The position numbers and the translations under genes are program-made. From assembly GCF_001482285.1 (NCBI RefSeq), contig NZ_LOEP01000003.1, positions 1 to 64,000 of the forward strand: a DNA stretch of 64,000 bases, read 5' to 3'. Position 1 is the first letter of the stretch. Each line of letters opens with the position of its first letter. Positions 1 through 64,000 of the stretch are shown here, piece by piece. The DNA is from Haloferax sp. Q22 (lineage in GTDB: Archaea > Halobacteriota > Halobacteria > Halobacteriales > Haloferacaceae). Under the pieces are notes generated by a model, which worked only from the letters and a program-made list of their open reading frames with translations, did not search any database and was not told the origin of the DNA.

Positions 1-77
1 CGAAGGATCATCTTGCAGGGTCGCTGAGCTCATTCCACCTCAGCATTCACCCTGCTCTTTGGTGTGCTAATCGTTCT

Positions 78-266
78 ATGACACCCTCCCTCGAATCGCG
101 TTACGAGGGCTGGCGCTCGTGGGTTCCGACCGCCGCCTACGGCGGGGCGGTGCTACTGTTGGGGCCGCGGTACGAAGCCGAGTTCGTCGCCATCGTCCTC
201 GGGCAGAGCGCCGCGTTTCTGGGATGGTTCTGCTGGCGGACGTTCCAGCGGCGGGTTCGCCGGTAG
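78..266 (+). CDS. small membrane protein, unknown
   Basis: A 62-residue protein with two hydrophobic stretches (about residues 17-30 and 36-52) ending in a basic tail, so it is probably a small inner-membrane protein. I recognise no family. It lies alone upstream of the serpin gene with composition like the chromosome. The only support is an open frame with chromosomal codon bias, so the call is moderate. Confidence 0.5.
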   Translation: MTPSLESRYEGWRSWVPTAAYGGAVLLLGPRYEAEFVAIVLGQSAAFLGWFCWRTFQRRVRR

Positions 267-342
267 GGTGACTCGCCGCAGTCTCTCAAACGGCTGTTTG
301 TGCGTACAGAAGATATATTGTTAGACCGCTGAACCTTCCGAC

Positions 343-1701
343 ATGAACCGCCGCGAGATGTTGGCACTGTCGGGGGCGCTCGCCGCCTCGACGATAGCCG
401 GCTGTACGGGCGACGAGCAGTCGGCCGCGGAGACCGAGACCGAGACGACGACCACCGCGACTGCGACCACGGACGCGCCGACAGAGACCCCGAACGACGA
501 ACCGCCGACCGGCGAACCGAGCGTGGACGACGAGCAACTGGCCGCGCTCGCGGCCGGCAACGCCGAGTTCGCCCTCGACCTGCACCGACAGGTCGCGTCC
601 GAACAGGGCGGCAACCAGTTCCTCTCGCCGTACAGCATCTCCGTCGCGTTGGCGATGACCTACGCGGGCGCTCGCGGGACGACTCGCGAACAGATGGAAG
701 CGACGCTCAACTACACGCTCGGGGAGGACGTTCACCCGGCGTTCGCGGACCTACGGGCGGCGCTCGAAGAGCGGGAGACGACTCGGGACTGGGATGGCGG
801 CGAAGCCGACGCCTTCCGACTGGCCGTGGCGAACGCGCTGTGGGGCCGCGAGGGGTTCGCGTTCTCGGACGCATTCCTCGACCGTCTCGAATCGAACTAC
901 GGGGCGGGGCTTCGACGGGCCGACTTCGCCGGCGACCCGGACAGAGAGCGAGCACGAATCAACGAGTGGGTCGCCGACCAGACGGAGGGTCGAATCGAGG
1001 ACCTGCTTCCGGCTGGCTCCGTCACACCCGACACGGTGCTCGTCCTCACCAACGCCATCTATTTCATGGCGCAGTGGGCGCACACGTTCGACTCCGAGGA
1101 CACCGAAGACGGGACGTTCACCGCACTAGACGGTTCCAAGTCGACCGTGCCGCTCATGCGGCAGGAACTCAAGGCGAACTACGCCGACCTCCCGAACGCG
1201 AAGGCCGTCGAATTCCCGTACCTGGGCCAGGAGGTGTCGATGGTGCTACTGCTTCCCGACGAAGGCGAATTCGAGTCGTTCGAGCAGAGTCTGACCGCGA
1301 GTCGGCTGTTCGGCGTCTTCGAGGAGATGCGAGAGCGAATCGGCGACGTCGTGCTCCCGCGGTTCGAGTTCGAGACCGAGGTCCAACTCTCGGAGGCGCT
1401 GTCGAATCTCGGGATGCCCGCCGCGTTCGACTCGAATGCAGACTTCGGCGGAATGGCCGAGGGCGATGGGGCAAACCTCGCCATCGACGAGGTGTTCCAC
1501 AAGTCGTTCGTCTCCGTGGACGAGGAGGGGACGGAGGCCGCGGCGGCCACGGGCGTTCCAGTCGCGACCTCGCTGCCGCCGAGTTGGGGCGAACTCCGGT
1601 TCGACCGGCCGTTCCTGTTTTGCATCCGCGACCGGCCGACGGACGCGATTCTGTTCTACGGTCGCGTCGTCGACGCCGGGGTTGCGCAGGGCGGCGAATA
1701 G
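343..1701 (+). CDS. serpin-family protease inhibitor, lipoprotein
   Basis: A 452-residue serpin. It starts with a twin-arginine-like motif (NRREM) and a lipobox ending AGC at about residue 21, then a Thr/Glu-rich linker, so it is probably exported by Tat and lipid-anchored outside the cell. Serpin landmarks follow: the SVALAMTYAGARGTT helix region near residue 100, LTNAIYFMAQW near 238, the hinge and reactive loop EEGTEAAAATG near 398, and the C-terminal block FDRPFLFCIRD. The inhibitory-type hinge (Glu then small residues) suggests an active inhibitor of serine proteases, perhaps extracellular halolysins; the target is inference. Monocistronic. Confidence 0.92.
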   Translation: MNRREMLALSGALAASTIAGCTGDEQSAAETETETTTTATATTDAPTETPNDEPPTGEPSVDDEQLAALAAGNAEFALDLHRQVASEQGGNQFLSPYSISVALAMTYAGARGTTREQMEATLNYTLGEDVHPAFADLRAALEERETTRDWDGGEADAFRLAVANALWGREGFAFSDAFLDRLESNYGAGLRRADFAGDPDRERARINEWVADQTEGRIEDLLPAGSVTPDTVLVLTNAIYFMAQWAHTFDSEDTEDGTFTALDGSKSTVPLMRQELKANYADLPNAKAVEFPYLGQEVSMVLLLPDEGEFESFEQSLTASRLFGVFEEMRERIGDVVLPRFEFETEVQLSEALSNLGMPAAFDSNADFGGMAEGDGANLAIDEVFHKSFVSVDEEGTEAAAATGVPVATSLPPSWGELRFDRPFLFCIRDRPTDAILFYGRVVDAGVAQGGE

Positions 1702-1728
1702 CCGCGAAAACAGCTCGGGGCGACCGAC

Positions 1729-2658
1729 TCAGTCGGCCGTCTCGTCGGTCCGCTTGGCCAACTCGGCGGACACCTCGTCGGCCCCCGACGAGGGGAGTTG
1801 CTCGCGGAGGCGACCGGCGACGGTGCGGGCGTCCTCTAACTCGACTTCGGCGACGGCCCGGACGAGCGTGACGGCGCGTTCGGTGCGGGTGCGCTGCCAC
1901 GACTGCTCTCTGGACTCGTAGGTGCGGATGCCTCGCAGGAAGTCGACTTTCGAGAACTCCGGCCAGTAGGGCGCACAGAAGTAGACGGCGGCCTCGTTGC
2001 CGTTGGCGTGCCACGGCAGGAAGTTCGAGGTGCGCTCGTCGCCGCCGGGGCGGATGATGAGGTCCACGTCGCGGACGGGCTTTCTGGACAGGCGGCGGTC
2101 GACCGCCGACACGTCCACCTCGTCGGGCGAGAGGTCGCCGCGCTCGACCGCCCGACAGACGTCGCGTGCGGCCCCGAGGAGTTCCGCCCGGCCGCCGTAC
2201 GCGAGGGCGATGTTGAGCGTGAAGCTGTCGTAGTCGGCGGTCCGCGACTCCGCGTACTCGACGGCGTCGCGGACGCGGTCGGGGAGCATGTGGACCTCGC
2301 CGATGGCGCGGACGGCGACCTCGCGCTCGTGGACGCGGTCGGCGTCGGCGAACTCGTAGAGCTTGTCCTCAATGAGGTCGAAGAGGGGCTGGCGCTCGTG
2401 TTCCGGCCGATCGAAGTTCTCGGTCGAGAACGTGTACAGCGTCAGTTCCTCGATGCCGAGTTCCTCACACCACGTCAGCACGTCCTCGGTCGTCTGCGCG
2501 CCCGCCTTGTGGCCGTCGGGGGCGTCGTCGCCGTTCTTCCGGGCGTACCGGCGGTTGCCGTCCTGGATGATGGCGACGTGGGTCGGCCCGTCGCCTATCT
2601 CCCGGTCGAGCACCCGCTCGTAGGCGCGCCGAAAGCCGCGTTGGACCCACCCGAACAT
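1729..2658 (-). CDS. uppS: cis-prenyltransferase (undecaprenyl/polyprenyl diphosphate synthase)
   Basis: A 309-residue cis-prenyltransferase that adds isopentenyl units in Z configuration to make the long polyprenyl carrier used in archaeal glycan assembly. The catalytic P-loop region HVAIIQDGNRRYA lies near residue 27, followed by LTLYTFSTENFDRP, the SFTLNIALAYGGRAE block and the C-terminal DLIIRPGGDERTSNFLPW motif. The length fits the archaeal branch, which is longer than bacterial UppS. Antisense to the serpin and convergent with it (27 bases between stops). Confidence 0.95.
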   Translation of the reverse strand: MFGWVQRGFRRAYERVLDREIGDGPTHVAIIQDGNRRYARKNGDDAPDGHKAGAQTTEDVLTWCEELGIEELTLYTFSTENFDRPEHERQPLFDLIEDKLYEFADADRVHEREVAVRAIGEVHMLPDRVRDAVEYAESRTADYDSFTLNIALAYGGRAELLGAARDVCRAVERGDLSPDEVDVSAVDRRLSRKPVRDVDLIIRPGGDERTSNFLPWHANGNEAAVYFCAPYWPEFSKVDFLRGIRTYESREQSWQRTRTERAVTLVRAVAEVELEDARTVAGRLREQLPSSGADEVSAELAKRTDETAD

Positions 2659-2805
2659 GTACCGTCGGTTGCATTCCGGGGCTATGTGTCTTGTGGGTTA
2701 CACCGTCACACGGTGTCCCGAGGCCGGAGGCTGCCACAAAATGACGGGCCATCACGCCGGGCGACGAATCGCCATCCGTTTGTACCTCCCCGAGAAGACT
2801 CGGGT

Positions 2806-3204
2806 ATGAGCGAGACCATCGACGAGGACCTCTACCAGCGGACCCTCGCGCTGCTCGAACCCGGCGATATCGAACTCGTCGGGGCCATCGTCCACACCGA
2901 CCTCACCAGCCGCGAGGACCTGGAGATGCAGGAGTTGACCGTCGAAATCAACGAAGTCATCGCCGAGCACGCGGGGAAGGGCGACGCGTGGATTTACGCC
3001 GGCAACGATGACACCGACTTCTCGTCCAACCAGTTCCAAGGGCTCTCGGTCGAGGACGACGAGTTCGTCTGGGAGTGCCAACAGCTCGTCCGCGACGGCA
3101 CGTTCGACCTCGTGTTCTACTACGAAGCCATCGCCGACCACGACGCCATCGTCGAGGGCCTCGAAGCGCTCGACGACGTCGACCGCGTCACGCCGGTTCC
3201 CTGA
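2806..3204 (+). CDS. conserved haloarchaeal protein, DUF5778-like
   Basis: A 132-residue acidic cytoplasmic protein, divergent from uppS. The start is the ATG at 2806, just after a typical short upstream region; longer readings upstream run antisense through uppS and are shadows. The sequence (EDLYQRTLALLEPGDIELVG, then a Phe/Trp-rich acidic half) matches my memory of the haloarchaeal DUF5778 family, whose function is unknown. No catalytic motif is visible. Confidence 0.72.
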   Translation: MSETIDEDLYQRTLALLEPGDIELVGAIVHTDLTSREDLEMQELTVEINEVIAEHAGKGDAWIYAGNDDTDFSSNQFQGLSVEDDEFVWECQQLVRDGTFDLVFYYEAIADHDAIVEGLEALDDVDRVTPVP

Positions 3205-3368
3205 GCGCGGCGGCGACTCGACGACGAGACACCTCTTTTACTTCGTGAGCGAGGGCACTCGCTCCGCCCGTGTCGGCCGTTCACCGGCGGCTCGCCGGGC
3301 GTTCACCTCGGTTCATCGCAGTGAGAACAAGCGAGGCGTTTATCCGCCTCGCATCCCGAGTGACGCGC

Positions 3369-4430
3369 ATGATACAGGCGGACGCGGACCTCTCTCGTCT
3401 CGACCGCGCCATCGTCAACGCCTTCCAGGGCGGCTTCCCCGTCGTCGAACGTCCCTTCGAGCCCGCGGCGGCCGCACTGCGCGAGCGGGGCGTGGACGTG
3501 TCGGCGGCCGACCTCTGCGAGCGGGTGCGGACGCTCGACGAGGAAGGCGTTCTCTCCCGGTTCGGCGCGCTCGTCAACGCCGAGGAAATCGGCGGCACGG
3601 CGACGCTCGTCGCCATGCACGCGCCACCGGAGCGGTTCGACGAGGTGGCCGAGCAGGTGAACGCCCACCGCGAGGTCGCGCACAACTACGAGCGCGAGCA
3701 TCCCCACCTGAACATGTGGTTCGTCGTCTCGGTCGCCGAGGCGTCGCGGGTTGACGAGGTGCTCGGCGACATCGAGGACGAGACGGGCCAAGCGACGTAC
3801 AACATGCCCAAGCGCCGCGAGTTCCACGTCGGCGCGAAGTTCCTCCTCGACGGACCCATCTCGGACGGCGACCTCGACCTCTCGCAGCTCGGCCCCGACG
3901 TGGAGCCGACAGACGCGCGCACCCTGACGCCCGACGAGCGCGACCTCGTCATGGAGATTCAGGGCGGCCTACCGATTACGGAGACGCCCTACGCCGACGT
4001 GGCCGAGGCCATCGGACAGAAGCCGGCGTGGGTCGTCGAGACCATCAAGCGGTTCAATCTTGAGGGGAAGGTTCGCCGCGTCGGCGTCATCCCGAACCAC
4101 TACGCGCTCGGCTACTCGGAAAACGGGATGACCGTCTGGAACGTCCCCGACGACCTCGTGACGGAGGTCGGCCCCGAAATCGCCTCGCTGGACTTCGTCA
4201 CCCACTGTTACCGCCGGCCGCGACACGAGGGCGTCTGGCCGTACAACTTCTTCGCGATGACCCACGGCCGCTCCGAGGAGGAGAGCGAGGCCCGCATCGA
4301 ACAGGTGCGCGAGGTCATGGGCGACTACTGGGACGTGGGTGACGACGACTGGGACACCCTGTTCTCGACGCGCATCCTGAAGAAGACGGGAATCAGACTG
4401 GACGAACGAGCCGAGGCGAACACGGAGTGA
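3369..4430 (+). CDS. ahbB: siroheme decarboxylase, AhbA and AhbB fused (Lrp/AsnC-like)
   Basis: A 353-residue protein with two tandem Lrp/AsnC-like halves, each a winged helix (residues about 8-60 and 190-245) followed by an alpha/beta domain with the motifs AHNYEREHPHLNMWF and THCYRRPRHEGVWPYNFF. These His/Arg blocks mark siroheme decarboxylases AhbA and AhbB, which remove acetate side chains of siroheme in the alternative heme pathway. Here both halves are on one chain. It is followed at 1 base by precorrin-2 dehydrogenase and then hemA, so the operon makes tetrapyrrole. The start is the ATG at 3369, after a TATA-like stretch near 3338. Confidence 0.85.
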   Translation: MIQADADLSRLDRAIVNAFQGGFPVVERPFEPAAAALRERGVDVSAADLCERVRTLDEEGVLSRFGALVNAEEIGGTATLVAMHAPPERFDEVAEQVNAHREVAHNYEREHPHLNMWFVVSVAEASRVDEVLGDIEDETGQATYNMPKRREFHVGAKFLLDGPISDGDLDLSQLGPDVEPTDARTLTPDERDLVMEIQGGLPITETPYADVAEAIGQKPAWVVETIKRFNLEGKVRRVGVIPNHYALGYSENGMTVWNVPDDLVTEVGPEIASLDFVTHCYRRPRHEGVWPYNFFAMTHGRSEEESEARIEQVREVMGDYWDVGDDDWDTLFSTRILKKTGIRLDERAEANTE

Positions 4431-4431
4431 G

Positions 4432-5079
4432 ATGATTCCGCTTGTCCACGACCTCTCCGACGAGACGGTCGTCGTCTTCGGAGGCGGCCCCGTCGGCGCG
4501 CGGAAGGCCCGCCGGTTCGCCCGCGAGGCGCGGACCGTCGTCGTCAGCCCCGAGTTCGCCGACCGTGATTTCGGTGACTCAGAACTCGTTCGGGCGGCCC
4601 CCGCACCCGACGAGGTTCCTGACTGGGTCGAGCGGTTCACTCCGGCGCTCGTCGTCGCGGCGACCGACGACGAGGCGGTGAACGACGCCGTCGTCGCGGC
4701 GGCCCGAGAGGCCGGCGCGCTGGTCAACCGGGCCGACCGGAGCGGCGAGCGCGACGCGGGGAGCGTGGTCGTCCCGGCCACCATCGAGGACGGCGACGTG
4801 TCGGTCGCGATTACGACCGGCGGCGCGAGCCCCGCCCTCTCGAAGCACCTCCGAGAGCGCGTCGAAGCCGAGTTGGAGGGAGCAGGCGAGATGGCCGCGC
4901 TGACCGCGGAGCTTCGCGCGGAGCTCAAGGCGTCCGACCGGTCACCAACAGAGCGCCGTGATGCGATTCGCGCGGTCGTGCGAAACCCGTCAGTTTGGAA
5001 GGCTTTACGTACCGGCGATGCAAACCCCCGCCAAGAGGCAGCGCGCGTGATACGAGACACACAGCGAGGTGATTCATGA
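4432..5079 (+). CDS. precorrin-2 dehydrogenase (CysG N-domain / Met8 type)
   Basis: A 215-residue NAD-dependent enzyme oxidising precorrin-2 to sirohydrochlorin. Residues 1-110 form a Rossmann domain with the nucleotide loop VVVFGGGPVGARKA, then the ITTGGASPALSKHLRE block typical of the CysG N-terminal/Met8 dimerisation region. It sits between the siroheme decarboxylase fusion and hemA and overlaps hemA by four bases (ATGA), so translation is probably coupled. Chelatase activity cannot be judged from sequence. Confidence 0.9.
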   Translation: MIPLVHDLSDETVVVFGGGPVGARKARRFAREARTVVVSPEFADRDFGDSELVRAAPAPDEVPDWVERFTPALVVAATDDEAVNDAVVAAAREAGALVNRADRSGERDAGSVVVPATIEDGDVSVAITTGGASPALSKHLRERVEAELEGAGEMAALTAELRAELKASDRSPTERRDAIRAVVRNPSVWKALRTGDANPRQEAARVIRDTQRGDS

Positions 5080-6470
5080 GAGATTCGGGCGTCATCTCCG
5101 GTGTAAGCGTCGCCCACGACCGGGCCAGCGTTCGCGAGATAGAAGCCGCTTCGAGCGACGACGTTCAGACCGTCGTCGAGCGACTCCTCGCCTGCGACGG
5201 CGTCTCCGAGGCGTTCTCGCTCCAGACGTGTAACCGCGCCGAGGCGTACGTCGTCACCGACGACGCGACCGACGGCCGCCGCGCGCTCGACGACTTCGCT
5301 CCCGACGTTCGAGACGGAAGCGTCCGCCACATGGACCACGAAGAGACCCTCCGCCACCTCATGCGGGTGGCGTCGGGGCTCGAATCGCTCGTCCTCGGCG
5401 AGGACCAGATTCTCGGACAGGTCAAAGCCGGCATCGAGGCCGCCCGCGAGCAGGACGCCATCGGCCCGATGCTGGAAGACGCGCTCATGAAGGCCGTCCA
5501 CGTCGGCGAACGCGCCCGCGAGGAGACGGCCATCAACGAGGGTGCCGTCTCGCTCGGGAGCGCCGCCGTCAGGCTCGCACGGGCCGAACTTGCCGCCCCC
5601 ATCGGCGAGGTCGACGCCCTCGTCGTCGGGGCCGGCGAGATGGGCACGCTCGCGACGAAGGCGCTCGCGTCGGTCGACGTGGGCGACCTCGTCGTCGCGA
5701 ACCGGACGGTCGCCAACGCCCGCCACCTCGCCCGCGAGGTTCCGGGCGTCTCGACCGCAACCGGACTGGGCGACCTCCGCGGTCGCCTCCGCGACGCCGA
5801 CCTCGTCATCACGGCCACGAGCAGCCCCGAGTACGTCGTCACGCCGGAGGAGTTGGTTGACGCCTCCGAGACGATGCTCATCGACATCGCCCAACCGCGC
5901 GACGTGGACCCCGCCGCCGACGACCTCGACGGCGTCCGCGTCCGCGATATCGACGACCTCGAAACGGTGACCGACCGGACCGCGGAGCGCCGAGAACACG
6001 CCGCCCGCGAGGTCGAGACGATGATAGACGAGGAGTTCGACCGCCTGCTCGCCGCCTACAAGCGCAAGCGCGCCGACGAGGCCATCAGTTCGATGTACGA
6101 GGCCGCAGAGCACGTCAAGCGCCGCGAGGTGTCGACGGCGCTGTCGAAGCTCGAAGCGCAGGGCGACCTCACCGACGAACAGCGCGAGACGGTCGAATCG
6201 CTCGCGGACGCGCTCATCGGCCAGATCCTCGCCGCGCCGACCAAGAGCCTCCGCGACGCCGCCGGCGACGACGACTGGACGACCATCCAGACCGCCATGC
6301 GGCTGTTCGACCCCGGATTCGACGACCTCGGCGCGTCGGACTCGGCCGACCCGTCCGAGCCGTCCGGGCCGTCCATCGAGTTCTCCGGCGAGCCGCCGGA
6401 GGACCTCGACCGCGAGGCGCTCGAAGGCGAGGTGCCCCGGCGCGTCCTCGAACAGCTCTCGGACGACTGA
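5076..6470 (+). CDS. hemA: glutamyl-tRNA reductase
   Basis: First committed enzyme of tetrapyrrole synthesis: it reduces glutamyl-tRNA to glutamate-1-semialdehyde. The catalytic cysteine is in SLQTCNRAEAY near residue 52, the LRHLMRVASGLESLVLGEDQILGQ block follows, then a Rossmann NADPH domain (LVVGAGEMG near 184) and a helical dimerisation domain. The 464 residues include an extra acidic C-terminal tail common in halophiles. It is third in the heme operon and overlaps the preceding gene by four bases. Confidence 0.97.
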   Translation: MRDSGVISGVSVAHDRASVREIEAASSDDVQTVVERLLACDGVSEAFSLQTCNRAEAYVVTDDATDGRRALDDFAPDVRDGSVRHMDHEETLRHLMRVASGLESLVLGEDQILGQVKAGIEAAREQDAIGPMLEDALMKAVHVGERAREETAINEGAVSLGSAAVRLARAELAAPIGEVDALVVGAGEMGTLATKALASVDVGDLVVANRTVANARHLAREVPGVSTATGLGDLRGRLRDADLVITATSSPEYVVTPEELVDASETMLIDIAQPRDVDPAADDLDGVRVRDIDDLETVTDRTAERREHAAREVETMIDEEFDRLLAAYKRKRADEAISSMYEAAEHVKRREVSTALSKLEAQGDLTDEQRETVESLADALIGQILAAPTKSLRDAAGDDDWTTIQTAMRLFDPGFDDLGASDSADPSEPSGPSIEFSGEPPEDLDREALEGEVPRRVLEQLSDD

Positions 6471-6533
6471 CGGGCCGCCGACGCGGCCGACTGGCCGAAC
6501 CTTCTTATCCGAACACGGGGCCACTCCGCGACG

Positions 6534-7079
6534 ATGTCACCGCCCAGACCGTCAGCGACGGGCTTCGTGCGTCGTTCCCGTACCGACGCCGGCCACCGAG
6601 AAGCCGCCTGCCACGCGCTCCCGGCGGTCGGCCGCCGCCTCGTGAACCGCCTCCGAGCGCGAGCGCGTCGCCGCCTCGTCGATTCGACACCGAAACGACG
6701 GGTTCGCGACCTCGCCGGCGTCGTTCGGGCGACCGTCGTCGGCACGGTCGCGGGAGTCGCGGGCGACGGGCCGGCGGTCGAGGTCTGGCGGGAAGACGAG
6801 CGCACGGACGACGACCGGCGAGGTGAGGGCGGGCGCATCGTCGTCGGCCGCGCGACCCGCCCGTTCGTCCTCCGGGACGCCACCGGCGAGGTTCGGGTCC
6901 GCGTCCCGCCGGCCGGACACGTGGTGTTCGGCGGCGACGGAGACGACGAAGACGACGGAGAGACCGGCGTCGTCGCCCGCGGCGACGAGGTCGCGGTCAC
7001 GGGACGAGTCGCTCGCGACCGCGATGGGCGGCGACTCCTGACCGGGCCGCGGTTCGTCGTCCGCGCGGACACGACTTGA
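6534..7079 (+). CDS. hypothetical protein with OB-like C-terminal half
   Basis: A 181-residue protein. The first 60 residues are very Arg-rich; the second half alternates short beta-strand-like segments (VVGTVAGVAGDGPAVEVW, RPFVLRDATGEVRVRVPP, VAVTGRVARD) in the manner of a small OB/GIDE-like barrel. It lies 63 bases after hemA with a cttatcc promoter-like stretch upstream. I do not recognise a named family. A long antisense frame also covers this locus, but its residue composition is unlike a protein. Confidence 0.58.
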   Translation: MSPPRPSATGFVRRSRTDAGHREAACHALPAVGRRLVNRLRARARRRLVDSTPKRRVRDLAGVVRATVVGTVAGVAGDGPAVEVWREDERTDDDRRGEGGRIVVGRATRPFVLRDATGEVRVRVPPAGHVVFGGDGDDEDDGETGVVARGDEVAVTGRVARDRDGRRLLTGPRFVVRADTT

Positions 7080-7124
7080 CAATCCGGCAGAATCCTTATC
7101 GGGATGCCACCCGACGGGTTCGGC

Positions 7125-7400
7125 ATGGCAGACCTGCTCTCGGACGACGAAATCGACGCACAACTCGGGTCGGATTGGGAACGCGACGGCGACGAAATCG
7201 TCCGCGTCTACGAGTTCGACGACTACCTCGACGGGGTGGCGTTCGCCGCCAGCGTGGGCGAGGTCGCAGAAGAGGAGTTCCACCACCCCGAGATAACGAT
7301 TCGGTACCAGGAGGTCGAGGTCCGCCTCACGAGCCACGAGGAGGGCGGCATCACCGACAAGGACCTCCGGCTCGCCGACCTGTTCGACGACGAACTGTGA
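7125..7400 (+). CDS. pterin-4a-carbinolamine dehydratase
   Basis: A 91-residue PCD/DCoH-family enzyme that dehydrates 4a-hydroxytetrahydropterin. The signature EFHHPEITIRYQEVEVRL near residue 52 carries the two catalytic histidines; the expected later His is present in LTSHEEGGIT. I start at the ATG at 7125 (MADLLSDDEID), which matches the family N-terminus, rather than the ATG 21 bases upstream. It overlaps the LWR-salt gene by four bases (GTGA). Confidence 0.9.
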   Translation: MADLLSDDEIDAQLGSDWERDGDEIVRVYEFDDYLDGVAFAASVGEVAEEEFHHPEITIRYQEVEVRLTSHEEGGITDKDLRLADLFDDEL

Positions 7401-7792
7401 GCGACGAGGGGACCGCGACGCTCACCTACGTCTTCCGGGTCCGCTTCCGCCTCGATTCGGCCGGGGGCGTCGAGACCGACCCGCGGGAGTTCGAGACCAC
7501 TGTCCGCGTCACGCCCCCACCGCCCGGCGAGGAGGGCTGGCTGCTGTTCCGTGACGCGCTCTGGCGGGGCGAGGTGAACGACGAACGCCACGCCCGCGAC
7601 CTCGCGGCGTCGTGGCTCGACGTGCCCGTCGTCTCGTGTTCGTTCTCCGAACTCCGGGCCGACGAGGCGTCGCTGGACGCGTTCCGCGAGGCCGTCGCCG
7701 CGGACCTCGGCGCGTTCAACGCCGAGTCGGTCCGCGAGGTGCTCCACAAGTACTTCGGGAGCGCGATTCGCGTCGAATCGGGCGGTTCCTGA
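7397..7792 (+). CDS. LWR-salt protein
   Basis: A 131-residue haloarchaeal protein named for the conserved FRDALWRGEVND block near residue 50. Function unknown. It starts at a GTG overlapping the stop of the carbinolamine dehydratase gene by four bases, so the two are translationally coupled; in-frame extension further upstream would run through the neighbour in another frame. Acidic and soluble, with no membrane segment. Confidence 0.85.
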   Translation: MSDEGTATLTYVFRVRFRLDSAGGVETDPREFETTVRVTPPPPGEEGWLLFRDALWRGEVNDERHARDLAASWLDVPVVSCSFSELRADEASLDAFREAVAADLGAFNAESVREVLHKYFGSAIRVESGGS

Positions 7793-7838
7793 CGCGGGGG
7801 AAGACATTTATCCACGCCTGACGTACTGTATTGTCCGA

Positions 7839-8507
7839 ATGGTCGCCGATGACTACGATTTCTGGCTGTTCGACCTCGATGGGACCCTCGTCGATGCCGA
7901 GTGGTCGTACACGCGTGACGTGTTCGACCGGGTCGGCGACCGACTGGGTCGTCAGTTCACGGACCGCGAAGCCGAGACCATCTGGCACGGTCTCGGCGGC
8001 GCGCGCGACCCGATGCTCCGCGAGTGGGGCATCGACCCCGCCGAGTTCTGGCCCGCGTTCCACCGCGAGGAAGACCCCGCAAAGCGAGCCGAAGTGACGT
8101 ACCTCCACGACGACGCCGAGCGCCTCATCGAAGAGATTCACGCCGCCGGCCGGCCGGTCGGCATCGTCACGCACTGCCAGCAGTTCCTGACCGACCCCGT
8201 GTTGGACCACCTCGACGTGCGCGACTGGTTCGACGCCGTCGTCTGCTGTACCGAGGAAACTGGGTGGAAACCCGACGCCGCGCCGGTGCGACGCGCTATC
8301 GGCGAACTGGGACTCGACGACCGGGTCCTGACCGACGGCGGCACCGCGGGCGTCCTCGCCGGTGACGGCGAAAGCGACATCGGGGCCGCGTGGAACGCCG
8401 GCTTGGACGGCATCCACGTCGAGCGCCACGGACCCGAACACCGCGGACGGTGCGTGCTCGGCGAGTACCGCGTCGAGAGCTTCGACGACCTCGTTCGGTC
8501 CCGCTGA
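7839..8507 (+). CDS. HAD-family phosphatase
   Basis: A 222-residue haloacid-dehalogenase hydrolase. Motif I is FDLDGTLVDAEWS at residues 9-21 with the nucleophilic and acid aspartates; motif II is VGIVTHCQQ; motif III lysine is in GWKPDAAP; motif IV is GDGESDIGAAWNAG. A helical cap lies between motifs I and II. Such enzymes remove phosphate from small metabolites; the substrate is unknown. A TATA-like atttatcc near 7804 is about 28 bases before the ATG, so the mRNA is probably leaderless. Confidence 0.9.
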   Translation: MVADDYDFWLFDLDGTLVDAEWSYTRDVFDRVGDRLGRQFTDREAETIWHGLGGARDPMLREWGIDPAEFWPAFHREEDPAKRAEVTYLHDDAERLIEEIHAAGRPVGIVTHCQQFLTDPVLDHLDVRDWFDAVVCCTEETGWKPDAAPVRRAIGELGLDDRVLTDGGTAGVLAGDGESDIGAAWNAGLDGIHVERHGPEHRGRCVLGEYRVESFDDLVRSR

Positions 8508-8596
8508 ACGGGGCGATTCCGCTCGAAGCGGTGCTGCGACGGGAGCGGCGGTCCACAGAGAAGAACAGAGAAATCGACGCTCGGGGGGGAGAGCGC

Positions 8597-9343
8597 TCAG
8601 GACAGCGTCTGCTCGGGCGTCGGCCGAGCGAAGATATCGCCGGTGCTCGTGACGGCGACCTGAATGTCCTCGTAGGGGAACCGGACTTCGATGCCGGGAC
8701 GCTCTTCGGCCTCGACGACGGGTCGAAGCAGTTCTTCGAGCGCGTCGGTGTCGATGTACTCGTACAGTGGGGTTTCGATGGCCGAAAGCCCGCCGTAGGA
8801 CTCGACGGCCTCGACGACGACGATACCGAGTTCCTCGTCGCCGAGCCACTGCCCGACGAGCTCCCAGTTGTCGTCGAGGCTGAACGTGGCTTCGGCGGCT
8901 GCGTCGGCGTGTTCTTCGAGCGCCTGCGTGACCGCGGACGCGCCAACCGCGAGCGCGGAGTCGACGCTGTCGTCGTCGACGAGGCTCCGGACACGCTGGA
9001 GGACCGTCGCGAGGTCGCCGGGGCCCGCTTTCTGGACGTACTCGGTGACGCCGGCGGTCGAGGCGACGTCGGCGACCTCGGGCCACGATTTCGCCGTGAA
9101 CAGGAGGATTGGGATATCGGCGTGTTCTTGCCGAACGGCTTTGACGAGCGGCACCCCGTTGGGGAGCACGAGCGAGTCGCTCACGACGCAGTCGACCGAC
9201 TCAGCCGAGATGACACCGAGCGCCTCGGTCGCCGACTCGGCAGTCAGAAGAGAGACGGCGTCGAGTTGGCGGAACGCGGCTTCCGAGAGGGCGAGCATCT
9301 CGGGGTCGTCGTCGACGTGAAGGACCTTCAGAGGGCGGTTCAT
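8597..9343 (-). CDS. response regulator with HalOD1 output domain
   Basis: A receiver domain (residues 1-115; acidic pocket HVDDDP, phospho-acceptor Asp in VVSDSLVLPNG, conserved Lys in VQKAGPG) joined to a HalOD1 domain (about 145-245; TFSLDDNWE, LYEYIDTDALEELL, IEVRFPYEDIQVAV). HalOD1 is a haloarchaea-specific output domain in two-component proteins. I start at the second ATG (MNRPLKVLHVDDD), since the first adds five unconserved residues. The partner kinase is not in the window. Confidence 0.9.
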   Translation of the reverse strand: MNRPLKVLHVDDDPEMLALSEAAFRQLDAVSLLTAESATEALGVISAESVDCVVSDSLVLPNGVPLVKAVRQEHADIPILLFTAKSWPEVADVASTAGVTEYVQKAGPGDLATVLQRVRSLVDDDSVDSALAVGASAVTQALEEHADAAAEATFSLDDNWELVGQWLGDEELGIVVVEAVESYGGLSAIETPLYEYIDTDALEELLRPVVEAEERPGIEVRFPYEDIQVAVTSTGDIFARPTPEQTLS

Positions 9344-9454
9344 ATACCAATTGTACACGCTACGCGGATAAAAACGTTCTACTTATTTTATACTTCAGCG
9401 GGAGATGAATATCTAAACGGACTACGGCCGGTTTCTAAAGGGTTACGGCGGCGT

Positions 9455-11350
9455 TCAGGCCCTCTCGAACCCTGTGAGGCCGGCAATCGCGTCGTCGCTC
9501 GTCGCGAGCGCGTCGCGAAGCGAGGCGACGCCGAGTTTATCGATTCGGGCCGGGTTCGCGAGGACGGCGACCCGCTGTTTGCCGAGCGAGACGAAACCGA
9601 GCCCGAGCGAGTCGGCGGTGGCCCGAAGGCCGAGACCGGCGTCAGCGCGGCCGGCGGCGACCGCTCGCGCCGGACTCTCGAACGCTTTCGTCCCGCGGTC
9701 GAATCCCTCGATGGCCTCGACGAGTTCGTGTCTGGTCGTCCCGCGCTCATTCGCGAGGGCGGCGACGGCGTTCCCGAGGTCGGTCCGCAGCCCGGAGTTC
9801 GAATCGCGGTTGACGAAGCTGAGGTCGTCGTCGTCGACGAGGTCCGCGAGCCCGGACACCTCGTCCGGGTTGCCGTCGGGGACGACGAGGCCCCATTCGC
9901 GCGTCCACGAGCCGAGTTCGACCGCGTCGATTTCCTCGACTGCGCCGCCCTGGTCGCCCGCGACGACGGCCACGTCAGCGATTTCGTCCCTGAGTCGTCG
10001 CAGGCCCTCGCGGGAGCCGAACGGGAGATACCGCGGCGACGACACGCGGTCGAGCAGGCGCGAGAGCGCGGGGTCGTCCTCGCCGACGCCGAGCAGTTCC
10101 GGCGCGCGAACGTCGGGCGAGAACAGGTGGACCGTCACCGACTCGCCCTCGGCGAGGTACTCCACGTCGGCCGGAACCTCGACGACGCCGTCGGCCTCGA
10201 CGAGGCTCGTCGTCGCTCCCGAGCCCTTGTCGACGGGGTAAACGAGCGTCTTTCCGTCGCCGTCGGCGACCAGTCCGACCGGCATGAGCCGCGTCCGGCC
10301 CTCGGCGTACCGCTCGCGGGTGGCCATCGTCCCCTCGACCGTCGCGGTCCGAGGCTCCGGGAGGCCGGCGGCGTCGCGGATTGCCGGCGCGACGAACGTC
10401 CGGAAGATGGTGAGCGCGGAGACCGGGTAGCCGGGGAGGCCGACGTAGGCGCTCCCCTCGCCGAGCGTGCCGACGAGCATGGGTTTCCCGGGCTTGACGG
10501 AGACGCCGTGCAGCAGGAGTTCGCCGCGCTCTTCGACGACGCGGTAGATGACGTCGACCGCGCTCGCGGACGTGGAGCCCGACGAGAGCACGAGATCGCA
10601 CTCGTCGGCCGCCCGTCGGAGCAGGCGCTCCAGCTCCTCGTAGTCGTCGCCTGCGTGGGGGTAGAGCTTCGGGACGCCGCCGGCCTCTTCGACCCCCGCG
10701 GCGATGGTGTAGGAGTTCACGTCGTAGATTTCGCCCGCCTCCGGGCGGAGCTCTTCGCCCGGCCGGACGAGCTCGTCGCCGGTCGAGACGATGCCCACGG
10801 TCGGCGTCCCGCGGACCGGCACCTCGTCGACGCCGAGCGCCGACAGCAGACCGATTTCGCGCGGCGTCAGTCGTGTTCCGGGGCCGAGGGCGCGAGCGCC
10901 GGCGGCGATGTCGGTCCCGGCGGGCATCACGCTGTCGCCGGGGGCGACCGACGAGTAGACGACGAGCGAGCCGTCTCGCTCCTCGGTTCGCTCCACGATG
11001 ACGACGGCGTCCGCGCCCGGCGGCATCACCGCGCCGGTGGAGATTTCGACGGCGGTTCCGGGATCGACCGCCACGTCCGGTTCGTTGCCGGCGTGGACCG
11101 CCCCGGCGAGGTCGAGTTCGACCGGCTCGGCCTCGTTCGCACCGAAGGTGTCGCGGGCGCGGACCGCGTAGCCGTCCATGCTCGCGCGGTCGAAGCCGGG
11201 CACGTCGAGTTCGGCGTCGATTCGCTCGGCGAGGACGCGGCCGCGGGCGTCTTCGAGCGCCACCGTCTCGGCGTCGGGCGTCAGGTCGAGCGACGCGATG
11301 GCCTCGCGCGCTTCCTCCGGAGAGGCGAGGTCGCGGAACTGCTTTCTCAT
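9455..11350 (-). CDS. moeA: MoeA-type molybdopterin molybdotransferase fused to a substrate-binding-like domain
   Basis: About 400 N-terminal residues are MoeA: the SMDGYAVRARDTF motif, GTAVEISTGAVMPPGADAVV, and the GVSVKPGKPML and GLPGYPVSAL loops. It inserts molybdate into adenylylated molybdopterin. The C-terminal 220 residues (from about 415) resemble a PBP-like periplasmic-binding domain without a signal peptide, with DSNSGLRTDLG and AVAAGRADAGLGLRA blocks. This fusion is common in archaeal MoeA paralogues; the extra domain may sense oxyanion. The ATG overlaps the stop of the second moeA by four bases. Confidence 0.93.
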   Translation of the reverse strand: MRKQFRDLASPEEAREAIASLDLTPDAETVALEDARGRVLAERIDAELDVPGFDRASMDGYAVRARDTFGANEAEPVELDLAGAVHAGNEPDVAVDPGTAVEISTGAVMPPGADAVVIVERTEERDGSLVVYSSVAPGDSVMPAGTDIAAGARALGPGTRLTPREIGLLSALGVDEVPVRGTPTVGIVSTGDELVRPGEELRPEAGEIYDVNSYTIAAGVEEAGGVPKLYPHAGDDYEELERLLRRAADECDLVLSSGSTSASAVDVIYRVVEERGELLLHGVSVKPGKPMLVGTLGEGSAYVGLPGYPVSALTIFRTFVAPAIRDAAGLPEPRTATVEGTMATRERYAEGRTRLMPVGLVADGDGKTLVYPVDKGSGATTSLVEADGVVEVPADVEYLAEGESVTVHLFSPDVRAPELLGVGEDDPALSRLLDRVSSPRYLPFGSREGLRRLRDEIADVAVVAGDQGGAVEEIDAVELGSWTREWGLVVPDGNPDEVSGLADLVDDDDLSFVNRDSNSGLRTDLGNAVAALANERGTTRHELVEAIEGFDRGTKAFESPARAVAAGRADAGLGLRATADSLGLGFVSLGKQRVAVLANPARIDKLGVASLRDALATSDDAIAGLTGFERA

Positions 11351-12567
11351 GCAGACCACTCCCAGCCCTCGACGGCGACCGTGTCGCCCTCGTCGTAGCC
11401 CTCTATCTCCTCCGGGACGACGACCCACCCGTCCGCGAGCGCGACGCTGGAGAGGATGCCCGACCCGCTCGTCCGGGTCGGCTCGGCGGTCGCCTCGTCG
11501 CCCGACGTGTCGAGTTTGACGCGGGCGAACGTCCGCGTACCCGGCGAACTCGGGATTTTCCTGGTGAGCGTCGCCTCCTGCGTCGGCAGGGGACGCTCGG
11601 GGAGCGAGCCGACGTGCTTCAACACCGGCCGGAGGAACTGGAAGGCGTTGACGACGCAGGCGACCGGGTAGCCGGGGAGCATCACGACCGGCGTGTCCTC
11701 GACGACGCCGACCGCGACCGGGTGGCCGGGTTTGAGTGCGACGCCGTGGACCAGCACCTCACCGATGTCGTCGATGACCTCGGGGATGAGGTCGCGCTCG
11801 CCGACAGAGGACCCGCCGGTGGTGACGACCACGTCGTGGTCGAGGTCCGATTCGACGGCCTCGCGGAGCAGGTCGGCGTCGTCGACGACGATGTCGCGGT
11901 AGCTCGCCTCGCCGCCCCAGCGTTCGACCAGTCGGGAGACGGTCAGGCCGTTGGTCTCGATGACCTCGCCGGGGCCGGGGTCGGATTCGACGAGTTCCTC
12001 GCCGGTCGGGATGACCGAGACGTGGGGGCGTTCGAACACCGTCACCGCCTCGACGCCGACGGAGCGAAGCAGGCCGATGTCCGACGGGCGAAGCTCGTGG
12101 CCGGCCTCGAACAGCGGCGTTCCCTCGCGCACGTCCTCGCCGCGCTCGCCGACGTTCTCGCCCTCCGCGAGCGCGTCGAACACTTCGAGTTCGTCGCCGA
12201 GTCGTTCGGTGTGTTCGACCATCACGACGGCGTCGGCCCCGTCGGGCACGTCGCTGCCGGTGTGGACGCGGGCGGCCGTCCCCGGCTCGACCGGCCCGTC
12301 GACGATTCGGAGAACGTTCGGCGAGCGGCCGCTCGCGCCGAAGGTGTCCGACGCGCGGACGGCGTAGCCGTCCATGGCTGCGCGGTCGTAGCCGGGCACG
12401 TCCGCGGGCGCGACCGCGTCTTCCGCGAGCGCCCGGCCGTCGGCATCGGCGAGCGGTCGGCGCACGGTTCGGTCGTGCGGCGTCGCCGCCGCGAGGAGCG
12501 CCTCGCGGGCGTCCGACAACCGTGTTCGTTGCTTGAACCCGGCCGTGCGTCGGTCGTCGTGGTTCAT
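11347..12567 (-). CDS. moeA: MoeA-type molybdopterin molybdotransferase
   Basis: A 406-residue single-domain MoeA, the first gene of a two-gene minus-strand operon with the fused paralogue. Motifs: AAMDGYAVRASDTFG, GTAARVHTGSDVPDGADAVVMVEHT, VTTGGSSVGERDL, GVALKPGHPVAVG and MLPGYPVACV. Two MoeA paralogues may separate Mo and W loading or adenylyl-hydrolysis steps; this is inference. I start at the ATG in MNHDDRRT, which gives the usual length; an upstream ATG adds 23 unconserved residues. Confidence 0.93.
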   Translation of the reverse strand: MNHDDRRTAGFKQRTRLSDAREALLAAATPHDRTVRRPLADADGRALAEDAVAPADVPGYDRAAMDGYAVRASDTFGASGRSPNVLRIVDGPVEPGTAARVHTGSDVPDGADAVVMVEHTERLGDELEVFDALAEGENVGERGEDVREGTPLFEAGHELRPSDIGLLRSVGVEAVTVFERPHVSVIPTGEELVESDPGPGEVIETNGLTVSRLVERWGGEASYRDIVVDDADLLREAVESDLDHDVVVTTGGSSVGERDLIPEVIDDIGEVLVHGVALKPGHPVAVGVVEDTPVVMLPGYPVACVVNAFQFLRPVLKHVGSLPERPLPTQEATLTRKIPSSPGTRTFARVKLDTSGDEATAEPTRTSGSGILSSVALADGWVVVPEEIEGYDEGDTVAVEGWEWSA

Positions 12568-12711
12568 ACCGACCCTTCGGTTCGGGGGGCAAAAAGCGTC
12601 GGCCTCGGACGCGTCGGCGGGCGATTCCCGAGCCACATCGTTTGCGTCTTCGCGCCCGCGCGCTCGCGCGAGACCGCCGGGTTTTTCGACCCCGACTCCC
12701 TATGAGCGTTC

Positions 12712-13080
12712 ATGTCAGCACTGCGCGACGCGCTGTCCGACCTCCCGGACGCGGTGTTCGCCGACCTGTTGGAGTCCGAGACGTCCTACCTCTTGGTCCT
12801 CGACCTCCCGGGCGTGACCGCTGAGACGGCGGAACTCCGGGTCGAGAAGGGCAGATTGGTCGTCGAAGCGCGACGCGACAAGCGGCTTCCCGCCGAGTTC
12901 GACTACGTCCGCGAGGAACGACCGCTGTTCCTCGACGCCGAAGTCCCCCTTCCACCTGACGCTGTGGCCGACGAGGCCGAGGCGTCGATGGAGCGCGGGA
13001 CGCTGGAAATCCGGCTCCCCAAGCGCGAAGCCGCCTCCGAGCGGACCATCCCCATTACCACCGGCGACGAAGACGCCTGA
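12712..13080 (+). CDS. Hsp20/alpha-crystallin-like small heat shock protein
   Basis: A 122-residue Hsp20-fold protein. The alpha-crystallin domain is visible as SYLLVLDLPGVTAETAELRV, then the Pro/Leu block and ASMERGTLEIRLPKR, the counterpart of the conserved A-x-x-x-G-x-L motif. It would be a chaperone holding unfolded protein. Divergent from the moeA operon and followed 8 bases later by the UbiB-like kinase gene. Confidence 0.85.
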   Translation: MSALRDALSDLPDAVFADLLESETSYLLVLDLPGVTAETAELRVEKGRLVVEARRDKRLPAEFDYVREERPLFLDAEVPLPPDAVADEAEASMERGTLEIRLPKREAASERTIPITTGDEDA

Positions 13081-13088
13081 CGAGGCGG

Positions 13089-14765
13089 GTGGTCACGCTG
13101 GTCAACCTCCGCGCCTATTGGCGGTTCCTCGTCGTCCTGTACCAGTTCTTCCCGCTCATCGTCGCGTACACCCGTGACAAGCGGAAATACCTCCTGTTCG
13201 GCGGCGGCCGACGCGTCACGACCGAGATGCGCGTCAAGCGCGCCGACGTCCTCTTGGAGTCGCTACTGACGCTCGGGCCGACGTTCATCAAGCTCGGACA
13301 ACTGCTGTCGACGCGCCCCGACATCCTCCCGCCGGAGTACATCGAGGTGCTCGGAAGCCTCCAAGACGACGTACCGGCCGCGCCGTGGGACGAGTCGAAA
13401 GCCGTCCTCGAAGCGGAACTCGGTCCCGTCGAGGAAGCGTTCGACGCGTTCGACACCGAGCCGATAAGCGGCGCGAGCCTCGGGCAGGTGTACGTCGCCG
13501 AGTACGAAGGCGAGAAGGTCGCCGTCAAGGTCCGCCGGCCCGGCATCGAGGACCTCGTCGAGGCCGACCTCCGGGTCATCCGGTGGTCGATGCCGCTCCT
13601 CATGCGCTTTATCGGCGAGGGGCGGGCGTTCTCGCTGGAGAACCTCGCGGACGAGTTCGCCAAGACCATCCGCGAGGAGATGGACTACGACGAGGAGGCC
13701 GAGACGCTCGTCGAGATTCAGGAGAACTTCGCGGACGACGACACGCTCGTCATCCCCGAACCGATTCCCGAGCGCTCCGACGACCGTGTGCTCACGATGG
13801 AGTACCTCCCCGGGACCAAGATAAACAACATCGACGCGTTGGACGACCTCGGCGTCGACCGGACCGAACTGGCGACGAATCTCCAGCGAATCTACCTCCA
13901 GATGATCGTCGAGGACGGCGTCTTCCACGCCGACCCCCACCCGGGGAATCTCTCCGTGACCGACGACGGCCGCATCATCTTCTACGACTTCGGGATGCAC
14001 GGCGAGGTCGACCCGTTCATCCAGGACAAAATCGTGGAGTTCTACATCGCCGTCGCCAACCAGGACGTCGACGGCATCCTCGACACGCTCATCGAGATGG
14101 GGACGCTCAGCCCGAACGTCGACCGGCAGGTGATGGGCGACGTGATGGAACTCGCCATCGCCGACGCCCGCGGCGACGACATCGAGCAGTACCGCGTCAA
14201 CCAGATCCTCGAACAGGTGGAATCGACCATCTACGAGTTCCCGCTTCGACTCCCACGGAATCTCGCGCTCGTGCTCCGGGTCGCCGGCGTCGTCGAGGGG
14301 GTCTGCGTCACGCTCGACCCCGAGTTCGACTTCATCTCGGTGGCGACCGACTACCTGACGGAGGAGGGGTACCGGGAAGAGAGCGTCCAGAAAATCATCG
14401 AGGGCGTCGGCCAGCAGGGTCAAAAGACCGCCCAGTCGCTGTTCCGCGTGCCGCCCAAACTCGAACGCGTCCTCGACCGGGCCGACCGTGACAACCTGAC
14501 ACTCAACGTTCGGCTGGAGGACAACCGCGGCATCCTCGACAAACTGGCCAAGCGGCTCATCTACGGCATCTTCCTGTCGTTCGGCTTCGTCTCGACGGTC
14601 ATCATCTACGCGCTGAACCCGGAGAATCTCGTCGCGGTCGGCGCGGCGGGCGCGCCGACGGGCGTCGTCGCCCTGCTCCTCTGGCGGTCGTTCCGCTCGC
14701 GGAAGGGGCTCCGGGCGACGCCGCAGTTCACCCGGCAGAACCTCAAAGAGCGCCGCAGAGAGTAA
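13089..14765 (+). CDS. AarF/ABC1/UbiB-family atypical kinase, membrane-anchored
   Basis: A 558-residue UbiB-family protein. The KxGQ motif appears as FIKLGQLLSTRPDILP near residue 62; the A-rich loop is ISGASLGQVYVAEY; the VAIK-type lysine is in KVAVKVRRPG; catalytic blocks are VFHADPHPGNLSV and IFYDFGMHG. Two C-terminal hydrophobic segments (about 485-530) anchor it in the membrane. In other organisms this family supports quinone or isoprenoid lipid metabolism. GTG start, 8 bases after the hsp20-like gene. Confidence 0.95.
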   Translation: MVTLVNLRAYWRFLVVLYQFFPLIVAYTRDKRKYLLFGGGRRVTTEMRVKRADVLLESLLTLGPTFIKLGQLLSTRPDILPPEYIEVLGSLQDDVPAAPWDESKAVLEAELGPVEEAFDAFDTEPISGASLGQVYVAEYEGEKVAVKVRRPGIEDLVEADLRVIRWSMPLLMRFIGEGRAFSLENLADEFAKTIREEMDYDEEAETLVEIQENFADDDTLVIPEPIPERSDDRVLTMEYLPGTKINNIDALDDLGVDRTELATNLQRIYLQMIVEDGVFHADPHPGNLSVTDDGRIIFYDFGMHGEVDPFIQDKIVEFYIAVANQDVDGILDTLIEMGTLSPNVDRQVMGDVMELAIADARGDDIEQYRVNQILEQVESTIYEFPLRLPRNLALVLRVAGVVEGVCVTLDPEFDFISVATDYLTEEGYREESVQKIIEGVGQQGQKTAQSLFRVPPKLERVLDRADRDNLTLNVRLEDNRGILDKLAKRLIYGIFLSFGFVSTVIIYALNPENLVAVGAAGAPTGVVALLLWRSFRSRKGLRATPQFTRQNLKERRRE

Positions 14766-14822
14766 TCAAAGCTGAGAATCGAACGCGTAATTTTATCGGT
14801 TCCCGCCGATACACTCTCGCTC

Positions 14823-15251
14823 ATGACGGAGTGGCGACCGGTGTTCGTGGGGGTGTGTCTCGCCGCATGCACCGAATCGCTCGTCTACGCGATGACGGGC
14901 CAGTTCACCCTCGTCGGGGGGGTCACGGGGAGCGCGCTCGCCGGCTACGTCGTCGGCACCGACCCCGCCGACGGCGGCTGGCACGGCCTCATGGCCGGCG
15001 TCGTCTGGGGCTGTCTGCTCATGCCGGTCTCCGTGCTTCTCACCTTCCTCGAACGGACGCCGATTCTCTTTCCGTTCCAGTACCTTATTCCGATGTTCGA
15101 GACGGCGGGTGAGCTGACGACCGCCATCATGCTGGCGCTCTCGCTCCCGAACGTCGCGTCCGGGGCGCTCGGGAGCCTCGCCAGACGGGACGCGGCGGGG
15201 ACGTGGTTCGACCCCGAGATGGCCGAGGCCGACGCGGTCGAAGACGCGTGA
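14823..15251 (+). CDS. DUF5518-like membrane protein
   Basis: A 142-residue protein with four predicted hydrophobic helices and a Gly-rich first half (LVGGVTGSALAGYVVG), resembling haloarchaeal DUF5518 proteins. Function unknown. An upstream TATA-like aattttat lies near 14790, about 30 bases before the ATG. Confidence 0.72.
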   Translation: MTEWRPVFVGVCLAACTESLVYAMTGQFTLVGGVTGSALAGYVVGTDPADGGWHGLMAGVVWGCLLMPVSVLLTFLERTPILFPFQYLIPMFETAGELTTAIMLALSLPNVASGALGSLARRDAAGTWFDPEMAEADAVEDA

Positions 15252-15346
15252 CTGTTCGGGCCACCCGCTCGCGACGTTCACGGCAAGGATTCGCGTGCGA
15301 AGACGGTTCCAAACCGTTTATACCCTCCATCCGATAACGGAGAGAC

Positions 15347-15721
15347 ATGGCGAAAGAGCAGAAGCAGGTGCGCGAGCTCCAAGAAGGGAGCTACGTCATG
15401 ATGGAAGAAAAGCCGTGCAAAATCTACGCCTACAGTACCGCAAAGCCCGGTAAGCACGGCAGCGCGAAGGCGCGCGTCGAAGCGCGCGGTGTCTTCGACA
15501 GCAAGAAGCGCTCGCTCTCCCAGCCTGTCGACGCGAAGGTGTGGGTCCCCATCATCGAGCGGAAGCAGGGTCAGGTCGTCTCCGTCACCGGCGAGGACGC
15601 CCAGATCATGGACCTCGAGACCTACCAGACGTTCACGATGCGCATCCCCGAGGAAGAAGACCTCAACCCCGAAGACGAGATCGAGTACCTCGAATACGAA
15701 GGCCAGCGAAAAATCGTCTAA
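15347..15721 (+). CDS. eif5a: translation initiation factor aIF5A
   Basis: A 124-residue aIF5A. The hypusine loop [13 protein letters not shown] is present near residues 28-40 with the lysine that deoxyhypusine synthase modifies; the OB-fold C-terminal half follows. It relieves ribosome stalling at proline-rich stretches. TTTATA at 15317-15322 is about 27 bases before the ATG, so transcription is probably leaderless. The agmatinase-like gene begins 16 bases after the stop and the deoxyhypusine synthase gene is at 18596. Confidence 0.97.
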
Positions 15722-15736
15722 ACGGGGGCCACAGAG

Positions 15737-16558
15737 ATGTTTCCCGGAGCAATCGCAGACCGCGAGGTCGCCGACTACGTGCTTCTCGGCGCTCCGCTCG
15801 ACATCTCGACGTCCTTCCAACCCGGAACCCGTTTCGGACCGAATCGAATCCGTCGGTTCGCCGAGTCGTTCGACGACTACGACCGGCGCACCGACCAGTT
15901 TTTCACTGACTTACGCGTCCACGACGCGGGCGACGTCCGCGCGTGGGACGACGCACCTGAGTACGTCGAATGGCTCGCCGGGAGCGCCCGCGACGCCGTC
16001 TGGGACGACGCCGTCCCAATCGTCCTCGGCGGCGAACACACCGTCACCGCCGCCGGCGTCACCGGCGTCGAACCCGACGTGTTCGTCTGTCTCGACGCCC
16101 ACCTCGACCTCCGTCGCGAGTACGACGGCAACGAGTGGAGCCACGCCACCGTCACCCGCCGCGTCCTCGACGAACTCGACGTCGACGAGGCCGTGATTCT
16201 CGGCGCGCGAACCGGCTCACCCGGCGAGTGGAAGCGCGCCGAGGCCGACGACGTGACCGTGGTCGAACCCGAGGCAGTCGCCGACTGGGAGCCCGAGTTC
16301 GACGACGACCAGTCGGTCTACCTGAGCGTCGACATCGACGCCGCGGACCCGGCGTTCGCGCCCGGCACGGGAACCAAAGAGCCGTTCGGGCTCACCTCCC
16401 GGGAGATACGAGACGCGGTCCGAGCGGTCGCGCCCCACGCCGACGGCTTCGACGTGGTCGAGGTCAACGACCGCGACGACGGACAGGCCGCGTCGCTGGC
16501 GGCGAAGCTCCTCCGGGAGTTCGTCTTCTCACACGCCGCCGGGCGGGCAGACGAGTAA
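15737..16558 (+). CDS. speB: agmatinase/arginase-family ureohydrolase
   Basis: A 273-residue ureohydrolase. Metal-binding motifs of the family are present: GGEHTVT near residue 98, DAHLDLR near 120, and SVDIDAADPAFAPGTGTKEP near 198. It hydrolyses agmatine or a related guanidino compound with two Mn ions. In haloarchaea this gene beside eif5a is thought to serve an agmatine-based hypusination route, which fits deoxyhypusine synthase nearby. Confidence 0.94.
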   Translation: MFPGAIADREVADYVLLGAPLDISTSFQPGTRFGPNRIRRFAESFDDYDRRTDQFFTDLRVHDAGDVRAWDDAPEYVEWLAGSARDAVWDDAVPIVLGGEHTVTAAGVTGVEPDVFVCLDAHLDLRREYDGNEWSHATVTRRVLDELDVDEAVILGARTGSPGEWKRAEADDVTVVEPEAVADWEPEFDDDQSVYLSVDIDAADPAFAPGTGTKEPFGLTSREIRDAVRAVAPHADGFDVVEVNDRDDGQAASLAAKLLREFVFSHAAGRADE

Positions 16559-16612
16559 CCGTCCCGAAGCGAACCCCGTTCCTTACAAGTCCCCGAGTCA
16601 CGACTCCCCGGT

Positions 16613-17374
16613 ATGCAGCTCTCCGACATCGTCGCCCGACTCGACGAGACGCTCGCGACCGACGAGTTCGCCGACGTGGACGCCAGCGCAAACGGCCTGC
16701 AGGTCGGCCCCGCCGAGAAATCGGTCGAGAACGTCGCCTTCGCGGTCGACGCCGCGGAAGCGACTATCGACGCCGCGCTCGCCGCCGACGCCGACCTCCT
16801 CGTCGTCCACCACGGCCTCGTCTGGGGTGGCCTCGACCGAGTGACGGGTCGCGACTTCGACCGCATCGAGCCGCTGCTTCGCGGCGACCTCGCGCTCTAC
16901 GTCTCGCACCTTCCGCTGGACGGCCATCAGGAAGTCGGCAACGCCGCCGGCGTCGCGGACCACCTCGGACTAACTGACACCGAGCCGTTCGGGTCGCTCG
17001 GGCCGATTCACATCGGGCAGGCGGGGACCTTCGAGTCGCCGAAGACGGCCGACGAGGTCCGGGCGGCGCTCGACGAACTGGACGGCAGCGCGGGCACGAC
17101 CGTCCTCGACTTCGGCCCCGACGAGCTTTCGTCGGTCGCAGTCGTCACCGGCTCCGGCGTCGACTGGCTGGACGAGGCCATCGACCGCGGCGTCGACGCG
17201 CTCGTCACCGGCGAGGGGAAACAGAAGGTGTACCACGAGGCGCGCGAGGCCGGAATCTCGGTGTTCCTCGCTGGCCACTACGCGACCGAGACGTTCGGAG
17301 TGCGGAGCCTGCGCGACCTCGCCGACGAGTGGGGGCTGGAGACCGAGTACGTCAGTCACCCGACTGGGCTATAA
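16613..17374 (+). CDS. Nif3-like dinuclear metal protein
   Basis: A 253-residue Nif3/DUF34 protein. Metal ligands are visible in LLVVHHGLVWGG near residue 65, YVSHLPLDGHQEVGNA near 100, and the C-terminal VFLAGHYATETFGV. The VTGEGKQKVYHEA block is also typical. The biochemical role of the family is unresolved (some members are annotated GTP cyclohydrolase type 2). Leader region contains a promoter-like ttacaagtc. Confidence 0.93.
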   Translation: MQLSDIVARLDETLATDEFADVDASANGLQVGPAEKSVENVAFAVDAAEATIDAALAADADLLVVHHGLVWGGLDRVTGRDFDRIEPLLRGDLALYVSHLPLDGHQEVGNAAGVADHLGLTDTEPFGSLGPIHIGQAGTFESPKTADEVRAALDELDGSAGTTVLDFGPDELSSVAVVTGSGVDWLDEAIDRGVDALVTGEGKQKVYHEAREAGISVFLAGHYATETFGVRSLRDLADEWGLETEYVSHPTGL

Positions 17375-17398
17375 TCCGCGGCAGCGGGTCGGCGGCGG

Positions 17399-18448
17399 TC
17401 ACTTCGTCGCCTCCAGAATCGCCACGCCGGGGAGCGGGCCGACACCGCGTTGCTCGACGCCTGAGAACCCGGCGGCGCGGAGCCACGAGCGAACCTCGTC
17501 GGTCGAGTACACCGTCGCGCCGAGCGTCGTCAGGTAGGTCAAGGCGACGAACCGCAGGCCCGCCCGGCTGACCGGGGTGCGCCCGCTTCCCTCCCACTGG
17601 TCGAGCACGACGAGCCGTCCCCCGGGGGCGAGCGCGTCGGCGACGCGCTCGAAGAGCGCGCGGTTCTCCGCGGGGTCGTGAGCGTGTATCACGTTGAACA
17701 GCAGCGCGACATCGTACTCGTCGCCGAGGTCGTCAGTTCGGTAGTCGCCCGCCCGCGTGTCGATGGAGTCCACCACGTCGGGCGGGACGTCGTTTCGAAG
17801 CGTCTCGACCGCGCCGGGAACGTCGAAGACGGTCGCCGAGAGGTTCGGGTGTCGCCGACAGAGCTCGAACGCGTACAGCCCGTGGCCGCCACCGATGTCG
17901 ACGAGCCGGGTCGCTCCCGGTGGAACGGTCATCGCCTCGACGACGTCGTCGACGAGCAGCGACGCCGTGGCCCGAAAGCCGTCCTGTGCGGTTTCCCATC
18001 GGGCGGGCTCCTCGTCGAACCACTCGTAAATCGTCTGGCTCGGTTCACCTTCCCTGACCGCGGTTTCGAGCTCCCTCTCCCAGAAGGGAAAGACGAGTTC
18101 GTCCCAGAACGTGAACCACGGCCCCATGTTCGTCTCGGACCGCGCGAGGAGCCACGACTCGGTCATCGCCGTGAGCCCGTATCCGTCGTCCGCGGTCGAG
18201 AGATAGCCCTCGGTCACGAGGAAATCACACAGCATCGCGAGCCCGTCCGGGTGGGCGTTGACGCGGGCGGCCAGCGCGCTCGCCGAGAGCGGCTCATCGG
18301 CGTCGGCGAGCGCCTCGAAAACGCCGATATCCAGCGCGAGGGCGAGTGACTCGAACCCCGCCGCCCCGAACAGGTCCAGAAGCGGTGCCGGCCCCCTGTT
18401 GAGTCGGTGGAGCACGAGCCGTTCGAGGAAATTCGGGCGTACTGGCAT
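17399..18448 (-). CDS. SAM-dependent O-methyltransferase-like protein
   Basis: A 349-residue class I methyltransferase with an N-terminal dimerisation/winged-helix domain (residues 15-100, ALALDIGVFEALADAD) like plant and bacterial small-molecule O-methyltransferases. SAM motif I is VDIGGGHGLYAFELCRRHP near residue 188; later blocks ATVFDVPGAVE and DVALLFNVIHAHDP are typical. The substrate is unknown. I start at the ATG at 18448 because codons further upstream are unconserved and lie in the divergent promoter. Confidence 0.88.
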   Translation of the reverse strand: MPVRPNFLERLVLHRLNRGPAPLLDLFGAAGFESLALALDIGVFEALADADEPLSASALAARVNAHPDGLAMLCDFLVTEGYLSTADDGYGLTAMTESWLLARSETNMGPWFTFWDELVFPFWERELETAVREGEPSQTIYEWFDEEPARWETAQDGFRATASLLVDDVVEAMTVPPGATRLVDIGGGHGLYAFELCRRHPNLSATVFDVPGAVETLRNDVPPDVVDSIDTRAGDYRTDDLGDEYDVALLFNVIHAHDPAENRALFERVADALAPGGRLVVLDQWEGSGRTPVSRAGLRFVALTYLTTLGATVYSTDEVRSWLRAAGFSGVEQRGVGPLPGVAILEATK

Positions 18449-18595
18449 GCTAATAGATGGCACGACAGACAGGATAACCTTGCGGGGGATGTCCGCCAAC
18501 ACCGAGAGAGGGACCGAGTGCGCAGCGACCGGCAACGCCCGGCACGGTCCCGTCGGACCGGGGCGTTCAAACGCTCGGCCGACGCACTCCTTGGC

Positions 18596-19675
18596 ATGAG
18601 CGACCACGACGATGACGGCTACGAGATGCCGGACCGCGAGGAGTTCCAACACGACCCGCTGGGCCACGCCGAGGTCCGCGGCGGCATGACCGTCGGCGAG
18701 TTAGTCGAGCAGTACGGCCACGCGGGCATCGGCGCGGCCGACGTGCACGAGGCCGCCGACATCTACGCCGAGATGCTGGCCGACGACGACTGCACGGTGT
18801 TCATGTCGCTTGCCGGCGCGATGGTCCCGACGGGGATGCGCAAGGTCGTCTCCGACCTTATCCGCGACGGCTACGTGGACGCCCTCGTGACGACCGGTGC
18901 GAACCTCACCCACGACGCCATCGAAGCCATCGGCGGCAAACACCACCACGGACGGGCCCATCCGGACCCGTCCAGTTCCCTCTCGCACGGTTCGCGGGAA
19001 CACGGGGCCGAGCACCACGGCGAGAAGACCGAACGCGAGCACGACGAGACGCTCCGCGACGAGGAGGTCGACCGCATCTACAACGTCTATCTCCCGCAGG
19101 AGCATTTCGCGCTGTTCGAGTCGCACCTACGCGACGAGGTGTTCCCGGCGCTGGAGGAAGAGGGAACCGTCAGCATCGCCGACCTCTGCCGCGAACTCGG
19201 CCGCGCTAACAGCGAGGTCAACGACCGCGAGGGAATCGAGGAAGACGCCGGCGTCGCCGCCGCGGCCTACGAGGCCGACGTGCCCATCTACTGTCCGGCA
19301 GTTCAGGACTCCGTCCTCGGCCTACAGGCGTGGATGTACTCGCAGACCTCGTCGTTCTCGCTGGACGCGCTGGCCGACATGACGCCGCTGACCGACCTCG
19401 CGTACGACGCCGACACGGCCGGCTGTCTCCTCGTCGGCGGCGGCGTCCCGAAGAACTTCACGCTCCAGACGATGCTCGTCACGCCCGGCGCGTACGACTA
19501 CGGCGTCCAGATTACGATGGACCCCGCCGCGACCGGCGGCCTCTCGGGCGCGACGCTCGACGAGGCGCGCTCGTGGGGCAAACTGGAGAAGGACGCCCGC
19601 AACACGACGGTCCTCGGCGACGCGACCATCATGCTCCCGCTGCTCGTCGCCGCGGCGCGCGAGCGAATCGAGTAA
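18596..19675 (+). CDS. dys: deoxyhypusine synthase
   Basis: A 359-residue DHS. It transfers the butylamine group of spermidine (or another donor in archaea) to the aIF5A lysine. Family blocks: VFMSLAGAMVPTGMRKVV near residue 65, LVTTGANLTHDAIEAIGG near 96, and the NAD/active-site region CLLVGGGVPKNFTLQ with the catalytic lysine. An Asp/His-rich insert at about 115-145 is an odd local feature. The pathway partners aIF5A and agmatinase-like protein are 3 kb upstream. Confidence 0.95.
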   Translation: MSDHDDDGYEMPDREEFQHDPLGHAEVRGGMTVGELVEQYGHAGIGAADVHEAADIYAEMLADDDCTVFMSLAGAMVPTGMRKVVSDLIRDGYVDALVTTGANLTHDAIEAIGGKHHHGRAHPDPSSSLSHGSREHGAEHHGEKTEREHDETLRDEEVDRIYNVYLPQEHFALFESHLRDEVFPALEEEGTVSIADLCRELGRANSEVNDREGIEEDAGVAAAAYEADVPIYCPAVQDSVLGLQAWMYSQTSSFSLDALADMTPLTDLAYDADTAGCLLVGGGVPKNFTLQTMLVTPGAYDYGVQITMDPAATGGLSGATLDEARSWGKLEKDARNTTVLGDATIMLPLLVAAARERIE

Positions 19676-19789
19676 CGCCGCGAGGCCCGCAGACGGCCGC
19701 GTCGGTCCGCGCTACCGGCCGTTGCGTCGCATCGAATCGCGTCAGGTGGGATACTTTTTTGCCCGGTGAGCACCCTTCCACGCCAACGA

Positions 19790-20479
19790 ATGGCACGAGA
19801 GGGTGCACAGGGCGTTCGCGTCTGCCTCGACATCTGGCACCCGGACTGCTGGACGCTACAGGTGACGAAAGAGACGAGCGGCGGCCTGCTCGGCCACGGC
19901 GTCCACGAGATAGACGGCCTCGCCAACGGGCGTTTCACCGCCTACGCCGACACGGCCGAGGAGGTCGACGAACTACTCGCGGCCATCCGCGCGTCCCCGC
20001 TGACCGAGTCGGTGTGGGAGACCGACGAACACGACGGCGACGTCGGGGTCCCGGGGAGCGCGGCCCGCGGCATCGTCGTTCGCTACGACCTCGAGAACTC
20101 CATCAACGACGCCCTCGTCTCCCGGGGGTTCATCCCCGACGAGCCGGTTCGGATGCAGGGCGGCCGCGAGCGCTGGACCGTGCTCGTCCACGAGACGCGA
20201 CAGACCGTCCACGAGCGGTTAGAAGAGATTCGCGAGGAGCGGAACGCGGACATCGACGTGGAACTCATCACCGCCCCCGAGGACGGCGGCGGCATGTTCC
20301 GGACCGACGCGCTCTCCGAGCGCCAGCGCGAGGTGTACGAACTGGCCCGCCGCCGCGACTACTACACGTGGCCCCGCGAAGTGAGCGCCGCGTCGCTGGC
20401 GGCCGAATTGGACATCTCGAAGGCGACGCTCCTCGAACACCTCCGGAAAGCCGAATCGAAACTGCTCGGCGACTACTGA
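19790..20479 (+). CDS. HTH-10 (bacterioopsin activator-type) transcription regulator
   Basis: A 229-residue haloarchaeal regulator. The C-terminal HTH-10 domain is clear: LSERQREVYELARRRDYYTWPREVSAA, then the recognition region AAELDISKATLLEHLRKAESKLL. The N-terminal half is a ligand-sensing alpha/beta region with several Trp and Cys residues. The likely target is the adjacent permease/peptidase pair; this is inference from position. Confidence 0.9.
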   Translation: MAREGAQGVRVCLDIWHPDCWTLQVTKETSGGLLGHGVHEIDGLANGRFTAYADTAEEVDELLAAIRASPLTESVWETDEHDGDVGVPGSAARGIVVRYDLENSINDALVSRGFIPDEPVRMQGGRERWTVLVHETRQTVHERLEEIREERNADIDVELITAPEDGGGMFRTDALSERQREVYELARRRDYYTWPREVSAASLAAELDISKATLLEHLRKAESKLLGDY

Positions 20480-20581
20480 CTCCGTTCTTCGGGTTCTCGG
20501 GGTCGAAATCCGGCGGGTTCGCCGTCCACCCACTCATGAGAGGGAGGGGTACTTTACGCGACAACTAACCCATGTGATAGC

Positions 20582-21982
20582 ATGTCATCGATAGACGTGA
20601 ACGACGGGCGGAGCCTCTCGCGGGACATCGGACTGTTCGGCGCGGTGAGCACCGTGGTCGCGGGCACTCTCGGCGCGGGGCTGTTCGTCACCCTCGGCAC
20701 GGCGAGTTCGACGACGGGACCGAGCGTCATCCTCGTCGTCGTCCTCTCGGGGCTGCTCGCGATGAGCATCGCGCTCAACTACGGCTGGATGGCGACTATC
20801 TTCCCCGGCGCGGCGGGGTCGTACGCCTACGTCTCACGGACGTTCGACAGCCGCCTCCCCGGGTTCGTGGTGACGTGGTCGAAGTGGCTCGGCTACATGG
20901 CCGCCGACGCGGTCCTCGCCATCGGGTTCGGGAGCTACTTACAGGTGTTCTATCCCTCGGTCGACCCGACGCTGGCCGGATTCGGCCTGCTGACGGTTCT
21001 CTTTCTGGTCAACCTCGTCGGCGCGAAGAGTTACAGCGTCTCCCAGAACGCCATCTTCGGCTTCCTCATCCTGTCGATACTCGTGCTCGTCGGCCCCGGG
21101 TTGCTGAACATCGACGCCGCGAACTACCAGCCGTTCTTCACCGGCGGCTTCGACGGCTTCGTCGCCGCCGCGGTCCCGCTGTTCTACGCCTACATCGGCA
21201 TCGCCGTCGCCGGGCAGATGGGCGCGGAGGTGAAGAACCCCTCGCGGAACCTCCCGTTGGCGATGGCCGGCGGGACGGCCATCCTCATCTTCCTGTACGT
21301 GCTGACCGCCGGCGTCATCTACGGCGTCGTCGGGGATTACACGGTCCTCGCGAACTCGGCGCGACCGCTCTCGACGGCCGCCGAAGTGTTCCTCGGCGAC
21401 ATCGGCACCGCCATCGTCGGCATCGGCGGCCTGCTCGCCACCGCGTCGTCGGTCCACGCGGTCATGGCCGCGGGCATCAAGATGCCCTACTCGTGGGCGT
21501 GGGACGAGGTGTTCCCGAAGAAGTTCTCGGCGGTCTCCGACCGCTTCGGGACCCCCCACTGGTCGCTGTTGACGCTCTACGTCGTCGCCTCTGGGCTCAC
21601 CTTCTGGAGCACCGGCCTCAGTCAGGCCATCGCCATCGCGACGTTCAGCTACCTCATCGCCTACGCCGCGGTGTCGATAACGGTGCTGTACGTGCTCTAC
21701 AGCCGCACCGACCTCCGCGCGGAGGCGGGCTTTTCGCGCCCGTCGCTCCTCACGGTGACGGGACTCATCGGCTCGCTCGGCGCGGTCGGCCTCCTGACCG
21801 AGGCGTACAAGGGCTCGCTGTCGATTTACGTCCCGTGGGTCGCCGTCGGGCTCGTCGTCTTCGGCGTCTACTGGTACCGCGGCCAACAGAAGGACCACGA
21901 CGTGGAGGCCATCCTCGGGACGCTCCCCGGCGTGCCCTCCGACGAGTACAACCCCTCGGTTCGCGGGGTAAGCGATGACTGA
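20582..21982 (+). CDS. APC-family amino acid permease
   Basis: A 466-residue transporter with about 12 hydrophobic helices. TM1 carries the Gly-rich APC signature GTLGAGLFVTLGTAS (residues 29-43); PGAAGSYAYVSRTF follows in TM2-TM3. It imports amino acids or similar solutes. It overlaps the M20 peptidase gene by eight bases, so uptake and hydrolysis of a peptide or acylated amino acid are probably linked. Confidence 0.95.
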   Translation: MSSIDVNDGRSLSRDIGLFGAVSTVVAGTLGAGLFVTLGTASSTTGPSVILVVVLSGLLAMSIALNYGWMATIFPGAAGSYAYVSRTFDSRLPGFVVTWSKWLGYMAADAVLAIGFGSYLQVFYPSVDPTLAGFGLLTVLFLVNLVGAKSYSVSQNAIFGFLILSILVLVGPGLLNIDAANYQPFFTGGFDGFVAAAVPLFYAYIGIAVAGQMGAEVKNPSRNLPLAMAGGTAILIFLYVLTAGVIYGVVGDYTVLANSARPLSTAAEVFLGDIGTAIVGIGGLLATASSVHAVMAAGIKMPYSWAWDEVFPKKFSAVSDRFGTPHWSLLTLYVVASGLTFWSTGLSQAIAIATFSYLIAYAAVSITVLYVLYSRTDLRAEAGFSRPSLLTVTGLIGSLGAVGLLTEAYKGSLSIYVPWVAVGLVVFGVYWYRGQQKDHDVEAILGTLPGVPSDEYNPSVRGVSDD

Positions 21983-23225
21983 CGCGACGCCGCGCGGTGA
22001 CCGCTCGGACGCCACCAACTGCGACCGCGACGCCGCCCCCCGCGTCGACCCCGACGAGACCATCGACCTCTTGCAGGAACTCGTGCGGATTCCGAGCCCC
22101 TACTTCGAGGAGGCTGAGATAAGCGAGTTCGTCTACGACTGGTTGGACGCCCGCGGGCACGACCCCGAGTACCACCACGTGAGCGAACCGGACATTACGG
22201 CGTACGAGGGCGACAACGTCGTCGCCCGGCTGGCGGGCTCTGACCCGGACGCGCCGACGCTCCTGTTGAACGCCCACATGGACACCGTGAGACTGGTCGA
22301 AGACTGGGACGAAGACCCGTGTTCGGGCCGCATCGAGGACGGGAAACTGTACGGACAGGGCGCGTGCGACATGAAAGGCGGCCTCGCGGCCGTCATGACC
22401 GCCTTCGACGCCCTCGCCGACTGCGACCTCGCCGGCGACGTGCTCCTCACGGCCGTCGTGGACGAGGAGGGGCCCTACGGACTCGGCACCGACCGACTCA
22501 TCCGAGACGGCCTCGTCGACGACTGCGACGCCGCCATCGTCACCGAACCCGGCCCGATTCTCGCACAGGAGGACATCGAGAACCCGGCGCTCCTGCTCGG
22601 TGCGCGCGGCCGCTACTTCTACGACATCGAAGTGCGCGGGCAGGCCGCACACGGGTCGAAACCGGACACCGGCGTCAACGCGGTCGTCGAGGCCGGCAAA
22701 CTCGCGGCCGCGCTCGACGACCTCGACGTGGGCGACCACCCGAAACTCGGTTCGGGGTCGACCTGCCCGTTGAAAATCGAGGGCGGGAGCCAGACGCTTT
22801 CTGTCCCCGAGCGCGCTCGCCTCATGGTCGACCGCCACGTCGTCGTCGGCGAGACGCTCGAAGACGCCCGCACCGACGCCGAGCGCGCCGTCGCGGAACT
22901 CGGGTTGGAGAGCGAAGTTGATGTCGGCTTCCGGGAAGCCCCCGACGAGGGCATCCGGTACGGCCCCTACGTGACCGACGAAGACCACCCGCTCGTTTCG
23001 GCCCTCACAGACTCCACCCGCGCCGTCGCCGACACCGACCCCGCCTACGGCTACTTCTCCAGCGTCGGCGACTTCAACTACCTCGGCGACCGCGCCGACC
23101 TCCCGACGGTCATCGTCGGTCCCGACGGCGAGAACATCCACGCCGCCGGCGAGTTCGTCTTCACGGACGACGTGGTCGAGGTGGCCGACATCGTCGCCGA
23201 CGCCGCCGTCCGGTACCTCGGCTGA
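21975..23225 (+). CDS. M20-family metallopeptidase (ArgE/DapE-like)
   Basis: A 416-residue zinc deacylase/peptidase. Metal ligands: NAHMDTV near residue 94, GQGACDMKGG near 124, DEEGPYGLGTD near 160. The dimerisation domain is inserted around 205-315 (ARGRYFYDIEVRGQAAHGSKPDTG). It hydrolyses N-acyl amino acids or short peptides. Overlap with the upstream permease gene suggests one operon. Confidence 0.93.
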   Translation: MTDATPRGDRSDATNCDRDAAPRVDPDETIDLLQELVRIPSPYFEEAEISEFVYDWLDARGHDPEYHHVSEPDITAYEGDNVVARLAGSDPDAPTLLLNAHMDTVRLVEDWDEDPCSGRIEDGKLYGQGACDMKGGLAAVMTAFDALADCDLAGDVLLTAVVDEEGPYGLGTDRLIRDGLVDDCDAAIVTEPGPILAQEDIENPALLLGARGRYFYDIEVRGQAAHGSKPDTGVNAVVEAGKLAAALDDLDVGDHPKLGSGSTCPLKIEGGSQTLSVPERARLMVDRHVVVGETLEDARTDAERAVAELGLESEVDVGFREAPDEGIRYGPYVTDEDHPLVSALTDSTRAVADTDPAYGYFSSVGDFNYLGDRADLPTVIVGPDGENIHAAGEFVFTDDVVEVADIVADAAVRYLG

Positions 23226-23318
23226 CGCGGCGTTCGTTCCCGCTCCCGAGGCCGCGCGTTCTCAGCGCCGAGAACCGGGCGCAAACACCTAACAGCCCCG
23301 GCCGGTACCTCGGACGCA

Positions 23319-24416
23319 ATGACAGCGCCCCCGCTCACGTCGGTCGTTTCGGCCCGCACCGACGTGGAACTCGCCGCCGTCTTCGAGCGCGTCTGGGAGG
23401 CGCGTGGCTACGAGACGCGCGTCCGGTTCCGCGGCCCGGACGTGCACGTTGAAGCCGCCGGGGAGACGCCCGAGGGCGCGACGCGCGAACTTCGAATCTG
23501 GATTACGACCACCGGAACCGTCACCGCGGACAAGACGAGCGCGTTCGTCCGAGGGTGCGAGCGCGCCGGTATCGAACCCTACGTGGCGGCGGTCGGCGGC
23601 GGCCGCGTCGCCCCGGACGCCCACCGCCGAGGGCTCGTCGTTCTCGACGCGCCGGCTATCGCCGTCGAAATCCGCGAGACCGGCGTCGAGTCGTTCGTCC
23701 GCGACCTCGCTGCCCGAGAGGAACAGGCGGCGACGAACTGGCTGGGCGAGCGGATCGAAGGCCGCGGAGGCGATGACGACGACACAGAAGGCGAGCGCGA
23801 CGAGTCTGAAGGCGACGATGCCGGCCGACTCACCCGCCGCGAGGCGCTAAAAAAGGCCGGAACCTACGTCGCCGGTGGCCTCGTCACGTATCTCGCCGTC
23901 GAGCAAATCTCCGACGCCGTCCAGCGGTCGCCGAAGCTCCGCGCCGCGGTCGCCCGCCACGCGGCGTGGCTCGACGCTCGCCTCCCGAACGTGCGCCTTC
24001 CGACCGTCGAATGGTCGATTCCGACGCCACAACCCCTCCCGGAGGAGTCGACGCTCCCGAACCGAACGACCACAGTCGCGACGCCGGCGAACGCGACGAC
24101 GATTCCCTACGCCGACCTCCGGACGAACCCGGAGTCGTATGCGGGGACGACCGTCACGTACGCTGGTCGCATCGAGGAGACGATGGAGCGCGGCGAGGTC
24201 CGACTGGCGCTCGTCGCCGTCGAGGACGACCGGGGGCGACTCAGCGGCGACGTAGTCGCTCGATGGCCGACCGGGCGCTTTTTCGACGGCGACATCGGCT
24301 TTCGACTGCTCGTCGACGAGCGCGTCCGGCTCTGGGGCGTCGCCGCCGGTGAGAGCTCGATTTCGGGTGGCGTGCAGTACCCACGTATCGACGTGTCCGT
24401 GTTGGAGCAGACCTGA
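23319..24416 (+). CDS. membrane-anchored protein with nuclease-fold-like N-domain
   Basis: A 365-residue protein, the last gene with chromosomal composition. Residues 10-130 look like a restriction-endonuclease-type alpha/beta core (a helix after the start, VHVEAAGE and RELRIWITTTGTVTADKTSAFVRGC strands); the match is weak. A hydrophobic segment near 185-205 is followed by a periplasmic-type C-terminal domain with IPYADLRTNPESYAGTTV near 265, an OB-like barrel. Similar haloarchaeal proteins exist, but I cannot name a function. Confidence 0.75.
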   Translation: MTAPPLTSVVSARTDVELAAVFERVWEARGYETRVRFRGPDVHVEAAGETPEGATRELRIWITTTGTVTADKTSAFVRGCERAGIEPYVAAVGGGRVAPDAHRRGLVVLDAPAIAVEIRETGVESFVRDLAAREEQAATNWLGERIEGRGGDDDDTEGERDESEGDDAGRLTRREALKKAGTYVAGGLVTYLAVEQISDAVQRSPKLRAAVARHAAWLDARLPNVRLPTVEWSIPTPQPLPEESTLPNRTTTVATPANATTIPYADLRTNPESYAGTTVTYAGRIEETMERGEVRLALVAVEDDRGRLSGDVVARWPTGRFFDGDIGFRLLVDERVRLWGVAAGESSISGGVQYPRIDVSVLEQT

Positions 24417-24889
24417 GCGTGTCGGTTGCGGGACGAACGAGACCGATGGAGATTACTCGGTTGCGGGGCGAGAGCGAGGTGGCCGATGACGACGGCACCG
24501 TTCCGAACCGAACTAGGCACTCGGTGATGCGGAGCCCTATGAGTGCCGAGGCCTCTTCTCCTACATAGGAGATTAGCACCCGTCTACTAGAATTTAACGC
24601 AAAGAGCGTGGAGAACTGGACATTTGAAAGCCGATTTTGTCGTAAATGTGTGGCGAGAAATGCCGAGGTGCGAGCGAAATATTCTCTGGTTTGAGCAGGG
24701 CAGGAACTGTTCTCTAAAGGACGACTTGTATATCTAATCCTGTCAGGGGGAGTTTTGGAAGGCCTTGTTACAGGCCTTTCCGTTGTGGTCGGTGTTTAGA
24801 GGCCTCGCCCTTTGTCCACTCTCTCGCTTCTCGCTCTCTTCTCTTTTCGGTAGTACCGTATATTATAGTCGTTAGGGGTTTGAGACCTG

Positions 24890-25018
24890 TTTCAAGGCCT
24901 TTGTTCTGGGCTGTGTTTTTGTGTGTGGCCTGTTTCTGGGCTGTTTTTCGGGCCTGGTGATTCTGTTCTGGCCTGTTTGATGGGCTGGTTTTCGGGGCTG
25001 TTGGGTGGCTGTTCCTTC
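24890..25018. repeat. T/G-rich degenerate repeat tract
   Basis: The top strand is strongly T/G biased and built from variants of a 9-11 base unit around GGCCTGTTT / GGGCTGTTT, at least seven copies (for example near 24895, 24908, 24928, 24938, 24952, 24970, 24982 and 24997). Spacing is irregular, so it is neither a CRISPR array nor a clean iteron set. The position upstream of the first operon would suit an origin or a regulatory region. Confidence 0.55.
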
Positions 25019-25032
25019 TCCTCTTTATAATA

Positions 25033-25050
25033 GTGACAGTATACTGTCAC
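25033..25050. promoter_or_regulatory. perfect 18-bp palindromic operator with flanking TATA boxes
   Basis: GTGACAGTATACTGTCAC is a perfect 18-base palindrome between two TATA-like boxes (TTTATAAT at 25025-25032 and TTTAAAAG at 25052-25059). The second box is about 28 bases before the GTG of the first gene, so that mRNA would be leaderless. A repressor bound here would block the lead operon. Confidence 0.65.
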
Positions 25051-25083
25051 CTTTAAAAGAGTTGAGGCCTGTGTATATGATAG

Positions 25084-25446
25084 GTGAAAACAATTTCAGA
25101 CGACGCAAGCAACGTAGAACTTCCAAAAAACGAGAAAATCCTACTAATCCAAGGCATCAGCGGAGTATTCCACACACCAGAAATCGTAGAAGGCAAGACC
25201 TCAAGCACAGGGAAAACAATCAAAGTAGAGCACAAGCACAAGGACAAGACCTACCAGCTTGATACAGAGCAGATTCTAACCGGAGGCCTCGAAGTCAGGA
25301 GAGCCACGACCTTCCAGCTCTACACACCGGAGAAGTACCATAGGAAGCAGAAATCCAACAAGAACCCCGGGCCACGCTCAGGAGTCAACAAAGTCAAAGA
25401 AAAATCCGAACTCCCAGAGCCGACACACGAACCAGTAGAAGGGTGA
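25084..25446 (+). CDS. first gene of element, basic protein, unknown
   Basis: 120 residues, acidic N-terminus then Lys-rich C-terminal half. Unrecognised. GTG start about 28 bases after a TATA box and just after the palindromic operator. A GGTGA sits on the start itself. It is the head of an operon running to about 26.8 kb, and its end carries the GGTGA used by the next gene. Confidence 0.7.
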   Translation: MKTISDDASNVELPKNEKILLIQGISGVFHTPEIVEGKTSSTGKTIKVEHKHKDKTYQLDTEQILTGGLEVRRATTFQLYTPEKYHRKQKSNKNPGPRSGVNKVKEKSELPEPTHEPVEG

Positions 25447-25453
25447 ACCGGCG

Positions 25454-25678
25454 ATTATCGAAGAAGGAGACCGTATCAAGCTGATTCACACCGAGGACGA
25501 GTATACAGAACTTGAGAAGGGAGACAAGGGGACAGTTACAGGAACATCAGAAATCCCGCCAGCGGTAGCAGGCCAGCCAGAAAAACAGATACATGTTGAC
25601 TGGGACAACGGAAGCACCCTCTCCCTTATCCAGAGAAAAGACGAGTACGAAATCATCAACGACGGTGAGGAGCAGTGA
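25454..25678 (+). CDS. DUF4314-like small protein, ATT start
   Basis: The frame from 25454 encodes about 74 residues matching my memory of DUF4314, a small SH3-like domain in phages and plasmids: EEGDRIKLIHTEDEYTELEKG, then VDWDNGSTLSLI. An in-frame stop at 25436 excludes a longer reading and no ATG, GTG or TTG lies before the conserved core. The ATT at 25454 is exactly 7 bases after GGTGA, so I propose it as the start. The GTG inside GGTGA is out of frame. It overlaps the next gene by four bases. Confidence 0.7.
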   Translation: MIEEGDRIKLIHTEDEYTELEKGDKGTVTGTSEIPPAVAGQPEKQIHVDWDNGSTLSLIQRKDEYEIINDGEEQ

Positions 25679-26160
25679 GTGAAGAAGTACGCAGTCAAAT
25701 CTACGAAGAGATCGAAGACATAGCACCGGAGAAGGCCGAGAGATACAAGCGGATAGCAGAGGAGTACAGAGAAGGCCAGCTAATGCTTCCAGAGGAGGCT
25801 GTCAGCGTACCCACGAATATCAAGGAAACCGCAGAGTGTTACGGCCTTGATTTTGAGGAAGAGAACACGAGAGAAATAGCCGAGCGTACGGTCCTCATCT
25901 ACTTCTTAAACGAGGGAGTCTTGACAGAGAAGATGTCCGGCGAAGAAGTAGGGGGAGAGCCTCGAAGCTTTGTAGAGCATCTACAGCTAAACGCCTCTGA
26001 AGAGCTTCAGAGAATAATCTGTAAGCTGTACGAGGAGGTCCATCCTCACGAGTGGAAAGACATAGAGAAGGACGTAAAGGAGGCCCTCGAGATTCCCAGA
26101 GACTCAGACTTTCCTGAAAACTCCGAAGCATCAGCTACAGAGGAAGGCCTTGAAGGGTGA
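25675..26160 (+). CDS. acidic protein, unknown
   Basis: 161 residues, mainly helical and strongly acidic, with conserved-looking VEHLQLNASEELQRIICKLY in the second half. Not recognised. GTG start overlaps the preceding stop by four bases (GTGA) and the end overlaps the next gene in the same way, so the operon is translationally coupled. Confidence 0.75.
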   Translation: MSEEVRSQIYEEIEDIAPEKAERYKRIAEEYREGQLMLPEEAVSVPTNIKETAECYGLDFEEENTREIAERTVLIYFLNEGVLTEKMSGEEVGGEPRSFVEHLQLNASEELQRIICKLYEEVHPHEWKDIEKDVKEALEIPRDSDFPENSEASATEEGLEG

Positions 26161-26801
26161 TTACGATAGAGAGAATAATCACACCAGACGGCTTCAACCC
26201 AGACGCAAACCTGACGAGCGAAGGCCATATCATCCACATCTGCCGGACAGAGTACGCCGAGAAGCAATACGGACTGAGAAACAAGGGAACTGTCGGCGAA
26301 CCGGATTACGAACTCAAAGAGAAAGACACCGTAGACGGCGAGACGGAGACCGGCGCTGTCGCATGTACCTGTAGAGAATCTCTCGATTCAGAGGACGAAG
26401 CCCTTCAACACCTCAAAGAGGTAGAGAACCAGCACAAAGGCAGTCTCAACCAGAAGGTAGCCCGTCGACAGCTTGACGGCGTCAAACTTCACGGCTTCGA
26501 GTACGCAGGCCTTGAGGCCCACGGTGGTTCCATTTCCTTCTCCCATGAAGAGTTAGGTCTGAAACTGTACGCAACACCGAACTGGGAGAACAACGACGGC
26601 AAGATCCATATAGAGCTACACGGGATGCACAGTACTATTCTGGAAGGCCCGCTTCAAGGCAGGGTTGTCGAGTTGGTAGATGCTTCAAAGCATTTGACTG
26701 TCGGAGAGTACCTTCAGCACCTACGAGACTTCATCGAGGAAAATCTTCTCAGCAAAAACAGGAGGGAGGAACTCCGGGGAGGTAAGGAGCAGGAGGGATA
26801 G
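26157..26801 (+). CDS. unknown protein with central Cys/His residues
   Basis: 214 residues. A central ACTCRESLDSEDEALQHLKE segment could chelate metal with HICRTEY upstream. A long alpha/beta middle ends in the helical tail VGEYLQHLRDFIEENLL. Not recognised. GTG start overlaps the preceding gene by four bases. The stop codon lies inside a hairpin followed by a T-run, so this is probably the last gene of the first operon. Confidence 0.75.
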   Translation: MITIERIITPDGFNPDANLTSEGHIIHICRTEYAEKQYGLRNKGTVGEPDYELKEKDTVDGETETGAVACTCRESLDSEDEALQHLKEVENQHKGSLNQKVARRQLDGVKLHGFEYAGLEAHGGSISFSHEELGLKLYATPNWENNDGKIHIELHGMHSTILEGPLQGRVVELVDASKHLTVGEYLQHLRDFIEENLLSKNRREELRGGKEQEG

Positions 26802-26824
26802 CCTATCCCCTTTCTCCTATTTTT
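26791..26824 (+). terminator. hairpin plus T-run
   Basis: GGGATAG-C-CTATCCC (26795-26809), flanked by AGGAG/CTCCT and followed by a five-T run at 26820-26824. It overlaps the stop codon of the gene ending at 26801. It would end the 25.08-26.80 kb operon. Confidence 0.6.
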
Positions 26825-26838
26825 GGTGAAAACCACTT

Positions 26839-27312
26839 ATGTCACAACTTGAAGAACTTGAGACTACAGATAGCGGAAGCGTCCGGAAAAAGGACGCATT
26901 GAGTTGGCTTGAAAGCCTTGAAAACCCTGAAATCCCCGAAGCGTTGGAGGACCAGCTTATCCAGTCGGTTACTCCGAAGCCTCAGAGCCACAGCGGTTCA
27001 GCATTCCCGACACCTATCAGCCAGGTCAGAGTGACCGGCAGACCCGAGTTTGTCGAACAGGTCGCTAAGTTGTTCCAGTGGTTCAACGTCTTCGAGTCCT
27101 CAGCAACTCGATTACAGATTAATCTCCAGCAGATAGAAGATCGAGAGACAGAAGAATTTACAGAGAATTACGCATTGTACCTGTCCAGCGCTGTAAGAGG
27201 CAAAGAGAAGGTTGTCCAACAGGTCGTGATGGGAGGCAACAGCGAGGAAGATGAGAGGCTGTCTAAGGCCTTGGAAAAAGCTCAGGAAGAAACAGGACTG
27301 GTGGAGCAGTGA
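26839..27312 (+). CDS. unknown protein
   Basis: 157 residues: an acidic helical N-terminus (DALSWLESLENPEIPEALED), a Pro/Ser-rich linker near 50, then an alpha/beta domain. Unrecognised. The ATG is preceded by GGTGA 9 bases upstream after the first operon terminator, so it begins a second small operon. A TATA box is not obvious. Confidence 0.72.
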   Translation: MSQLEELETTDSGSVRKKDALSWLESLENPEIPEALEDQLIQSVTPKPQSHSGSAFPTPISQVRVTGRPEFVEQVAKLFQWFNVFESSATRLQINLQQIEDRETEEFTENYALYLSSAVRGKEKVVQQVVMGGNSEEDERLSKALEKAQEETGLVEQ

Positions 27313-27319
27313 TAGAGAG

Positions 27320-27700
27320 GTGACAGCGCTAGATCTTGAATATGGAGATATAGCCTTCCAAGTCGAGAAGTGGGAGGATGAACTGGCCGAGGAAACCTGT
27401 TCAGCTCTAAGGGATATGGCCGAGGTAGAGGACAAAGATATAGAGGCGGAAGCAGCAGCTTTCACAGGTAAACTCCTGTTCCTGGTCACGGAAGGTGACT
27501 GGAAGGATGCGGAGGGAATCGCCTCCGTCCTTGAATCTTTTTTCAGCGAACAAGCGGGTGACGACGTCGAACCTGAAGACTCCGAAGAGGAGACTGAAAC
27601 CGGTGATGAGGAGCAAGAAGAGGCCTCAGAAGAACAGTCGGACTCCCCAGACGAAGACGAACAAGACGATGAGGACGGTGAAGGGGTGATCATCAAATGA
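27320..27700 (+). CDS. acidic protein with Glu/Asp-rich tail
   Basis: 126 residues from a GTG at 27320; a longer reading from 27251 would run into the upstream gene. The first 85 residues are helical (FQVEKWEDELAEETCSALRD); the last 40 are almost only Glu, Asp, Ser and Gln, a disordered acidic tail. Unrecognised. Overlaps the next gene by four bases (ATGA). Confidence 0.7.
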   Translation: MTALDLEYGDIAFQVEKWEDELAEETCSALRDMAEVEDKDIEAEAAAFTGKLLFLVTEGDWKDAEGIASVLESFFSEQAGDDVEPEDSEEETETGDEEQEEASEEQSDSPDEDEQDDEDGEGVIIK

Positions 27701-27954
27701 CGAATAAAACGATTGAGCGACAGAGCGCAGCAAAGGCCGTAGCCGAGATATTCCACGGTCAAGGCCCCCTCACCGACGAAGAGAAACAGCAGTATAAGGA
27801 ATTGACTGAGGATGTCGCCAATTTCAACAAGACAGGGAGTTTCAAAGAACTACGTTCGCCGGATCAGGATCAGGAGCCGCAGAAGGTGGAAATAGAGATA
27901 GCCACCGACGACGCAGGAAAATCAGAACAAAACAGCGATGAGGACGAGGAGTAG
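27697..27954 (+). CDS. small acidic protein, unknown
   Basis: 85 residues, helical N-terminal half (RQSAAKAVAEIFHGQGPLTDEE) and a disordered acidic tail. No family recognised. ATG start overlaps the previous stop. The stop is followed by a hairpin with a T-run. Confidence 0.7.
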   Translation: MTNKTIERQSAAKAVAEIFHGQGPLTDEEKQQYKELTEDVANFNKTGSFKELRSPDQDQEPQKVEIEIATDDAGKSEQNSDEDEE

Positions 27955-27975
27955 AATCCTCTTCTCCTCTTTTTT
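27946..27975 (+). terminator. hairpin plus T-run
   Basis: GAGGAG (27946-27951) pairs with CTCCTC (27964-27969), followed by six T at 27970-27975. It includes the stop codon of the gene ending at 27954. The next gene begins 15 bases later, so it may attenuate rather than fully end transcription. Confidence 0.55.
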
Positions 27976-27989
27976 CAGGTGATGCCCTT

Positions 27990-28376
27990 ATCGCTACGCT
28001 ACACGAGGTTACAGCGTCGAACACGGTCAAGGTCACTGACCCGGAAAAGGTCGAAAATCTGCTTACGGACAGACGAAGTCTCTCCTGCAAATTCCATTTA
28101 GAAGATAGCAAGCTGTATTTCCACGGTTACGACGGTTTCAGAGTCTACAGAGAAGATAGGGAAGAGGTAGGCCGGTATCACGGAGTGGAAGGCCTTCTCC
28201 ACGAACTCAAGGATTACTTCGAGGAGGGGGAGGAGTTGATCATCCAAGGAATTGGAAACGAGAAAACTCGGTTCCCTCTTTGTGCCTATCAGTTCAGGGC
28301 GACACCCGAGGCCGTCTACTACTCTGACTTGGGTACGGACGAGGAAGAGATCGAGGTGGAAGCTGGGAGTGAGTGA
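27990..28376 (+). CDS. unknown protein, ATC start
   Basis: About 128 residues from ATC at 27990, 7 bases after GGTGA. The first standard start in this frame is a GTG at 28185, which would discard half of a protein-like sequence (PEKVENLLTDRRSLSCKFHL, HGYDGFRVYREDREEVG). A GTG-ATG pair inside the Shine-Dalgarno region is in a different frame that closes early. Unrecognised alpha/beta protein. Overlaps the next gene by eight bases. Confidence 0.65.
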   Translation: MATLHEVTASNTVKVTDPEKVENLLTDRRSLSCKFHLEDSKLYFHGYDGFRVYREDREEVGRYHGVEGLLHELKDYFEEGEELIIQGIGNEKTRFPLCAYQFRATPEAVYYSDLGTDEEEIEVEAGSE

Positions 28377-28806
28377 GGTCGATTTTGCTGAGGAGGCCCG
28401 CAGGGTCGAAGAGGAAGCTGAAACACATCAGGAGGTAGTGAGCGAACTAATGGGTTCCAGAGAGTATCAGGAGGCGCTCCTGATGCAGGGATGGCACAAG
28501 GAAAACTATGGAATCTCTGTGATGAAGGTGTCTTACTGGAAGGAGCAGAGGAAGGAAGCGACCGACACCCATCACTTCGATTATCTTCTCCGGGAGATCA
28601 TGGAGGCAGAGCTGGTTTTCTGGAAGCACTACCACGATTTTGACTCTGACGAGGCCTTCGTAGAAGCAGTATACGAGGAAGATCTTAGCACTGCCAGTGA
28701 GTCCGTTCCGAATATCGTCAAGACGTGGCGGTGGTTGACTGAGGAGATCGACGCGCCTGAAGAACTGGAAAGCCGACAGGAGGGCCTCAATAGTTTCGCA
28801 GGATAA
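28369..28806 (+). CDS. helical protein, unknown
   Basis: 145 residues from a GTG at 28369, almost entirely helical, with Trp- and His-rich segments (HFDYLLREIMEAELVFWKHYHDF). Unrecognised. The start overlaps the previous gene by eight bases. A T-rich run (28826-28831 and 28835) follows the stop and may end the operon. Confidence 0.7.
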   Translation: MSEVDFAEEARRVEEEAETHQEVVSELMGSREYQEALLMQGWHKENYGISVMKVSYWKEQRKEATDTHHFDYLLREIMEAELVFWKHYHDFDSDEAFVEAVYEEDLSTASESVPNIVKTWRWLTEEIDAPEELESRQEGLNSFAG

Positions 28807-28836
28807 GCCTCACCTCTTCTTTTCCATTTTTCCTAA

Positions 28837-28854
28837 TTTAGGTGTTTGCCTAAA
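28837..28854 (+). promoter_or_regulatory. shared inverted-repeat promoter element, site 1
   Basis: TTTAGG-TGTTTG-CCTAAA within AATTTAGG. Its left half looks like a TATA box about 50 bases before the ATG at 28889 (leader about 24 bases) and the whole is an inverted repeat. One of six matches to AATTTAKG-N6-CMTAAA in the element. Confidence 0.7.
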
Positions 28855-28888
28855 GAGTTATTGAGCTGGAGTTCTTTCTGGACAGTGT

Positions 28889-29638
28889 ATGGTGAGTGTT
28901 ACCTGTAGCAGTTGTAGCGCTGAGGTAGAGGATCCAAGCAGTTACTGCCCGGAGTGCGGAAAACGGCTTGATTACAATTTGTGTCCCAGCTGCGAAGAAT
29001 TGCTTCCTGAGGATGCGGATTCGTGTCCTGAGTGTGGGTATCAGCTTGTGATCACGGCAGACGATGTGGAGGAAGGGCCTTTCCGAGGCCCTGAAACAGG
29101 GGATGTTGTGGAGGCCGTCGAGAGTGTCGACGACGATACTCAGGAGATCATCCGGGAATTGTTAGCCCGTGATCCGGACCTGTTCAGAGCCTACGCTTAC
29201 CTTCTGCAACTGGAGGAGACAGGGTACGGTATCCCGAAGGACGCGCCGGAGCACCTACACACATTGTACGATCTTGTCGAGGATACGGGTTTGAAGAAAT
29301 GTGTGGGCCGGGTTACCCGAGAGTTCAACGAGGACGTCGACGACGAAGATGAGGTCAGTGAGAAATGGGTTCAGGACCAGTTGGAGGAACTGGTCGAGTA
29401 TGGAGTGATTGGCAGATACAATGCGAGGGAGGGAGTGGAGTACGGCGATATCGGCCAGATCCTGACTGATACATTGTCGCCGAGCTCTATCAGCTTGGAG
29501 GATGTCGACGAGTGCGTGGCTGAGACCGGGATGCCCCGAGACCTCGTCCTGTACCGTATCTTGAAGGCCTCCATGAGCTATCTCGATTTCTCCGACTACC
29601 AGAGGATCGAAGAGGAGAAAGAAGCCGCCGAAGCCTGA
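28889..29638 (+). CDS. double zinc-ribbon protein
   Basis: 249 residues. The N-terminal 55 residues carry four CxxC pairs (CSSC, CPEC, CPSC, CPEC) in the order of a double zinc ribbon. The rest is helical and acidic, with a possible winged-helix region at about 130-200 (EKWVQDQLEELVEYGVIGRY). It is probably a nucleic-acid- or protein-binding regulator; the exact role is unknown. Single gene under shared promoter site 1. Confidence 0.78.
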   Translation: MVSVTCSSCSAEVEDPSSYCPECGKRLDYNLCPSCEELLPEDADSCPECGYQLVITADDVEEGPFRGPETGDVVEAVESVDDDTQEIIRELLARDPDLFRAYAYLLQLEETGYGIPKDAPEHLHTLYDLVEDTGLKKCVGRVTREFNEDVDDEDEVSEKWVQDQLEELVEYGVIGRYNAREGVEYGDIGQILTDTLSPSSISLEDVDECVAETGMPRDLVLYRILKASMSYLDFSDYQRIEEEKEAAEA

Positions 29639-29663
29639 GACACGTTTTTAGGAGTTGGGTTAA

Positions 29664-29681
29664 TTTAGGCGATAGCATAAA
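29664..29681 (+). promoter_or_regulatory. shared inverted-repeat promoter element, site 2
   Basis: TTTAGG-CGATAG-CATAAA within TTAATTTAGG, ending 30 bases before the ATG at 29712. It drives the phosphoesterase operon. Second of six matches. Confidence 0.7.
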
Positions 29682-29711
29682 GTTGGTGCTTGTATTATCG
29701 TTATTTCATAG

Positions 29712-30380
29712 ATGAAGCTGAGCCTGCTTTCGGATATCCACGGTAACTTGCCTGCGTTCGAAGCTGTCCTCAGGGATATGCCGGAGGACGTCGAGGAGAT
29801 AGTCTGCCTGGGGGACGTAGTCGGTTATGGGCCGTGGCCTCGTGAGTGCGTGGAACTGGTGCAGAAGCACTGTTCTATTGTTGTCCAGGGGAACCATGAT
29901 AGAGAGGCGGTGCAGGATCCGAGTGTCTATAAGAGGAATAGTCAGGCGTATAGAGGCCTTTTGCACGCCGAGGAGGAGTTGATCAACGCAGATCTGGCGT
30001 GGTTGGGAAGTCGACCTCAGAAAACGGAGTACAACGAGGACATCTTACTGGTTCACAGTCATCCGGAGAAAGTTGATTACCATGTTTATCCCAGGGATTT
30101 TGCCGAGGTTGCACGGTACATCGATGGGTATAGGGCTTGTTTCCTCGGTCACAGCCATATTCAGCATTTTGAGGTGTTGAATGCAAAGCTGATTTTGAAT
30201 CCGGGTAGTGTCGGCCAGCCTCGAGACGGCGACAGTCGGGCAGGGTATGCGGTTGTTGGTACTGAGTCGTGGGATCTAGATCTGCGCCGTGTCGAGTACG
30301 ATATCGGAAGGGTGCGGGACAAGGTGGATGAGGTTGGGTTTCCGCCGGAAGTGGGGGAGCGTCTGGAGGAAGGACGATGA
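29712..30380 (+). CDS. calcineurin-like metallophosphoesterase
   Basis: 222 residues with all five metallophosphoesterase motifs: SDIHGN (8-13), GDVVGYGP (34-41), GNHDRE (60-65), HSHPE (about 115) and GHSHIQ (about 146), then NPGSVGQPRDGD typical of the YfcE/MJ0936 branch. These are two-metal phosphodiesterases or phosphatases; nucleic acid or cyclic nucleotide substrates are possible. First gene of a three-gene operon, overlapping the next by four bases (ATGA). Confidence 0.92.
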   Translation: MKLSLLSDIHGNLPAFEAVLRDMPEDVEEIVCLGDVVGYGPWPRECVELVQKHCSIVVQGNHDREAVQDPSVYKRNSQAYRGLLHAEEELINADLAWLGSRPQKTEYNEDILLVHSHPEKVDYHVYPRDFAEVARYIDGYRACFLGHSHIQHFEVLNAKLILNPGSVGQPRDGDSRAGYAVVGTESWDLDLRRVEYDIGRVRDKVDEVGFPPEVGERLEEGR

Positions 30381-31012
30381 AGGGTGAACCTGAAATCCTC
30401 CATGAGGTTCCTGTGGATAGGATAGAGTCAAGAGATCTACCGGAGGATGCCCGTAGTTTACTATTGGAGGTAGGTCTTCAGGACTTCTCGCCGCAGAGAA
30501 CCAGCGAAATGGTTCAGACACTGGAGACATCTGGTTTATCTCCTTCCCGTGTCAAGGCTTTGCGGGTGGAGTCCCGGCTTCTGGGCAGGTTTCCTACTGG
30601 TTCGGAGGACGTTTTCAATCGGGCGGCGCAGCTCCAAAGGCAGAAACACGGGGATGAGGGTGTCAAGAAGGGTGTTGAGCCAGAGTACATCATCGTTGCA
30701 GCTCCGTTAAAACAAGGTGTCGGAGGGCAAGCGTCTGTTAAGGATACTGTCGAGCAGCTGCGGGCGGTGCAGGAAACAATCGAGGAAGTTGAGGAGCCGG
30801 TGGACTTCACGGGTACAGTCCTCCTTGAGAACAGGTCTGACTCCGTCTTTTCCAATGTGGAGGATCTTCACTGTTTCAGAGATGAGGCCTCGGACCAGGG
30901 TTTTGATCTTCTGTATTCGTTGAATCTTGCGGTTGAAGGCGGTAGAGAATTGCTGGGAGAGGCGTCCTCTTCGGAGGTTGAACTGATGAGGATGAGCAGG
31001 TTGGGGGACTGA
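30377..31012 (+). CDS. unknown protein, possible TIM-barrel fragment
   Basis: 211 residues. The N-terminal 90 residues are helical and basic; the second half has strand-helix units (EYIIVAAPLK, FTGTVLLENRSDSVFSNVEDL, FDLLYSLNLA) faintly like the C-terminal strands of xylose-isomerase-type barrels (the ENR block aligns with the metal-ligand Glu of endonuclease IV). That likeness is weak. ATG overlaps the phosphoesterase stop by four bases. Confidence 0.72.
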   Translation: MKGEPEILHEVPVDRIESRDLPEDARSLLLEVGLQDFSPQRTSEMVQTLETSGLSPSRVKALRVESRLLGRFPTGSEDVFNRAAQLQRQKHGDEGVKKGVEPEYIIVAAPLKQGVGGQASVKDTVEQLRAVQETIEEVEEPVDFTGTVLLENRSDSVFSNVEDLHCFRDEASDQGFDLLYSLNLAVEGGRELLGEASSSEVELMRMSRLGD

Positions 31013-31018
31013 TTCAGG

Positions 31019-31600
31019 ATGAGTTTGGATCTTGTTGTCCCTGAACTGGTGGAGCAGCTATGGAGTGAGGAAAGTTTTCCAGCTGCGAACAGTCTCCAGG
31101 CTATCGCAGCGACCGATACCGAGGAAGGTAGTCGGGCGTGGAACGTGCTTGTAGAGGCCTTGATGGAGGGTGGTCTGGGTCCTTCGTTGAAGAGCAGTCA
31201 GGCCCTGGCCTACTACGGAGCGACTGGTGGAGAGGATAGGCTGGATGAGGTTCTACAGGTTTACAGGCGGGCACTCGAGTCCGGGGGCGAGGAGACTCGT
31301 TTTGCTGTGGTGGATGGATCGAGGATGATCTTACAGCTCGATCCAGGTGCTACAGAGAAGGTTGTACCTGTCCTGGGCGAGGCCTTAGAACACGGGTTCG
31401 GTGAGTTGGTGGAGAAATCGGAGGAAGCGGGTTCTGTAGCAGAGTTATCTCGTAGGGACGTCTGGTCCGATCGTTCGCTGCGGGATGTCTTCAATACCTT
31501 AGTGGAGGCAGCTGATCACGACGTCGAGGCCGTGAAGCAGGTTATCGGTGATGAGGAGGTCGCGTTTTTCATCGATGCGTGTTTCGAGGACGGGGCGTAG
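31019..31600 (+). CDS. helical-repeat (HEAT-like) protein
   Basis: 193 residues, wholly helical, with repeated pairs such as NSLQAIAATDTEEGSRAWNV and ALAYYGATGGEDRLDEVLQV that look like HEAT or armadillo repeats. Probably a protein-interaction scaffold. Third gene of the phosphoesterase operon, six bases after the previous stop. Confidence 0.72.
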   Translation: MSLDLVVPELVEQLWSEESFPAANSLQAIAATDTEEGSRAWNVLVEALMEGGLGPSLKSSQALAYYGATGGEDRLDEVLQVYRRALESGGEETRFAVVDGSRMILQLDPGATEKVVPVLGEALEHGFGELVEKSEEAGSVAELSRRDVWSDRSLRDVFNTLVEAADHDVEAVKQVIGDEEVAFFIDACFEDGA

Positions 31601-31616
31601 GATTAGGTATAAAAAA
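31600..31616 (+). promoter_or_regulatory. strong TATA promoter, shared with 38.29 kb
   Basis: GGATTAGGTATAAAAA: TATA box with an upstream purine-rich BRE-like part, centred about 28 bases before the ATG at 31640, giving a leaderless mRNA. The same 16-base string recurs before the HTH gene at 38339. Confidence 0.7.
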
Positions 31617-31639
31617 GTCATTTATCCATCTATGGATAT

Positions 31640-32080
31640 ATGGTAAAGCAGATTAACTTTCACGTAGACGACGACGTTTTCGATAAAGCTGACCAGGTCA
31701 AGGAAGATCAGGATTTGACTTGGCCTGAGTTCTTGGAAAAAGCAGCAGACGAACTAGAGAAGGAATGTGCAGTTTGCGGGTCAGAAGAGAATATTCACAG
31801 TCATCATATCGATGGAGATAGGGATAACAATTCGCCTGATAATTTGATTACCCTCTGTGCTTCTTGCCATAGAGAGGTTCACTCAGACTCCCAACTTTCA
31901 CACTTGAAAGACGACAGAATACACGAGCTCAAGCAAAAGTTGCCATCGGTAGACCCGAAGACTGTAACTTGCGATCACTGTGGATATGAGTGGGAAACAG
32001 AATCCGTAGTGGATAGAGTGACATGTCCCAACTGCAGTCGCAAAACCCCGAACACAGCAGAAACACAGGCAGAGGCCTGA
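31640..32080 (+). CDS. HNH nuclease-like protein with RHH-like N-terminus and zinc ribbon
   Basis: 146 residues. Residues 1-40 resemble a ribbon-helix-helix/Arc-type DNA-binding start (KQINFHVDDDVFDKADQV). The HNH domain follows: CAVCG, then SHHIDGDRDNNSPDNLITLC and CHREVH, with the catalytic His in HHID and zinc-binding Cys pairs. A C-terminal zinc ribbon has CDHCGYEW and CPNCSR. Could be a homing or host-directed nuclease. Own leaderless promoter; heads an operon of small genes. Confidence 0.85.
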   Translation: MVKQINFHVDDDVFDKADQVKEDQDLTWPEFLEKAADELEKECAVCGSEENIHSHHIDGDRDNNSPDNLITLCASCHREVHSDSQLSHLKDDRIHELKQKLPSVDPKTVTCDHCGYEWETESVVDRVTCPNCSRKTPNTAETQAEA

Positions 32081-32086
32081 TAATCA

Positions 32087-32293
32087 GTGAGTGCTTTTGA
32101 TGAAGATTCTATTGAAGAGGTCATAGAAGAGGCTGATCCAGAACTGAGGGAGGAAATTGACCAGCATCTTCGAGAGGCCTACGATGAGTTGAGAAAAGCA
32201 GGATTCGATCATCAGAGTAGGACGCAGAAGCATCTCAAGGAACTTCAGCGAAAAATCGACGAGAAAAGAGACTACGAGAGTGATGAAGAGTGA
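32087..32293 (+). CDS. small helical protein, unknown
   Basis: 68 residues, highly charged and helical (EEIDQHLREAYDELRKAGF), perhaps a coiled coil. GTG start six bases after the HNH stop; the end overlaps the next gene by four bases (GTGA). Unrecognised. Confidence 0.65.
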   Translation: MSAFDEDSIEEVIEEADPELREEIDQHLREAYDELRKAGFDHQSRTQKHLKELQRKIDEKRDYESDEE

Positions 32294-32511
32294 CTTGTGA
32301 GGAATGTAGAAACCAGATCACGGTTCAGCATCCCGGCGATGAGCCTGTTAATGCTTTCCGGGAGTTGATGGAGAAGCTGGCCGATGAGATCGGCAATAGG
32401 AAAGAAGCCCGGAGTGTAGTAGATGGACTTGTCGAGGAGGTTTATCACGGCAGTGCTGAAAATCTGGATTTCATCGAAGCCCTCGAGGAAGCAGGTGAGA
32501 ATACTCAGTGA
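32290..32511 (+). CDS. small protein with N-terminal CxxC
   Basis: 73 residues beginning MTCEECRNQI, one CxxC pair, then helical. Ends in GENTQ, the translation of the GGTGAGAATACTCAG stretch that serves as Shine-Dalgarno for the next gene. GTG start overlaps the previous stop by four bases. Confidence 0.65.
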   Translation: MTCEECRNQITVQHPGDEPVNAFRELMEKLADEIGNRKEARSVVDGLVEEVYHGSAENLDFIEALEEAGENTQ

Positions 32512-32945
32512 GCGACGACGATGTACTGAACAAGATTTCTCATCTTCAGGCAGCGATCCGCCAGTTAGCAGACCAAGGAGAGATCAAACCAGAAACTAAG
32601 GAAAAGCTATTCGATCATTTAGGTCACAGAGAAGACGGAGAATCAGCGTCGACTGATGAAGGCCTTCTAACCGCTATCACATATCTAAAGGACGGAGCAA
32701 TAGGGAGGTATCGAAAGGCTCCTAATGTAGTTCTGGAAGACGGGGATGAGTTCGTTTTGAGAAACGGATACGAAGAAAGGATTGAGAGTATAGCATATGA
32801 TCTGAGGAAAATCGAGGGTAAAGCCAGGAGAGGCAAGAAGGAGAAAGCTCCTCAGACCCGTGAACAAGCTATAGAAGAGGCAGCAGACGAACTTGAAAAG
32901 CTCTCAGAACAGCTTTTGAAAGAGGCGAGAACCAGTAGTGAGTGA
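32508..32945 (+). CDS. unknown protein
   Basis: 145 residues: helical ends (LNKISHLQAAIRQLADQGEIKP; EEAADELEKLSEQLLKEAR) with a basic middle (ARRGKKEKAPQT). Unrecognised. GTG start overlaps the previous gene by four bases; the end overlaps the next by eight. Confidence 0.7.
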   Translation: MSDDDVLNKISHLQAAIRQLADQGEIKPETKEKLFDHLGHREDGESASTDEGLLTAITYLKDGAIGRYRKAPNVVLEDGDEFVLRNGYEERIESIAYDLRKIEGKARRGKKEKAPQTREQAIEEAADELEKLSEQLLKEARTSSE

Positions 32946-33240
32946 TTCCCGGTTTACTGAGGAATCTCTGTTCACGTATATCGGTGATCCCGAAGATCAG
33001 AACATGGTACGGCTGGAGAAGGGTGATGTCGTCCGTTATGAGAAGTATGGGAAGGAGATGGAGGCCTTCTTCGTAGCGGCTGAACCGGATACGAATGCGG
33101 TTAAGATCCGGAAGGCTTCGGATACCTTCGATTACATCACGTTAGAGAGTATCAAGGAGAAGGTCGAAGACCCGGAGATCAGTGAAGGCTTCATCGACGA
33201 ACAAGACCTGGAAGAGGTGAGAATCAGTAGTGGGCGATGA
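32938..33240 (+). CDS. paralogue A of 33.0/41.6 kb pair, beta-rich domain
   Basis: 100 residues: FTEESLFTYIGDPEDQNMV, then GDVVRYEKYGKEMEAFFVAA, a small beta-barrel-like unit. The first 80 residues are nearly the same as those of the 199-residue protein at 41573-42172, and the DNA is also close to identical over more than 100 bases, so this is a recent duplication in which this copy is shorter. Function unknown. GTG start with eight-base overlap. Confidence 0.75.
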   Translation: MSDSRFTEESLFTYIGDPEDQNMVRLEKGDVVRYEKYGKEMEAFFVAAEPDTNAVKIRKASDTFDYITLESIKEKVEDPEISEGFIDEQDLEEVRISSGR

Positions 33241-33670
33241 AGAGGTTGGCACTTTTGGTACAGTAACTGTTCTCCTCTTAGTAGGAGCAGCTATTTTCGG
33301 CGCAGGATATCTGACAGGAGAACAAGCTGGAAGGGACTCCGTTGATGGGTTCAAGAAGTGCATTCAAGTCGAGAGAAGTGCTGAGCTTGTCCATTTCAGA
33401 AACACGGGTCAGGAGACCAGTGTAGAGATTATCCAAGAAGATAGAATAGTTAGAAAAATCGATGATTTTGGCCGGGGAGATCGGCTACAAATTCACCCGT
33501 CCCGTACCGTAGAAGTATGTCTTGAAACCTTCTACAACGTCTCTGCTGGCGAGGTACAGGTAGGAACTTGGAAATCAGGGATGAAGAGTGGACTGGAGGT
33601 CGAGACCAGAGAGTTTAACGAGAAGATTAGGGCAGAGAACAAGGACTCAGGAGGTGAGAATCAGCACTGA
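33230..33670 (+). CDS. single-pass membrane protein
   Basis: 146 residues with one hydrophobic helix near the N-terminus (TVTVLLLVGAAIFGAGYLTG), then a beta-rich soluble domain with two Cys (KKCIQVER, EVCLETFY) that could pair outside the cell. Ends in GGENQH, encoded by the Shine-Dalgarno of the next gene. GTG start overlaps the previous gene by 11 bases. Confidence 0.7.
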   Translation: MGDEEVGTFGTVTVLLLVGAAIFGAGYLTGEQAGRDSVDGFKKCIQVERSAELVHFRNTGQETSVEIIQEDRIVRKIDDFGRGDRLQIHPSRTVEVCLETFYNVSAGEVQVGTWKSGMKSGLEVETREFNEKIRAENKDSGGENQH

Positions 33671-34389
33671 CTGACAACGGATACCAGCAAACTCTCGTAG
33701 GCGACTCTCCGGTCCTCGACGAGGAACTGATTGTTGAGAAGTATTGGGATGGCGGTCATCGCCAGGTCATCGACGAGCTCCCCGGCGAGGATTCGCATCT
33801 AGATCTGCAGGAGACCTCGTCAAAGATCGGTGCGCCAGAGGTCGAGTATCCGAGAAGCAGAGATCATTACGACGTCTCCAAGTTCACCGGTTACTACGAC
33901 GGGAGAAGCCGGTCGGAGTACAAGGTCTTCGACATCCAGGTCGACCGGGAGGAGCACCCGGAGGACGCGGAGAGGATCGAGGAACTGCTGGAACAGTTCC
34001 ACACGATACCCGAGCTCGAGGAAGAGATCGGCCAGTACGACAGCTTCCAGGAGCTCGAAGAGAACAGTGACACGGTCAGGGAGTACGAGTCTCTGTACGG
34101 CGCACTGAGATCGGCGTGGGACAAAGACAGTTTAGCCAGTTACGCCACAGGAAATCGGAGGCCTCGCATGTTCGAGGTCGACCAGTTCCCACAAGGATTC
34201 TACGGCGTACCCCGGTTGTTCCACAGCCATGCCGACCAGCTGATCGGAGACAAACTGCAGGAGGAAGATCTCGGCAGTCACTCCGTGGCCTGGGGCAGTT
34301 TCATCGTCGAGCCTGAGGATTTCTCGCAGCTCCACGACGTCTTGGAACCGTTCTACCACACGCCGGGCGACGAGGTGATGTCAAAGTGA
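33667..34389 (+). CDS. unknown protein, CTG start
   Basis: About 240 residues from CTG at 33667, which overlaps the previous stop by four bases (CTGA) and lies 9 bases after GGTGA. The only later ATG (34168) would remove two thirds of an intact, protein-like frame (PVLDEELIVEKYWDGGHRQV, HEARLY-type helical middle, and the end FYHTPGDEVMSK). Acidic alpha/beta protein, unrecognised. Higher G+C than its neighbours. Confidence 0.7.
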   Translation: MTDNGYQQTLVGDSPVLDEELIVEKYWDGGHRQVIDELPGEDSHLDLQETSSKIGAPEVEYPRSRDHYDVSKFTGYYDGRSRSEYKVFDIQVDREEHPEDAERIEELLEQFHTIPELEEEIGQYDSFQELEENSDTVREYESLYGALRSAWDKDSLASYATGNRRPRMFEVDQFPQGFYGVPRLFHSHADQLIGDKLQEEDLGSHSVAWGSFIVEPEDFSQLHDVLEPFYHTPGDEVMSK

Positions 34390-34610
34390 GGGAAGAAGTC
34401 AGAATTGAGTTCAAGATTATCGAGGGAGACAACACGTCGATTGTAGAACGAGACGAAGAAGTCCATTTCATCTACGTCGAGAACGAGGAGCAGAAGAGGT
34501 ACGGCCAGTATCTGAGAGATGAGGAAGGCCTCGGTACAACGACTATCAATACGTTTCTACGCGGGATGAAGAGATACAAAGAATGGAGGGACGAGGTGAT
34601 GTCTCGGTGA
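34386..34610 (+). CDS. small protein resembling an integrase core-binding segment
   Basis: 74 residues. The C-terminal half (RYGQYLRDEEGLGTTTINTF, then RGMKRYKEW) resembles the SAM-like core-binding domain of tyrosine recombinases, but no catalytic domain follows. It may be a stand-alone DNA-binding module; the similarity is only by eye. GTG start with four-base overlap on both sides. Confidence 0.65.
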   Translation: MREEVRIEFKIIEGDNTSIVERDEEVHFIYVENEEQKRYGQYLRDEEGLGTTTINTFLRGMKRYKEWRDEVMSR

Positions 34611-34852
34611 GTTTGCGTGAGGCTGTGAGAAGTTATGAGCAGGATCTTGATGAGGTGAGGAAGAAGACGGAGGTATCCGAGGATAAAATCAGTCATTGTA
34701 GGGAATGCGGAGAGCCTGTCGAAGACGGTGTTGTACTTATTTCGCCTATTAAGCCGAATTGTGTGACGGTTCAGTGCTTCTCCTGCGGTACCGTGTACGA
34801 TGAGTGGACCGCGAATATGAACAGAAACGGGGTGAGGCCTCTAAATGACTGA
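34607..34852 (+). CDS. zinc-ribbon protein
   Basis: 81 residues from GTG 34607 (overlap GTGA). A helical N-terminus, then a zinc ribbon with HCRECGEPVEDG and VQCFSCGTVYDEW. Probably binds nucleic acid or protein. Ends overlapping the next zinc-ribbon gene by eight bases. Confidence 0.72.
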   Translation: MSLREAVRSYEQDLDEVRKKTEVSEDKISHCRECGEPVEDGVVLISPIKPNCVTVQCFSCGTVYDEWTANMNRNGVRPLND

Positions 34853-35072
34853 GCCTGAATGTAGGGAAGTTTTCGATGACTTTGATGGCAGGCTGTATCA
34901 GCAGTCGCAGCTTGAGGGTATAGCGGTTAGGTGTCCTCACTGTGAGATGCCTACTCAGCTTGTTTCCATTCTTGGTTCAAGGCCTGGAAGATGTTTGAGT
35001 TGCGGCCTACCCATCGAGGTCGAGGTGCAGGTGACGTATCCTGAGGGAAAATCGAAAGACGACAGCCTCTAA
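34845..35072 (+). CDS. zinc-ribbon protein
   Basis: 75 residues with a ribbon VRCPHCEMPTQLVS and GRCLSCGLPIEVE. Last gene of the 31.64-35.07 kb operon, converging on the FtsZ-like gene: the two stop codons overlap (35069-35072). A T-run at 35079-35085 may end the transcript. Confidence 0.7.
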   Translation: MTEPECREVFDDFDGRLYQQSQLEGIAVRCPHCEMPTQLVSILGSRPGRCLSCGLPIEVEVQVTYPEGKSKDDSL

Positions 35073-35872
35073 TCTTCTTTTTTCCGGGAGAAGAAGCTGC
35101 TCTCTCGTATGTTCACACTCTCGCTATCTTGTCCGAGGTTTTGGTCCTCTGTTTCTTTCCAGTCTAGGTTTTCTTCGAGGCCTTGGTAGGTGACGAAGTG
35201 CTTGAAGTGAGGGGTTCCTGTGTATCGGGGGTGGATTCTTTGATCCCAGAGCACGTTGACGTCGTCAGGAAAGCTGTATTCCTCGAGTTTGGAATGAATC
35301 TTTTCCGTCGACTGTTTTTCTCCGCTGCACAGGAACAGTAGGACGGATTCAGGGTTTTCGCAGTTTCTGAGCGAGGTAAGTGGGTACGGACTTTTGTTTC
35401 GAGGGGTGTCGATGAACAGCTCCGAAACCAGTCCTTTGCCGGCGAAGATTTTGATGTCACCGTGGCCGAGATCGTGGACTGTCATCGGCATCATTGACTC
35501 GAAGACATCGGCTATGGCAGCTGAGATGAATCCCTGGAACAGGTAATCTACTTCGACGGGAACTAACAGGTTTACCTCGTCGACGAGCTCGGGTAATTGT
35601 GTAAGGCCTTCAGCGAAGAGTATGGAGATTCCTTGGTTGCGGTGGAGAAGTTCTCGGATCTGGTTCTCTGCGTCAGGTTCGGATAGGTCTGCGGATAGGA
35701 AGAAGAAGTCGTTTTCCTGGACGTCTTTGAAGCAGGCTGCGAGCTGTGGCTCTGTTCGTGCAGTGTAGCAATTGGCCTTGGTCTCTGTGTCGATGTTCCG
35801 GACTGCTTTCACCCCTGTCTCTCCTACTCCGATTACGGAGACACTGGGAGCCCACGAAGGTTTACCCGTCAT
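35069..35872 (-). CDS. FtsZ/tubulin-fold-like protein without GTP signature loop, copy 1
   Basis: 267 residues that line up with FtsZ by eye: a Rossmann start VSVIGVGETGVKAV (11-24) like the T1 loop; FFFLSADLS (about 69-77) where FtsZ has its strand before GGGTGTG, but that signature is replaced by LSEPDA; the helix-strand DEVNLLVPVE; the block FISAAIADVFESMMPMTVHDLGHGDI aligned with the FtsZ T7 region, keeping two aspartates; and C-terminal strands ESVLLFLCSG and VNVLWDQRI. Nucleotide binding is doubtful. The start overlaps its partner gene by four bases. Copy 2 is at 44458-45252. Fold call is inference. Confidence 0.65.
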   Translation of the reverse strand: MTGKPSWAPSVSVIGVGETGVKAVRNIDTETKANCYTARTEPQLAACFKDVQENDFFFLSADLSEPDAENQIRELLHRNQGISILFAEGLTQLPELVDEVNLLVPVEVDYLFQGFISAAIADVFESMMPMTVHDLGHGDIKIFAGKGLVSELFIDTPRNKSPYPLTSLRNCENPESVLLFLCSGEKQSTEKIHSKLEEYSFPDDVNVLWDQRIHPRYTGTPHFKHFVTYQGLEENLDWKETEDQNLGQDSESVNIRESSFFSRKKED

Positions 35873-36216
35873 TTGTAAACGGTTTTCCGGGAGAGGACGA
35901 GAACGTATCTTCCGCCTTCATCGGGTTCCTGCCTGTTTTCCGGTGTGTAGGCCTTTCTCTCGATGTCACTGGGTAGTTCGTCGTGGAGTTTCGCTCCTTT
36001 CTCCGCCAGGTCTTGGAACTGGCTGTGGGTGAGGACGTAAGGAGTTCCGTCGACGGGCGTGGCTACGAAGAAGAATTTGACCGAGTCCTGCCCTCTTTGT
36101 TCGTCTTCATCGAATTGTGCGGTGAGCCAGGTCTCTTCCTCGTCGACGTACCCGTACTTCTCCTCGACGGCAAGTAGTTGTGAGAGTTTTCTGACGTCAG
36201 CGACTTCGTCTTCCAT
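35869..36216 (-). CDS. partner of FtsZ-like protein, copy 1
   Basis: 115 residues from the ATG at 36216: helical start (DVRKLSQLLAVEEKYGYVDE), a strand-rich middle (VKFFFVATPVDGTPYVL), then QFQDLAEKGAKLHDELPSD. Homologous along its length to 45245-45595. First gene of a two-gene minus operon with the FtsZ-like protein, under shared promoter site 3. The function is unknown; fixed pairing suggests the two products act together. Confidence 0.72.
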   Translation of the reverse strand: MEDEVADVRKLSQLLAVEEKYGYVDEEETWLTAQFDEDEQRGQDSVKFFFVATPVDGTPYVLTHSQFQDLAEKGAKLHDELPSDIERKAYTPENRQEPDEGGRYVLVLSRKTVYK

Positions 36217-36229
36217 ACCTACCAGTACG

Positions 36230-36247
36230 TTTAGGCAGACGCATAAA
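36230..36247 (-). promoter_or_regulatory. shared inverted-repeat promoter element, site 3
   Basis: On the minus strand AATTTATG-CGTCTG-CCTAAA, ending 13 bases before the ATG at 36216. The TATA-like half is about 28 bases from the start, so this mRNA may be leaderless. Drives FtsZ-like module 1. Confidence 0.7.
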
Positions 36248-36321
36248 TTCTGAGGTTCCCTCAACAGCGAATCCGGGCCTCTGAAATACAATTAAAAAGA
36301 CGGCGAGGAAATACTGAAGCA

Positions 36322-36708
36322 GTGACTGACGAGTTCTCTTTCGATGCGGCAAGAAGGATTCTCGAGTCTGAAGACGTCTACAGCACCAACGATCTTGATG
36401 TCAGTGAGCGCCGTTTCTATACAGGTCTTGGCAGTACTCGTTTGGAGATCCAGTATTTCTACGGCGATGAATTGGCGGTAGGTGAGTACCACGAGAAGAC
36501 TCACGGTAGGGAGTACGTGGTGAAAACCCGTTTCTGTGTTTCAGAGGATCTGGAGGAATGGACGCCGTATCAGTTGAAAACGGAGGACGGCAGTGTGTAC
36601 GAGATCAGTGAGGATGAAGAATTGCTGGACGCGACTTTTGAGCAGATGAGGGAGTGGGATAACCGTCTTCAGGACGAGTTTCCTTCAGGCATAGTTACCA
36701 GGGTTTAG
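36322..36708 (+). CDS. third gene of FtsZ-like module, copy 1
   Basis: 128 residues, alpha/beta: DEFSFDAARRILESEDVYS, then RRFYTGLGSTRLEIQYF and WTPYQLKTEDGS. Divergent from the FtsZ-like pair and homologous end to end to 45701-46087. TTAAAAA at about 36292 is 27 bases before the GTG, so leaderless. The conserved divergent arrangement in both copies suggests a shared function or regulation. Family not recognised. Confidence 0.75.
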   Translation: MTDEFSFDAARRILESEDVYSTNDLDVSERRFYTGLGSTRLEIQYFYGDELAVGEYHEKTHGREYVVKTRFCVSEDLEEWTPYQLKTEDGSVYEISEDEELLDATFEQMREWDNRLQDEFPSGIVTRV

Positions 36709-37037
36709 TTTGAGGGTTTGTCTTTGTCTGGTGTCCAGTTGTCGAGTTCTTCGGCGGGTACGGTGTTTCTCACTGAGGTTTCCCAGTGCTGGTCGAGGAG
36801 GTCGTAGACCTGTTCAAACTCTTTGTTCAGAAGCAGGTCCTGAATGACCTTGGCCTGGTTGATACCGAGGTACACTGCGAGCTCTTCTCGGATGTTCGCG
36901 GTGATGTTGAAGTACGGGGCTGCCCCGGATTCTCCTTTGTCTGTACTGGCGTTCATATCGTCCTCGACTTTTTTCAGACGTTCGATTATGGTGTAGGCCT
37001 TGGGAATATCATGGTCGTCGTACAGTTCTTCATTCAT
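36705..37037 (-). CDS. unknown helical protein
   Basis: 110 residues, acidic and helical (KAYTIIERLKKVEDDMNAS; FNITANIREELAVYLGINQA). The second segment is helix-turn-helix-like. ATG start overlaps the stop of the mini zinc protein by four bases. Converges on the module-1 gene; their stops overlap (36705-36708). Confidence 0.7.
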   Translation of the reverse strand: MNEELYDDHDIPKAYTIIERLKKVEDDMNASTDKGESGAAPYFNITANIREELAVYLGINQAKVIQDLLLNKEFEQVYDLLDQHWETSVRNTVPAEELDNWTPDKDKPSN

Positions 37038-37144
37038 GCTTGATTTCGACTTCCGGGTTCGGTTTTGAGTGTGACGGGTTTCCCGCAGTCTGTGCAGAAC
37101 AGGTCGTGGTCGAACTCTTCCCGGCACCACGGACAGTAAGGCAT
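37034..37144 (-). CDS. 36-residue zinc-ribbon mini-protein
   Basis: A 36-residue frame from ATG at 37144 with CPWC at residues 4-7 and CTDC at 17-20, a minimal zinc knuckle. It is under shared promoter site 4 and overlaps the next gene by four bases (ATGA), as real operon partners do here. Function unknown. Confidence 0.65.
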   Translation of the reverse strand: MPYCPWCREEFDHDLFCTDCGKPVTLKTEPGSRNQA

Positions 37145-37169
37145 AGAAGTGTTTTAGGCTTTCTCAGTC

Positions 37170-37187
37170 TTTATGGTTTTGCATAAA
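37170..37187 (-). promoter_or_regulatory. shared inverted-repeat promoter element, site 4
   Basis: On the minus strand AATTTATG-CAAAAC-CATAAA, 25 bases before the ATG at 37144. Fourth of six matches to the shared element. Confidence 0.68.
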
Positions 37188-37316
37188 TTCGGGGTTTGGG
37201 TGTAATCGATTTGATTAAACAGAAAGCTGAAGGGTTCTTTGAGAACTATCGGTAGACAGAGTAAGTGCTTCCCATAGCCCCTTTCTTTTAAAAATGCTAA
37301 TTCCTCACCAGTCATT

Positions 37317-37487
37317 ATGCCAGCGGTCTACTGCGATTACTGCGATCAAGGATTCGAGCAGAAAACAGCAGCAGCTGAACACGAGGAGAAAGAGCACTCA
37401 GATGGCGAAGAAAAACTGCTACACGCCAGAATCCCTGGAGTCGCCGGTCTCTATCACATGTTCTCTTGGATTCGGAAAAGGACTTGA
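37317..37487 (+). CDS. small C2H2 zinc-finger protein
   Basis: 56 residues from ATG 37317: a C2H2-like finger YCDYCDQGFEQKTAAAEHEE with the second His after EKEH, then a short basic tail. CTTTTAAAAA at 37284-37293 is about 28 bases upstream, so leaderless. Its 3' end overlaps the convergent gene at 37454 by 34 bases. Haloarchaea have many such mini-proteins. Confidence 0.6.
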   Translation: MPAVYCDYCDQGFEQKTAAAEHEEKEHSDGEEKLLHARIPGVAGLYHMFSWIRKRT

Positions 37488-38248
37488 GCAGAGTGTTGGG
37501 CTTGTTCTCGGTAGTCTTCCATCTCTTCCTCGGTAATACTGGTTTCTATGGAGTGGGCCTCTGCGTTCGCATCCTGTCGGAAAGAATCCAGTTCGTCGAT
37601 GAAATCGCTGTCAAGGCCTGAAGACAGATGTTCGAAGTCGCCTAAGTTTTTCTCGAAGTTGCTGATGAGTGTGCTGAAGTTCTGAAACCGTCTGTTGTCC
37701 GGGAGGTAGTACAGATCTATCTCTTGTTTCCCGTACTCCTTCCGGAGGATGTCGATGATCAGGTTTTCCAGTAGTTTCCGTGTCAAGACGAGCGTGGCGT
37801 CGTTAACCCCGAGGCTGTAGCACTGGTTGATGTCGTCGACGAGATCTGGATAGAATGTACCTGGGACGTTGTTGATGTCGATAAACTGTTCGGAGCGGAA
37901 TGCGGTGTGGAGAACTTCTGTACCGGGATTCTGGTTTTCCAAGATTTCTAGAGCCGGGTATTTTTCCAGGGTATCCGTGTCGGTGTCGGCCAATGTGTAG
38001 ATCCGTTTCATGACTCCGACTGCTTTGTCTTCGTCTTCCTCGGCTACTTCTCTGAGAAACTGGGTTGTGTTGGCTTGTTGGTCGTTGTCCCTGTGGTCCC
38101 AGCTGGCGTGGAACCGGTCGATATCTTTCAGGGTGTCGTTGACGCCGAACTCTGTAGCAGCCATCACCCAGTCGTTAGTATCTAAGTCTGTACTAACGGC
38201 AAACCGGGAGAACTGACCGATAAGAGCCTCCATAGGATTCTGAGACAT
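37454..38248 (-). CDS. DUF4145/HEPN-like protein
   Basis: 264 residues. The C-terminal 130 residues resemble DUF4145/HEPN proteins: LVDDINQCYSLGVNDATLVL, then TRKLLENLIIDILRKEYG and the late FRQDANAEAHSIE, where HEPN-type proteins carry the conserved R/N/H residues. N-terminal half is helical and unassigned. HEPN proteins often act in RNA cleavage and defence; that is inference. Single minus-strand gene divergent from the HTH gene at 38339. Confidence 0.72.
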   Translation of the reverse strand: MSQNPMEALIGQFSRFAVSTDLDTNDWVMAATEFGVNDTLKDIDRFHASWDHRDNDQQANTTQFLREVAEEDEDKAVGVMKRIYTLADTDTDTLEKYPALEILENQNPGTEVLHTAFRSEQFIDINNVPGTFYPDLVDDINQCYSLGVNDATLVLTRKLLENLIIDILRKEYGKQEIDLYYLPDNRRFQNFSTLISNFEKNLGDFEHLSSGLDSDFIDELDSFRQDANAEAHSIETSITEEEMEDYREQAQHSAQVLFRIQENM

Positions 38249-38292
38249 AAGCGGTTGTAGAGTAGTTGGTAACCTGAAGGCATCGGACCAGT

Positions 38293-38310
38293 CAGGATTA
38301 GGTATAAAAA
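38293..38310 (+). promoter_or_regulatory. TATA promoter identical to that at 31.6 kb
   Basis: AGGATTAGGTATAAAAA, the same as at 31599-31615, with the TATA centre about 32 bases before the ATG at 38339. The identity extends beyond the TATA box, so it may be a shared activator site or a duplicated promoter. Confidence 0.65.
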
Positions 38311-38338
38311 TATTGATGAGTTCTGTTAATGTAGGAAA

Positions 38339-38701
38339 ATGTCAGAAACATCTGAAGCGGTCGAAATGGTTGACCCGGAAAAAATGGAGAAACTGATAGA
38401 AGGCCTGCAAAAAGCAGGGTTCAAAAACGCGATGTCGGTCCCAGCAGACACATTCTTAGACATTATGACGCCGAAGAAGCTGGAGTTGATCGACCAGTTG
38501 AGAGAGGATAGTTACGAGTCGATCAGGGATCTAGCTGAGAGTGTCGGTAGAGAGTCAAGTGCTGTAAAACGAGATCTTAATGTTCTCAGCAAGTACGGGA
38601 TTATAGGCTTGGAGCCGCAGGGTAACAGGAAAATCCCGAAGTTGGAAAGCAGCTACCTTGTAGTCCGGCCTATCGAACTCAAGGGTGAAAAACAGCAGTG
38701 A
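38339..38701 (+). CDS. winged-helix regulator (HVO_A0114-like)
   Basis: 120 residues. The HTH is clear: MTPKKLELIDQLREDSYESI, then RDLAESVGRESSAVKRDLNV as the recognition region and LSKYGIIGLEPQGNR as the wing, like the haloarchaeal HVO_A0114 group of MarR-like regulators. An N-terminal helical extension of 45 residues precedes it. Heads the 38.3-42.3 kb operon; a natural candidate for an element regulator. Confidence 0.82.
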   Translation: MSETSEAVEMVDPEKMEKLIEGLQKAGFKNAMSVPADTFLDIMTPKKLELIDQLREDSYESIRDLAESVGRESSAVKRDLNVLSKYGIIGLEPQGNRKIPKLESSYLVVRPIELKGEKQQ

Positions 38702-39027
38702 GTGAGGCCGATTTAGCTGAAGAGATCTGCGAAGAACTGGGACTGGACTATAACAGGGTTTTCGCTGAACTTGAGGTGAAGGTCAGTACTGCTTTCCTCG
38801 AAGCAGTTCACGAAGAAATCGTCGAAAACGAGGACGAGACTCGGGATGTCGGTGAGGCCGTGGACTATGAAGAAGCGTATGATGGTCCTCTCGACTTGAT
38901 TAGCGGGATGAAGGCGCAGGTTCGAGGTACTGACCTGAACTCGGTTGGTTGGAGCATCTTCGAATCAGAATTTCTGCAGGATCTGGACGCCTTGGAAGAG
39001 ATGATCGAGGAGCGTGATAGCCAGTGA
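38698..39027 (+). CDS. acidic helical protein, unknown
   Basis: 109 residues, helical and acidic (LAEEICEELGLDYNRVFAEL). Unrecognised. GTG start overlaps the previous stop by four bases and the end overlaps the next gene in the same way. Confidence 0.68.
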   Translation: MSEADLAEEICEELGLDYNRVFAELEVKVSTAFLEAVHEEIVENEDETRDVGEAVDYEEAYDGPLDLISGMKAQVRGTDLNSVGWSIFESEFLQDLDALEEMIEERDSQ

Positions 39028-39698
39028 GTGATGTAACGCTGGATCAGGATAACCTCCTGTGCAAAGAGGAGGTCGTAGAGGCCAAGGAAGATCTGGATGA
39101 GGAAAGCACTGAAGTCTTGGAGAAGTACATCAGCAAACTTGCCAGCTACTCTAAGCAGGAAATGTCTGGGAAGCCTCGACTCAGCACGCCTGAGTACTAC
39201 CAGTTGAGAAAGGAGGTTCTCCCAGAGATGTTCCCTGACAGGGACGTGAGTCTCCAAGATCTCCGCAGGGCCATTCGCGTTCATTTCCACGATGGCCGTG
39301 TTCCTGACGAGGCACTCAACAAGGACGCAGGCAGAGGTGAAAACCTGAGAACGGCCCAAGGTTTGGAAGCTAGATCTACAGAGGAAGACGACATTGATCT
39401 CGGAGGCCTTCCTGAAGAAGTGCAGGAACAGTTGGAGGACATTGATTTTGAATCGGGTGAGGAGCTGTTGGGACGGTTCCACCTGTACTTGACCAACGAG
39501 ACCGGATTGTCTCCCGGCGATACCGTTGACTACGTCCGGGAGATGGACTACCAGCTCGGATTAAACCCTGACGACCACCCCTCGAAGCAGTATACTCACG
39601 AGGACGAGCTCACTTCCTCCGCCCGAGACCAGTTCAGCAAGTTCCTTGACTCCAGCTACGCAGAAAAAACAGAGAAAGACTCAGAAGAAGGTGTATAG
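39024..39698 (+). CDS. unknown protein with integrase-N-like C-terminus
   Basis: 224 residues. The first 120 are helical and charged. The C-terminal segment (LLGRFHLYLTNETGLSPGDT, then VDYVREMDYQLGL) resembles the core-binding domain of tyrosine recombinases, as does the protein at 34386, but no catalytic Arg-His-Arg-Tyr domain follows. GTG start with four-base overlap. Confidence 0.68.
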   Translation: MSDVTLDQDNLLCKEEVVEAKEDLDEESTEVLEKYISKLASYSKQEMSGKPRLSTPEYYQLRKEVLPEMFPDRDVSLQDLRRAIRVHFHDGRVPDEALNKDAGRGENLRTAQGLEARSTEEDDIDLGGLPEEVQEQLEDIDFESGEELLGRFHLYLTNETGLSPGDTVDYVREMDYQLGLNPDDHPSKQYTHEDELTSSARDQFSKFLDSSYAEKTEKDSEEGV

Positions 39699-39703
39699 AT
39701 GCT

Positions 39704-40393
39704 ATGGAATTACCAGGATCAGAAGACAAGACGTATGATGATATCTTAGAGCTCATCGACGAGTGTCGAGAGCAGGACAAACTTCTCAAAATCAAGGTTG
39801 ACGCCACCAAACACCAAGACGCTGAGTATCAGGACGTCTACGCCACGAAACTGTATGATATTCCTGAGAAAGACGGGGAGATGTTCATGACCTACGCCAC
39901 AGGGAAAGTATTCAATAAAGAGGGTTTCTGGTCGGAGAAGGCGCTTCACGACATGATGAAGCACCAGTACGAAGCTGAGGTCATCGACATCACCGACATT
40001 GAAGACGACGATGTGAAGTCCAGGTTGAAGAGCTGGATGCTGAAGGGAAACCCTCTGCAGGAGGTCCACGTCTTCGTGAAGCACAGGGACGACGGCAGGT
40101 ATAAAGACGAGTGGCAGTACCAGCGAGGTCCTGACGAGGAGACTATAAGGGAAAACGAAGGTCTTCCAGAGCCAGGTTCAGGTCAAGAACCGGTCTACAT
40201 CCATCTCGGCTCCTACCGTGAAGTCAGGGAAAACGCTGAAGAACTTGCTGAGGAGCATGACTTCGACTACAGGAAAGAGGCCGAAGGAGCTCGTAAACTT
40301 GTAGAGCAGGCAGGCCTTCAGCTTGGCACTCACGGTATTCAGATCCTCAAAGATGAACTGGAAGACGAGGATGCAGAGGGTGATAAGAACTGA
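39704..40393 (+). CDS. unknown alpha/beta protein
   Basis: 229 residues, acidic, with strand-rich regions (LLKIKVDATKHQDAEYQDVY; EVHVFVKHRDDGRYKDEWQY) and a helical tail. Unrecognised. ATG starts five bases after the previous stop. Its end (GGTGATAAGAACTGA) is shared in sequence with the end of the gene at 49330-49527 because both precede duplicated segments. Confidence 0.72.
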   Translation: MELPGSEDKTYDDILELIDECREQDKLLKIKVDATKHQDAEYQDVYATKLYDIPEKDGEMFMTYATGKVFNKEGFWSEKALHDMMKHQYEAEVIDITDIEDDDVKSRLKSWMLKGNPLQEVHVFVKHRDDGRYKDEWQYQRGPDEETIRENEGLPEPGSGQEPVYIHLGSYREVRENAEELAEEHDFDYRKEAEGARKLVEQAGLQLGTHGIQILKDELEDEDAEGDKN

Positions 40394-40812
40394 TTTCTGA
40401 CGATGAGAAGATCCGGCGTATTGAGAACATAGAAGGCGTCTACTTCAACATTCACGCGAAGAACCGGGCAAAGCATCGTGTCGGACTCAACCCGTGGACG
40501 CCGAAAGAGTACGAGGAAAAGATCGTCAAGCAGGAACCCGACTTTTACTGGGATAGTGAGTACGAGAACTACCAGGCTGTTTTCGAGGAAGTGGTGTTCC
40601 CGTTTTCCTTGGAACTGCATGATGACCGGCCAGGGCTCTTGGCAAAAGCTGAGTCAGCACTGCCTCCTCAGGACGGTTACCGAGAGGAGAATGACCGTTT
40701 CACCTTGTTGAAGAGGGGGAGCGGTTCGAGTGCTCGCAGACCGAGAGATAAGGTCTCGTTGGAAGCAACAGCAGATATTGAACGGGAAAGCGTAGGAGGT
40801 GGTAGCTCTTGA
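40390..40812 (+). CDS. duplicated-segment gene 1, CTG start, copy A
   Basis: 140 residues from CTG 40390 (CTGA overlap, 6 bases after GGTGA). No standard start exists before residue 68. The reading is supported by copy B at 49524-49928, where the same residues (ISDDEKIRRIENIEGVYFNI) are kept with synonymous differences. The C-terminus differs after the LLKRG block, where copy A has shifted frame relative to copy B. Function unknown. Confidence 0.72.
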   Translation: MISDDEKIRRIENIEGVYFNIHAKNRAKHRVGLNPWTPKEYEEKIVKQEPDFYWDSEYENYQAVFEEVVFPFSLELHDDRPGLLAKAESALPPQDGYREENDRFTLLKRGSGSSARRPRDKVSLEATADIERESVGGGSS

Positions 40813-40964
40813 AGCGGTTTCTGTTGGTGACGAATGCCGGTGCAAGCGGTTCTACCTGGCATATCTTTAGAAAAGGTGAGGAAGAGTGTATCTGCAGGAC
40901 CCATTCGCATATCGGTCTGAATCGGAACACGCCGAAGAAGCAGGTGAGAATCCTCAGTGAGTGA
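40809..40964 (+). CDS. duplicated-segment gene 2, truncated copy A
   Basis: 51 residues from TTG 40809 (TTGA overlap): KRFLLVTNAGASGSTWHIFR, then CICRTHSHIGLNRNTPKK. Identical to the first 45 residues of the 123-residue protein at 49944-50315, but here the frame ends early and lacks the C2H2 finger. The break point coincides with the end of the duplicated DNA, so this copy is probably a remnant. Confidence 0.65.
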   Translation: MKRFLLVTNAGASGSTWHIFRKGEEECICRTHSHIGLNRNTPKKQVRILSE

Positions 40965-41580
40965 TTATGACGACCCGGTTGTCGGTGTTTTAGCTGATGT
41001 CTTCAGTGAGGCGGATGATGATAGACTGCCTGACGATACCCTGTGGTTCAGTGATGGCTGTACTTTGGCCGATGAACTTTCAGCCAGGATCAGAGATCTC
41101 CCGCAATGGAGAGAGACGGACGTAGATCTAGAGGATGTCCTGGACGAATTGGATGTGGAAGTCCCAACCGCCGCATTATTGGTAGAAACAGATAATGATG
41201 GTTACCATCTCTTCCATGGTACAAATCAGGCTGATAGTTACTACAGTAAGAAAAAAAGAGTAGCAAGAGATCTTAACAAACCTAATGGATGGATTCCTGA
41301 TGAATTGAATAGAGATGAGCTTCATCGTTCCGAAGACGTTGAGGAGGCACTTGAAGAAGCCGTACAGCAGGCTCGGCAACAGGAACGCCGCCGCATCCTT
41401 GAGAAGATAGACAATCTTAGAGAATCTTATAAAGAGGAGATAGATAGAATTGAAAGGAAGCATCTTCTTTCTGATTCTGAGTTAGATCATAGCGATGCTA
41501 ATCTTTTGAGAAAGTTTGAAGCAAAAAAGATAGATTCTCTTAGAGAGCTTGAGGAAGAGGTGAAGGCCTCCGATGAGTGA
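40957..41580 (+). CDS. unknown protein with coiled-coil C-terminus
   Basis: 207 residues: acidic alpha/beta N-terminal half, then a long charged helix from about 130 (ALEEAVQQARQQERRRILEK). Nucleotides 41180-41560 are clearly more A/T-rich than the flanks. Unrecognised. GTG start with eight-base overlap. Confidence 0.7.
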   Translation: MSDYDDPVVGVLADVFSEADDDRLPDDTLWFSDGCTLADELSARIRDLPQWRETDVDLEDVLDELDVEVPTAALLVETDNDGYHLFHGTNQADSYYSKKKRVARDLNKPNGWIPDELNRDELHRSEDVEEALEEAVQQARQQERRRILEKIDNLRESYKEEIDRIERKHLLSDSELDHSDANLLRKFEAKKIDSLRELEEEVKASDE

Positions 41581-42172
41581 TGCAGAAAACAGCTCCAAGT
41601 TTACTCAGGAGTCCTTGTTTACGTATATCGGTGATCCGGTAGAGCAGAACATGGTTTTCCTGGAGAAGGGTGATGTCGTCCGTTATGAGAAGTATGGGAA
41701 GGAGATGGAGGCCTTCTTCGTAGCCGCTGACCCGGATACGAACGAGGTCAAGATCCGGAAGACCGACGATTTCTATGATTACATCAAGTTAGAGAGTATC
41801 AAGGAGAAGGTCGAAGACCCGGACATCCAGGAAGGGTTCATCCCGGAACGAGACCTGGAAAAGAGGCCGGAGTTGAGCGATGAAATCAGTGTAGACTGGT
41901 TGGGAGGAGGCCTGGAGATCACTGTCTCGGAGTTCGAGATCCCGGAAGGTACTATCGAAATCTTGGTCGGGTACAACACACCGGTTATCGGGACGAGAAA
42001 TTACGAGCACCTGCTTTCGGAGGCCCATCTGACACTTGCTGGTCCGAAAACTCTCAACCGGCGGTACAGATACAGCACGAGACTGGCAAACCTGAACGAC
42101 CTATTGGAGGACAGTAACGAGGCCTACCCGTTGCATCCAGTAGCAGCTGCACGAGGTGACAAGCCAGAGTGA
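41573..42172 (+). CDS. paralogue B of 33.0/41.6 kb pair, extended
   Basis: 199 residues. Residues 8-90 match the protein at 32938-33240 almost exactly; residues 100-199 add a second beta-rich domain (ISVDWLGGGLEITVSEFEIP, then VGYNTPVIGTRNYEHLL). The extra domain shows what the shorter copy lost or never had. Function unknown. Overlaps the preceding gene by eight bases. Confidence 0.75.
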   Translation: MSDAENSSKFTQESLFTYIGDPVEQNMVFLEKGDVVRYEKYGKEMEAFFVAADPDTNEVKIRKTDDFYDYIKLESIKEKVEDPDIQEGFIPERDLEKRPELSDEISVDWLGGGLEITVSEFEIPEGTIEILVGYNTPVIGTRNYEHLLSEAHLTLAGPKTLNRRYRYSTRLANLNDLLEDSNEAYPLHPVAAARGDKPE

Positions 42173-42315
42173 GAAGAAAGAAGACTCCACACGAGGAACG
42201 GCTGCAGAAACTGTACGGTTTAACCGATAAAGAAATCAGGGAGATCAGGAAGGCCTCAACAGTTTCGCAGCAGGAGGCGGTGGTTCGTGAGGCCTTGGCA
42301 AAAACTATCCATTAA
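42169..42315 (+). CDS. 48-residue basic protein
   Basis: 48 residues from GTG 42169 (four-base overlap): RRKKTPHEERLQKLYGLTDK, then EIREIRKASTVSQQEAVVRE, helical and basic, possibly DNA-binding. Last gene of the 38.3-42.3 kb operon and followed by a hairpin with a T-run. Confidence 0.65.
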   Translation: MRRKKTPHEERLQKLYGLTDKEIREIRKASTVSQQEAVVREALAKTIH

Positions 42316-42316
42316 G

Positions 42317-42350
42317 ATCTGGGATTGAGGGTTCTCTATTCCCAGATTTT
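42317..42350 (+). terminator. hairpin plus T-run
   Basis: ATCTGGGA (42317-42324) pairs with TCCCAGAT (42340-42347), followed by TTT. Ends the operon that starts at 38339. Confidence 0.65.
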
Positions 42351-42419
42351 GAGAAAACGGTTTGGAGAAGGTATAAAAAAGACCATCGATGGTTATTTAG
42401 TATTGGTGATACTTTTTCG

Positions 42420-43460
42420 ATGACTCAAAAAGGAGATCGTTGGTCGAAACGCGAAACTCAAAAACTCAAAGACAAATGGCCGGATCACACGGCAGAGGAG
42501 ATCGCCGGCATGCTTCCTGGGAGGACTGTGGAAGCGGTCGAGTCCAAGGCCCAGCGCTTGAACGAGAAAGGCGAATTACCGGACAAGAACCGCAGCACGT
42601 CCTCACGGACCAGTCACTCAACCTCGCAGAAACAGGTCGAAAAAGGAGGCTCGCAGGTCAGGACAGTCTCCGGCGAGATTGAAGAGGTGAAGCGGGACGC
42701 TCCAAGGTCGATGGGGGTGTCGAATGCGATAGGCCTGAAGATCAACGGCGAATGGTTCTACGACACTTACAGCCCATCAAGATTTGAGGACACGGGGAAG
42801 GGAATCGCTTTCCAGGTCGGCGGCGAACTGTTCACGGTCAAAGGAGCACGTCTTTCTGGGGCTGACTACACTGTTGAGGATTCTGGCAGTGGACAGAACT
42901 ATAACAGGCTGCAGAGCTACGGCACGATCCAGAAAGGAAACGCGACAGAGATCTCCCAGACCAAGGAAGTCGAGATCAAGAAGAGCCAACTATTCGAGGA
43001 CTTCCATCAGGCGATGCTGTCTCGAGCTACTGGTAGAAGTGAGAGCTTTGTTCTGGAGGTGTGGGATCACAAGGACTCTGTCAAGGAGAAATGGAAGAGT
43101 AGTGGAGAGTACTACTCTGGAAAGGGGCCGGTTGCGACTTTAGGCTATAAAAACCTGTCCTCTGTCTCCCTTAGAGGTCGGAACTACCATTTGTCGAAAC
43201 AAGATGTGGTCAACGATGTTGTTGATGCAACGTCAAAAACAGAAGATGAAGTTTCAGAGAGAGACATCGAAGTCAATTTTGAAGCCACAAACCACAGCAC
43301 TCTTCAGGATCTTTGGAATGCCCGGAATGACGTACTTACTGAAGAGGAGCTGAAAAACCCACACGCGTTTGACAATAGCCAGTATGAGCAGATTGAGGTT
43401 GAATGGGTTGACGACACGTCGGCAGAGGCCTTCCTTGAGGAAAAGTTTGACTTCTACTGA
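42420..43460 (+). CDS. Myb/SANT-like DNA-binding protein
   Basis: 346 residues. Residues 7-50 form a Myb/SANT-like unit (RWSKRETQKLKDKWPDHTAE, then EIAGMLPGRTVEAVESKAQR) with spaced Trp residues. A Ser/Thr/Lys linker follows, then a strand-rich domain at about 80-250 and a helical tail. Probably DNA-binding; target unknown. TATAAAAAA at 42372-42380 gives a leader with GGTGA 10 bases before the ATG. Confidence 0.78.
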   Translation: MTQKGDRWSKRETQKLKDKWPDHTAEEIAGMLPGRTVEAVESKAQRLNEKGELPDKNRSTSSRTSHSTSQKQVEKGGSQVRTVSGEIEEVKRDAPRSMGVSNAIGLKINGEWFYDTYSPSRFEDTGKGIAFQVGGELFTVKGARLSGADYTVEDSGSGQNYNRLQSYGTIQKGNATEISQTKEVEIKKSQLFEDFHQAMLSRATGRSESFVLEVWDHKDSVKEKWKSSGEYYSGKGPVATLGYKNLSSVSLRGRNYHLSKQDVVNDVVDATSKTEDEVSERDIEVNFEATNHSTLQDLWNARNDVLTEEELKNPHAFDNSQYEQIEVEWVDDTSAEAFLEEKFDFY

Positions 43461-43501
43461 TGCTTTCCAGAGAATCCTCACCACATTTCACTTTCTTCAT
43501 T

Positions 43502-43519
43502 TTTATGCATTTTCCTAAA
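43502..43519 (+). promoter_or_regulatory. shared inverted-repeat promoter element, site 5
   Basis: TTTATG-CATTTT-CCTAAA preceded by TT; it ends 35 bases before the ATG at 43555. Spacing matches site 1 (34 bases). Fifth of six matches. Confidence 0.68.
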
Positions 43520-43554
43520 CACTATTCTGGTTGCAGTACGTGTATCATTACAGG

Positions 43555-44229
43555 ATGACTGAGGCAGTCGTCAGTGAATCGCGCGGGATAGAAGACCGGA
43601 ACCGCTGCAGTCTACCTACGCGCCTGGCCGAGGAGTTGGGGAAGGAGCCGGGGAGCCACGTCAAGGTAGAAGGCGAGTTGAAGGCCTACTTCGTCGTCGA
43701 CGACGTCCACGAAAACAGTTCGGAAGAGGTCAGGGTGGCAGCTGAAGGCCTGGACAGGATCAAGTCCGAATCCGGGGAGCAGGTAGAGATCTCTGCGACG
43801 GTTCCGGACTCGAGTTATGCAGAGGCTTGGAAAACAGCTGGTTTCTACGAGTCACTGTTGGAGTCGGAGGGAAGCGAGGTTTTCATCTCTTGTCCTCACG
43901 GCGGGGATGCGGAGAAGAACACTGACGTGATGGGTCGCCACCTCTGCCAGATGCTACGGGAAAACAGTGTAGGTGCTTCGGCGTGGCTGTGCCAAGGATT
44001 TGATTCAGGATACGACGGTAAGGATTCGTACAGTCGCTGGCATTTGAAGAAGCCGGTGAAGGCCTTCGATGCGTACCCTAAACTGGAAGGTATCAAGGAC
44101 CGGCGTTTCGATTATGTCGTCGGGTTCCACCTGCAACAGAAGGATAACAGCACGGTGATGGGTTGGTGGTCAGGCCTCAGACAGTCTACGAAGATCTGTG
44201 GCAGAATCGATTCAAGAGAAGTTGGGTAG
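43555..44229 (+). CDS. poly-gamma-glutamate hydrolase-like zinc peptidase (DUF867 type)
   Basis: 224 residues. The N-terminal DRNRCSLPTRLAEELGKEPG region and the zinc-binding block FISCPHGGDAEKNTDVMGRH match the gamma-PGA hydrolase family of phages and haloarchaea, with YVVGFHLQQKD near the C-terminus supplying a later His. These enzymes cleave gamma-linked glutamate polymers; Natrialba-type haloarchaea make such capsules. In a mobile element it might open host surface polymer. I start at the ATG at 43555 because it sits right for promoter site 5. Confidence 0.7.
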   Translation: MTEAVVSESRGIEDRNRCSLPTRLAEELGKEPGSHVKVEGELKAYFVVDDVHENSSEEVRVAAEGLDRIKSESGEQVEISATVPDSSYAEAWKTAGFYESLLESEGSEVFISCPHGGDAEKNTDVMGRHLCQMLRENSVGASAWLCQGFDSGYDGKDSYSRWHLKKPVKAFDAYPKLEGIKDRRFDYVVGFHLQQKDNSTVMGWWSGLRQSTKICGRIDSREVG

Positions 44230-44413
44230 TTATGCGGATGTCGCCTGGAAGTACAGCGAGTTTGCTTTGACCGGGAGAGGAGACAAAAACTCGGTGAATT
44301 ACTTCACGAAAGACGGTCAGGGCCTTCAGATAGAGATGCCGCCGAAAGTGTGCCGAAACAAGTTCAAAACCGTGCCGAGGGCGGTCAGGAATGTTTTGAC
44401 GGAGCTTGTTTAG
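44198..44413 (+). CDS. small protein, unknown
   Basis: 71 residues from GTG 44198, overlapping the previous gene by 32 bases, which is longer than usual here, so the true start may lie later. Basic C-terminal half (PPKVCRNKFKTVPRAVRNVL). Unrecognised. Confidence 0.55.
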   Translation: MAESIQEKLGSYADVAWKYSEFALTGRGDKNSVNYFTKDGQGLQIEMPPKVCRNKFKTVPRAVRNVLTELV

Positions 44414-44457
44414 AGAAGGCGATAGTAGAGGTCCTGAGACTGGATCCCGCAGCTGAC

Positions 44458-45252
44458 CTAATCGTTTTTTCTCCGGAGGAAGTCGATATCGTCGACAGTG
44501 ATCTCTCCACGGCCTCCGATTTCCTCCTTGTCTTCCCAGTTGAAGTTGTCTTCCTGGGCTTGGTATGTGACGATGTATTTGACGTGCGGTGTTCCGATGT
44601 ACCGGGGCTCGATCCTTTGATCCCAGAGCAGGTCAACACTGTCCGGGAAGCTGTATTCCTCTATCTGGTTCCGGATCTTTCCTTGGTCTTGCTTTTCGCC
44701 GCTGCAGGCAAACAGTAGAATACTTTCCGGGTTCTCACAGTCCTTCAGTGTCGACAGGGGGTACGGTTGCTTGTTGTTTGGAGTATCGATGTACAGTTTT
44801 CCAACCCGGTTTTCCCCTGCAGTGATTCTCACATCGTTGTGTCCGAGGTCGTGGACGGTCAACGGCATCATGCACTCGAAGAGATCGGCGATGTAGGAGG
44901 AGATGATGCTCCGTGGCAGGAACTCGGCTTTGACCGGGATCAACAGGTTCAATTCACTGACCAAGTCCTCCGGTAGGCTGTGGACGCCTTCAGCGAAAAG
45001 CACGGAGACACCGGTGCAGTGTTGAAGCAGGGTCTGGACCTGGCTTTCAACTTTTTCTTCGTTGAGGTCGCCGGAGAGGAAGAGGAAGTCGCTTTCCTCG
45101 ACGTCCTTGAAGCAGGCCTCCAGTTCTGGTGTAGAGTTGACGGTGTAAAGGTTGACGTCGGCTTCGGTGCCGATCATCTCGACGGTTTCCGAGCCTGTTT
45201 CTCCGAGGCCGATTACGGTGACGTCTTGCTTCCAGACAGGGCTGTCAGTCAT
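44458..45252 (-). CDS. FtsZ/tubulin-fold-like protein without GTP signature loop, copy 2
   Basis: 264 residues from ATG 45252. Same features as copy 1: VTVIGLGETGSETV, FLFLSGDLNEEKV where GGGTGTG is expected, ISSYIADLFECMMPLTVHDL followed by GHNDVRI, SILLFACSG and VDLLWDQRI. The HDLGHxD block is identical in both copies, so it is probably functional. The last 20 residues differ. It overlaps its partner gene by eight bases. Confidence 0.65.
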   Translation of the reverse strand: MTDSPVWKQDVTVIGLGETGSETVEMIGTEADVNLYTVNSTPELEACFKDVEESDFLFLSGDLNEEKVESQVQTLLQHCTGVSVLFAEGVHSLPEDLVSELNLLIPVKAEFLPRSIISSYIADLFECMMPLTVHDLGHNDVRITAGENRVGKLYIDTPNNKQPYPLSTLKDCENPESILLFACSGEKQDQGKIRNQIEEYSFPDSVDLLWDQRIEPRYIGTPHVKYIVTYQAQEDNFNWEDKEEIGGRGEITVDDIDFLRRKND

Positions 45253-45595
45253 TTCGGGTTCTGTACAGTGCTTTGGCGTGGACGTATGTGCTTTTTTCCT
45301 CGGTGGGTTCTGGGCTCTGTGTGAAGGCCTTTCTCTCGACGTCACCGGGTAGTTCTCCGTGGATTTCGACGCCTTTCTCAGCTAAGTCGGTGAATCGCTG
45401 GTAGCCGAGGATGTACGGCTCTCCATTTGTAGGAACGGCAGTGAAGAAGTATTTCTCAATGTTTTCCTGTTCCTGCTCTTCCTCGTTGAACCGTGGTATG
45501 ATCCAGGTGTCCTCCTCGTTGACGTAGCCGTACCGGTCCTCGACGTCCTCGCATAAGGCCTGTGACAATGCTGTTCTGTCACTGACTTCCTCCAT
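45245..45595 (-). CDS. partner of FtsZ-like protein, copy 2
   Basis: 116 residues from ATG 45595, preceded closely by GGAGGTG. Homologous to 35869-36216 (DRYGYVNEEDTWIIPRF; FTDLAEKGVEIHGELPGDVE). Upstream of FtsZ-like copy 2 in the same order as in module 1. Under shared promoter site 6. Function unknown. Confidence 0.72.
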   Translation of the reverse strand: MEEVSDRTALSQALCEDVEDRYGYVNEEDTWIIPRFNEEEQEQENIEKYFFTAVPTNGEPYILGYQRFTDLAEKGVEIHGELPGDVERKAFTQSPEPTEEKSTYVHAKALYRTRND

Positions 45596-45610
45596 AGCAC
45601 CTCCTTTGTT

Positions 45611-45628
45611 TTTAGGGAAATGCCTAAA
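45611..45628 (-). promoter_or_regulatory. shared inverted-repeat promoter element, site 6
   Basis: On the minus strand AATTTAGG-CATTTC-CCTAAA, 15 bases before the ATG at 45595; the same position as site 3 in module 1. The inner halves form a perfect TTTAGG/CCTAAA inverted repeat. Confidence 0.7.
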
Positions 45629-45700
45629 TTCTTCTGTATCCTTTCTTCTCCGCACAGCGAGGGGTTAGTTAGAAAAGACTCGAGTGAACGTTGTTACGTA

Positions 45701-46087
45701 GTGGCTGATAGGTTCTCGTTCGATACGGCAAGAAGTATTCTCGAGTCCGAAGATGTGTACAGCCGTGAGGACTTGGAGGTCAGTGAGCGACGTTTCTATA
45801 CCGGTGTTGGCAGTACTCGTTTGGAGATCCAGTATTTCTACGACGATAGAATGGCAGTAGGAGAGTACCATGAAGAGGCGTTGGGCCGGGAATATGTGGT
45901 GAAGACCCGTTTCTATGTTTCAGAGGATCTGGAAGAGTGGACGCCGTACCAGTTGGAGACTGAGGACGGTAATGTGTCCGAGATCGATGACGATGAGGAG
46001 CTTTTGGAGGCTACGTTGGAGCAGATGAGAGAGTGGGATAACCGTCTTCAGGATGAGTTCCCTTCAGGGGCTGTAACTCGGATCTGA
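45701..46087 (+). CDS. third gene of FtsZ-like module, copy 2
   Basis: 128 residues from GTG 45701, fixed by alignment with the paralogue at 36322 (RFSFDTARSILESEDVYS). A longer reading from 45620 adds residues absent from the paralogue and crosses the promoter. TTAGTTAGAAAAG near 45665-45677 would make it leaderless. Divergent from the FtsZ-like pair as in module 1. Confidence 0.75.
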   Translation: MADRFSFDTARSILESEDVYSREDLEVSERRFYTGVGSTRLEIQYFYDDRMAVGEYHEEALGREYVVKTRFYVSEDLEEWTPYQLETEDGNVSEIDDDEELLEATLEQMREWDNRLQDEFPSGAVTRI

Positions 46088-46240
46088 TTATCCGAAGGAC
46101 GAAGTCACGCACAGAGATAAATTAGGAGAATAATAGAGCGGTACAGAGAATACAAAAATATAGATGAAAATGGGTCTGAATCTACTTGTAAAAGTCGAGG
46201 GAAAGATTGTAGTTTCTCTAGATATAATGTTCGGGTAGAT

Positions 46241-46687
46241 ATGCCAGATTACATTGAGGATATGGAGAGGCTCAGGGATACCATTGAGGAAGGCCGTGAA
46301 GAGGAGTCAATTGAAAAGGCAGAGGAGATCAAGAAGAAGGTGAAGGAGACGGGAGATCCGGGGAAGATTACTCCGATTATAGAGTTATTGGATGATGTTA
46401 TTGATCAGGTCCGGCATAATCCGTACTTGGCTAAGTTGAATGTTCAACGGCATTTAGCTACGATCAAATCCAACCTCAATGAGGATGGAGAGATCCAGAA
46501 TAGATGCGGAGGCGGGGGTGCAAGTGATTTCAAGGTTGAGGGGCCGGTCGGCGGCAGTGATCGGGATACAGTGGAGTTTGAGGAGGGTCGTGATGAGGAT
46601 ATTGAGTTTTTGAAGGATGAGATTGAGCGTCTGCAGAAGGGCTTGGCGGAGCTGGAGAAAGATTTCTACTCCGAGAAGCGGGACTGA
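46241..46687 (+). CDS. coiled-coil protein, unknown
   Basis: 148 residues: charged helical N-terminus (IEDMERLRDTIEEGREEESI), a Gly-rich spacer near 93-110 (CGGGG), then a second coiled-coil segment (IEFLKDEIERLQKGLAELEK). GATATAATG near 46218 may be its TATA box. The 150 bases upstream are A/T-rich and hold no gene that I see. Confidence 0.68.
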   Translation: MPDYIEDMERLRDTIEEGREEESIEKAEEIKKKVKETGDPGKITPIIELLDDVIDQVRHNPYLAKLNVQRHLATIKSNLNEDGEIQNRCGGGGASDFKVEGPVGGSDRDTVEFEEGRDEDIEFLKDEIERLQKGLAELEKDFYSEKRD

Positions 46688-46743
46688 GTACGCGAGGTCC
46701 TCCCCACAAGGATTTAAAAGTGTAAGATATTATTAATATTATT

Positions 46744-47388
46744 ATGTCTGAAGAGATGGTGAAAAAGAGTGTTGACATCACTCAAGACGACCAAGACTGG
46801 CTTGAAGAAAGCCCTATCAACTTTTCAAAATTCTGTAGAAGAAAGCTAGCTGAAAGAAGAGCTGAGGAAATAAATAAAAATACGAAAAAGCGGCTCTACG
46901 ACCAAATTCAGCAAATGGTTGAAAAAGGCAGTGAGCTTAGGAAGCAGCATACCCAAAAACAAGAAGAACTTGAGGAAAAGTATAACTGCGAGGTAAAGGA
47001 GAGAAAAGCTGAGTACTGGATTTTTGAACACAAGGGTTCGGAGTACTACGGTCACTGGATGCCAGGACAAGTGTTCGAAGACACAGGAACAGAAGATATC
47101 CCAGAAGAGGCAGAAGAGTTCGGCAACAAGTTGGTTGAAGACTGGTACGACAAAGTGGATGCTTTTGGAGATTTTGTAGGAAATGAGACAGACTTTACTG
47201 GTGCAGGTGGAGATGAGTTAGGTCAAAATCTCCAAGGCCAACACTTTCTTTCAGACTTCACTCTCCTGTTGCCGTACGTGCCTACTGACATTAGTTCAAT
47301 CAGCGTCAAATTCCTGGGCAGAGTTGTCTTCGATGCTGAAGACTTCCACGAAGACGAGATCTTCGATGAAGAAGGTGATATAGAGTGA
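46744..47388 (+). CDS. RHH-like protein with coiled coil
   Basis: 214 residues. Residues 5-38 resemble an Arc/MetJ-type ribbon-helix-helix (KKSVDITQDDQDWLEE, then INFSKFCRRKLAER). A coiled coil follows (60-100), then an acidic beta-rich domain. ATTTAAAAG near 46711 is about 30 bases before the ATG. Heads the operon with the zinc protein and the ATPase, so it may be their regulator. Confidence 0.72.
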   Translation: MSEEMVKKSVDITQDDQDWLEESPINFSKFCRRKLAERRAEEINKNTKKRLYDQIQQMVEKGSELRKQHTQKQEELEEKYNCEVKERKAEYWIFEHKGSEYYGHWMPGQVFEDTGTEDIPEEAEEFGNKLVEDWYDKVDAFGDFVGNETDFTGAGGDELGQNLQGQHFLSDFTLLLPYVPTDISSISVKFLGRVVFDAEDFHEDEIFDEEGDIE

Positions 47389-47576
47389 CGTGGACGTGCC
47401 AGAAATGCGGGAAGAATCACAGCGACCGGCATGTTGAAGAAGAGCTCAGTAAGGAAGAGATAGACGGCTGGCACTTCCCAAGTATACCAGACTCGGATAC
47501 TGTTGAAGGCTGGATATGCGACAGATGCGGAAAACGCCACCCGACCCCAGAAAGAGCGCCAGGTGATATGGAGTGA
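47385..47576 (+). CDS. zinc-ribbon protein
   Basis: 63 residues with CQKCGKNHSD (5-14) and CDRCGKRHPT (near 45-54): two matching CxxCGKxH halves of one zinc site. GTG start overlaps the previous stop, and its end overlaps the ATPase gene, by four bases. Confidence 0.72.
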   Translation: MTWTCQKCGKNHSDRHVEEELSKEEIDGWHFPSIPDSDTVEGWICDRCGKRHPTPERAPGDME

Positions 47577-49333
47577 GCAACGGGCAGATAGAGCTTGGAG
47601 AAGTATCCTTTAATCCTGCGGAGATTCAGGATTTCAGGCTTTCTGTGGAAGGAACGAGTGATACTGGAAAGACTAATTCGTTAGCCGTTATCCTTGAGGA
47701 TCTGGCCGAGGTCAGCATACCGACGTTGATTGTGGAGCGTGTCGGCGCTCTCTCCACGGTCAGACACGAGGACGATGATATCGTTGTAGTCGGTGGGAAG
47801 GAAGAGGAGGCAGTTGATCTTGTAGTTCCTTTCCAGGAGCTGGACCAGATAGGTAACTGGGTCTTAGATAAGGGGATGAAAGTCCTTCTCGACGTCTCCA
47901 CCTACTCGGACTACAGTCAAGAGGAAAGCCGGATTCACGAGGCAGCTGGGAAAGCCGTCCGCTCCTTGAATGACCGCGCCCATGAGAAGTACAGGGCAGG
48001 GAGCAGGACGAAGTCGCTGCTTGTTATCGATGAGGCCCATTACATGGCTCCGAAGGATAACGCTCCAGAACCGGATCTGGATGACAACGTGAAGATGTGC
48101 AGAGGCCAGATCATCAAGGCCTGTACCGAGGGAGGGAACAAAGGAATCTCAACGATTGTCTCCTACCAGAGAAGAGCCTTCCTTCACAACGGTGTTATCT
48201 CCCTGTGTAAGGACTGGATTGTCCACGGATTGGCGAACGAAGACGCCCAGAAGGTAGCGAAGAAGCTGAATATCGACAGAGACCTCATCGACCAACTTGG
48301 CGTCGGAGAGATCTTGGCTCGTGGAGATAACTTGACCGGTGGAGACTTGGTCGGGCCTACGAAGGTCCGGAAAAGACGCAGTCCTGATCCTCGTGAGGAA
48401 GAGTTCGAGATCCCTGAGACCAGTGCAGAGAAGCAGGAGGTTCTCAGTGAGATTCAGGAGTCGATCGAGGAGCGAGTAGAGGAGCGTGAAGAGAAGAAAA
48501 GCCGGGTAGAGCAGCTTGAGGAGAAGGTCGAGCAGCTCCAGGATGAGAAGGAGGAGATGCAGGAGGCCTTGGAGAACCGTGAGGAGCTCCGGAAGGCGTT
48601 GAAAGGCCTTGACGAACCTGATTCTTCTTCAAGTAGTGATGTAAAAGAGATCTCTGAAAGAGCTGAGGAATTGGAGGAAGAGAACGAGAAGCTCCGTAGG
48701 AAGCTCGATGAGAAAGAAGAGAGCTTGGAGATGCTGAAGCATGAGTACGAGAATTTGAAGGAGGAGTACGACGGCTTAGAGGAGAAGTACGAGTCCCGTC
48801 TTCAGGGTTTGAACTCGCTGCGTTCTGCGTTCCAGCAGTTGGGTCTTGCCTCTGAGGGTGAAGTCCCTGTGGAAGGCGGCGTTTCTGAGGATGATGTCGA
48901 GAATATTGTCGAGGACAAGCTCAGTGATTTCGACGCTGGTTCGACCGGAGGATCTGTTTCCGATATCGAGGATCTCGTGCTTTCAGATTTCCAGGAAGAG
49001 GCAGTGAACAGCTTGATGGATGAGGTCGAAGACCTGTCCGAGCGACAGAGGAAGCTGCTGTTGTTCATCGAGGCGAAAGGGAAGACCTTCTCCTCAAAAA
49101 AGGAGTGGGCTAATGGAGCTGTCGGCTACACAGATGGTGATGTCTACAGCGATATGAGTGATTTAGAGGATAGAGGCTTCGTCCAGAAGAATGCGGACGG
49201 TAGTATCAAACCTGCTACGGAGCAGAAAGTCAGAGACGAGTTGAGTCCTTACGATCCTGAGGACAGCGACGTTGAGGATGTGAAGAAACAGCTTCTGCAG
49301 AAAATCAACGGAGGAGGTGAAAATTCGGAGTGA
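47573..49333 (+). CDS. HerA/FtsK-superfamily ATPase with long coiled coil
   Basis: 586 residues. Walker A is EGTSDTGKTNS (about 26-36), Walker B is SLLVIDEAHYM (about 146-156), followed by the VSYQRRAFLHNGVI region typical of DUF87/HerA-type ATPases of archaeal viruses and plasmids. About residues 285-430 form a highly charged coiled coil; the C-terminal 110 residues include a winged-helix-like segment (LLLFIEAKGKTFSSKKEWAN). HerA-type motors translocate DNA or help package it. This is the best candidate for a packaging or segregation motor here. GTG start, four-base overlaps at both ends. Confidence 0.85.
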   Translation: MSNGQIELGEVSFNPAEIQDFRLSVEGTSDTGKTNSLAVILEDLAEVSIPTLIVERVGALSTVRHEDDDIVVVGGKEEEAVDLVVPFQELDQIGNWVLDKGMKVLLDVSTYSDYSQEESRIHEAAGKAVRSLNDRAHEKYRAGSRTKSLLVIDEAHYMAPKDNAPEPDLDDNVKMCRGQIIKACTEGGNKGISTIVSYQRRAFLHNGVISLCKDWIVHGLANEDAQKVAKKLNIDRDLIDQLGVGEILARGDNLTGGDLVGPTKVRKRRSPDPREEEFEIPETSAEKQEVLSEIQESIEERVEEREEKKSRVEQLEEKVEQLQDEKEEMQEALENREELRKALKGLDEPDSSSSSDVKEISERAEELEEENEKLRRKLDEKEESLEMLKHEYENLKEEYDGLEEKYESRLQGLNSLRSAFQQLGLASEGEVPVEGGVSEDDVENIVEDKLSDFDAGSTGGSVSDIEDLVLSDFQEEAVNSLMDEVEDLSERQRKLLLFIEAKGKTFSSKKEWANGAVGYTDGDVYSDMSDLEDRGFVQKNADGSIKPATEQKVRDELSPYDPEDSDVEDVKKQLLQKINGGGENSE

Positions 49334-49527
49334 GTCGTTTAGATGAGTTCTATGACTGGCTTGAGGACCAGAGTTACTGGGTGAAGAAGTCCGAGGTCAA
49401 CGAGAAGTTCCCAGGAATCGAGTTCAAGGAATCGACCGGTGTCACAATGAAGAAAGACGATGAGGGAGACTGGTTGATACCACGTCGAGACCTTCGAGCT
49501 TTAGCCAAAGAGGGTGATAAGAACTGA
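49330..49527 (+). CDS. small protein, unknown
   Basis: 65 residues, charged and helical with several Trp and Tyr (EFYDWLEDQSYWVKKSEVNE). Unrecognised. GTG start overlaps the ATPase stop by four bases; the end GGTGATAAGAACTGA begins the duplicated segment shared with 40.38 kb. Confidence 0.65.
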   Translation: MSRLDEFYDWLEDQSYWVKKSEVNEKFPGIEFKESTGVTMKKDDEGDWLIPRRDLRALAKEGDKN

Positions 49528-50075
49528 TTTCTGACGATGAGAAGATCCGGCGTATAGAGAATATCGAAGGTGTCTATTTCAATATTCACGCGAAGAATAG
49601 GGCGGAGCACCGTGTCGGGTTGAATCCGTGGACGCCGAAAGAATACGAGGAAAGGATCGTCGACCAGGAACCTGATTTCTACTGGGATAGTGAGTACGAG
49701 AACTACCAGGCTGTTTTCGAGGAAGTGGTGTTCCCGTTCTCCCTAGAGCTGCATGATGATCGGCCAGGGCTCATGGCCCGAGTCGAATCAGCGCTGCCGC
49801 CTCAGGACGGTTACCGAGAGGAGAATGACCGTTTCACCTTGTTGAAGAGGGGGGAGCGGTTCGAGTGCTCACAGACCGAGAAACAAGGTCTCGTTGGAAG
49901 CAACAGCAGATATCGAAAAGAAAACTGACGGAGGTGAGAGCTCTTGAAGCGGTTTCTGTTGGTGACGAATGCCGGTGCGAGCGGTTCCACCTGGCATATC
50001 TTTAGAAAAGGCGAGGAAGAGTGTATCTGTAGGACCCATTCACATATCGGTTTGAACCGGAACACGCCGAAGAAG
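49516..50075 (+). repeat. duplicated segment, copy B (copy A at 40381-40945)
   Basis: About 560 bases closely similar to 40381-40945, from the shared GGTGATAAGAACTGA to the CCGAAGAAG just after the short Gly/Asn-rich block. Differences are mainly at third codon positions, with a small frame-altering change near 40725/49855. It carries two genes in the same order. Confidence 0.8.
49524..49928 (+). CDS. duplicated-segment gene 1, CTG start, copy B
   Basis: 134 residues from CTG 49524 (CTGA overlap, 6 bases after GGTGA). First standard start in frame is TTG 49620, which would lose 32 residues conserved with copy A. After the LLKRGERFECSQ block its C-terminus differs from copy A because of a frame change in one copy. 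Function unknown. Confidence 0.72.
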   Translation: MISDDEKIRRIENIEGVYFNIHAKNRAEHRVGLNPWTPKEYEERIVDQEPDFYWDSEYENYQAVFEEVVFPFSLELHDDRPGLMARVESALPPQDGYREENDRFTLLKRGERFECSQTEKQGLVGSNSRYRKEN

Positions 50076-50315
50076 AAGGTCAACGAGGAAAAGTTGGTGA
50101 ACCTGCTTCAGAACGATGAAACTCCCGGCCTCGGAAAGTGGGCAGGGAAATGCCGTAGAAGGGCCTTGGAGGAGTTGACCGGGGAGAAACAGTTCTCCTG
50201 CAAGGTATGCGGACAAGGTATTTCGAATCGTTCAGGCCTGATCTCACATATCAACGGTAGGCACGGAAAATCGATGGATGTAGCTAAAGAAATAGCGGCG
50301 AAAGGTGGTGCCTGA
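49944..50315 (+). CDS. C2H2 zinc-finger protein, full-length copy B
   Basis: 123 residues from TTG 49944. N-terminal 45 residues with CICRTHSHIG, a helical linker (GLGKWAGKCRRRALEELTGE) and a clear C2H2 finger FSCKVCGQGISNRSGLISHI ending GRHG. Probably DNA-binding. GGTGA is 5-10 bases upstream. The truncated copy at 40809 lacks the finger. Confidence 0.75.
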   Translation: MKRFLLVTNAGASGSTWHIFRKGEEECICRTHSHIGLNRNTPKKKVNEEKLVNLLQNDETPGLGKWAGKCRRRALEELTGEKQFSCKVCGQGISNRSGLISHINGRHGKSMDVAKEIAAKGGA

Positions 50316-50750
50316 ATCGATTCACTTACTGATTTAATACCAGAGAAGCAGTTTGAGAAGTGTTCCTGTGCTGAGAAGGTAGTTGATTCTTCCGGATATG
50401 GAGATCTGATAGTCGCATTCTGTTGGGATATGGAGAAAGAACAGGTCTCGTACGTTTACGCCCGCCTCGACAGGTCTGGTATCTTAGCAGGCCTGAAACG
50501 CTTCCTTGGATTTGACGCAGTCGACACTGTGGAAGTCACTGAAGAGGACATAGAGGAGTGGAATCGCTATGGAAGCTGGGGAGAGAACCACGATAGGAGA
50601 AGCAGGGCCTTGACCCACGCCGAGCGCAGAGCCGAAGAGAAGTACGGCAGGAACTCCCCGATGCACCGGGCGATAGGCAGTTACCTGTTCAAAGATGCCT
50701 TCATCAGGGCCGGTAAAATCGACGAGCTAATCGAATCAGGATGCTTGTAG
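50316..50750 (+). CDS. unknown protein, ATC start
   Basis: 144 residues starting at ATC 50316, directly after the previous stop and 6 bases after GGTGGT. The next standard start is the ATG at 50430, which would drop the protein-like EKQFEKCSCAEKVVDSSGYG. The body is basic and helical with ALTHAERRAEEKYGRNSPMH. Unrecognised. Confidence 0.66.
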   Translation: MDSLTDLIPEKQFEKCSCAEKVVDSSGYGDLIVAFCWDMEKEQVSYVYARLDRSGILAGLKRFLGFDAVDTVEVTEEDIEEWNRYGSWGENHDRRSRALTHAERRAEEKYGRNSPMHRAIGSYLFKDAFIRAGKIDELIESGCL

Positions 50751-50763
50751 AGGTGATGTCCGA

Positions 50764-51240
50764 ATCGATATCTACGACGCTGACATTGACTGGAAGAAGG
50801 ATCTCGGCAACGATCCACGCCTCCACCTACAAGCCGAGGACATCCCGACTATAGACGAACTCGAGTACGAAGGTTCCGTGGAAGAAGGCCTGTGGTACGC
50901 CGAAAGCGACAACGGCTTCGTCTCATACTTTGCGTGGGACGGAGGACAGCAGGACGGGTATGGAGGCCGTCACTACGAGATCACAACTGTTGATGGCGAG
51001 GAAGTGACGTTGAAGGGGCCTTGGAGCAGCCGTGCTGGAGTGATGAACAAGGCTGGTTACGGTCCCTGCATGGATGTCCGATTCAACAGTACGGGTAGCG
51101 GTGCGATCACCGTGGATCGTGCGGAGGACGTCGTCGACGAGTATCTGGAAGACGTCGAGCTCGAACGAGTAGAGAAGTTCAGCAACGACGAGCCGTACTG
51201 GATACCTCAGAAAGTCGGAGGTGAGGATTTAGATGTTTGA
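50764..51240 (+). CDS. unknown protein, ATC start
   Basis: 158 residues from ATC 50764, exactly 7 bases after GGTGA. The GTG-ATG inside the Shine-Dalgarno is in a frame that closes soon; the first in-frame standard start (GTG 50878) would lose IYDADIDWKKDLGNDPRLHL. Strand-rich, Gly- and Trp-rich middle (WDGGQQDGYGGRHYEITT). Unrecognised. Confidence 0.68.
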   Translation: MDIYDADIDWKKDLGNDPRLHLQAEDIPTIDELEYEGSVEEGLWYAESDNGFVSYFAWDGGQQDGYGGRHYEITTVDGEEVTLKGPWSSRAGVMNKAGYGPCMDVRFNSTGSGAITVDRAEDVVDEYLEDVELERVEKFSNDEPYWIPQKVGGEDLDV

Positions 51241-51544
51241 GCATAAGCAGATCTCGAACACACCATTAGATGAGATTGAGGAGACACCTCAGAAATATCC
51301 CGAAGTTCCTGAGGAGTGGAGCAAGATCTGTGTTTACTGTGGTATTGGGGAAGTGAATCTGGAGGGCTACGCTAACTGGTACTCCCCGGTTTACAGATGC
51401 TGGTTTTGCGGAGAATCAATGACTTATGACCCACGTATGCAGCGTGAGCACTGGAGGCACCAGATTGACCCCTTGATGTTGAACTCTTTAGACCCGGATT
51501 TGCCGGTCAAATATCCTGAGAGAGGTGAGAATCAGCAGTCATAG
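51233..51544 (+). CDS. zinc-ribbon protein
   Basis: 103 residues with CVYCGIGEVN and CWFCGESMTY, 25 residues apart, a single zinc ribbon. Tail GENQQS is encoded by the Shine-Dalgarno for the next gene. ATG start with eight-base overlap. Confidence 0.72.
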   Translation: MFEHKQISNTPLDEIEETPQKYPEVPEEWSKICVYCGIGEVNLEGYANWYSPVYRCWFCGESMTYDPRMQREHWRHQIDPLMLNSLDPDLPVKYPERGENQQS

Positions 51545-51777
51545 TAGACGGCAGAGAAGTTGACGGCTACTACATCGCAAAGGCCTACGACGGCGCAGAC
51601 CTGGAAGAGGAAGACATCTTCTACGCTTCCGCCGGCGTTCCAGACTACATCGAAGAACACGAAGCCCGAATCGACGAGGCCCTGGAACAGAACCCGGACA
51701 AGATGATCTTCCCGGCCACGCTGAAAGACGCTGGCGAGGCCTTGGATCCAGCCGAAGGAGGAGGTGAGAATCTGTAG
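51541..51777 (+). CDS. small acidic protein, ATA (or GTC) start
   Basis: 78 residues from ATA 51541, overlapping the previous stop by four bases (ATAG). Alternatively GTC 51538, which is 9 bases after GGTGA, the same position GTG or CTG takes elsewhere. No standard start precedes the protein-like VDGREVDGYYIAKAYDGADL. Ends in GGGENL. Unrecognised. Confidence 0.62.
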   Translation: MVDGREVDGYYIAKAYDGADLEEEDIFYASAGVPDYIEEHEARIDEALEQNPDKMIFPATLKDAGEALDPAEGGGENL

Positions 51778-51870
51778 TGGGGAAGAACATCATCTCGGAG
51801 GGTTCCAGAACTCTGTCTGAGATACAAATTAACCTAACAAATAAAAAAGTATAAGTAGAATTGTTAGAAT

Positions 51871-53157
51871 ATGAAGAAGTCTCTGCGGCAGAACCTGAGG
51901 GACCTTGACCGGGAGGAATATGAGATTCTTCGGAGGATGTCCAGGCTCTCCAAGAACCTGTACAACGTACATCTCTACGAGGTCAGGCAATACTTCTTCG
52001 ACAACGGAGAGTATCTGAACTACTACAACACCTACGAGCGGATCAAGAATAACGAGAACTACGAGGAACTGCCTTCTCAGGTTGCTCAGCAGACGATGAA
52101 ACAGGTAGACAAAGGCTTCAAGTCCTTCTTCAAACTAGTAGAGAAAACGCGGGAAGGAAAATACAACGAAGAAGTCAACATCCCCGGATATCTTGAGAAA
52201 GACGACTTCTACCTACTTGATTTTCCGAGTCAGGCGTTCCAGATGAAAGAGGATTATATCCGGGTTGGTGTACCGAAGCAGTTCAGGGAAGAATACGGAT
52301 TCGACCGGAAAGAAGTTCGTATACCGTTCACATATGATGAGGTCCGGGAGAAGGAGATTAAGCGGTTGCAGATCCTGCCGCAGTCCGACGCGGAGTATTT
52401 CGAGTACCGAGTCGTCTATGAGCAGGAAGTTGAGGAAGTAGAGACCGAGGAAGGTACGTTCCTGTCTTTGGATCTTGGTGTGGATAACTTGGCAGCGTGT
52501 GTTGACCATTCTGGACGCTCATTCATCTTGGATGGGCGAGAGCTCAAATCACTTAACAGATGGTACAACAAACGCAAGGCCAAGCTCCAGAGTATCAAGG
52601 ACAAGCAGGGTATCGATGGAGAAACTCAGCGGATGCAGCGACTACGGAGAAAACGAGAGAACAAGGTTCACGACTACCTCAACAAAGCCGTTCGTGGCTT
52701 GGTTGATTACTGTGTTGAGCACCGGATTGAGAAAGTGATTGTCGGGGACGGCAAGGGTTGGAAACAGGACGTAGATCTCGGAGACCAGACGAACCAGAAT
52801 TTTGTCTCTATCCCGCATGACAAGTTCAAGCAAAAGCTCAAACACAAACTGGAAGAGAATGGAATTGAGTTCGAGCTACAGAACGAGGCTCACACCAGTA
52901 AATGCAGTTTCCTCGACGATGAAGCTGTAGAGCACCACGAGAAGTACGTTGGTAGTCGTGTGGAACGCGGTCTTTTCAAGGCGAGTGATGGCACCGAGGT
53001 CAATGCTGATGTGAATGCTGCTGCGAATATCGCTAAAAAGCACATAGGTAAGCCAAATTCAGAGCTTTTCAGCTCTGAGGATGGTGTAGAGAGCGTTGTG
53101 GACACACCGAAACGGATAAGGAAACCTGACTTCACTCAGGTTAAGATGGCAGTATGA
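51871..53157 (+). CDS. tnpB: TnpB-family RNA-guided nuclease (IS200/IS605, no TnpA)
   Basis: 428 residues, IS605 OrfB/TnpB. RuvC residues: Asp201 in [11 protein letters not shown] and Asp380 in [10 protein letters not shown]. The position of the usual RuvC-II Glu reads VGDGKGW (around 293), without Glu; Glu339 in [13 protein letters not shown] is the likely substitute, as in TnpB lineages with a relocated Glu. The four-Cys zinc finger is reduced. Such proteins cut DNA under guidance of an RNA from the element's right end. No tnpA is present, so it depends on a transposase in trans or is only domesticated. Confidence 0.92.
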
Positions 53158-53224
53158 CCTACCGTTAATTCAGACTCCGTTGAAGCCCCTTCCTCGTCCT
53201 AAGGACAAGGTAGGGGTAGTTCAC
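53060..53224 (+). mobile_element. right end of TnpB element and probable omega-RNA region
   Basis: The 3' end of tnpB holds hairpins CAGAGC/GCTCTG (53060-53077) and ACCTGA/TCAGGT (near 53128-53145). After the stop comes a stem CCCC...GGGG (53186-53216) and the terminal TTCAC at 53220-53224, like the ends of haloarchaeal IS1341-type elements. The guide would be the sequence directly after 53224. The left end lies between 51820 and 51870 and is not sharply defined. Confidence 0.6.
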
Positions 53225-53488
53225 GGTGATTCCTCTATCGTAGTAGGAGAAAAACTGCAGTACGACGACGTCGACGAAATGCGTGAAATCGGTGAACAGT
53301 TCCCAGAAACAACGGACGGCAAGGTCCTCGCACTTCTTGAGGGTCAAGGAATCTACAGACGTACTGACCGAGCAGCAGGGTCTTGATGAGTACTTCGCTG
53401 ATGGAGGCCAGGTACTGCCTGAAGGCTACGACAATTCTCTCATGGAACTCGCGGAATCTGCCGAAAACGTTGAATGGTGATCTGAGAT

Positions 53489-53788
53489 ATTGCAGAACAG
53501 CAGGGAGAGGAGTATGTCGACGAGTTCGGCAGAGATCTCGAGGAACAGCTGCAAGATAACATCGAGTGGAACTACTTGATCGACAGCGACCAGCACAGAA
53601 TCCACGAGGAGTATGTTTCTGACGGCGAGTTTCAGGACGGCGATGTCCCGTTCGGTACGTACTTGACTTTCGAGGATGGCGGACCTCAGTATAGGATTGA
53701 GGATCCGTACTTGGCTCCGTGGCACCGGGATAAAGGGATAGAGCTCTTGGATGAGGGCTACGACGCCTTACTGGAGTATTTTGAGTAG
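53489..53788 (+). CDS. unknown protein, ATT start
   Basis: 99 residues from ATT 53489, 8 bases after GGTGA. First standard start in frame is TTG 53576, which would remove AEQQGEEYVDEFGRDLEEQL. Acidic; the end (YLAPWHRDKGIELLDEGYDA) is helical. Unrecognised. Last gene before the 53.8 kb promoter. Confidence 0.62.
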   Translation: MAEQQGEEYVDEFGRDLEEQLQDNIEWNYLIDSDQHRIHEEYVSDGEFQDGDVPFGTYLTFEDGGPQYRIEDPYLAPWHRDKGIELLDEGYDALLEYFE

Positions 53789-53860
53789 TTCCGGGAGGAG
53801 TGGCCTCTTGTTTTATAAGTAGTAGATTTCAATTCGTGGATAGGAGGTCTCGGTTTTTCG

Positions 53861-54853
53861 ATGTTCGATAAGATGATAAGCGGGAAAGGTGCAGCAGCCG
53901 GTGCGATTCTACTTTTAGTGATATCAGCAGTCTTCATTTCCGGCAGCGTAGCCAACGACTCTGGTGATTTCGTTCCTTACCCGGAGCAGGTCTCCACTGA
54001 CAACGACGACATCAATATGAGTGAAGGAAGCAAGGAAGGATTCCTGGGCTTCCTTGATGATATTCTAACTTTTGGACCGCTCTCCAGTGTTTCAGCTCCT
54101 GACCAGGTGAGTCCTGGCGAAACGATTTCTTTTGATTTTAGTCCAGAGGCACAGCAGGATTTCAACTTGGATGGGAAAGTGAAGGTTGTAGAGATTTACA
54201 AGTGCCATGACTCCAGCTGTGAAAACGGTGAGTTTGTCGAAGCTAAGTCAAGTCGTGGCGTCTTTGATGCAGAGATTCCTGAGGGCAGTCATTTCAGCTG
54301 GACTGTAGAGTATTCTACTCCTTCATCAGCTAATAGTTACTTTGCTGCGACAGGTTACATGAGCGACGGGAACGGTAACGTATTAACTGATACTCCACGC
54401 CATATATTCCTTGTAGGCGAAAGCAATGAAGGAGGTAGCGATGACGGTTCAAATGATGGAAGCAGTGGTGACGATGGCAGTGACGGCGGTGACGACAGTG
54501 ATAGTGGAGAAACAAGCAAACCACCTGAAATCGAGTCAGTAGATTCGCCTCTTGTAGTCAACATTTCTGAACCGTTCACGGTCAGTGTTGAGGCCTCAGA
54601 TCCTGATAGTCCAAGTCTTTCCTATGAATGGAGTAACGGGAAGACAGGAGATAAGATCGTCTTGAGTTTCGGTGAGACTGGCGTCAAGGAGTTTGATGTT
54701 GAGGTCTCCGACGGAGATGGCAACACGGTCAGTTCGACAGTCCGTGTCAAGGTCGTAGAACCAGAAGATGATACTCAAGAACCTATCACTGATCCAAAGC
54801 CGACGAACCCATTGACCAGTTTCTGGAACTGGTTTACAGGCCTCTTCTCATAA
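53861..54853 (+). CDS. secreted or surface protein with PKD-like domain
   Basis: 330 residues. A hydrophobic N-terminal segment (GAAAGAILLLVISAVFISGS, residues 10-29) is a signal or anchor. An extracellular domain follows with a Cys pair (CHDSSCENG), then a Ser/Gly/Asp linker at about 188-214, then a PKD/Ig-like domain (FTVSVEASDPDSPSLSYEWS; FDVEVSDGDGNTVSSTVRVK) and an aromatic tail SFWNWFTGLFS. This fits an adhesin or virion spike, but there is no direct evidence. TTTATAAG at 53812-53819 gives a leader of about 20 bases. Confidence 0.75.
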   Translation: MFDKMISGKGAAAGAILLLVISAVFISGSVANDSGDFVPYPEQVSTDNDDINMSEGSKEGFLGFLDDILTFGPLSSVSAPDQVSPGETISFDFSPEAQQDFNLDGKVKVVEIYKCHDSSCENGEFVEAKSSRGVFDAEIPEGSHFSWTVEYSTPSSANSYFAATGYMSDGNGNVLTDTPRHIFLVGESNEGGSDDGSNDGSSGDDGSDGGDDSDSGETSKPPEIESVDSPLVVNISEPFTVSVEASDPDSPSLSYEWSNGKTGDKIVLSFGETGVKEFDVEVSDGDGNTVSSTVRVKVVEPEDDTQEPITDPKPTNPLTSFWNWFTGLFS

Positions 54854-54876
54854 TGAAAACAGAAAACGGAGGGTGA
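54853..54876 (+). CDS. seven-residue mini-ORF carrying a Shine-Dalgarno
   Basis: ATG at 54853 overlaps the preceding TAA by one base and encodes only MKTENGG; its last codons form GGAGGGTGA, the Shine-Dalgarno for the next gene. It probably re-positions ribosomes rather than making a peptide. Confidence 0.4.
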   Translation: MKTENGG

Positions 54877-54883
54877 TCCAGAG

Positions 54884-55012
54884 TTGAGTAGCGGTAAAGA
54901 GGTCGTGGAAGCCTTGAGTTTGGTTTCGAAGAAGTTTGTCTGTGAGATCTGCGGTACGGAGTATGATTCTGAGCGGGAGGCCGCGATGTGTGTGGTCGAC
55001 TGTGTGGAGTAA
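54884..55012 (+). CDS. small zinc-finger-like protein, TTG start
   Basis: 42 residues from TTG 54884, 7 bases after GGTGA: helical start, then FVCEICGTEYDSEREAAMCV with a CxxC and two later Cys, a small metal-binding knuckle. Function unknown. Confidence 0.55.
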   Translation: MSSGKEVVEALSLVSKKFVCEICGTEYDSEREAAMCVVDCVE

Positions 55013-55059
55013 CGGTCTCTGCCTGTTGTTTTATAAAAAGTATTTATCTTATAGTAGTT

Positions 55060-55467
55060 ATGAGCCGGACGAAACGCTTTGCCGCAGCCACGAGTATACT
55101 ATTTTTCTTGCTGTCTGTATCGTCAGCAGCTGCACAGCCAGGTGAAGCACCGGGCGATGTAGTTCCAGAAAAGCCTGGTCAGCAAATACCCGAGAACATT
55201 TCAAACACTACAGGTCAGAATCCTCTTTCTCAGATACCAGGCCTGAATAACAATACCTTGCCGATGACAATTGACGACTCCATTCTTCCTGAGAATGCCT
55301 CAGCCGTAGCGAAGTCAGCGGTCAACACTGTTTCAGACGCAGTAGGTTCTGCAGCAGGAAGTGCAGTAGATGGAATCGGATCTTTCCTCTCAGAGAACCT
55401 TCCAGCCATACCGGGACTTGAGCAGAGTGATCCGCCTGTGAACGGCACTAACTCGACGGAGAGGTGA
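55060..55467 (+). CDS. secreted protein, unknown
   Basis: 135 residues from ATG 55060 with a classical signal peptide (KRFAAATSILFFLLSVSSAA, cleavage after AAAQ). The mature part is Pro/Asn-rich, then an Ala/Ser-rich region (SAVNTVSDAVGSAAGSAVDG). TTTTATAAAAAG at 55029-55040 puts the start at about +1, so leaderless. Its end overlaps the Shine-Dalgarno of the next gene. Possibly a surface component with its neighbours. Confidence 0.72.
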   Translation: MSRTKRFAAATSILFFLLSVSSAAAQPGEAPGDVVPEKPGQQIPENISNTTGQNPLSQIPGLNNNTLPMTIDDSILPENASAVAKSAVNTVSDAVGSAAGSAVDGIGSFLSENLPAIPGLEQSDPPVNGTNSTER

Positions 55468-55476
55468 GAATCACAG

Positions 55477-55731
55477 GTGAGCAACTACACTTTTGTCGAA
55501 AAGAGTGAACTACAGAGCTTCAGTAACTATATTTCCTTTCTCTATGCACTTCTCGGTGCCTCTGCAGTCTCGTTTGCGGTTGGGATTTTTACTGGCACGG
55601 AAGCTGCTTTCTTTCTGGCTGTGCTCTACCTGATAGGTCTGGTAGGAGTGTGGTACCTGTTCAGAGATGATTTCTCGAATATCAGGCAGGCTATAGAAGA
55701 CGTCAGAGGTGAGAATCAGCAGTTAGTTTAG
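55477..55731 (+). CDS. two-helix membrane protein
   Basis: 84 residues with two membrane helices (YALLGASAVSFAVGIFTG; FFLAVLYLIGLVGVWYLF) and a short charged tail. GTG start 9 bases after GGTGA. It follows the secreted protein, perhaps as its membrane partner. Confidence 0.7.
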   Translation: MSNYTFVEKSELQSFSNYISFLYALLGASAVSFAVGIFTGTEAAFFLAVLYLIGLVGVWYLFRDDFSNIRQAIEDVRGENQQLV

Positions 55732-56102
55732 AGCGGAATACTGCGGCGTATGCGTTCGACAGGATTGAGCATTACCAGGACTTGTTCGGCGTCGACGACG
55801 AGCAGATGGGAGTACTGTTGGATCCTTGGTACAACGAGTTTGAGGATATCGCCAGCGACGAGAGACTTTCTGAAGGAGAGGAGCACTGGGAGCTCTTGGT
55901 CTATGCGACGAACGCTGAGTGGTTGAGAGACTCTGAGATGGATGCTACTGCGAATATGACCTTGACGATGGACTACCCGGAGACGGATGCGGAAGAGTTT
56001 CTGGGCGTAGTCTATCCTACCGCTGTCGAGATGTTCGAGGAAGAGTACGGCGAGGAAGTTGATTTCCTTGGCTACCCAGAGGTCCCAGATGAGTATATCT
56101 AA
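55722..56102 (+). CDS. paralogue 1 of a tandem pair, GTT start
   Basis: 126 residues from GTT 55722, 9 bases after GGTGA. The next standard start is TTG 55782. The longer reading is supported by the tandem paralogue at 56150: both begin with S-[LF]-x-x-R and align through the LLDPWYNEF/VMVDPVYLQ block. Acidic alpha/beta protein; the EFLGVVYPTAVEMFEEEYGE segment is shared. Function unknown. Confidence 0.68.
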   Translation, partial: VSLERNTAAYAFDRIEHYQDLFGVDDEQMGVLLDPWYNEFEDIASDERLSEGEEHWELLVYATNAEWLRDSEMDATANMTLTMDYPETDAEEFLGVVYPTAVEMFEEEYGEEVDFLGYPEVPDEYI

Positions 56103-56149
56103 CAGGTTGAAGCCTGAACGAGGTAAACGATAATAGAGGGTGTACTGGA

Positions 56150-56524
56150 TTGAGTTTTGACGAACGACACAAATCAGAGATCTCGAACCATCTCGAGCAT
56201 TTCCGAATGGCTCACAGCCTCGACTATGACGATCTAGCAGTAATGGTCGATCCTGTCTATCTGCAGGGGGAGGACCGAACTGACCGATTTATCCCAGAAG
56301 ACGAGTACTGGGAAGTCACAGTCTACGCTTCTAACAAGGAGTGGATCGAGGACTCTGACAAAGGCGAGCACCCGGAGAAAATGATACAGTACACTTTCGA
56401 GGATACTGACTCGGAGGAGTTTCTGGAGGATGTGTACCCTGATATCGTGGAGACCTTCGAAGAGAAATACCGTGGTAGAGTAGGGCAGCTTTCCATCCCC
56501 GATGAACCAGAATACTCGCTGTGA
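56150..56524 (+). CDS. paralogue 2 of a tandem pair, TTG start
   Basis: 124 residues from TTG 56150, starting SFDERHKSEISNHLEHFRMA. Same fold pattern as the upstream paralogue: hydrophobic VMVDPVY, WEVTVYASNKEWIEDSD, then EEFLEDVYPDIVETFEEKYR. Last gene of the rightward block; converges on the minus-strand gene ending at 56534. Confidence 0.7.
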   Translation: MSFDERHKSEISNHLEHFRMAHSLDYDDLAVMVDPVYLQGEDRTDRFIPEDEYWEVTVYASNKEWIEDSDKGEHPEKMIQYTFEDTDSEEFLEDVYPDIVETFEEKYRGRVGQLSIPDEPEYSL

Positions 56525-56533
56525 AGTTGTCAG

Positions 56534-57484
56534 TCAGAAGTCGTCGAATCCGGCTTGTACTGTGTCGTCCGTTTTCGGGTCTTCGGAGCTGTTTTCTTCC
56601 ATGTCGTCTCTGTGTTCTGGGACGTGCAGCTTCCCGGCGTCGGGACTCTGTTCGTTCCGGTATACGTCGGCGTCTCCAAGGGCCTTGAAGAAGTCGTGGC
56701 TGTCCATGTCGTACGTGTTTTCGACGTGTTCGACGTCACTGGTTGCTGCCCAGCTAACCGTCCTCAAGTTGCTGTAGTCATCGACGAGTAGTTCGGCCAG
56801 GGACCCGTCGACACCGTCAACCTGAGACAGTTCCTCAACGAAGTGATCCTCTGCAAGTTCATCGACCTGAAAACTGTCGTAGACTTCCTCGCTTCCCCTG
56901 TCGAGGACGTGGATCTCGTCGAGAATCTTCGCCCCAGTGATTTCGTTGTGGCCTCGTACTGTAGGCTCCAACTGGTATTTCTCCATAGCATTCTCCGGAG
57001 CTATTTCCAGGTAGTCGGGACGGTAGTCTACGAAGATGTCGTTCCCGTCCTGTGTTTCGGCCTCGAAGATATCGGCTATAGTTCCGAAAGGCGCTCTGAA
57101 CGGAACAACGTAGTCTCCATCATCAAGAACCACACTGTGTCCGAACCCTTCGTTCAAACCTGTTTCAAACTCTGGATCGGAGACAGAGTAGAACTCGTGG
57201 CCCGGGATCTCTCCTTCGATCTCCCAAGGCCTCTGATACGCGTATTCTCTCAGGGCCTGTTCCGGGTCTCCGTGTTGGAGTCTCCAGCGATCGTCCTCTC
57301 TAAACTTGTCCTCAGAAGCGTTGTAGCTGGCAAGGATTACTTCAGCATGTTCCGGCTCGTATCGGGCGAAATGAGTATGTCCGGCTTCTGCGTCAACTCC
57401 TATAAAATCGTATTCTCTGCCGTCGACTGTGATTGTCTCTGGTGGTTCTGCAAGATCTTCGATAAAGGCCTCACCGGTTACAAC
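56534..57484 (-). CDS. unknown protein with HhH-like segment, GTT start
   Basis: 316 residues read from GTT at 57484; the TATA-like TTTTTTAAAG (57507-57516, minus strand) is about 27 bases away, giving a leaderless start. The first standard start is TTG 57157, which would drop 109 protein-like residues. Residues about 205-245 (LSQVDGVDGSLAELLVDDYS, then NLRTVSWAATSDVEHVEN) look like a helix-hairpin-helix DNA-binding pair. The rest is strand-rich and unassigned. Confidence in the exact start is low. Confidence 0.6.
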   Translation of the reverse strand, partial: VVTGEAFIEDLAEPPETITVDGREYDFIGVDAEAGHTHFARYEPEHAEVILASYNASEDKFREDDRWRLQHGDPEQALREYAYQRPWEIEGEIPGHEFYSVSDPEFETGLNEGFGHSVVLDDGDYVVPFRAPFGTIADIFEAETQDGNDIFVDYRPDYLEIAPENAMEKYQLEPTVRGHNEITGAKILDEIHVLDRGSEEVYDSFQVDELAEDHFVEELSQVDGVDGSLAELLVDDYSNLRTVSWAATSDVEHVENTYDMDSHDFFKALGDADVYRNEQSPDAGKLHVPEHRDDMEENSSEDPKTDDTVQAGFDDF

Positions 57485-57514
57485 TATACAATCCGCAGAT
57501 AGTCTTTAAAAAAT

Positions 57515-57853
57515 TCAGTTGTCATCAGGGTGCCAGCCTGCGGCCTCAAAGAACTCTTCCTTAGCCTCTTCTGAAGGCCCATCACCAAGTTCATCCACGT
57601 TTCCTTCCTCAAACTCTTTCAACCGTTCCTGCATCCCCTGCAGAGGATCGATCAGGGAAGCAAAGCTGCCAGATCCGGGATTTGAGGCCTGTTCTTTCAG
57701 TTCGGCCAGTTCTTGTTTGAGGTCGAGCTTCTCTGTTTCGCTCTCAGCTATCTGCTCTTCGAGATATTCGACGTAGTTTTCCAGCTGTTCGATATGCTGG
57801 TTGACTTCTTCTTTACTGTCGAAGTCGTCAGGTACTTCTGGAGCTCCGCTCAT
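57515..57853 (-). CDS. coiled-coil protein
   Basis: 112 residues: a coiled coil at about 15-60 (EEVNQHIEQLENYVEYLEEQ; SETEKLDLKQELAELKEQ) and an acidic C-terminus with a final Trp. Upstream of the HhH-like gene on the same strand, which has its own TATA box. Function unknown. Confidence 0.72.
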   Translation of the reverse strand: MSGAPEVPDDFDSKEEVNQHIEQLENYVEYLEEQIAESETEKLDLKQELAELKEQASNPGSGSFASLIDPLQGMQERLKEFEEGNVDELGDGPSEEAKEEFFEAAGWHPDDN

Positions 57854-57938
57854 ATCTTCTTCTGTGTATATCTCTGTGTCTCTTTCATCATAGAGCTTTG
57901 GGATGACTTTACTTGATTAATGCGCTTCTGCACAAGTT

Positions 57939-57950
57939 ATAAAAAATATG
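57939..57950 (+). promoter_or_regulatory. TATA promoter of the 58-63.9 kb operon
   Basis: TTATAAAAAATA about 40 bases before the proposed ATC start at 57981; a leader of about 15 bases would hold GGTGA. This appears to be the only promoter for about twenty genes to 63869. Confidence 0.6.
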
Positions 57951-57980
57951 TTTTGTAATACGTAGGTATGGTGATAAGAA

Positions 57981-58295
57981 ATCGATACCTCGTACTCAAA
58001 ACACGATAGCTACAGCGCCCCTGCAATAACCGAAATCGACGAAGCATTTCTCAACCCTAAAACAGTCCAAGTCCTGATCTCACTGACTGGCGGCACCAGC
58101 TACGCCAGCGAGATCTCAACAGAGGTGGACTGCACCTACTCCCACACGGTACGGATACTGGACAAATTCGAAGAATACGGACTCGTAGAAAGAGAAAAAG
58201 ACGGGAGAAAAGTCAACTGCAGTCTCACCGATGAAGGCCAGAAACGAGCTGAGGCCTTGGTCGGTTTCCTTGAAGCAGGAGGTGAGAATCAGTAG
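57981..58295 (+). CDS. winged-helix regulator, ATC start
   Basis: 104 residues from ATC 57981, 6 bases after GGTGA, with a stop codon just before it in frame. The winged helix is clear: LNPKTVQVLISLTGGTSYAS, then EISTEVDCTYSHTVRILDKF and EYGLVEREKDGRKVNCSLTD, MarR/PadR-like. No ATG, GTG or TTG precedes the HTH. It leads the long right-hand operon and is a candidate autoregulator. Confidence 0.75.
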   Translation: MDTSYSKHDSYSAPAITEIDEAFLNPKTVQVLISLTGGTSYASEISTEVDCTYSHTVRILDKFEEYGLVEREKDGRKVNCSLTDEGQKRAEALVGFLEAGGENQ

Positions 58296-58786
58296 TGGAG
58301 GATACGTCGATTCATTACCTGGGCTGGCACTTGGAAGACGAAGGGCATGGTCCTGCTTCAGAGCTCTTCCACAAGTCCCACGTCGTCGATCAGCTTGAGG
58401 AAGACGAGCAACCGCCTCAGGCCTTTACACAGAGCGAGTTTGACGAACTGTACGACGAAGTAGCCGTACTGCAGGGTGACTTCTCAGAGGACGACTTGGA
58501 GGAGATCTACAAGGGATTCCAGGGCACCGGATTTACTGAGTGGGACGAATTTCTTGATGCCCGGTACTGCGAAGGTTGTGACAGCTACATCGAAGGCAGC
58601 GACGAAGCAGTTAACCACGCCGTCCAGAATCACGGCTACAGTCCTGAGGAAGAGTTTGGGGAGCCGGAGTATGTCCACGGCATCCGCTCGATGAGTGTGG
58701 GTGATGTCGTCGAGCTTCCGGACAGTTATCATCAGGTCAGAAGTCTCGGCTTCGAAGAAATCTCAGTAGGAGGTGAGAGCCAGTAG
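58295..58786 (+). CDS. acidic protein with C2H2-like finger
   Basis: 163 residues. A finger-like CEGCDSYIEGSDEAVNHAVQ ending NHG lies near 95-118; a short beta-rich tail follows. GTG overlaps the preceding TAG by one base (TAGTG). Ends GGESQ, translated Shine-Dalgarno. Unrecognised. Confidence 0.72.
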   Translation: MEDTSIHYLGWHLEDEGHGPASELFHKSHVVDQLEEDEQPPQAFTQSEFDELYDEVAVLQGDFSEDDLEEIYKGFQGTGFTEWDEFLDARYCEGCDSYIEGSDEAVNHAVQNHGYSPEEEFGEPEYVHGIRSMSVGDVVELPDSYHQVRSLGFEEISVGGESQ

Positions 58787-59337
58787 TGGCCGAGGACGAT
58801 GATCTTGATGACAGACTTGCAGTGGCGGGTATGGGAGCTTGGGCAGCGACATTAATCACCGAGACAGCAGGACAGGCCTACGGATTTGCCTTGGTGATGC
58901 TCCTTGCGATGGCGGCGGTAGCTCGCCAACACGGTCTTTTCGAGAAACTGGCCGACAGATACGGCGACAGAGTCAGAAGTACGTTGGAGACGTTGTACAA
59001 GAAGTCCATTGTCTTCGGGCAACAGGTCGACGACTTCCTGTTCTGGTACGGGAATTACGTGTTGGGAGCGATGTTCCTCGGATTCATTGCCTTTGTCGTT
59101 GTCACGCCATCTCTGCCGTTCAGAGGCCTCGCGTTGGCATTCCTGACGTTCGCATTGATCGACTGGCATTTCAATGATCTCAGGACAATCCAAGATATCC
59201 TCTTCTATTGGCCTCGCAGGCCTTGGAGGATCTTTGCGGTGGCAGCTGCAGTAGCAGTATACCTCGTCGCTACCGGGCAGTCAGAGACCTTCCTGAAAAT
59301 CGTGATCGACTTCCTGCAACAGGGTGTCTCCCAGTGA
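58786..59337 (+). CDS. multi-pass membrane protein
   Basis: 183 residues with about five hydrophobic segments (near 15-45, 100-125, 125-140, 155-175), among them VLGAMFLGFIAFVVVTPSLP. A central amphipathic part is basic. Unrecognised. TAGTG junction with the previous gene. Confidence 0.75.
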   Translation: MAEDDDLDDRLAVAGMGAWAATLITETAGQAYGFALVMLLAMAAVARQHGLFEKLADRYGDRVRSTLETLYKKSIVFGQQVDDFLFWYGNYVLGAMFLGFIAFVVVTPSLPFRGLALAFLTFALIDWHFNDLRTIQDILFYWPRRPWRIFAVAAAVAVYLVATGQSETFLKIVIDFLQQGVSQ

Positions 59338-59705
59338 GTCTCGAGGACCGCTATGGAGAGACCTGGGAACAGGCCTATACGGATATTATGACCGGCCTCT
59401 ACAGGGAGGCGGTTCCCGGCGTGGAACTGGACTCCTTGGAAGACATGGTTGAAGAAGCAGATCAGCCGGAGGAAGGACCGCCGATCTACCTTGAACACTT
59501 CCTCGACGAGGATACGCAGGAGGAGTTGATTGAAGACGTCCTTGAGGACTACGGGATCGAACGTGACTATGATGTGTTCGAGGCGAAGAAGGCTGTTTTC
59601 CTGGGTTCAGGGCCTTCCACCAATCTCAGTACTGTGGACAGTGCCCGTGAAGACTACGGCCTGGAACCCGTCTCAGAAATGCTCGAACAAGAAGGTGATA
59701 TCTGA
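59334..59705 (+). CDS. acidic protein, unknown
   Basis: 123 residues from GTG 59334 (GTGA overlap); a longer reading runs into the membrane-protein gene. Helical and acidic (EEADQPEEGPPIYLEHFLDE). Unrecognised. Confidence 0.68.
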   Translation: MSLEDRYGETWEQAYTDIMTGLYREAVPGVELDSLEDMVEEADQPEEGPPIYLEHFLDEDTQEELIEDVLEDYGIERDYDVFEAKKAVFLGSGPSTNLSTVDSAREDYGLEPVSEMLEQEGDI

Positions 59706-59890
59706 TTAAAATAGGAGCGCTCGTACTGGCGAAATACATAGGCATCCTGATGGTTGTCCTCGGTGTGAGCCTCACGGTTCAGTATCCTAACTCAGGTGTA
59801 TTTCCAAGTCTAATGGCCTCGTTAGGAGGATTCATAGCCTCCGTTGCGGAAATGGAAATTATCGATATAATCAGAGGTGAAACGAGGTAG
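59702..59890 (+). CDS. small two-helix membrane protein, CTG or ATT start
   Basis: 62 residues from CTG 59702 (CTGA overlap) or ATT 59705 (6 bases after GGTGA). Two membrane helices (ALVLAKYIGILMVVLGVSLT; FPSLMASLGGFIASVA). No standard start precedes them. Ends with a TAGTG junction. Confidence 0.62.
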   Translation: MIKIGALVLAKYIGILMVVLGVSLTVQYPNSGVFPSLMASLGGFIASVAEMEIIDIIRGETR

Positions 59891-60177
59891 TGACGACGCT
59901 GGAAGATATCAAGGAAAAGCGGGGATGGGATGTTCTTGAGGAGGAATACTATTCTCCGGTCTCTCCCTGGTCAAACGGCCGTTTCAAATCATTGTCGATG
60001 GAGCATGAGGAGTACGGAACAGAGGTAGCGCTGGACAGCGATATCAACCCTAAGGGACACCCAGAGTACTACTTAGAAGTTGACGGGGAAATCCTGGAGG
60101 AAGATCTTGGACAGGAGAAATACGACTTGATGGATCTTGAAATGCAGAAACAGGAGAAAATAGGAGGATACGAATGA
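59890..60177 (+). CDS. small acidic protein, unknown
   Basis: 95 residues, Tyr- and Glu-rich (WDVLEEEYYSPVSPWSNGRF). GTG overlaps the previous TAG by one base; the end overlaps the next frame by four bases (ATGA). Unrecognised. Confidence 0.65.
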   Translation: MTTLEDIKEKRGWDVLEEEYYSPVSPWSNGRFKSLSMEHEEYGTEVALDSDINPKGHPEYYLEVDGEILEEDLGQEKYDLMDLEMQKQEKIGGYE

Positions 60178-60251
60178 CAGAACACGGACTACGGAATTTC
60201 TACGACGGTATTCAAAATCTCAGTAAGAAGGACACAAGTGGGAATCAGTAG
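60174..60251 (+). CDS. 25-residue mini-protein
   Basis: ATG 60174 overlaps the previous stop (ATGA) and the TAG at 60249-60251 overlaps the next GTG (TAGTG). Short and polar. It keeps the coupling chain intact, which supports translation, but a role for the peptide is unknown. Confidence 0.5.
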   Translation: MTEHGLRNFYDGIQNLSKKDTSGNQ

Positions 60252-60526
60252 TGGAACTCGACTCTCTTGACGACCTCTACGAGAACGCCTTGATGATGGC
60301 GAACGGCGAATCCCTGGAATACAGAGATCTGACGTTGGAGAAGGTGGACTGGACGCATCCAGAACACACAGAGTACGCAGTACTCAACGAAGACGATGAG
60401 AAGGTAGAGTCTCTCACGATCTCCGCTTACGACTCCGTCGACGACCTCCAAGGCTACTTGGACGAGATCGCGGACTACGGCCCGGAGGATCTGGAAGACT
60501 GGCTGAACAGAGGTGAGGATTTGTGA
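60251..60526 (+). CDS. acidic protein, unknown
   Basis: 91 residues, acidic alpha/beta (LDDLYENALMMANGESLEYR). Unrecognised. Junctions: TAGTG upstream, GTGA downstream. Confidence 0.65.
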   Translation: MELDSLDDLYENALMMANGESLEYRDLTLEKVDWTHPEHTEYAVLNEDDEKVESLTISAYDSVDDLQGYLDEIADYGPEDLEDWLNRGEDL

Positions 60527-60864
60527 AGCCTGTTCTAACAAAAGAAGCCTTAGAAACCGCCGTCAAGATCGTGAACGAGCTGAAATTCAGTAACGACTCT
60601 GAAGACAAGTACGGCTGGCTGGGGAACCCGAAATGGGAGCTCGATAGCTACTCGAATAGTTACAGCGATGAAGATCCTTACTATCTTCTGAAGCTCAGGT
60701 TCGAGTCATTCAGGCTTCAAAGAGGAGATATCGAGGAGATAGTGGAGTTCTTGGATGAATTTGAGCAGATCAGAGACCACGATCACTACTTCTCACACGA
60801 TACTCCGTTCATCATCACCTTAGAAATCCCGGCAGAAACGGAAGGAGAGGGTGATGCGGAATAG
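60523..60864 (+). CDS. unknown protein
   Basis: 113 residues, alpha/beta with a Tyr/Ser-rich middle (WELDSYSNSYSDEDPYYLLK) and alternating strands at the end. Unrecognised. Four-base overlaps at both ends. Confidence 0.68.
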   Translation: MKPVLTKEALETAVKIVNELKFSNDSEDKYGWLGNPKWELDSYSNSYSDEDPYYLLKLRFESFRLQRGDIEEIVEFLDEFEQIRDHDHYFSHDTPFIITLEIPAETEGEGDAE

Positions 60865-61691
60865 CATCGGGCGCGGAGTACAAGGAGGCAGCACAGCCTG
60901 TCGTGGACAAGTTGGAGCAGATCCAGTTCGTTGGCGGGTACAGCCGTCACCAGGTGTTCGAAGATTTCCTCGATCTGTCCTTGTATGCCTTGCAGAGGGA
61001 CGACGAATCCTATCTTGACGTGATGGACTCGTATGGTGAAGAAGAGGCACAGCTGTACAGTGAGGCCTTAGGAGAACTCTTGAACGCCTCCGAATCCGCT
61101 AACCACGATGTCCTCGGTGTCGTCTACGAGGAAATGGGGAACAGCAGTGATCACTTCGGCCAGCACTTCACCCCGCACAACCTGTCCGATATGAAGGCGG
61201 AAATGGTGATCGGCCAAGACGACGTCGACGAGGATAGGGAAGAGCCGTACAGTATCATGGATCCGGCGGCGGGAAGCGGACGACTCCTGATCTCCGCAGC
61301 GAAGCAACTCCCAGCTGGTGATGCCGAGTTCTACGCAGTAGACAAGGACAGTACTGTTGCGAAGATGGCTGCTCTCAACTTGACGTTCTTCAACATGGAT
61401 GGGTACGTGGTCCACGGCGATTCCCTGACTCAGGACTATCACAGGGTTTGGGCCACGAAAGGCAGTGCCCTCGGTGGATCAGTCCAGGAACTGGATGAAG
61501 ATCAGTGGACGAACCCTTACGACCAGGAAGTCAGTGAGGAACCCACGGGGGACGACCTCGACGAAGATCCCGCGGAAGGGTCTCAGCAAGATCCAGAGGA
61601 ATCAGGCCAGGTGGATACGCCGGACATCGACTTCGAGGAGGTCCGTGAAACCACGCTCTCCGACTTCACAGACGGAGGCGGTAGCCAGTGA
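60861..61691 (+). CDS. N6-adenine methyltransferase-like protein lacking NPPY/F, ATA start
   Basis: 276 residues from ATA 60861 (ATAG overlap, 6 bases after GGTGA). The first standard start is GTG 60903, which loses 14 residues that fit the family. N-terminal helical region (RHQVFEDFLDLSLYALQRDD), FGQHFTPHNLSDMKAEMVIG, then SAM motif I MDPAAGSGRLLISAA (Asp134) and FYAVDKDSTVAKMAALNLTF. The expected catalytic NPPY/NPPF after VVHGDSL is absent; instead the chain turns into an acidic disordered tail. Resembles haloviral methyltransferase-like proteins; activity is doubtful. Confidence 0.8.
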   Translation: MASGAEYKEAAQPVVDKLEQIQFVGGYSRHQVFEDFLDLSLYALQRDDESYLDVMDSYGEEEAQLYSEALGELLNASESANHDVLGVVYEEMGNSSDHFGQHFTPHNLSDMKAEMVIGQDDVDEDREEPYSIMDPAAGSGRLLISAAKQLPAGDAEFYAVDKDSTVAKMAALNLTFFNMDGYVVHGDSLTQDYHRVWATKGSALGGSVQELDEDQWTNPYDQEVSEEPTGDDLDEDPAEGSQQDPEESGQVDTPDIDFEEVRETTLSDFTDGGGSQ

Positions 61692-62170
61692 TGCGGTGGG
61701 TTATAGAGTCTAAGGCTAGGTACTTGGCGTATCTATTTGTCTGGAAATTGGCGGATATCCAGAGCACCTTCCTCGTAGCAGAGAAGTATGGTTGGAGGGC
61801 AGAGGCCGGGTTTACGATGATAGGCCAGCTTGGACCCGAGTTCGGTCACGTCGCTGTTTCCTGGATTACTGTAGGGACAATCGTGGCTACTGGCTACCTG
61901 GCTTACAGGTGGACGCCTGTTGTTGCGGAGTGGGCTCTCTTGTTCATCCCGGCGATCACGGTAGGGAACCTGATTATCTTGGTTGCACCGTTCGTCGGCA
62001 GTCTTTGGAACGTTGGAGCTATGCTGCTGATCCCGGCTCTGTACATCAGTAGAGGCCTTCGACCTATCTGGTTCGAGTGGTCGCCTACACGCGACGAATT
62101 ACTGGCGAACATTCAGACCTTCAGGACTTGGAGGAGACGTGTTTTCGGAGGTGAACAAGGTGCAGTGTAA
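61688..62170 (+). CDS. multi-pass membrane protein
   Basis: 160 residues with three or four membrane helices (FGHVAVSWITVGTIVATGYL; VAEWALLFIPAITVGNLIIL) and a basic C-terminus (FRTWRRRVFGG). Starts GTG 61688 (GTGA overlap) or the ATG three bases later. Unrecognised. Confidence 0.7.
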   Translation: MMRWVIESKARYLAYLFVWKLADIQSTFLVAEKYGWRAEAGFTMIGQLGPEFGHVAVSWITVGTIVATGYLAYRWTPVVAEWALLFIPAITVGNLIILVAPFVGSLWNVGAMLLIPALYISRGLRPIWFEWSPTRDELLANIQTFRTWRRRVFGGEQGAV

Positions 62171-62273
62171 GAGAAACAAATGCCGGAACTCGGTTCCCGA
62201 CCACAGAGAGGACTACTGTTCGGGTACATGTTATAAAAAGGCGACTACGAAAAATCCCCATAGAAGGAGGTGA
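62160..62273 (+). CDS. 37-residue Cys-rich basic protein
   Basis: From GTG 62160: CKRNKC (3-8) and CSGTC (20-24) form a C4 site in a very basic peptide. GGAGGTGA is 5 bases upstream. Its last codons (AGGAGGTGA) are the Shine-Dalgarno for the next gene. Looks like an FCS/zinc-knuckle mini-protein. Confidence 0.6.
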   Translation: MQCKRNKCRNSVPDHREDYCSGTCYKKATTKNPHRRR

Positions 62274-62280
62274 TCTGAAA

Positions 62281-62610
62281 ATCAGCATCCTTGAGAAGTT
62301 GGACAAAGCACTGTACTGGTTTCCAGTGGGTTTGAGGATAGCTGTATTTGCCATCATTTCATTCGCTATATGGACAGCAGTGCCTGGCCCTAACGAACAT
62401 TCAGCAATGCCGGACGAGTTCAACTTCTCCGAGTCAAAGCAGGCCGTCGAATCTTTCTACGGCGTAGACTGCAGCAGCGTTTCCAACGACACCTACGCCG
62501 ATCAGTACCGGTTTGAGTGTTCTCAGACCCAGGGTAACTACAGTTACGTTGCCAGTACCACGGTCGAGTACAACGAGTCAGGGCCGGACGAGGTGCATCT
62601 CTATTACTGA
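62281..62610 (+). CDS. single-pass membrane protein, ATC start
   Basis: 109 residues from ATC 62281, exactly 7 bases after GGTGA. One membrane helix (LRIAVFAIISFAIWTAV), then an external-type domain with two Cys (VDCSSVS, FECSQTQ) that could form a disulfide. The first standard start is TTG 62299. Confidence 0.66.
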   Translation: MSILEKLDKALYWFPVGLRIAVFAIISFAIWTAVPGPNEHSAMPDEFNFSESKQAVESFYGVDCSSVSNDTYADQYRFECSQTQGNYSYVASTTVEYNESGPDEVHLYY

Positions 62611-62779
62611 TTTCGGGCCGGACTGCACCGACTGCGGGAAGGACCTGTACATCAACCCCGTGAGTAGGCCTAACGTTGACTGGGTCAAGGTGGTATGCAG
62701 CAGCTGTGGTTACGTCAACACCGTATCGATGATCCGCCTCGGCCAAGAGAAGAAACTTGCAGAAGGTGGTAGCAGCTGA
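62603..62779 (+). CDS. zinc-ribbon protein, ATT start
   Basis: 58 residues from ATT 62603, inside the end of the previous gene and 6-7 bases after GAGGTG. Zinc ribbon CTDCGKDLYI and CSSCGYVNTV. No standard start lies between the previous stop and the first CxxC. Confidence 0.62.
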   Translation: MTDFGPDCTDCGKDLYINPVSRPNVDWVKVVCSSCGYVNTVSMIRLGQEKKLAEGGSS

Positions 62780-62967
62780 AGGTTGAGCAGGCCTGGGCAG
62801 CGGTTTACTGGGCGTTCTGGAAGATACTTGGAGTATACTTTCTTCTGAAAAGTGATCCTGTCCGTGGTCTGTTCTGTATTGGACTCGGTTTTCCTGCTTC
62901 TCTAATTGAGATGTACAGAGCTCGTGCTGAAGAGGTGAGAGATGAGCAGTGGCAAGGCCGGAGTTAG
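62776..62967 (+). CDS. small membrane protein, CTG start
   Basis: 63 residues from CTG 62776 (CTGA overlap; GGTGGT five bases upstream). Two hydrophobic segments rich in Trp and Phe (WAAVYWAFWKILGVYFLL; LFCIGLGFPASLI) and a charged tail that overlaps the next gene by 19 bases. Confidence 0.6.
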   Translation: MKVEQAWAAVYWAFWKILGVYFLLKSDPVRGLFCIGLGFPASLIEMYRARAEEVRDEQWQGRS

Positions 62968-63869
62968 AACAGGAGTGGCGCAGCAACGCAGCAGAGAAGT
63001 GGGAGCAGCATATCGGAGAGAAAGTCCCCGAGTCCCTGGATCAGGCCTACAGCTTGACCTCGGAACACCCCGACGTCTTCGACTTCAACCAGTATTTCTT
63101 CGAACTCCTCGACAACGAACACGAAAAGAGGGAAGACTTCATCGCCCGGGAAATCGACCAGCAGAAATACGACGAAAAGGTCAGGGTAGTCGACCGAGAT
63201 CCCATCAGAAAAACCGGGGACGTCGAGGAACTGATCTGCGACTACTGTGACAGCCTTCAGTTCTCACTCTCCGGAGTAGAAGACCTGACCGTATGCCGTC
63301 CCTGCATCGAGGACGCCGGCCTCGAAGACCAAGGCAGTTTCTCAGACTTCTTCGACCAAGAAAACAGGTACGTCCTGGTAGGCTGCGGCAGCAAGAAGAC
63401 CGACGAATCGGGGATGCACCCTGCCGGAGAGCTGTACACCTCCAGCTACTTCGAGAAAAAAGCCAACTTTGCCGAGGAGTTCGGAGACGAGATGTACGTG
63501 GTATCCGCGAAGTTCGGCGTGGTCCACAGCGAGACTTCGATCTGGAACTACGATGCCACAATCGAAGACGTGTACACAGATGAGTGGCTGGACGTCGTCG
63601 AGAAAAACTTAGACGAGAAGCTAGACTGGACCGAGAGCGACGAAGTCTACGTCCTAGTCGGGAAGAAATACCTGGACGCCGAGGACCACCACGGCAGATC
63701 CCTGCGAGCCATGCTGAACGAAAGCCCACCCGAGATTCGCTACCCGTTCAGTCAGACCTCTGGGATAGGGAAGCAGCAGCAGTACCTTGACGAAGTAATC
63801 GAGGAGGACGACCCCGTGATGCCCTACGAACTATGGGACACTGGACAGAGCACTCTCAGCAGCTTCTGA
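62949..63869 (+). CDS. DUF6884-like protein with zinc knuckle
   Basis: 306 residues. The N-terminal 100 residues are helical; ICDYCDSLQF and TVCRPCIEDA form a zinc knuckle. The DUF6884-like domain follows: YVLVGCGSKKTDESGMHPAG, LYTSSYFEKKANFAEEF, MYVVSAKFGVV and a late VYVLVGKKYL. This family is frequent in phages and haloarchaeal elements and is related to nucleoside-processing folds; function not established. GTG start, GGTGA 10 bases upstream. Last gene of the long operon. Confidence 0.8.
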   Translation: MARPELEQEWRSNAAEKWEQHIGEKVPESLDQAYSLTSEHPDVFDFNQYFFELLDNEHEKREDFIAREIDQQKYDEKVRVVDRDPIRKTGDVEELICDYCDSLQFSLSGVEDLTVCRPCIEDAGLEDQGSFSDFFDQENRYVLVGCGSKKTDESGMHPAGELYTSSYFEKKANFAEEFGDEMYVVSAKFGVVHSETSIWNYDATIEDVYTDEWLDVVEKNLDEKLDWTESDEVYVLVGKKYLDAEDHHGRSLRAMLNESPPEIRYPFSQTSGIGKQQQYLDEVIEEDDPVMPYELWDTGQSTLSSF

Positions 63870-63945
63870 CTGATACTGTAGCATACACTCCGTTCTGAGG
63901 GCAGCACAACTACTTTATCTAGTCCCGTTCTACAGGTTATCAGCA

Positions 63946-64000
63946 ATGTACAACGAGGAATGGGAGCCTGTGATGACAGCGGACTCGATGGAAGAGAAGG
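63946..64000 (+). CDS. partial gene at the window end
   Basis: ATG 63946 opens a frame (MYNEEWEPVMTADSMEEK) that runs off the window. CTTTATCT near 63912-63919 is a plausible TATA box about 30 bases upstream. Too little remains to identify it. Confidence 0.5.
   Translation, partial: MYNEEWEPVMTADSMEEK

Follow-up and report, generated by a model that had tools for sequence, protein, structure and literature searches.

A putative pseudo-GTPase related to haloarchaeal FtsZ1, encoded twice on an acquired element of Haloferax sp. Q22

The stretch of Haloferax sp. Q22 DNA analyzed here (the window, 64,000 nucleotides of a 71.5-kb contig) encodes two copies of an FtsZ-like protein in which the GTP signature is replaced by an acidic segment. 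Such a protein, which we call pseudo-FtsZ, raises two questions: whether it is truly kin to FtsZ, and what an FtsZ relative might do once its nucleotide-binding loops have gone. The GC content of the window is ~68% up to 24 kb and ~50% after, the mark of an acquired element, and both copies lie in the latter part.

A three-gene module within a larger duplicated block

Each pseudo-FtsZ gene belongs to a three-gene set, at 35.07-36.71 and 44.46-46.09 kb (Table 1), that also comprises a partner gene on the same strand and a divergent gene of 128 codons. As the initial annotation had it, all six genes are open reading frames, and their order and the TATA-like motif AGAATTTA recur in both sets; a TATA-like motif ~28-30 nt before the start is the expectation for a haloarchaeal leaderless promoter. 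The partner and pseudo-FtsZ frames overlap by 4 bp in copy 1 and by 8 bp in copy 2. Between copies, identity is 54% for pseudo-FtsZ (across 267 columns), 81% for the 128-codon genes and 47% for the partners, and dN/dS is 0.24, 0.13 and 0.53, respectively; dS between the pseudo-FtsZ copies is 0.9-1.5, with a resemblance far above chance. Both pseudo-FtsZ copies are under purifying selection, and the values for pseudo-FtsZ and the 128-codon genes together imply that these genes are maintained, not decaying.

Table 1. Features of the module, the duplicated block and a neighboring gene (window coordinates)
Feature	Position	Strand	Evidence
Pseudo-FtsZ copy 1, 267 aa	35069..35872	-	ORF; profile homology to FtsZ1 and second GTPase-less FtsZ-like family
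Pseudo-FtsZ copy 2, 264 aa	44458..45252	-	ORF; similarity to copy 1
Partner copy 1, 115 aa	35869..36216	-	ORF
Partner copy 2, 116 aa	45245..45595	-	ORF; similarity to copy 1
128-codon divergent gene copy 1, GTG start	36322..36708	+	ORF
128-codon divergent gene copy 2, GTG start	45701..46087	+	ORF; similarity to copy 1
TATA-like promoter motif AGAATTTA, 28 nt upstream of partner copy 1 start	36244..36251	-	Sequence
TATA-like motif AGAATTTA, 30 nt upstream of partner copy 2 start	45625..45632	-	Sequence
T4-equivalent segment LSEP instead of GGGTGTG, copy 1	35675..35686	-	Joint alignment with FtsZ1
T4-equivalent segment LNEE, copy 2	45055..45066	-	Joint alignment
T7-equivalent DLGHGD, copy 1	35456..35473	-	Family (A1) alignment and joint alignment
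T7-equivalent DLGHND, copy 2	44833..44850	-	Family (A1) alignment and joint alignment
D3 repeat, left end of duplicated block	32947..33216	+	Repeat search, 86% identity to mate 41594-41863
D3 repeat, second copy	41594..41863	+	Repeat search
D1/D4 repeats, right end of duplicated block	40375..40945	+	88-91% identity to mate 49509-50080
D1/D4 repeats, second copy	49509..50080	+	Repeat search
Calcineurin-like metallophosphoesterase	29712..30380	+	PF12850, 5e-22

The partner is shortened by an internal deletion in genome G239, the nearest relative, and was not found beside the pseudo-FtsZ relatives of other genomes, and the 128-codon gene occurs without pseudo-FtsZ in G026; neither gene is therefore obligatory. 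In its C-terminal half, the partner bears a weak likeness to the GcvT C-terminal barrel, over the final 44 residues of the latter (hhalign E 2e-5; 0 of 100 shuffles), a resemblance that was picked out of a 170-genome search and is for that reason a weak lead only.

Five repeats (D1-D5) lie in the same order in both halves of the region at a spacing of 8.6-9.4 kb, running from 32.9/41.6 kb to 40.9/50.1 kb, so that the module forms only a portion of a longer duplication. Of the duplicated module originally described, the two copies thus stand but the free-standing duplication does not: a ~9-kb block was duplicated in tandem and partly rearranged, or two related elements were joined. Unrelated genes, inserted or replaced, separate the shared parts. 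A search for a guessed repeat pattern found none. The G239 chromosome carries a syntenic element with one module copy.

Several other genes accompany the module. Just before pseudo-FtsZ copy 2, at 43531-44413, is a poly-gamma-glutamate hydrolase-like gene broken in two by a frameshift, its G239 counterpart being intact (286 aa); G349 and G107 likewise have homologues close to their pseudo-FtsZ genes or remnants. A HerA-like ATPase with a long coiled-coil-like region (47573-49333) has a relative in the G239 element, and the protein encoded at 37454-38248, which weakly matches an AbiJ N-terminal domain, is likewise conserved in G239. Further along are a TnpB-type OrfB_IS605 gene encoding a Cas12f1-like TNB domain (51871-53157) and two neighboring small paralogues, 38% identical (55782-56102 and 56150-56524). 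Elsewhere on the contig, at 66195-69964, a C5-cytosine methyltransferase with an EcoRII-C-like protein nearby (weak match) marks a possible restriction-modification locus.

Kinship with FtsZ1 and the missing nucleotide loops

Kinship was assessed with a family profile (A1) built from seven haloarchaeal pseudo-FtsZ relatives. Against 3,200 ORFs, a set selected to include FtsZ and CetZ loci and enriched for those of FtsZ, this profile matched, beyond its own members, nothing but FtsZ1 and a second GTPase-less family, at E 3.6e-7 to 4e-5. The profile of the second family retrieved FtsZ1 (2e-7), FtsZ2 and then four pseudo-FtsZ family members from this set; that of FtsZ1 reached pseudo-FtsZ only at E about 1, though ahead of every other ORF that remained. 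When 170 whole genomes were searched without selection, the five top matches of the A1 profile outside its own family all proved to be FtsZ1 (E 6e-4 to 9e-4), the aligned part comprising helix H7, the T7 loop and the C-terminal domain. The hhalign score of pseudo-FtsZ was 40 against FtsZ, with 20 as the highest of 20 column shuffles, and no better than shuffles against CetZ, which was rejected as an assignment. FtsZ was also the best PDB sequence match, weakly (E 0.046) and in three collinear segments.

A joint alignment placed pseudo-FtsZ and haloarchaeal FtsZ1 (PF00091/PF12327) collinearly from T1 to S10, the strongest block, LWD[QR]RI[HE]xRY, falling on FtsZ1 strand S9, WGARI[HQ]xEY (e.g., WDQRIHPRY vs WGARIHEEY). 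The two share the GxGxxG of T1, helix H7, the second Asp of T7 and the WxxRIxxxY of S9. Together, the profile searches, including the comparison with FtsZ and CetZ that the initial annotation had suggested, and the joint alignment make it very probable that pseudo-FtsZ is related to FtsZ as that annotation supposed. Judged by sequence, it is a predicted pseudo-GTPase whose closest kin is FtsZ1.

Structure prediction was less informative. AlphaFold supplied with a four-sequence alignment gave a mean pLDDT of 47 (36 from a single sequence) and was confident only over ~residues 9-110 (pLDDT around 60-80), where the strand-helix order is compatible with the FtsZ nucleotide domain minus strand S3. 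With this low-confidence model (pLDDT 47), Foldseek returned generic alpha/beta proteins from the PDB, FtsZ being absent from the 50 best, and placed phage FtsZ at rank 30 and tubulin at rank 48 in a viral library. The tubulin strand order 321456 without S3 becomes a five-strand order common to generic flavodoxin-like folds, and S3 loss would account for the generic matches. Those matches could also be taken to indicate a non-FtsZ Rossmann protein with a GxGxxG loop, as a T1-like motif equally suits NAD binding. We consider this very improbable: profile searches in every direction named FtsZ, the similarity takes in H7, T7 and the C-terminal domain as well, and among other Rossmann families, the alternative the initial annotation had itself raised, none scored significantly.

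Loop assignments in pseudo-FtsZ rest on the joint alignment with FtsZ1, not on structure. Pseudo-FtsZ falls about 130 residues short of FtsZ1 in length. It has no T2, T3 or T6, just three residues of T5 are left, and T4 has become an acidic segment, with LSEP or LNEE standing where GGGTGTG would be. T7 reads xLG[HY]xD in 7/7 sequences vs the canonical NxDxx[D/E]; the position of SaFtsZ D210 is Gly, and that of D213 is Asp, in all seven. Both the loss of the GTP signature and the conservation at T7, first read from the two window copies, are thereby borne out. Neither canonical FtsZ GTPase motif, T4 GGGTG[T/S]G (PMC12583498) or T7 NxDxx[D/E], is present. In FtsZ, loops T1-T6 hold the phosphate, ribose and base of the nucleotide, and T7 Asp210 positions the catalytic water (PMC8936486); GTP is hydrolyzed only at the contact between subunits, where the T7 of one meets the nucleotide bound to its neighbor (PMC8936486, PMC4929429).

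The C-terminal ends of five of the seven relatives carry a short [FL][FL]xR-type motif (SFFSRKKED, DFLRRKND, QFFSRKD, QLLRK, RLLRS), which could be a docking peptide.

The initial annotation had likened the protein to the divergent FtsZl families of Makarova and Koonin and, through them, to membrane remodelling. Those families, FtsZl1 and FtsZl2, described in 2010, are like pseudo-FtsZ divergent members of the FtsZ superfamily, and FtsZl1 is also tied to phospho-signalling, via kinases, but both families retain GGGTG(S/T)G (PMC2875224). FtsZl1 has in addition a long coiled coil, ~1,000 aa and vWA-domain neighbors, and FtsZl2 has T1, T4, T6 and T7 motifs and a ~300-residue C-terminal region (PMC2875224). 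FtsZl1 was rejected because pseudo-FtsZ has 267 aa and no GGGTG(S/T)G, and no vWA domain was found among the neighboring genes scanned with Pfam; FtsZl2 was rejected because T4, T6 and the ~300-residue C-terminal region are absent. The plasmid segregation tubulins TubZ/RepX were rejected as well, the GTPase motif being absent and no partition gene being recognized among the genes scanned. The proposed kinship with FtsZl1/FtsZl2 consequently gives way to that with FtsZ1, and the membrane-remodelling role is not supported. Pseudo-FtsZ very probably belongs within the FtsZ/tubulin superfamily, outside FtsZl1, FtsZl2, CetZ and TubZ.

Relatives, a second family and neighboring phosphatases

The search for relatives covered 391 genomes from the class and 170 from the family, together with a plasmid collection. 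Full-length members were found in G239 (68%), G349, G236, a plasmid of Halarchaeum sp. CBA1220, whose protein is near-identical to that of G236, and G289, where ftsZ1 is located ~1.8 kb upstream of the gene and is separated from it by two others. G349 has a truncated remnant besides its full-length gene, and G107 has a remnant only; apart from remnants, these other genomes each carry one intact gene. The distribution is patchy and takes in chromosomes and plasmids. No family member was found in IMG/VR (queries included the HerA-like ATPase of the element and FtsZ1), in a phage collection or in two GTDB contig scans; all that the second of these scans yielded was a pair of second-family members. 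The pseudo-FtsZ proteins had no match in Pfam, NCBIfam, PHROGs or PADLOC (the NCBIfam leuB and pMurD2 matches were far below cut-off). A phage or defence-system assignment was considered and rejected.

The initial annotation had suggested that the two copies form a two-subunit filament or a receptor-like scaffold. Two conserved yet diverged copies and FtsZ-family ancestry would suit such a nucleotide-free filament or membrane scaffold; we nevertheless think it improbable, since the second copy belongs to a larger duplication, other genomes carry a single intact gene, the partner is truncated or not alongside in relatives, and the lost nucleotide face is half of the known filament interface. 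The mobile-element location and patchy distribution might instead point to a decoy in host-element conflict, i.e., an FtsZ mimic that titrates the inhibitors of rival elements or dodges an FtsZ-sensing defence. To our knowledge, no FtsZ inhibitors made by rival elements have been described in haloarchaea. FtsZ is a known phage target and defence cue (PMC13423816), but some relatives are chromosomal and PADLOC is silent, and we regard a decoy as quite unlikely.

The second GTPase-less family, found by the A1 profile, has members in Halomicrobium and Halohasta and in two other genomes; of the six members, two have a match to FtsZ_C (best E 2e-5). It is like pseudo-FtsZ in having a similar size, in missing the nucleotide loops and, in Halohasta, in adjoining a phosphatase, but its T7 motif is gone too and its S9 block is shorter. 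Two of the six, the 265-aa proteins of G098 and G216, have an FtsZ1-type N-terminus without a GTP or T7 motif; with the G098 N-terminus as query, FtsZ1-sized frames were matched in about 45 genomes. These two proteins apparently represent a second, separate loss of the FtsZ GTPase in haloarchaea.

Phosphatase genes recur in the neighborhood of both families. A metallophosphoesterase adjoins pseudo-FtsZ in G236/CBA1220 and in G349, and a degraded one overlaps the remnant in G107. In Halohasta, a dual-specificity phosphatase gene lies 27-31 bp from the second-family gene, which it closely follows in Halohasta salina (locus 2248-3372), and in G349 (C5:464001-484000), a Ser/Thr kinase, the truncated pseudo-FtsZ and a dual-specificity phosphatase stand in a row, the phosphatase 0.4 kb from the remnant. 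Genomes carry 7-14 metallophosphoesterases and 0-2 dual-specificity phosphatases; the chance probability per adjacency is an estimated 0.1-1%, roughly, and the two G349 loci are perhaps not independent. No phosphatase gene was seen beside the pseudo-FtsZ or second-family gene in G239, G289 or Halomicrobium, and the window's own metallophosphoesterase is 4.7 kb from pseudo-FtsZ.

These neighborhoods might mean that pseudo-FtsZ is a phospho-signalling scaffold, the regulatory or targeting subunit of a phosphatase, for which contact with FtsZ filaments would be unnecessary. That the adjoining phosphatases come from two unrelated families can be read for or against this, and the kinase near the G349 remnant agrees with it; the genomes with no adjacent phosphatase do not, and the conservation of T7 and the C-terminal face is left unexplained. 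On balance such a scaffold seems unlikely.

A candidate regulator of host FtsZ

Our preferred, tentative reading is that pseudo-FtsZ may be a GTPase-dead, FtsZ-binding regulator of host FtsZ1/FtsZ2 that caps or sequesters FtsZ; we hold this with somewhat less than even confidence, and the capping geometry and phosphatase control with less. The presence of T7, the absence of the pocket and the loss of the D210 equivalent favor one-faced FtsZ binding and, with it, capping or sequestration. In this reading, the GTP-binding parts of the fold were lost, the core sheet, helix H7, the T7 loop and the C-terminal domain persist, and it is through its T7 face that the protein would bind canonical FtsZ, on the side that bears the GTP. 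Without the water-positioning Asp, hydrolysis would not be triggered, and without a GTP pocket, no further subunit would be accepted; pseudo-FtsZ would then cap the filament or sequester GTP-FtsZ. Division would be held back while the element replicates or settles, and adjacent phosphatases might set the timing via phosphorylation.

There is precedent for capping or sequestration in ARC3 of plant chloroplasts, which contains an FtsZ-like domain (PMC4593956) and inhibits FtsZ-ring assembly (PMC13335998). This is a functional analogy, not a sequence comparison, and ARC3, unlike pseudo-FtsZ, is a plant protein with additional regions. Two small proteins, SulA and MciZ, block the assembly of FtsZ by sequestering or capping it (PMC4929429), but they have no homology to FtsZ and attach to its T7-side or C-terminal surface. 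Because they act on the opposite (T7-side) face, the proposed geometry is without exact precedent among those inhibitors.

A bolder scenario, which we think unlikely to hold in full, is that haloarchaeal mobile elements captured FtsZ1 and pared it down to a subunit with a dead GTPase but with T7 retained. On a signal under phosphatase control, this subunit would block the GTP face of the host's FtsZ and halt division, and the GTPase would have been lost on two or more occasions. A limited literature search found no described example of mobile elements controlling archaeal cell division. If true, the scenario would amount to a cell-cycle brake made from its own target. FtsZ-family members with the T7 side and without the nucleotide side would be natural separation-of-function proteins, and, with Haloferax volcanii as a practical test host, pseudo-FtsZ could serve as a tool for asking at which of its ends an archaeal FtsZ filament grows, how the two haloarchaeal FtsZs share their labor, and whether mobile elements control archaeal cell division.
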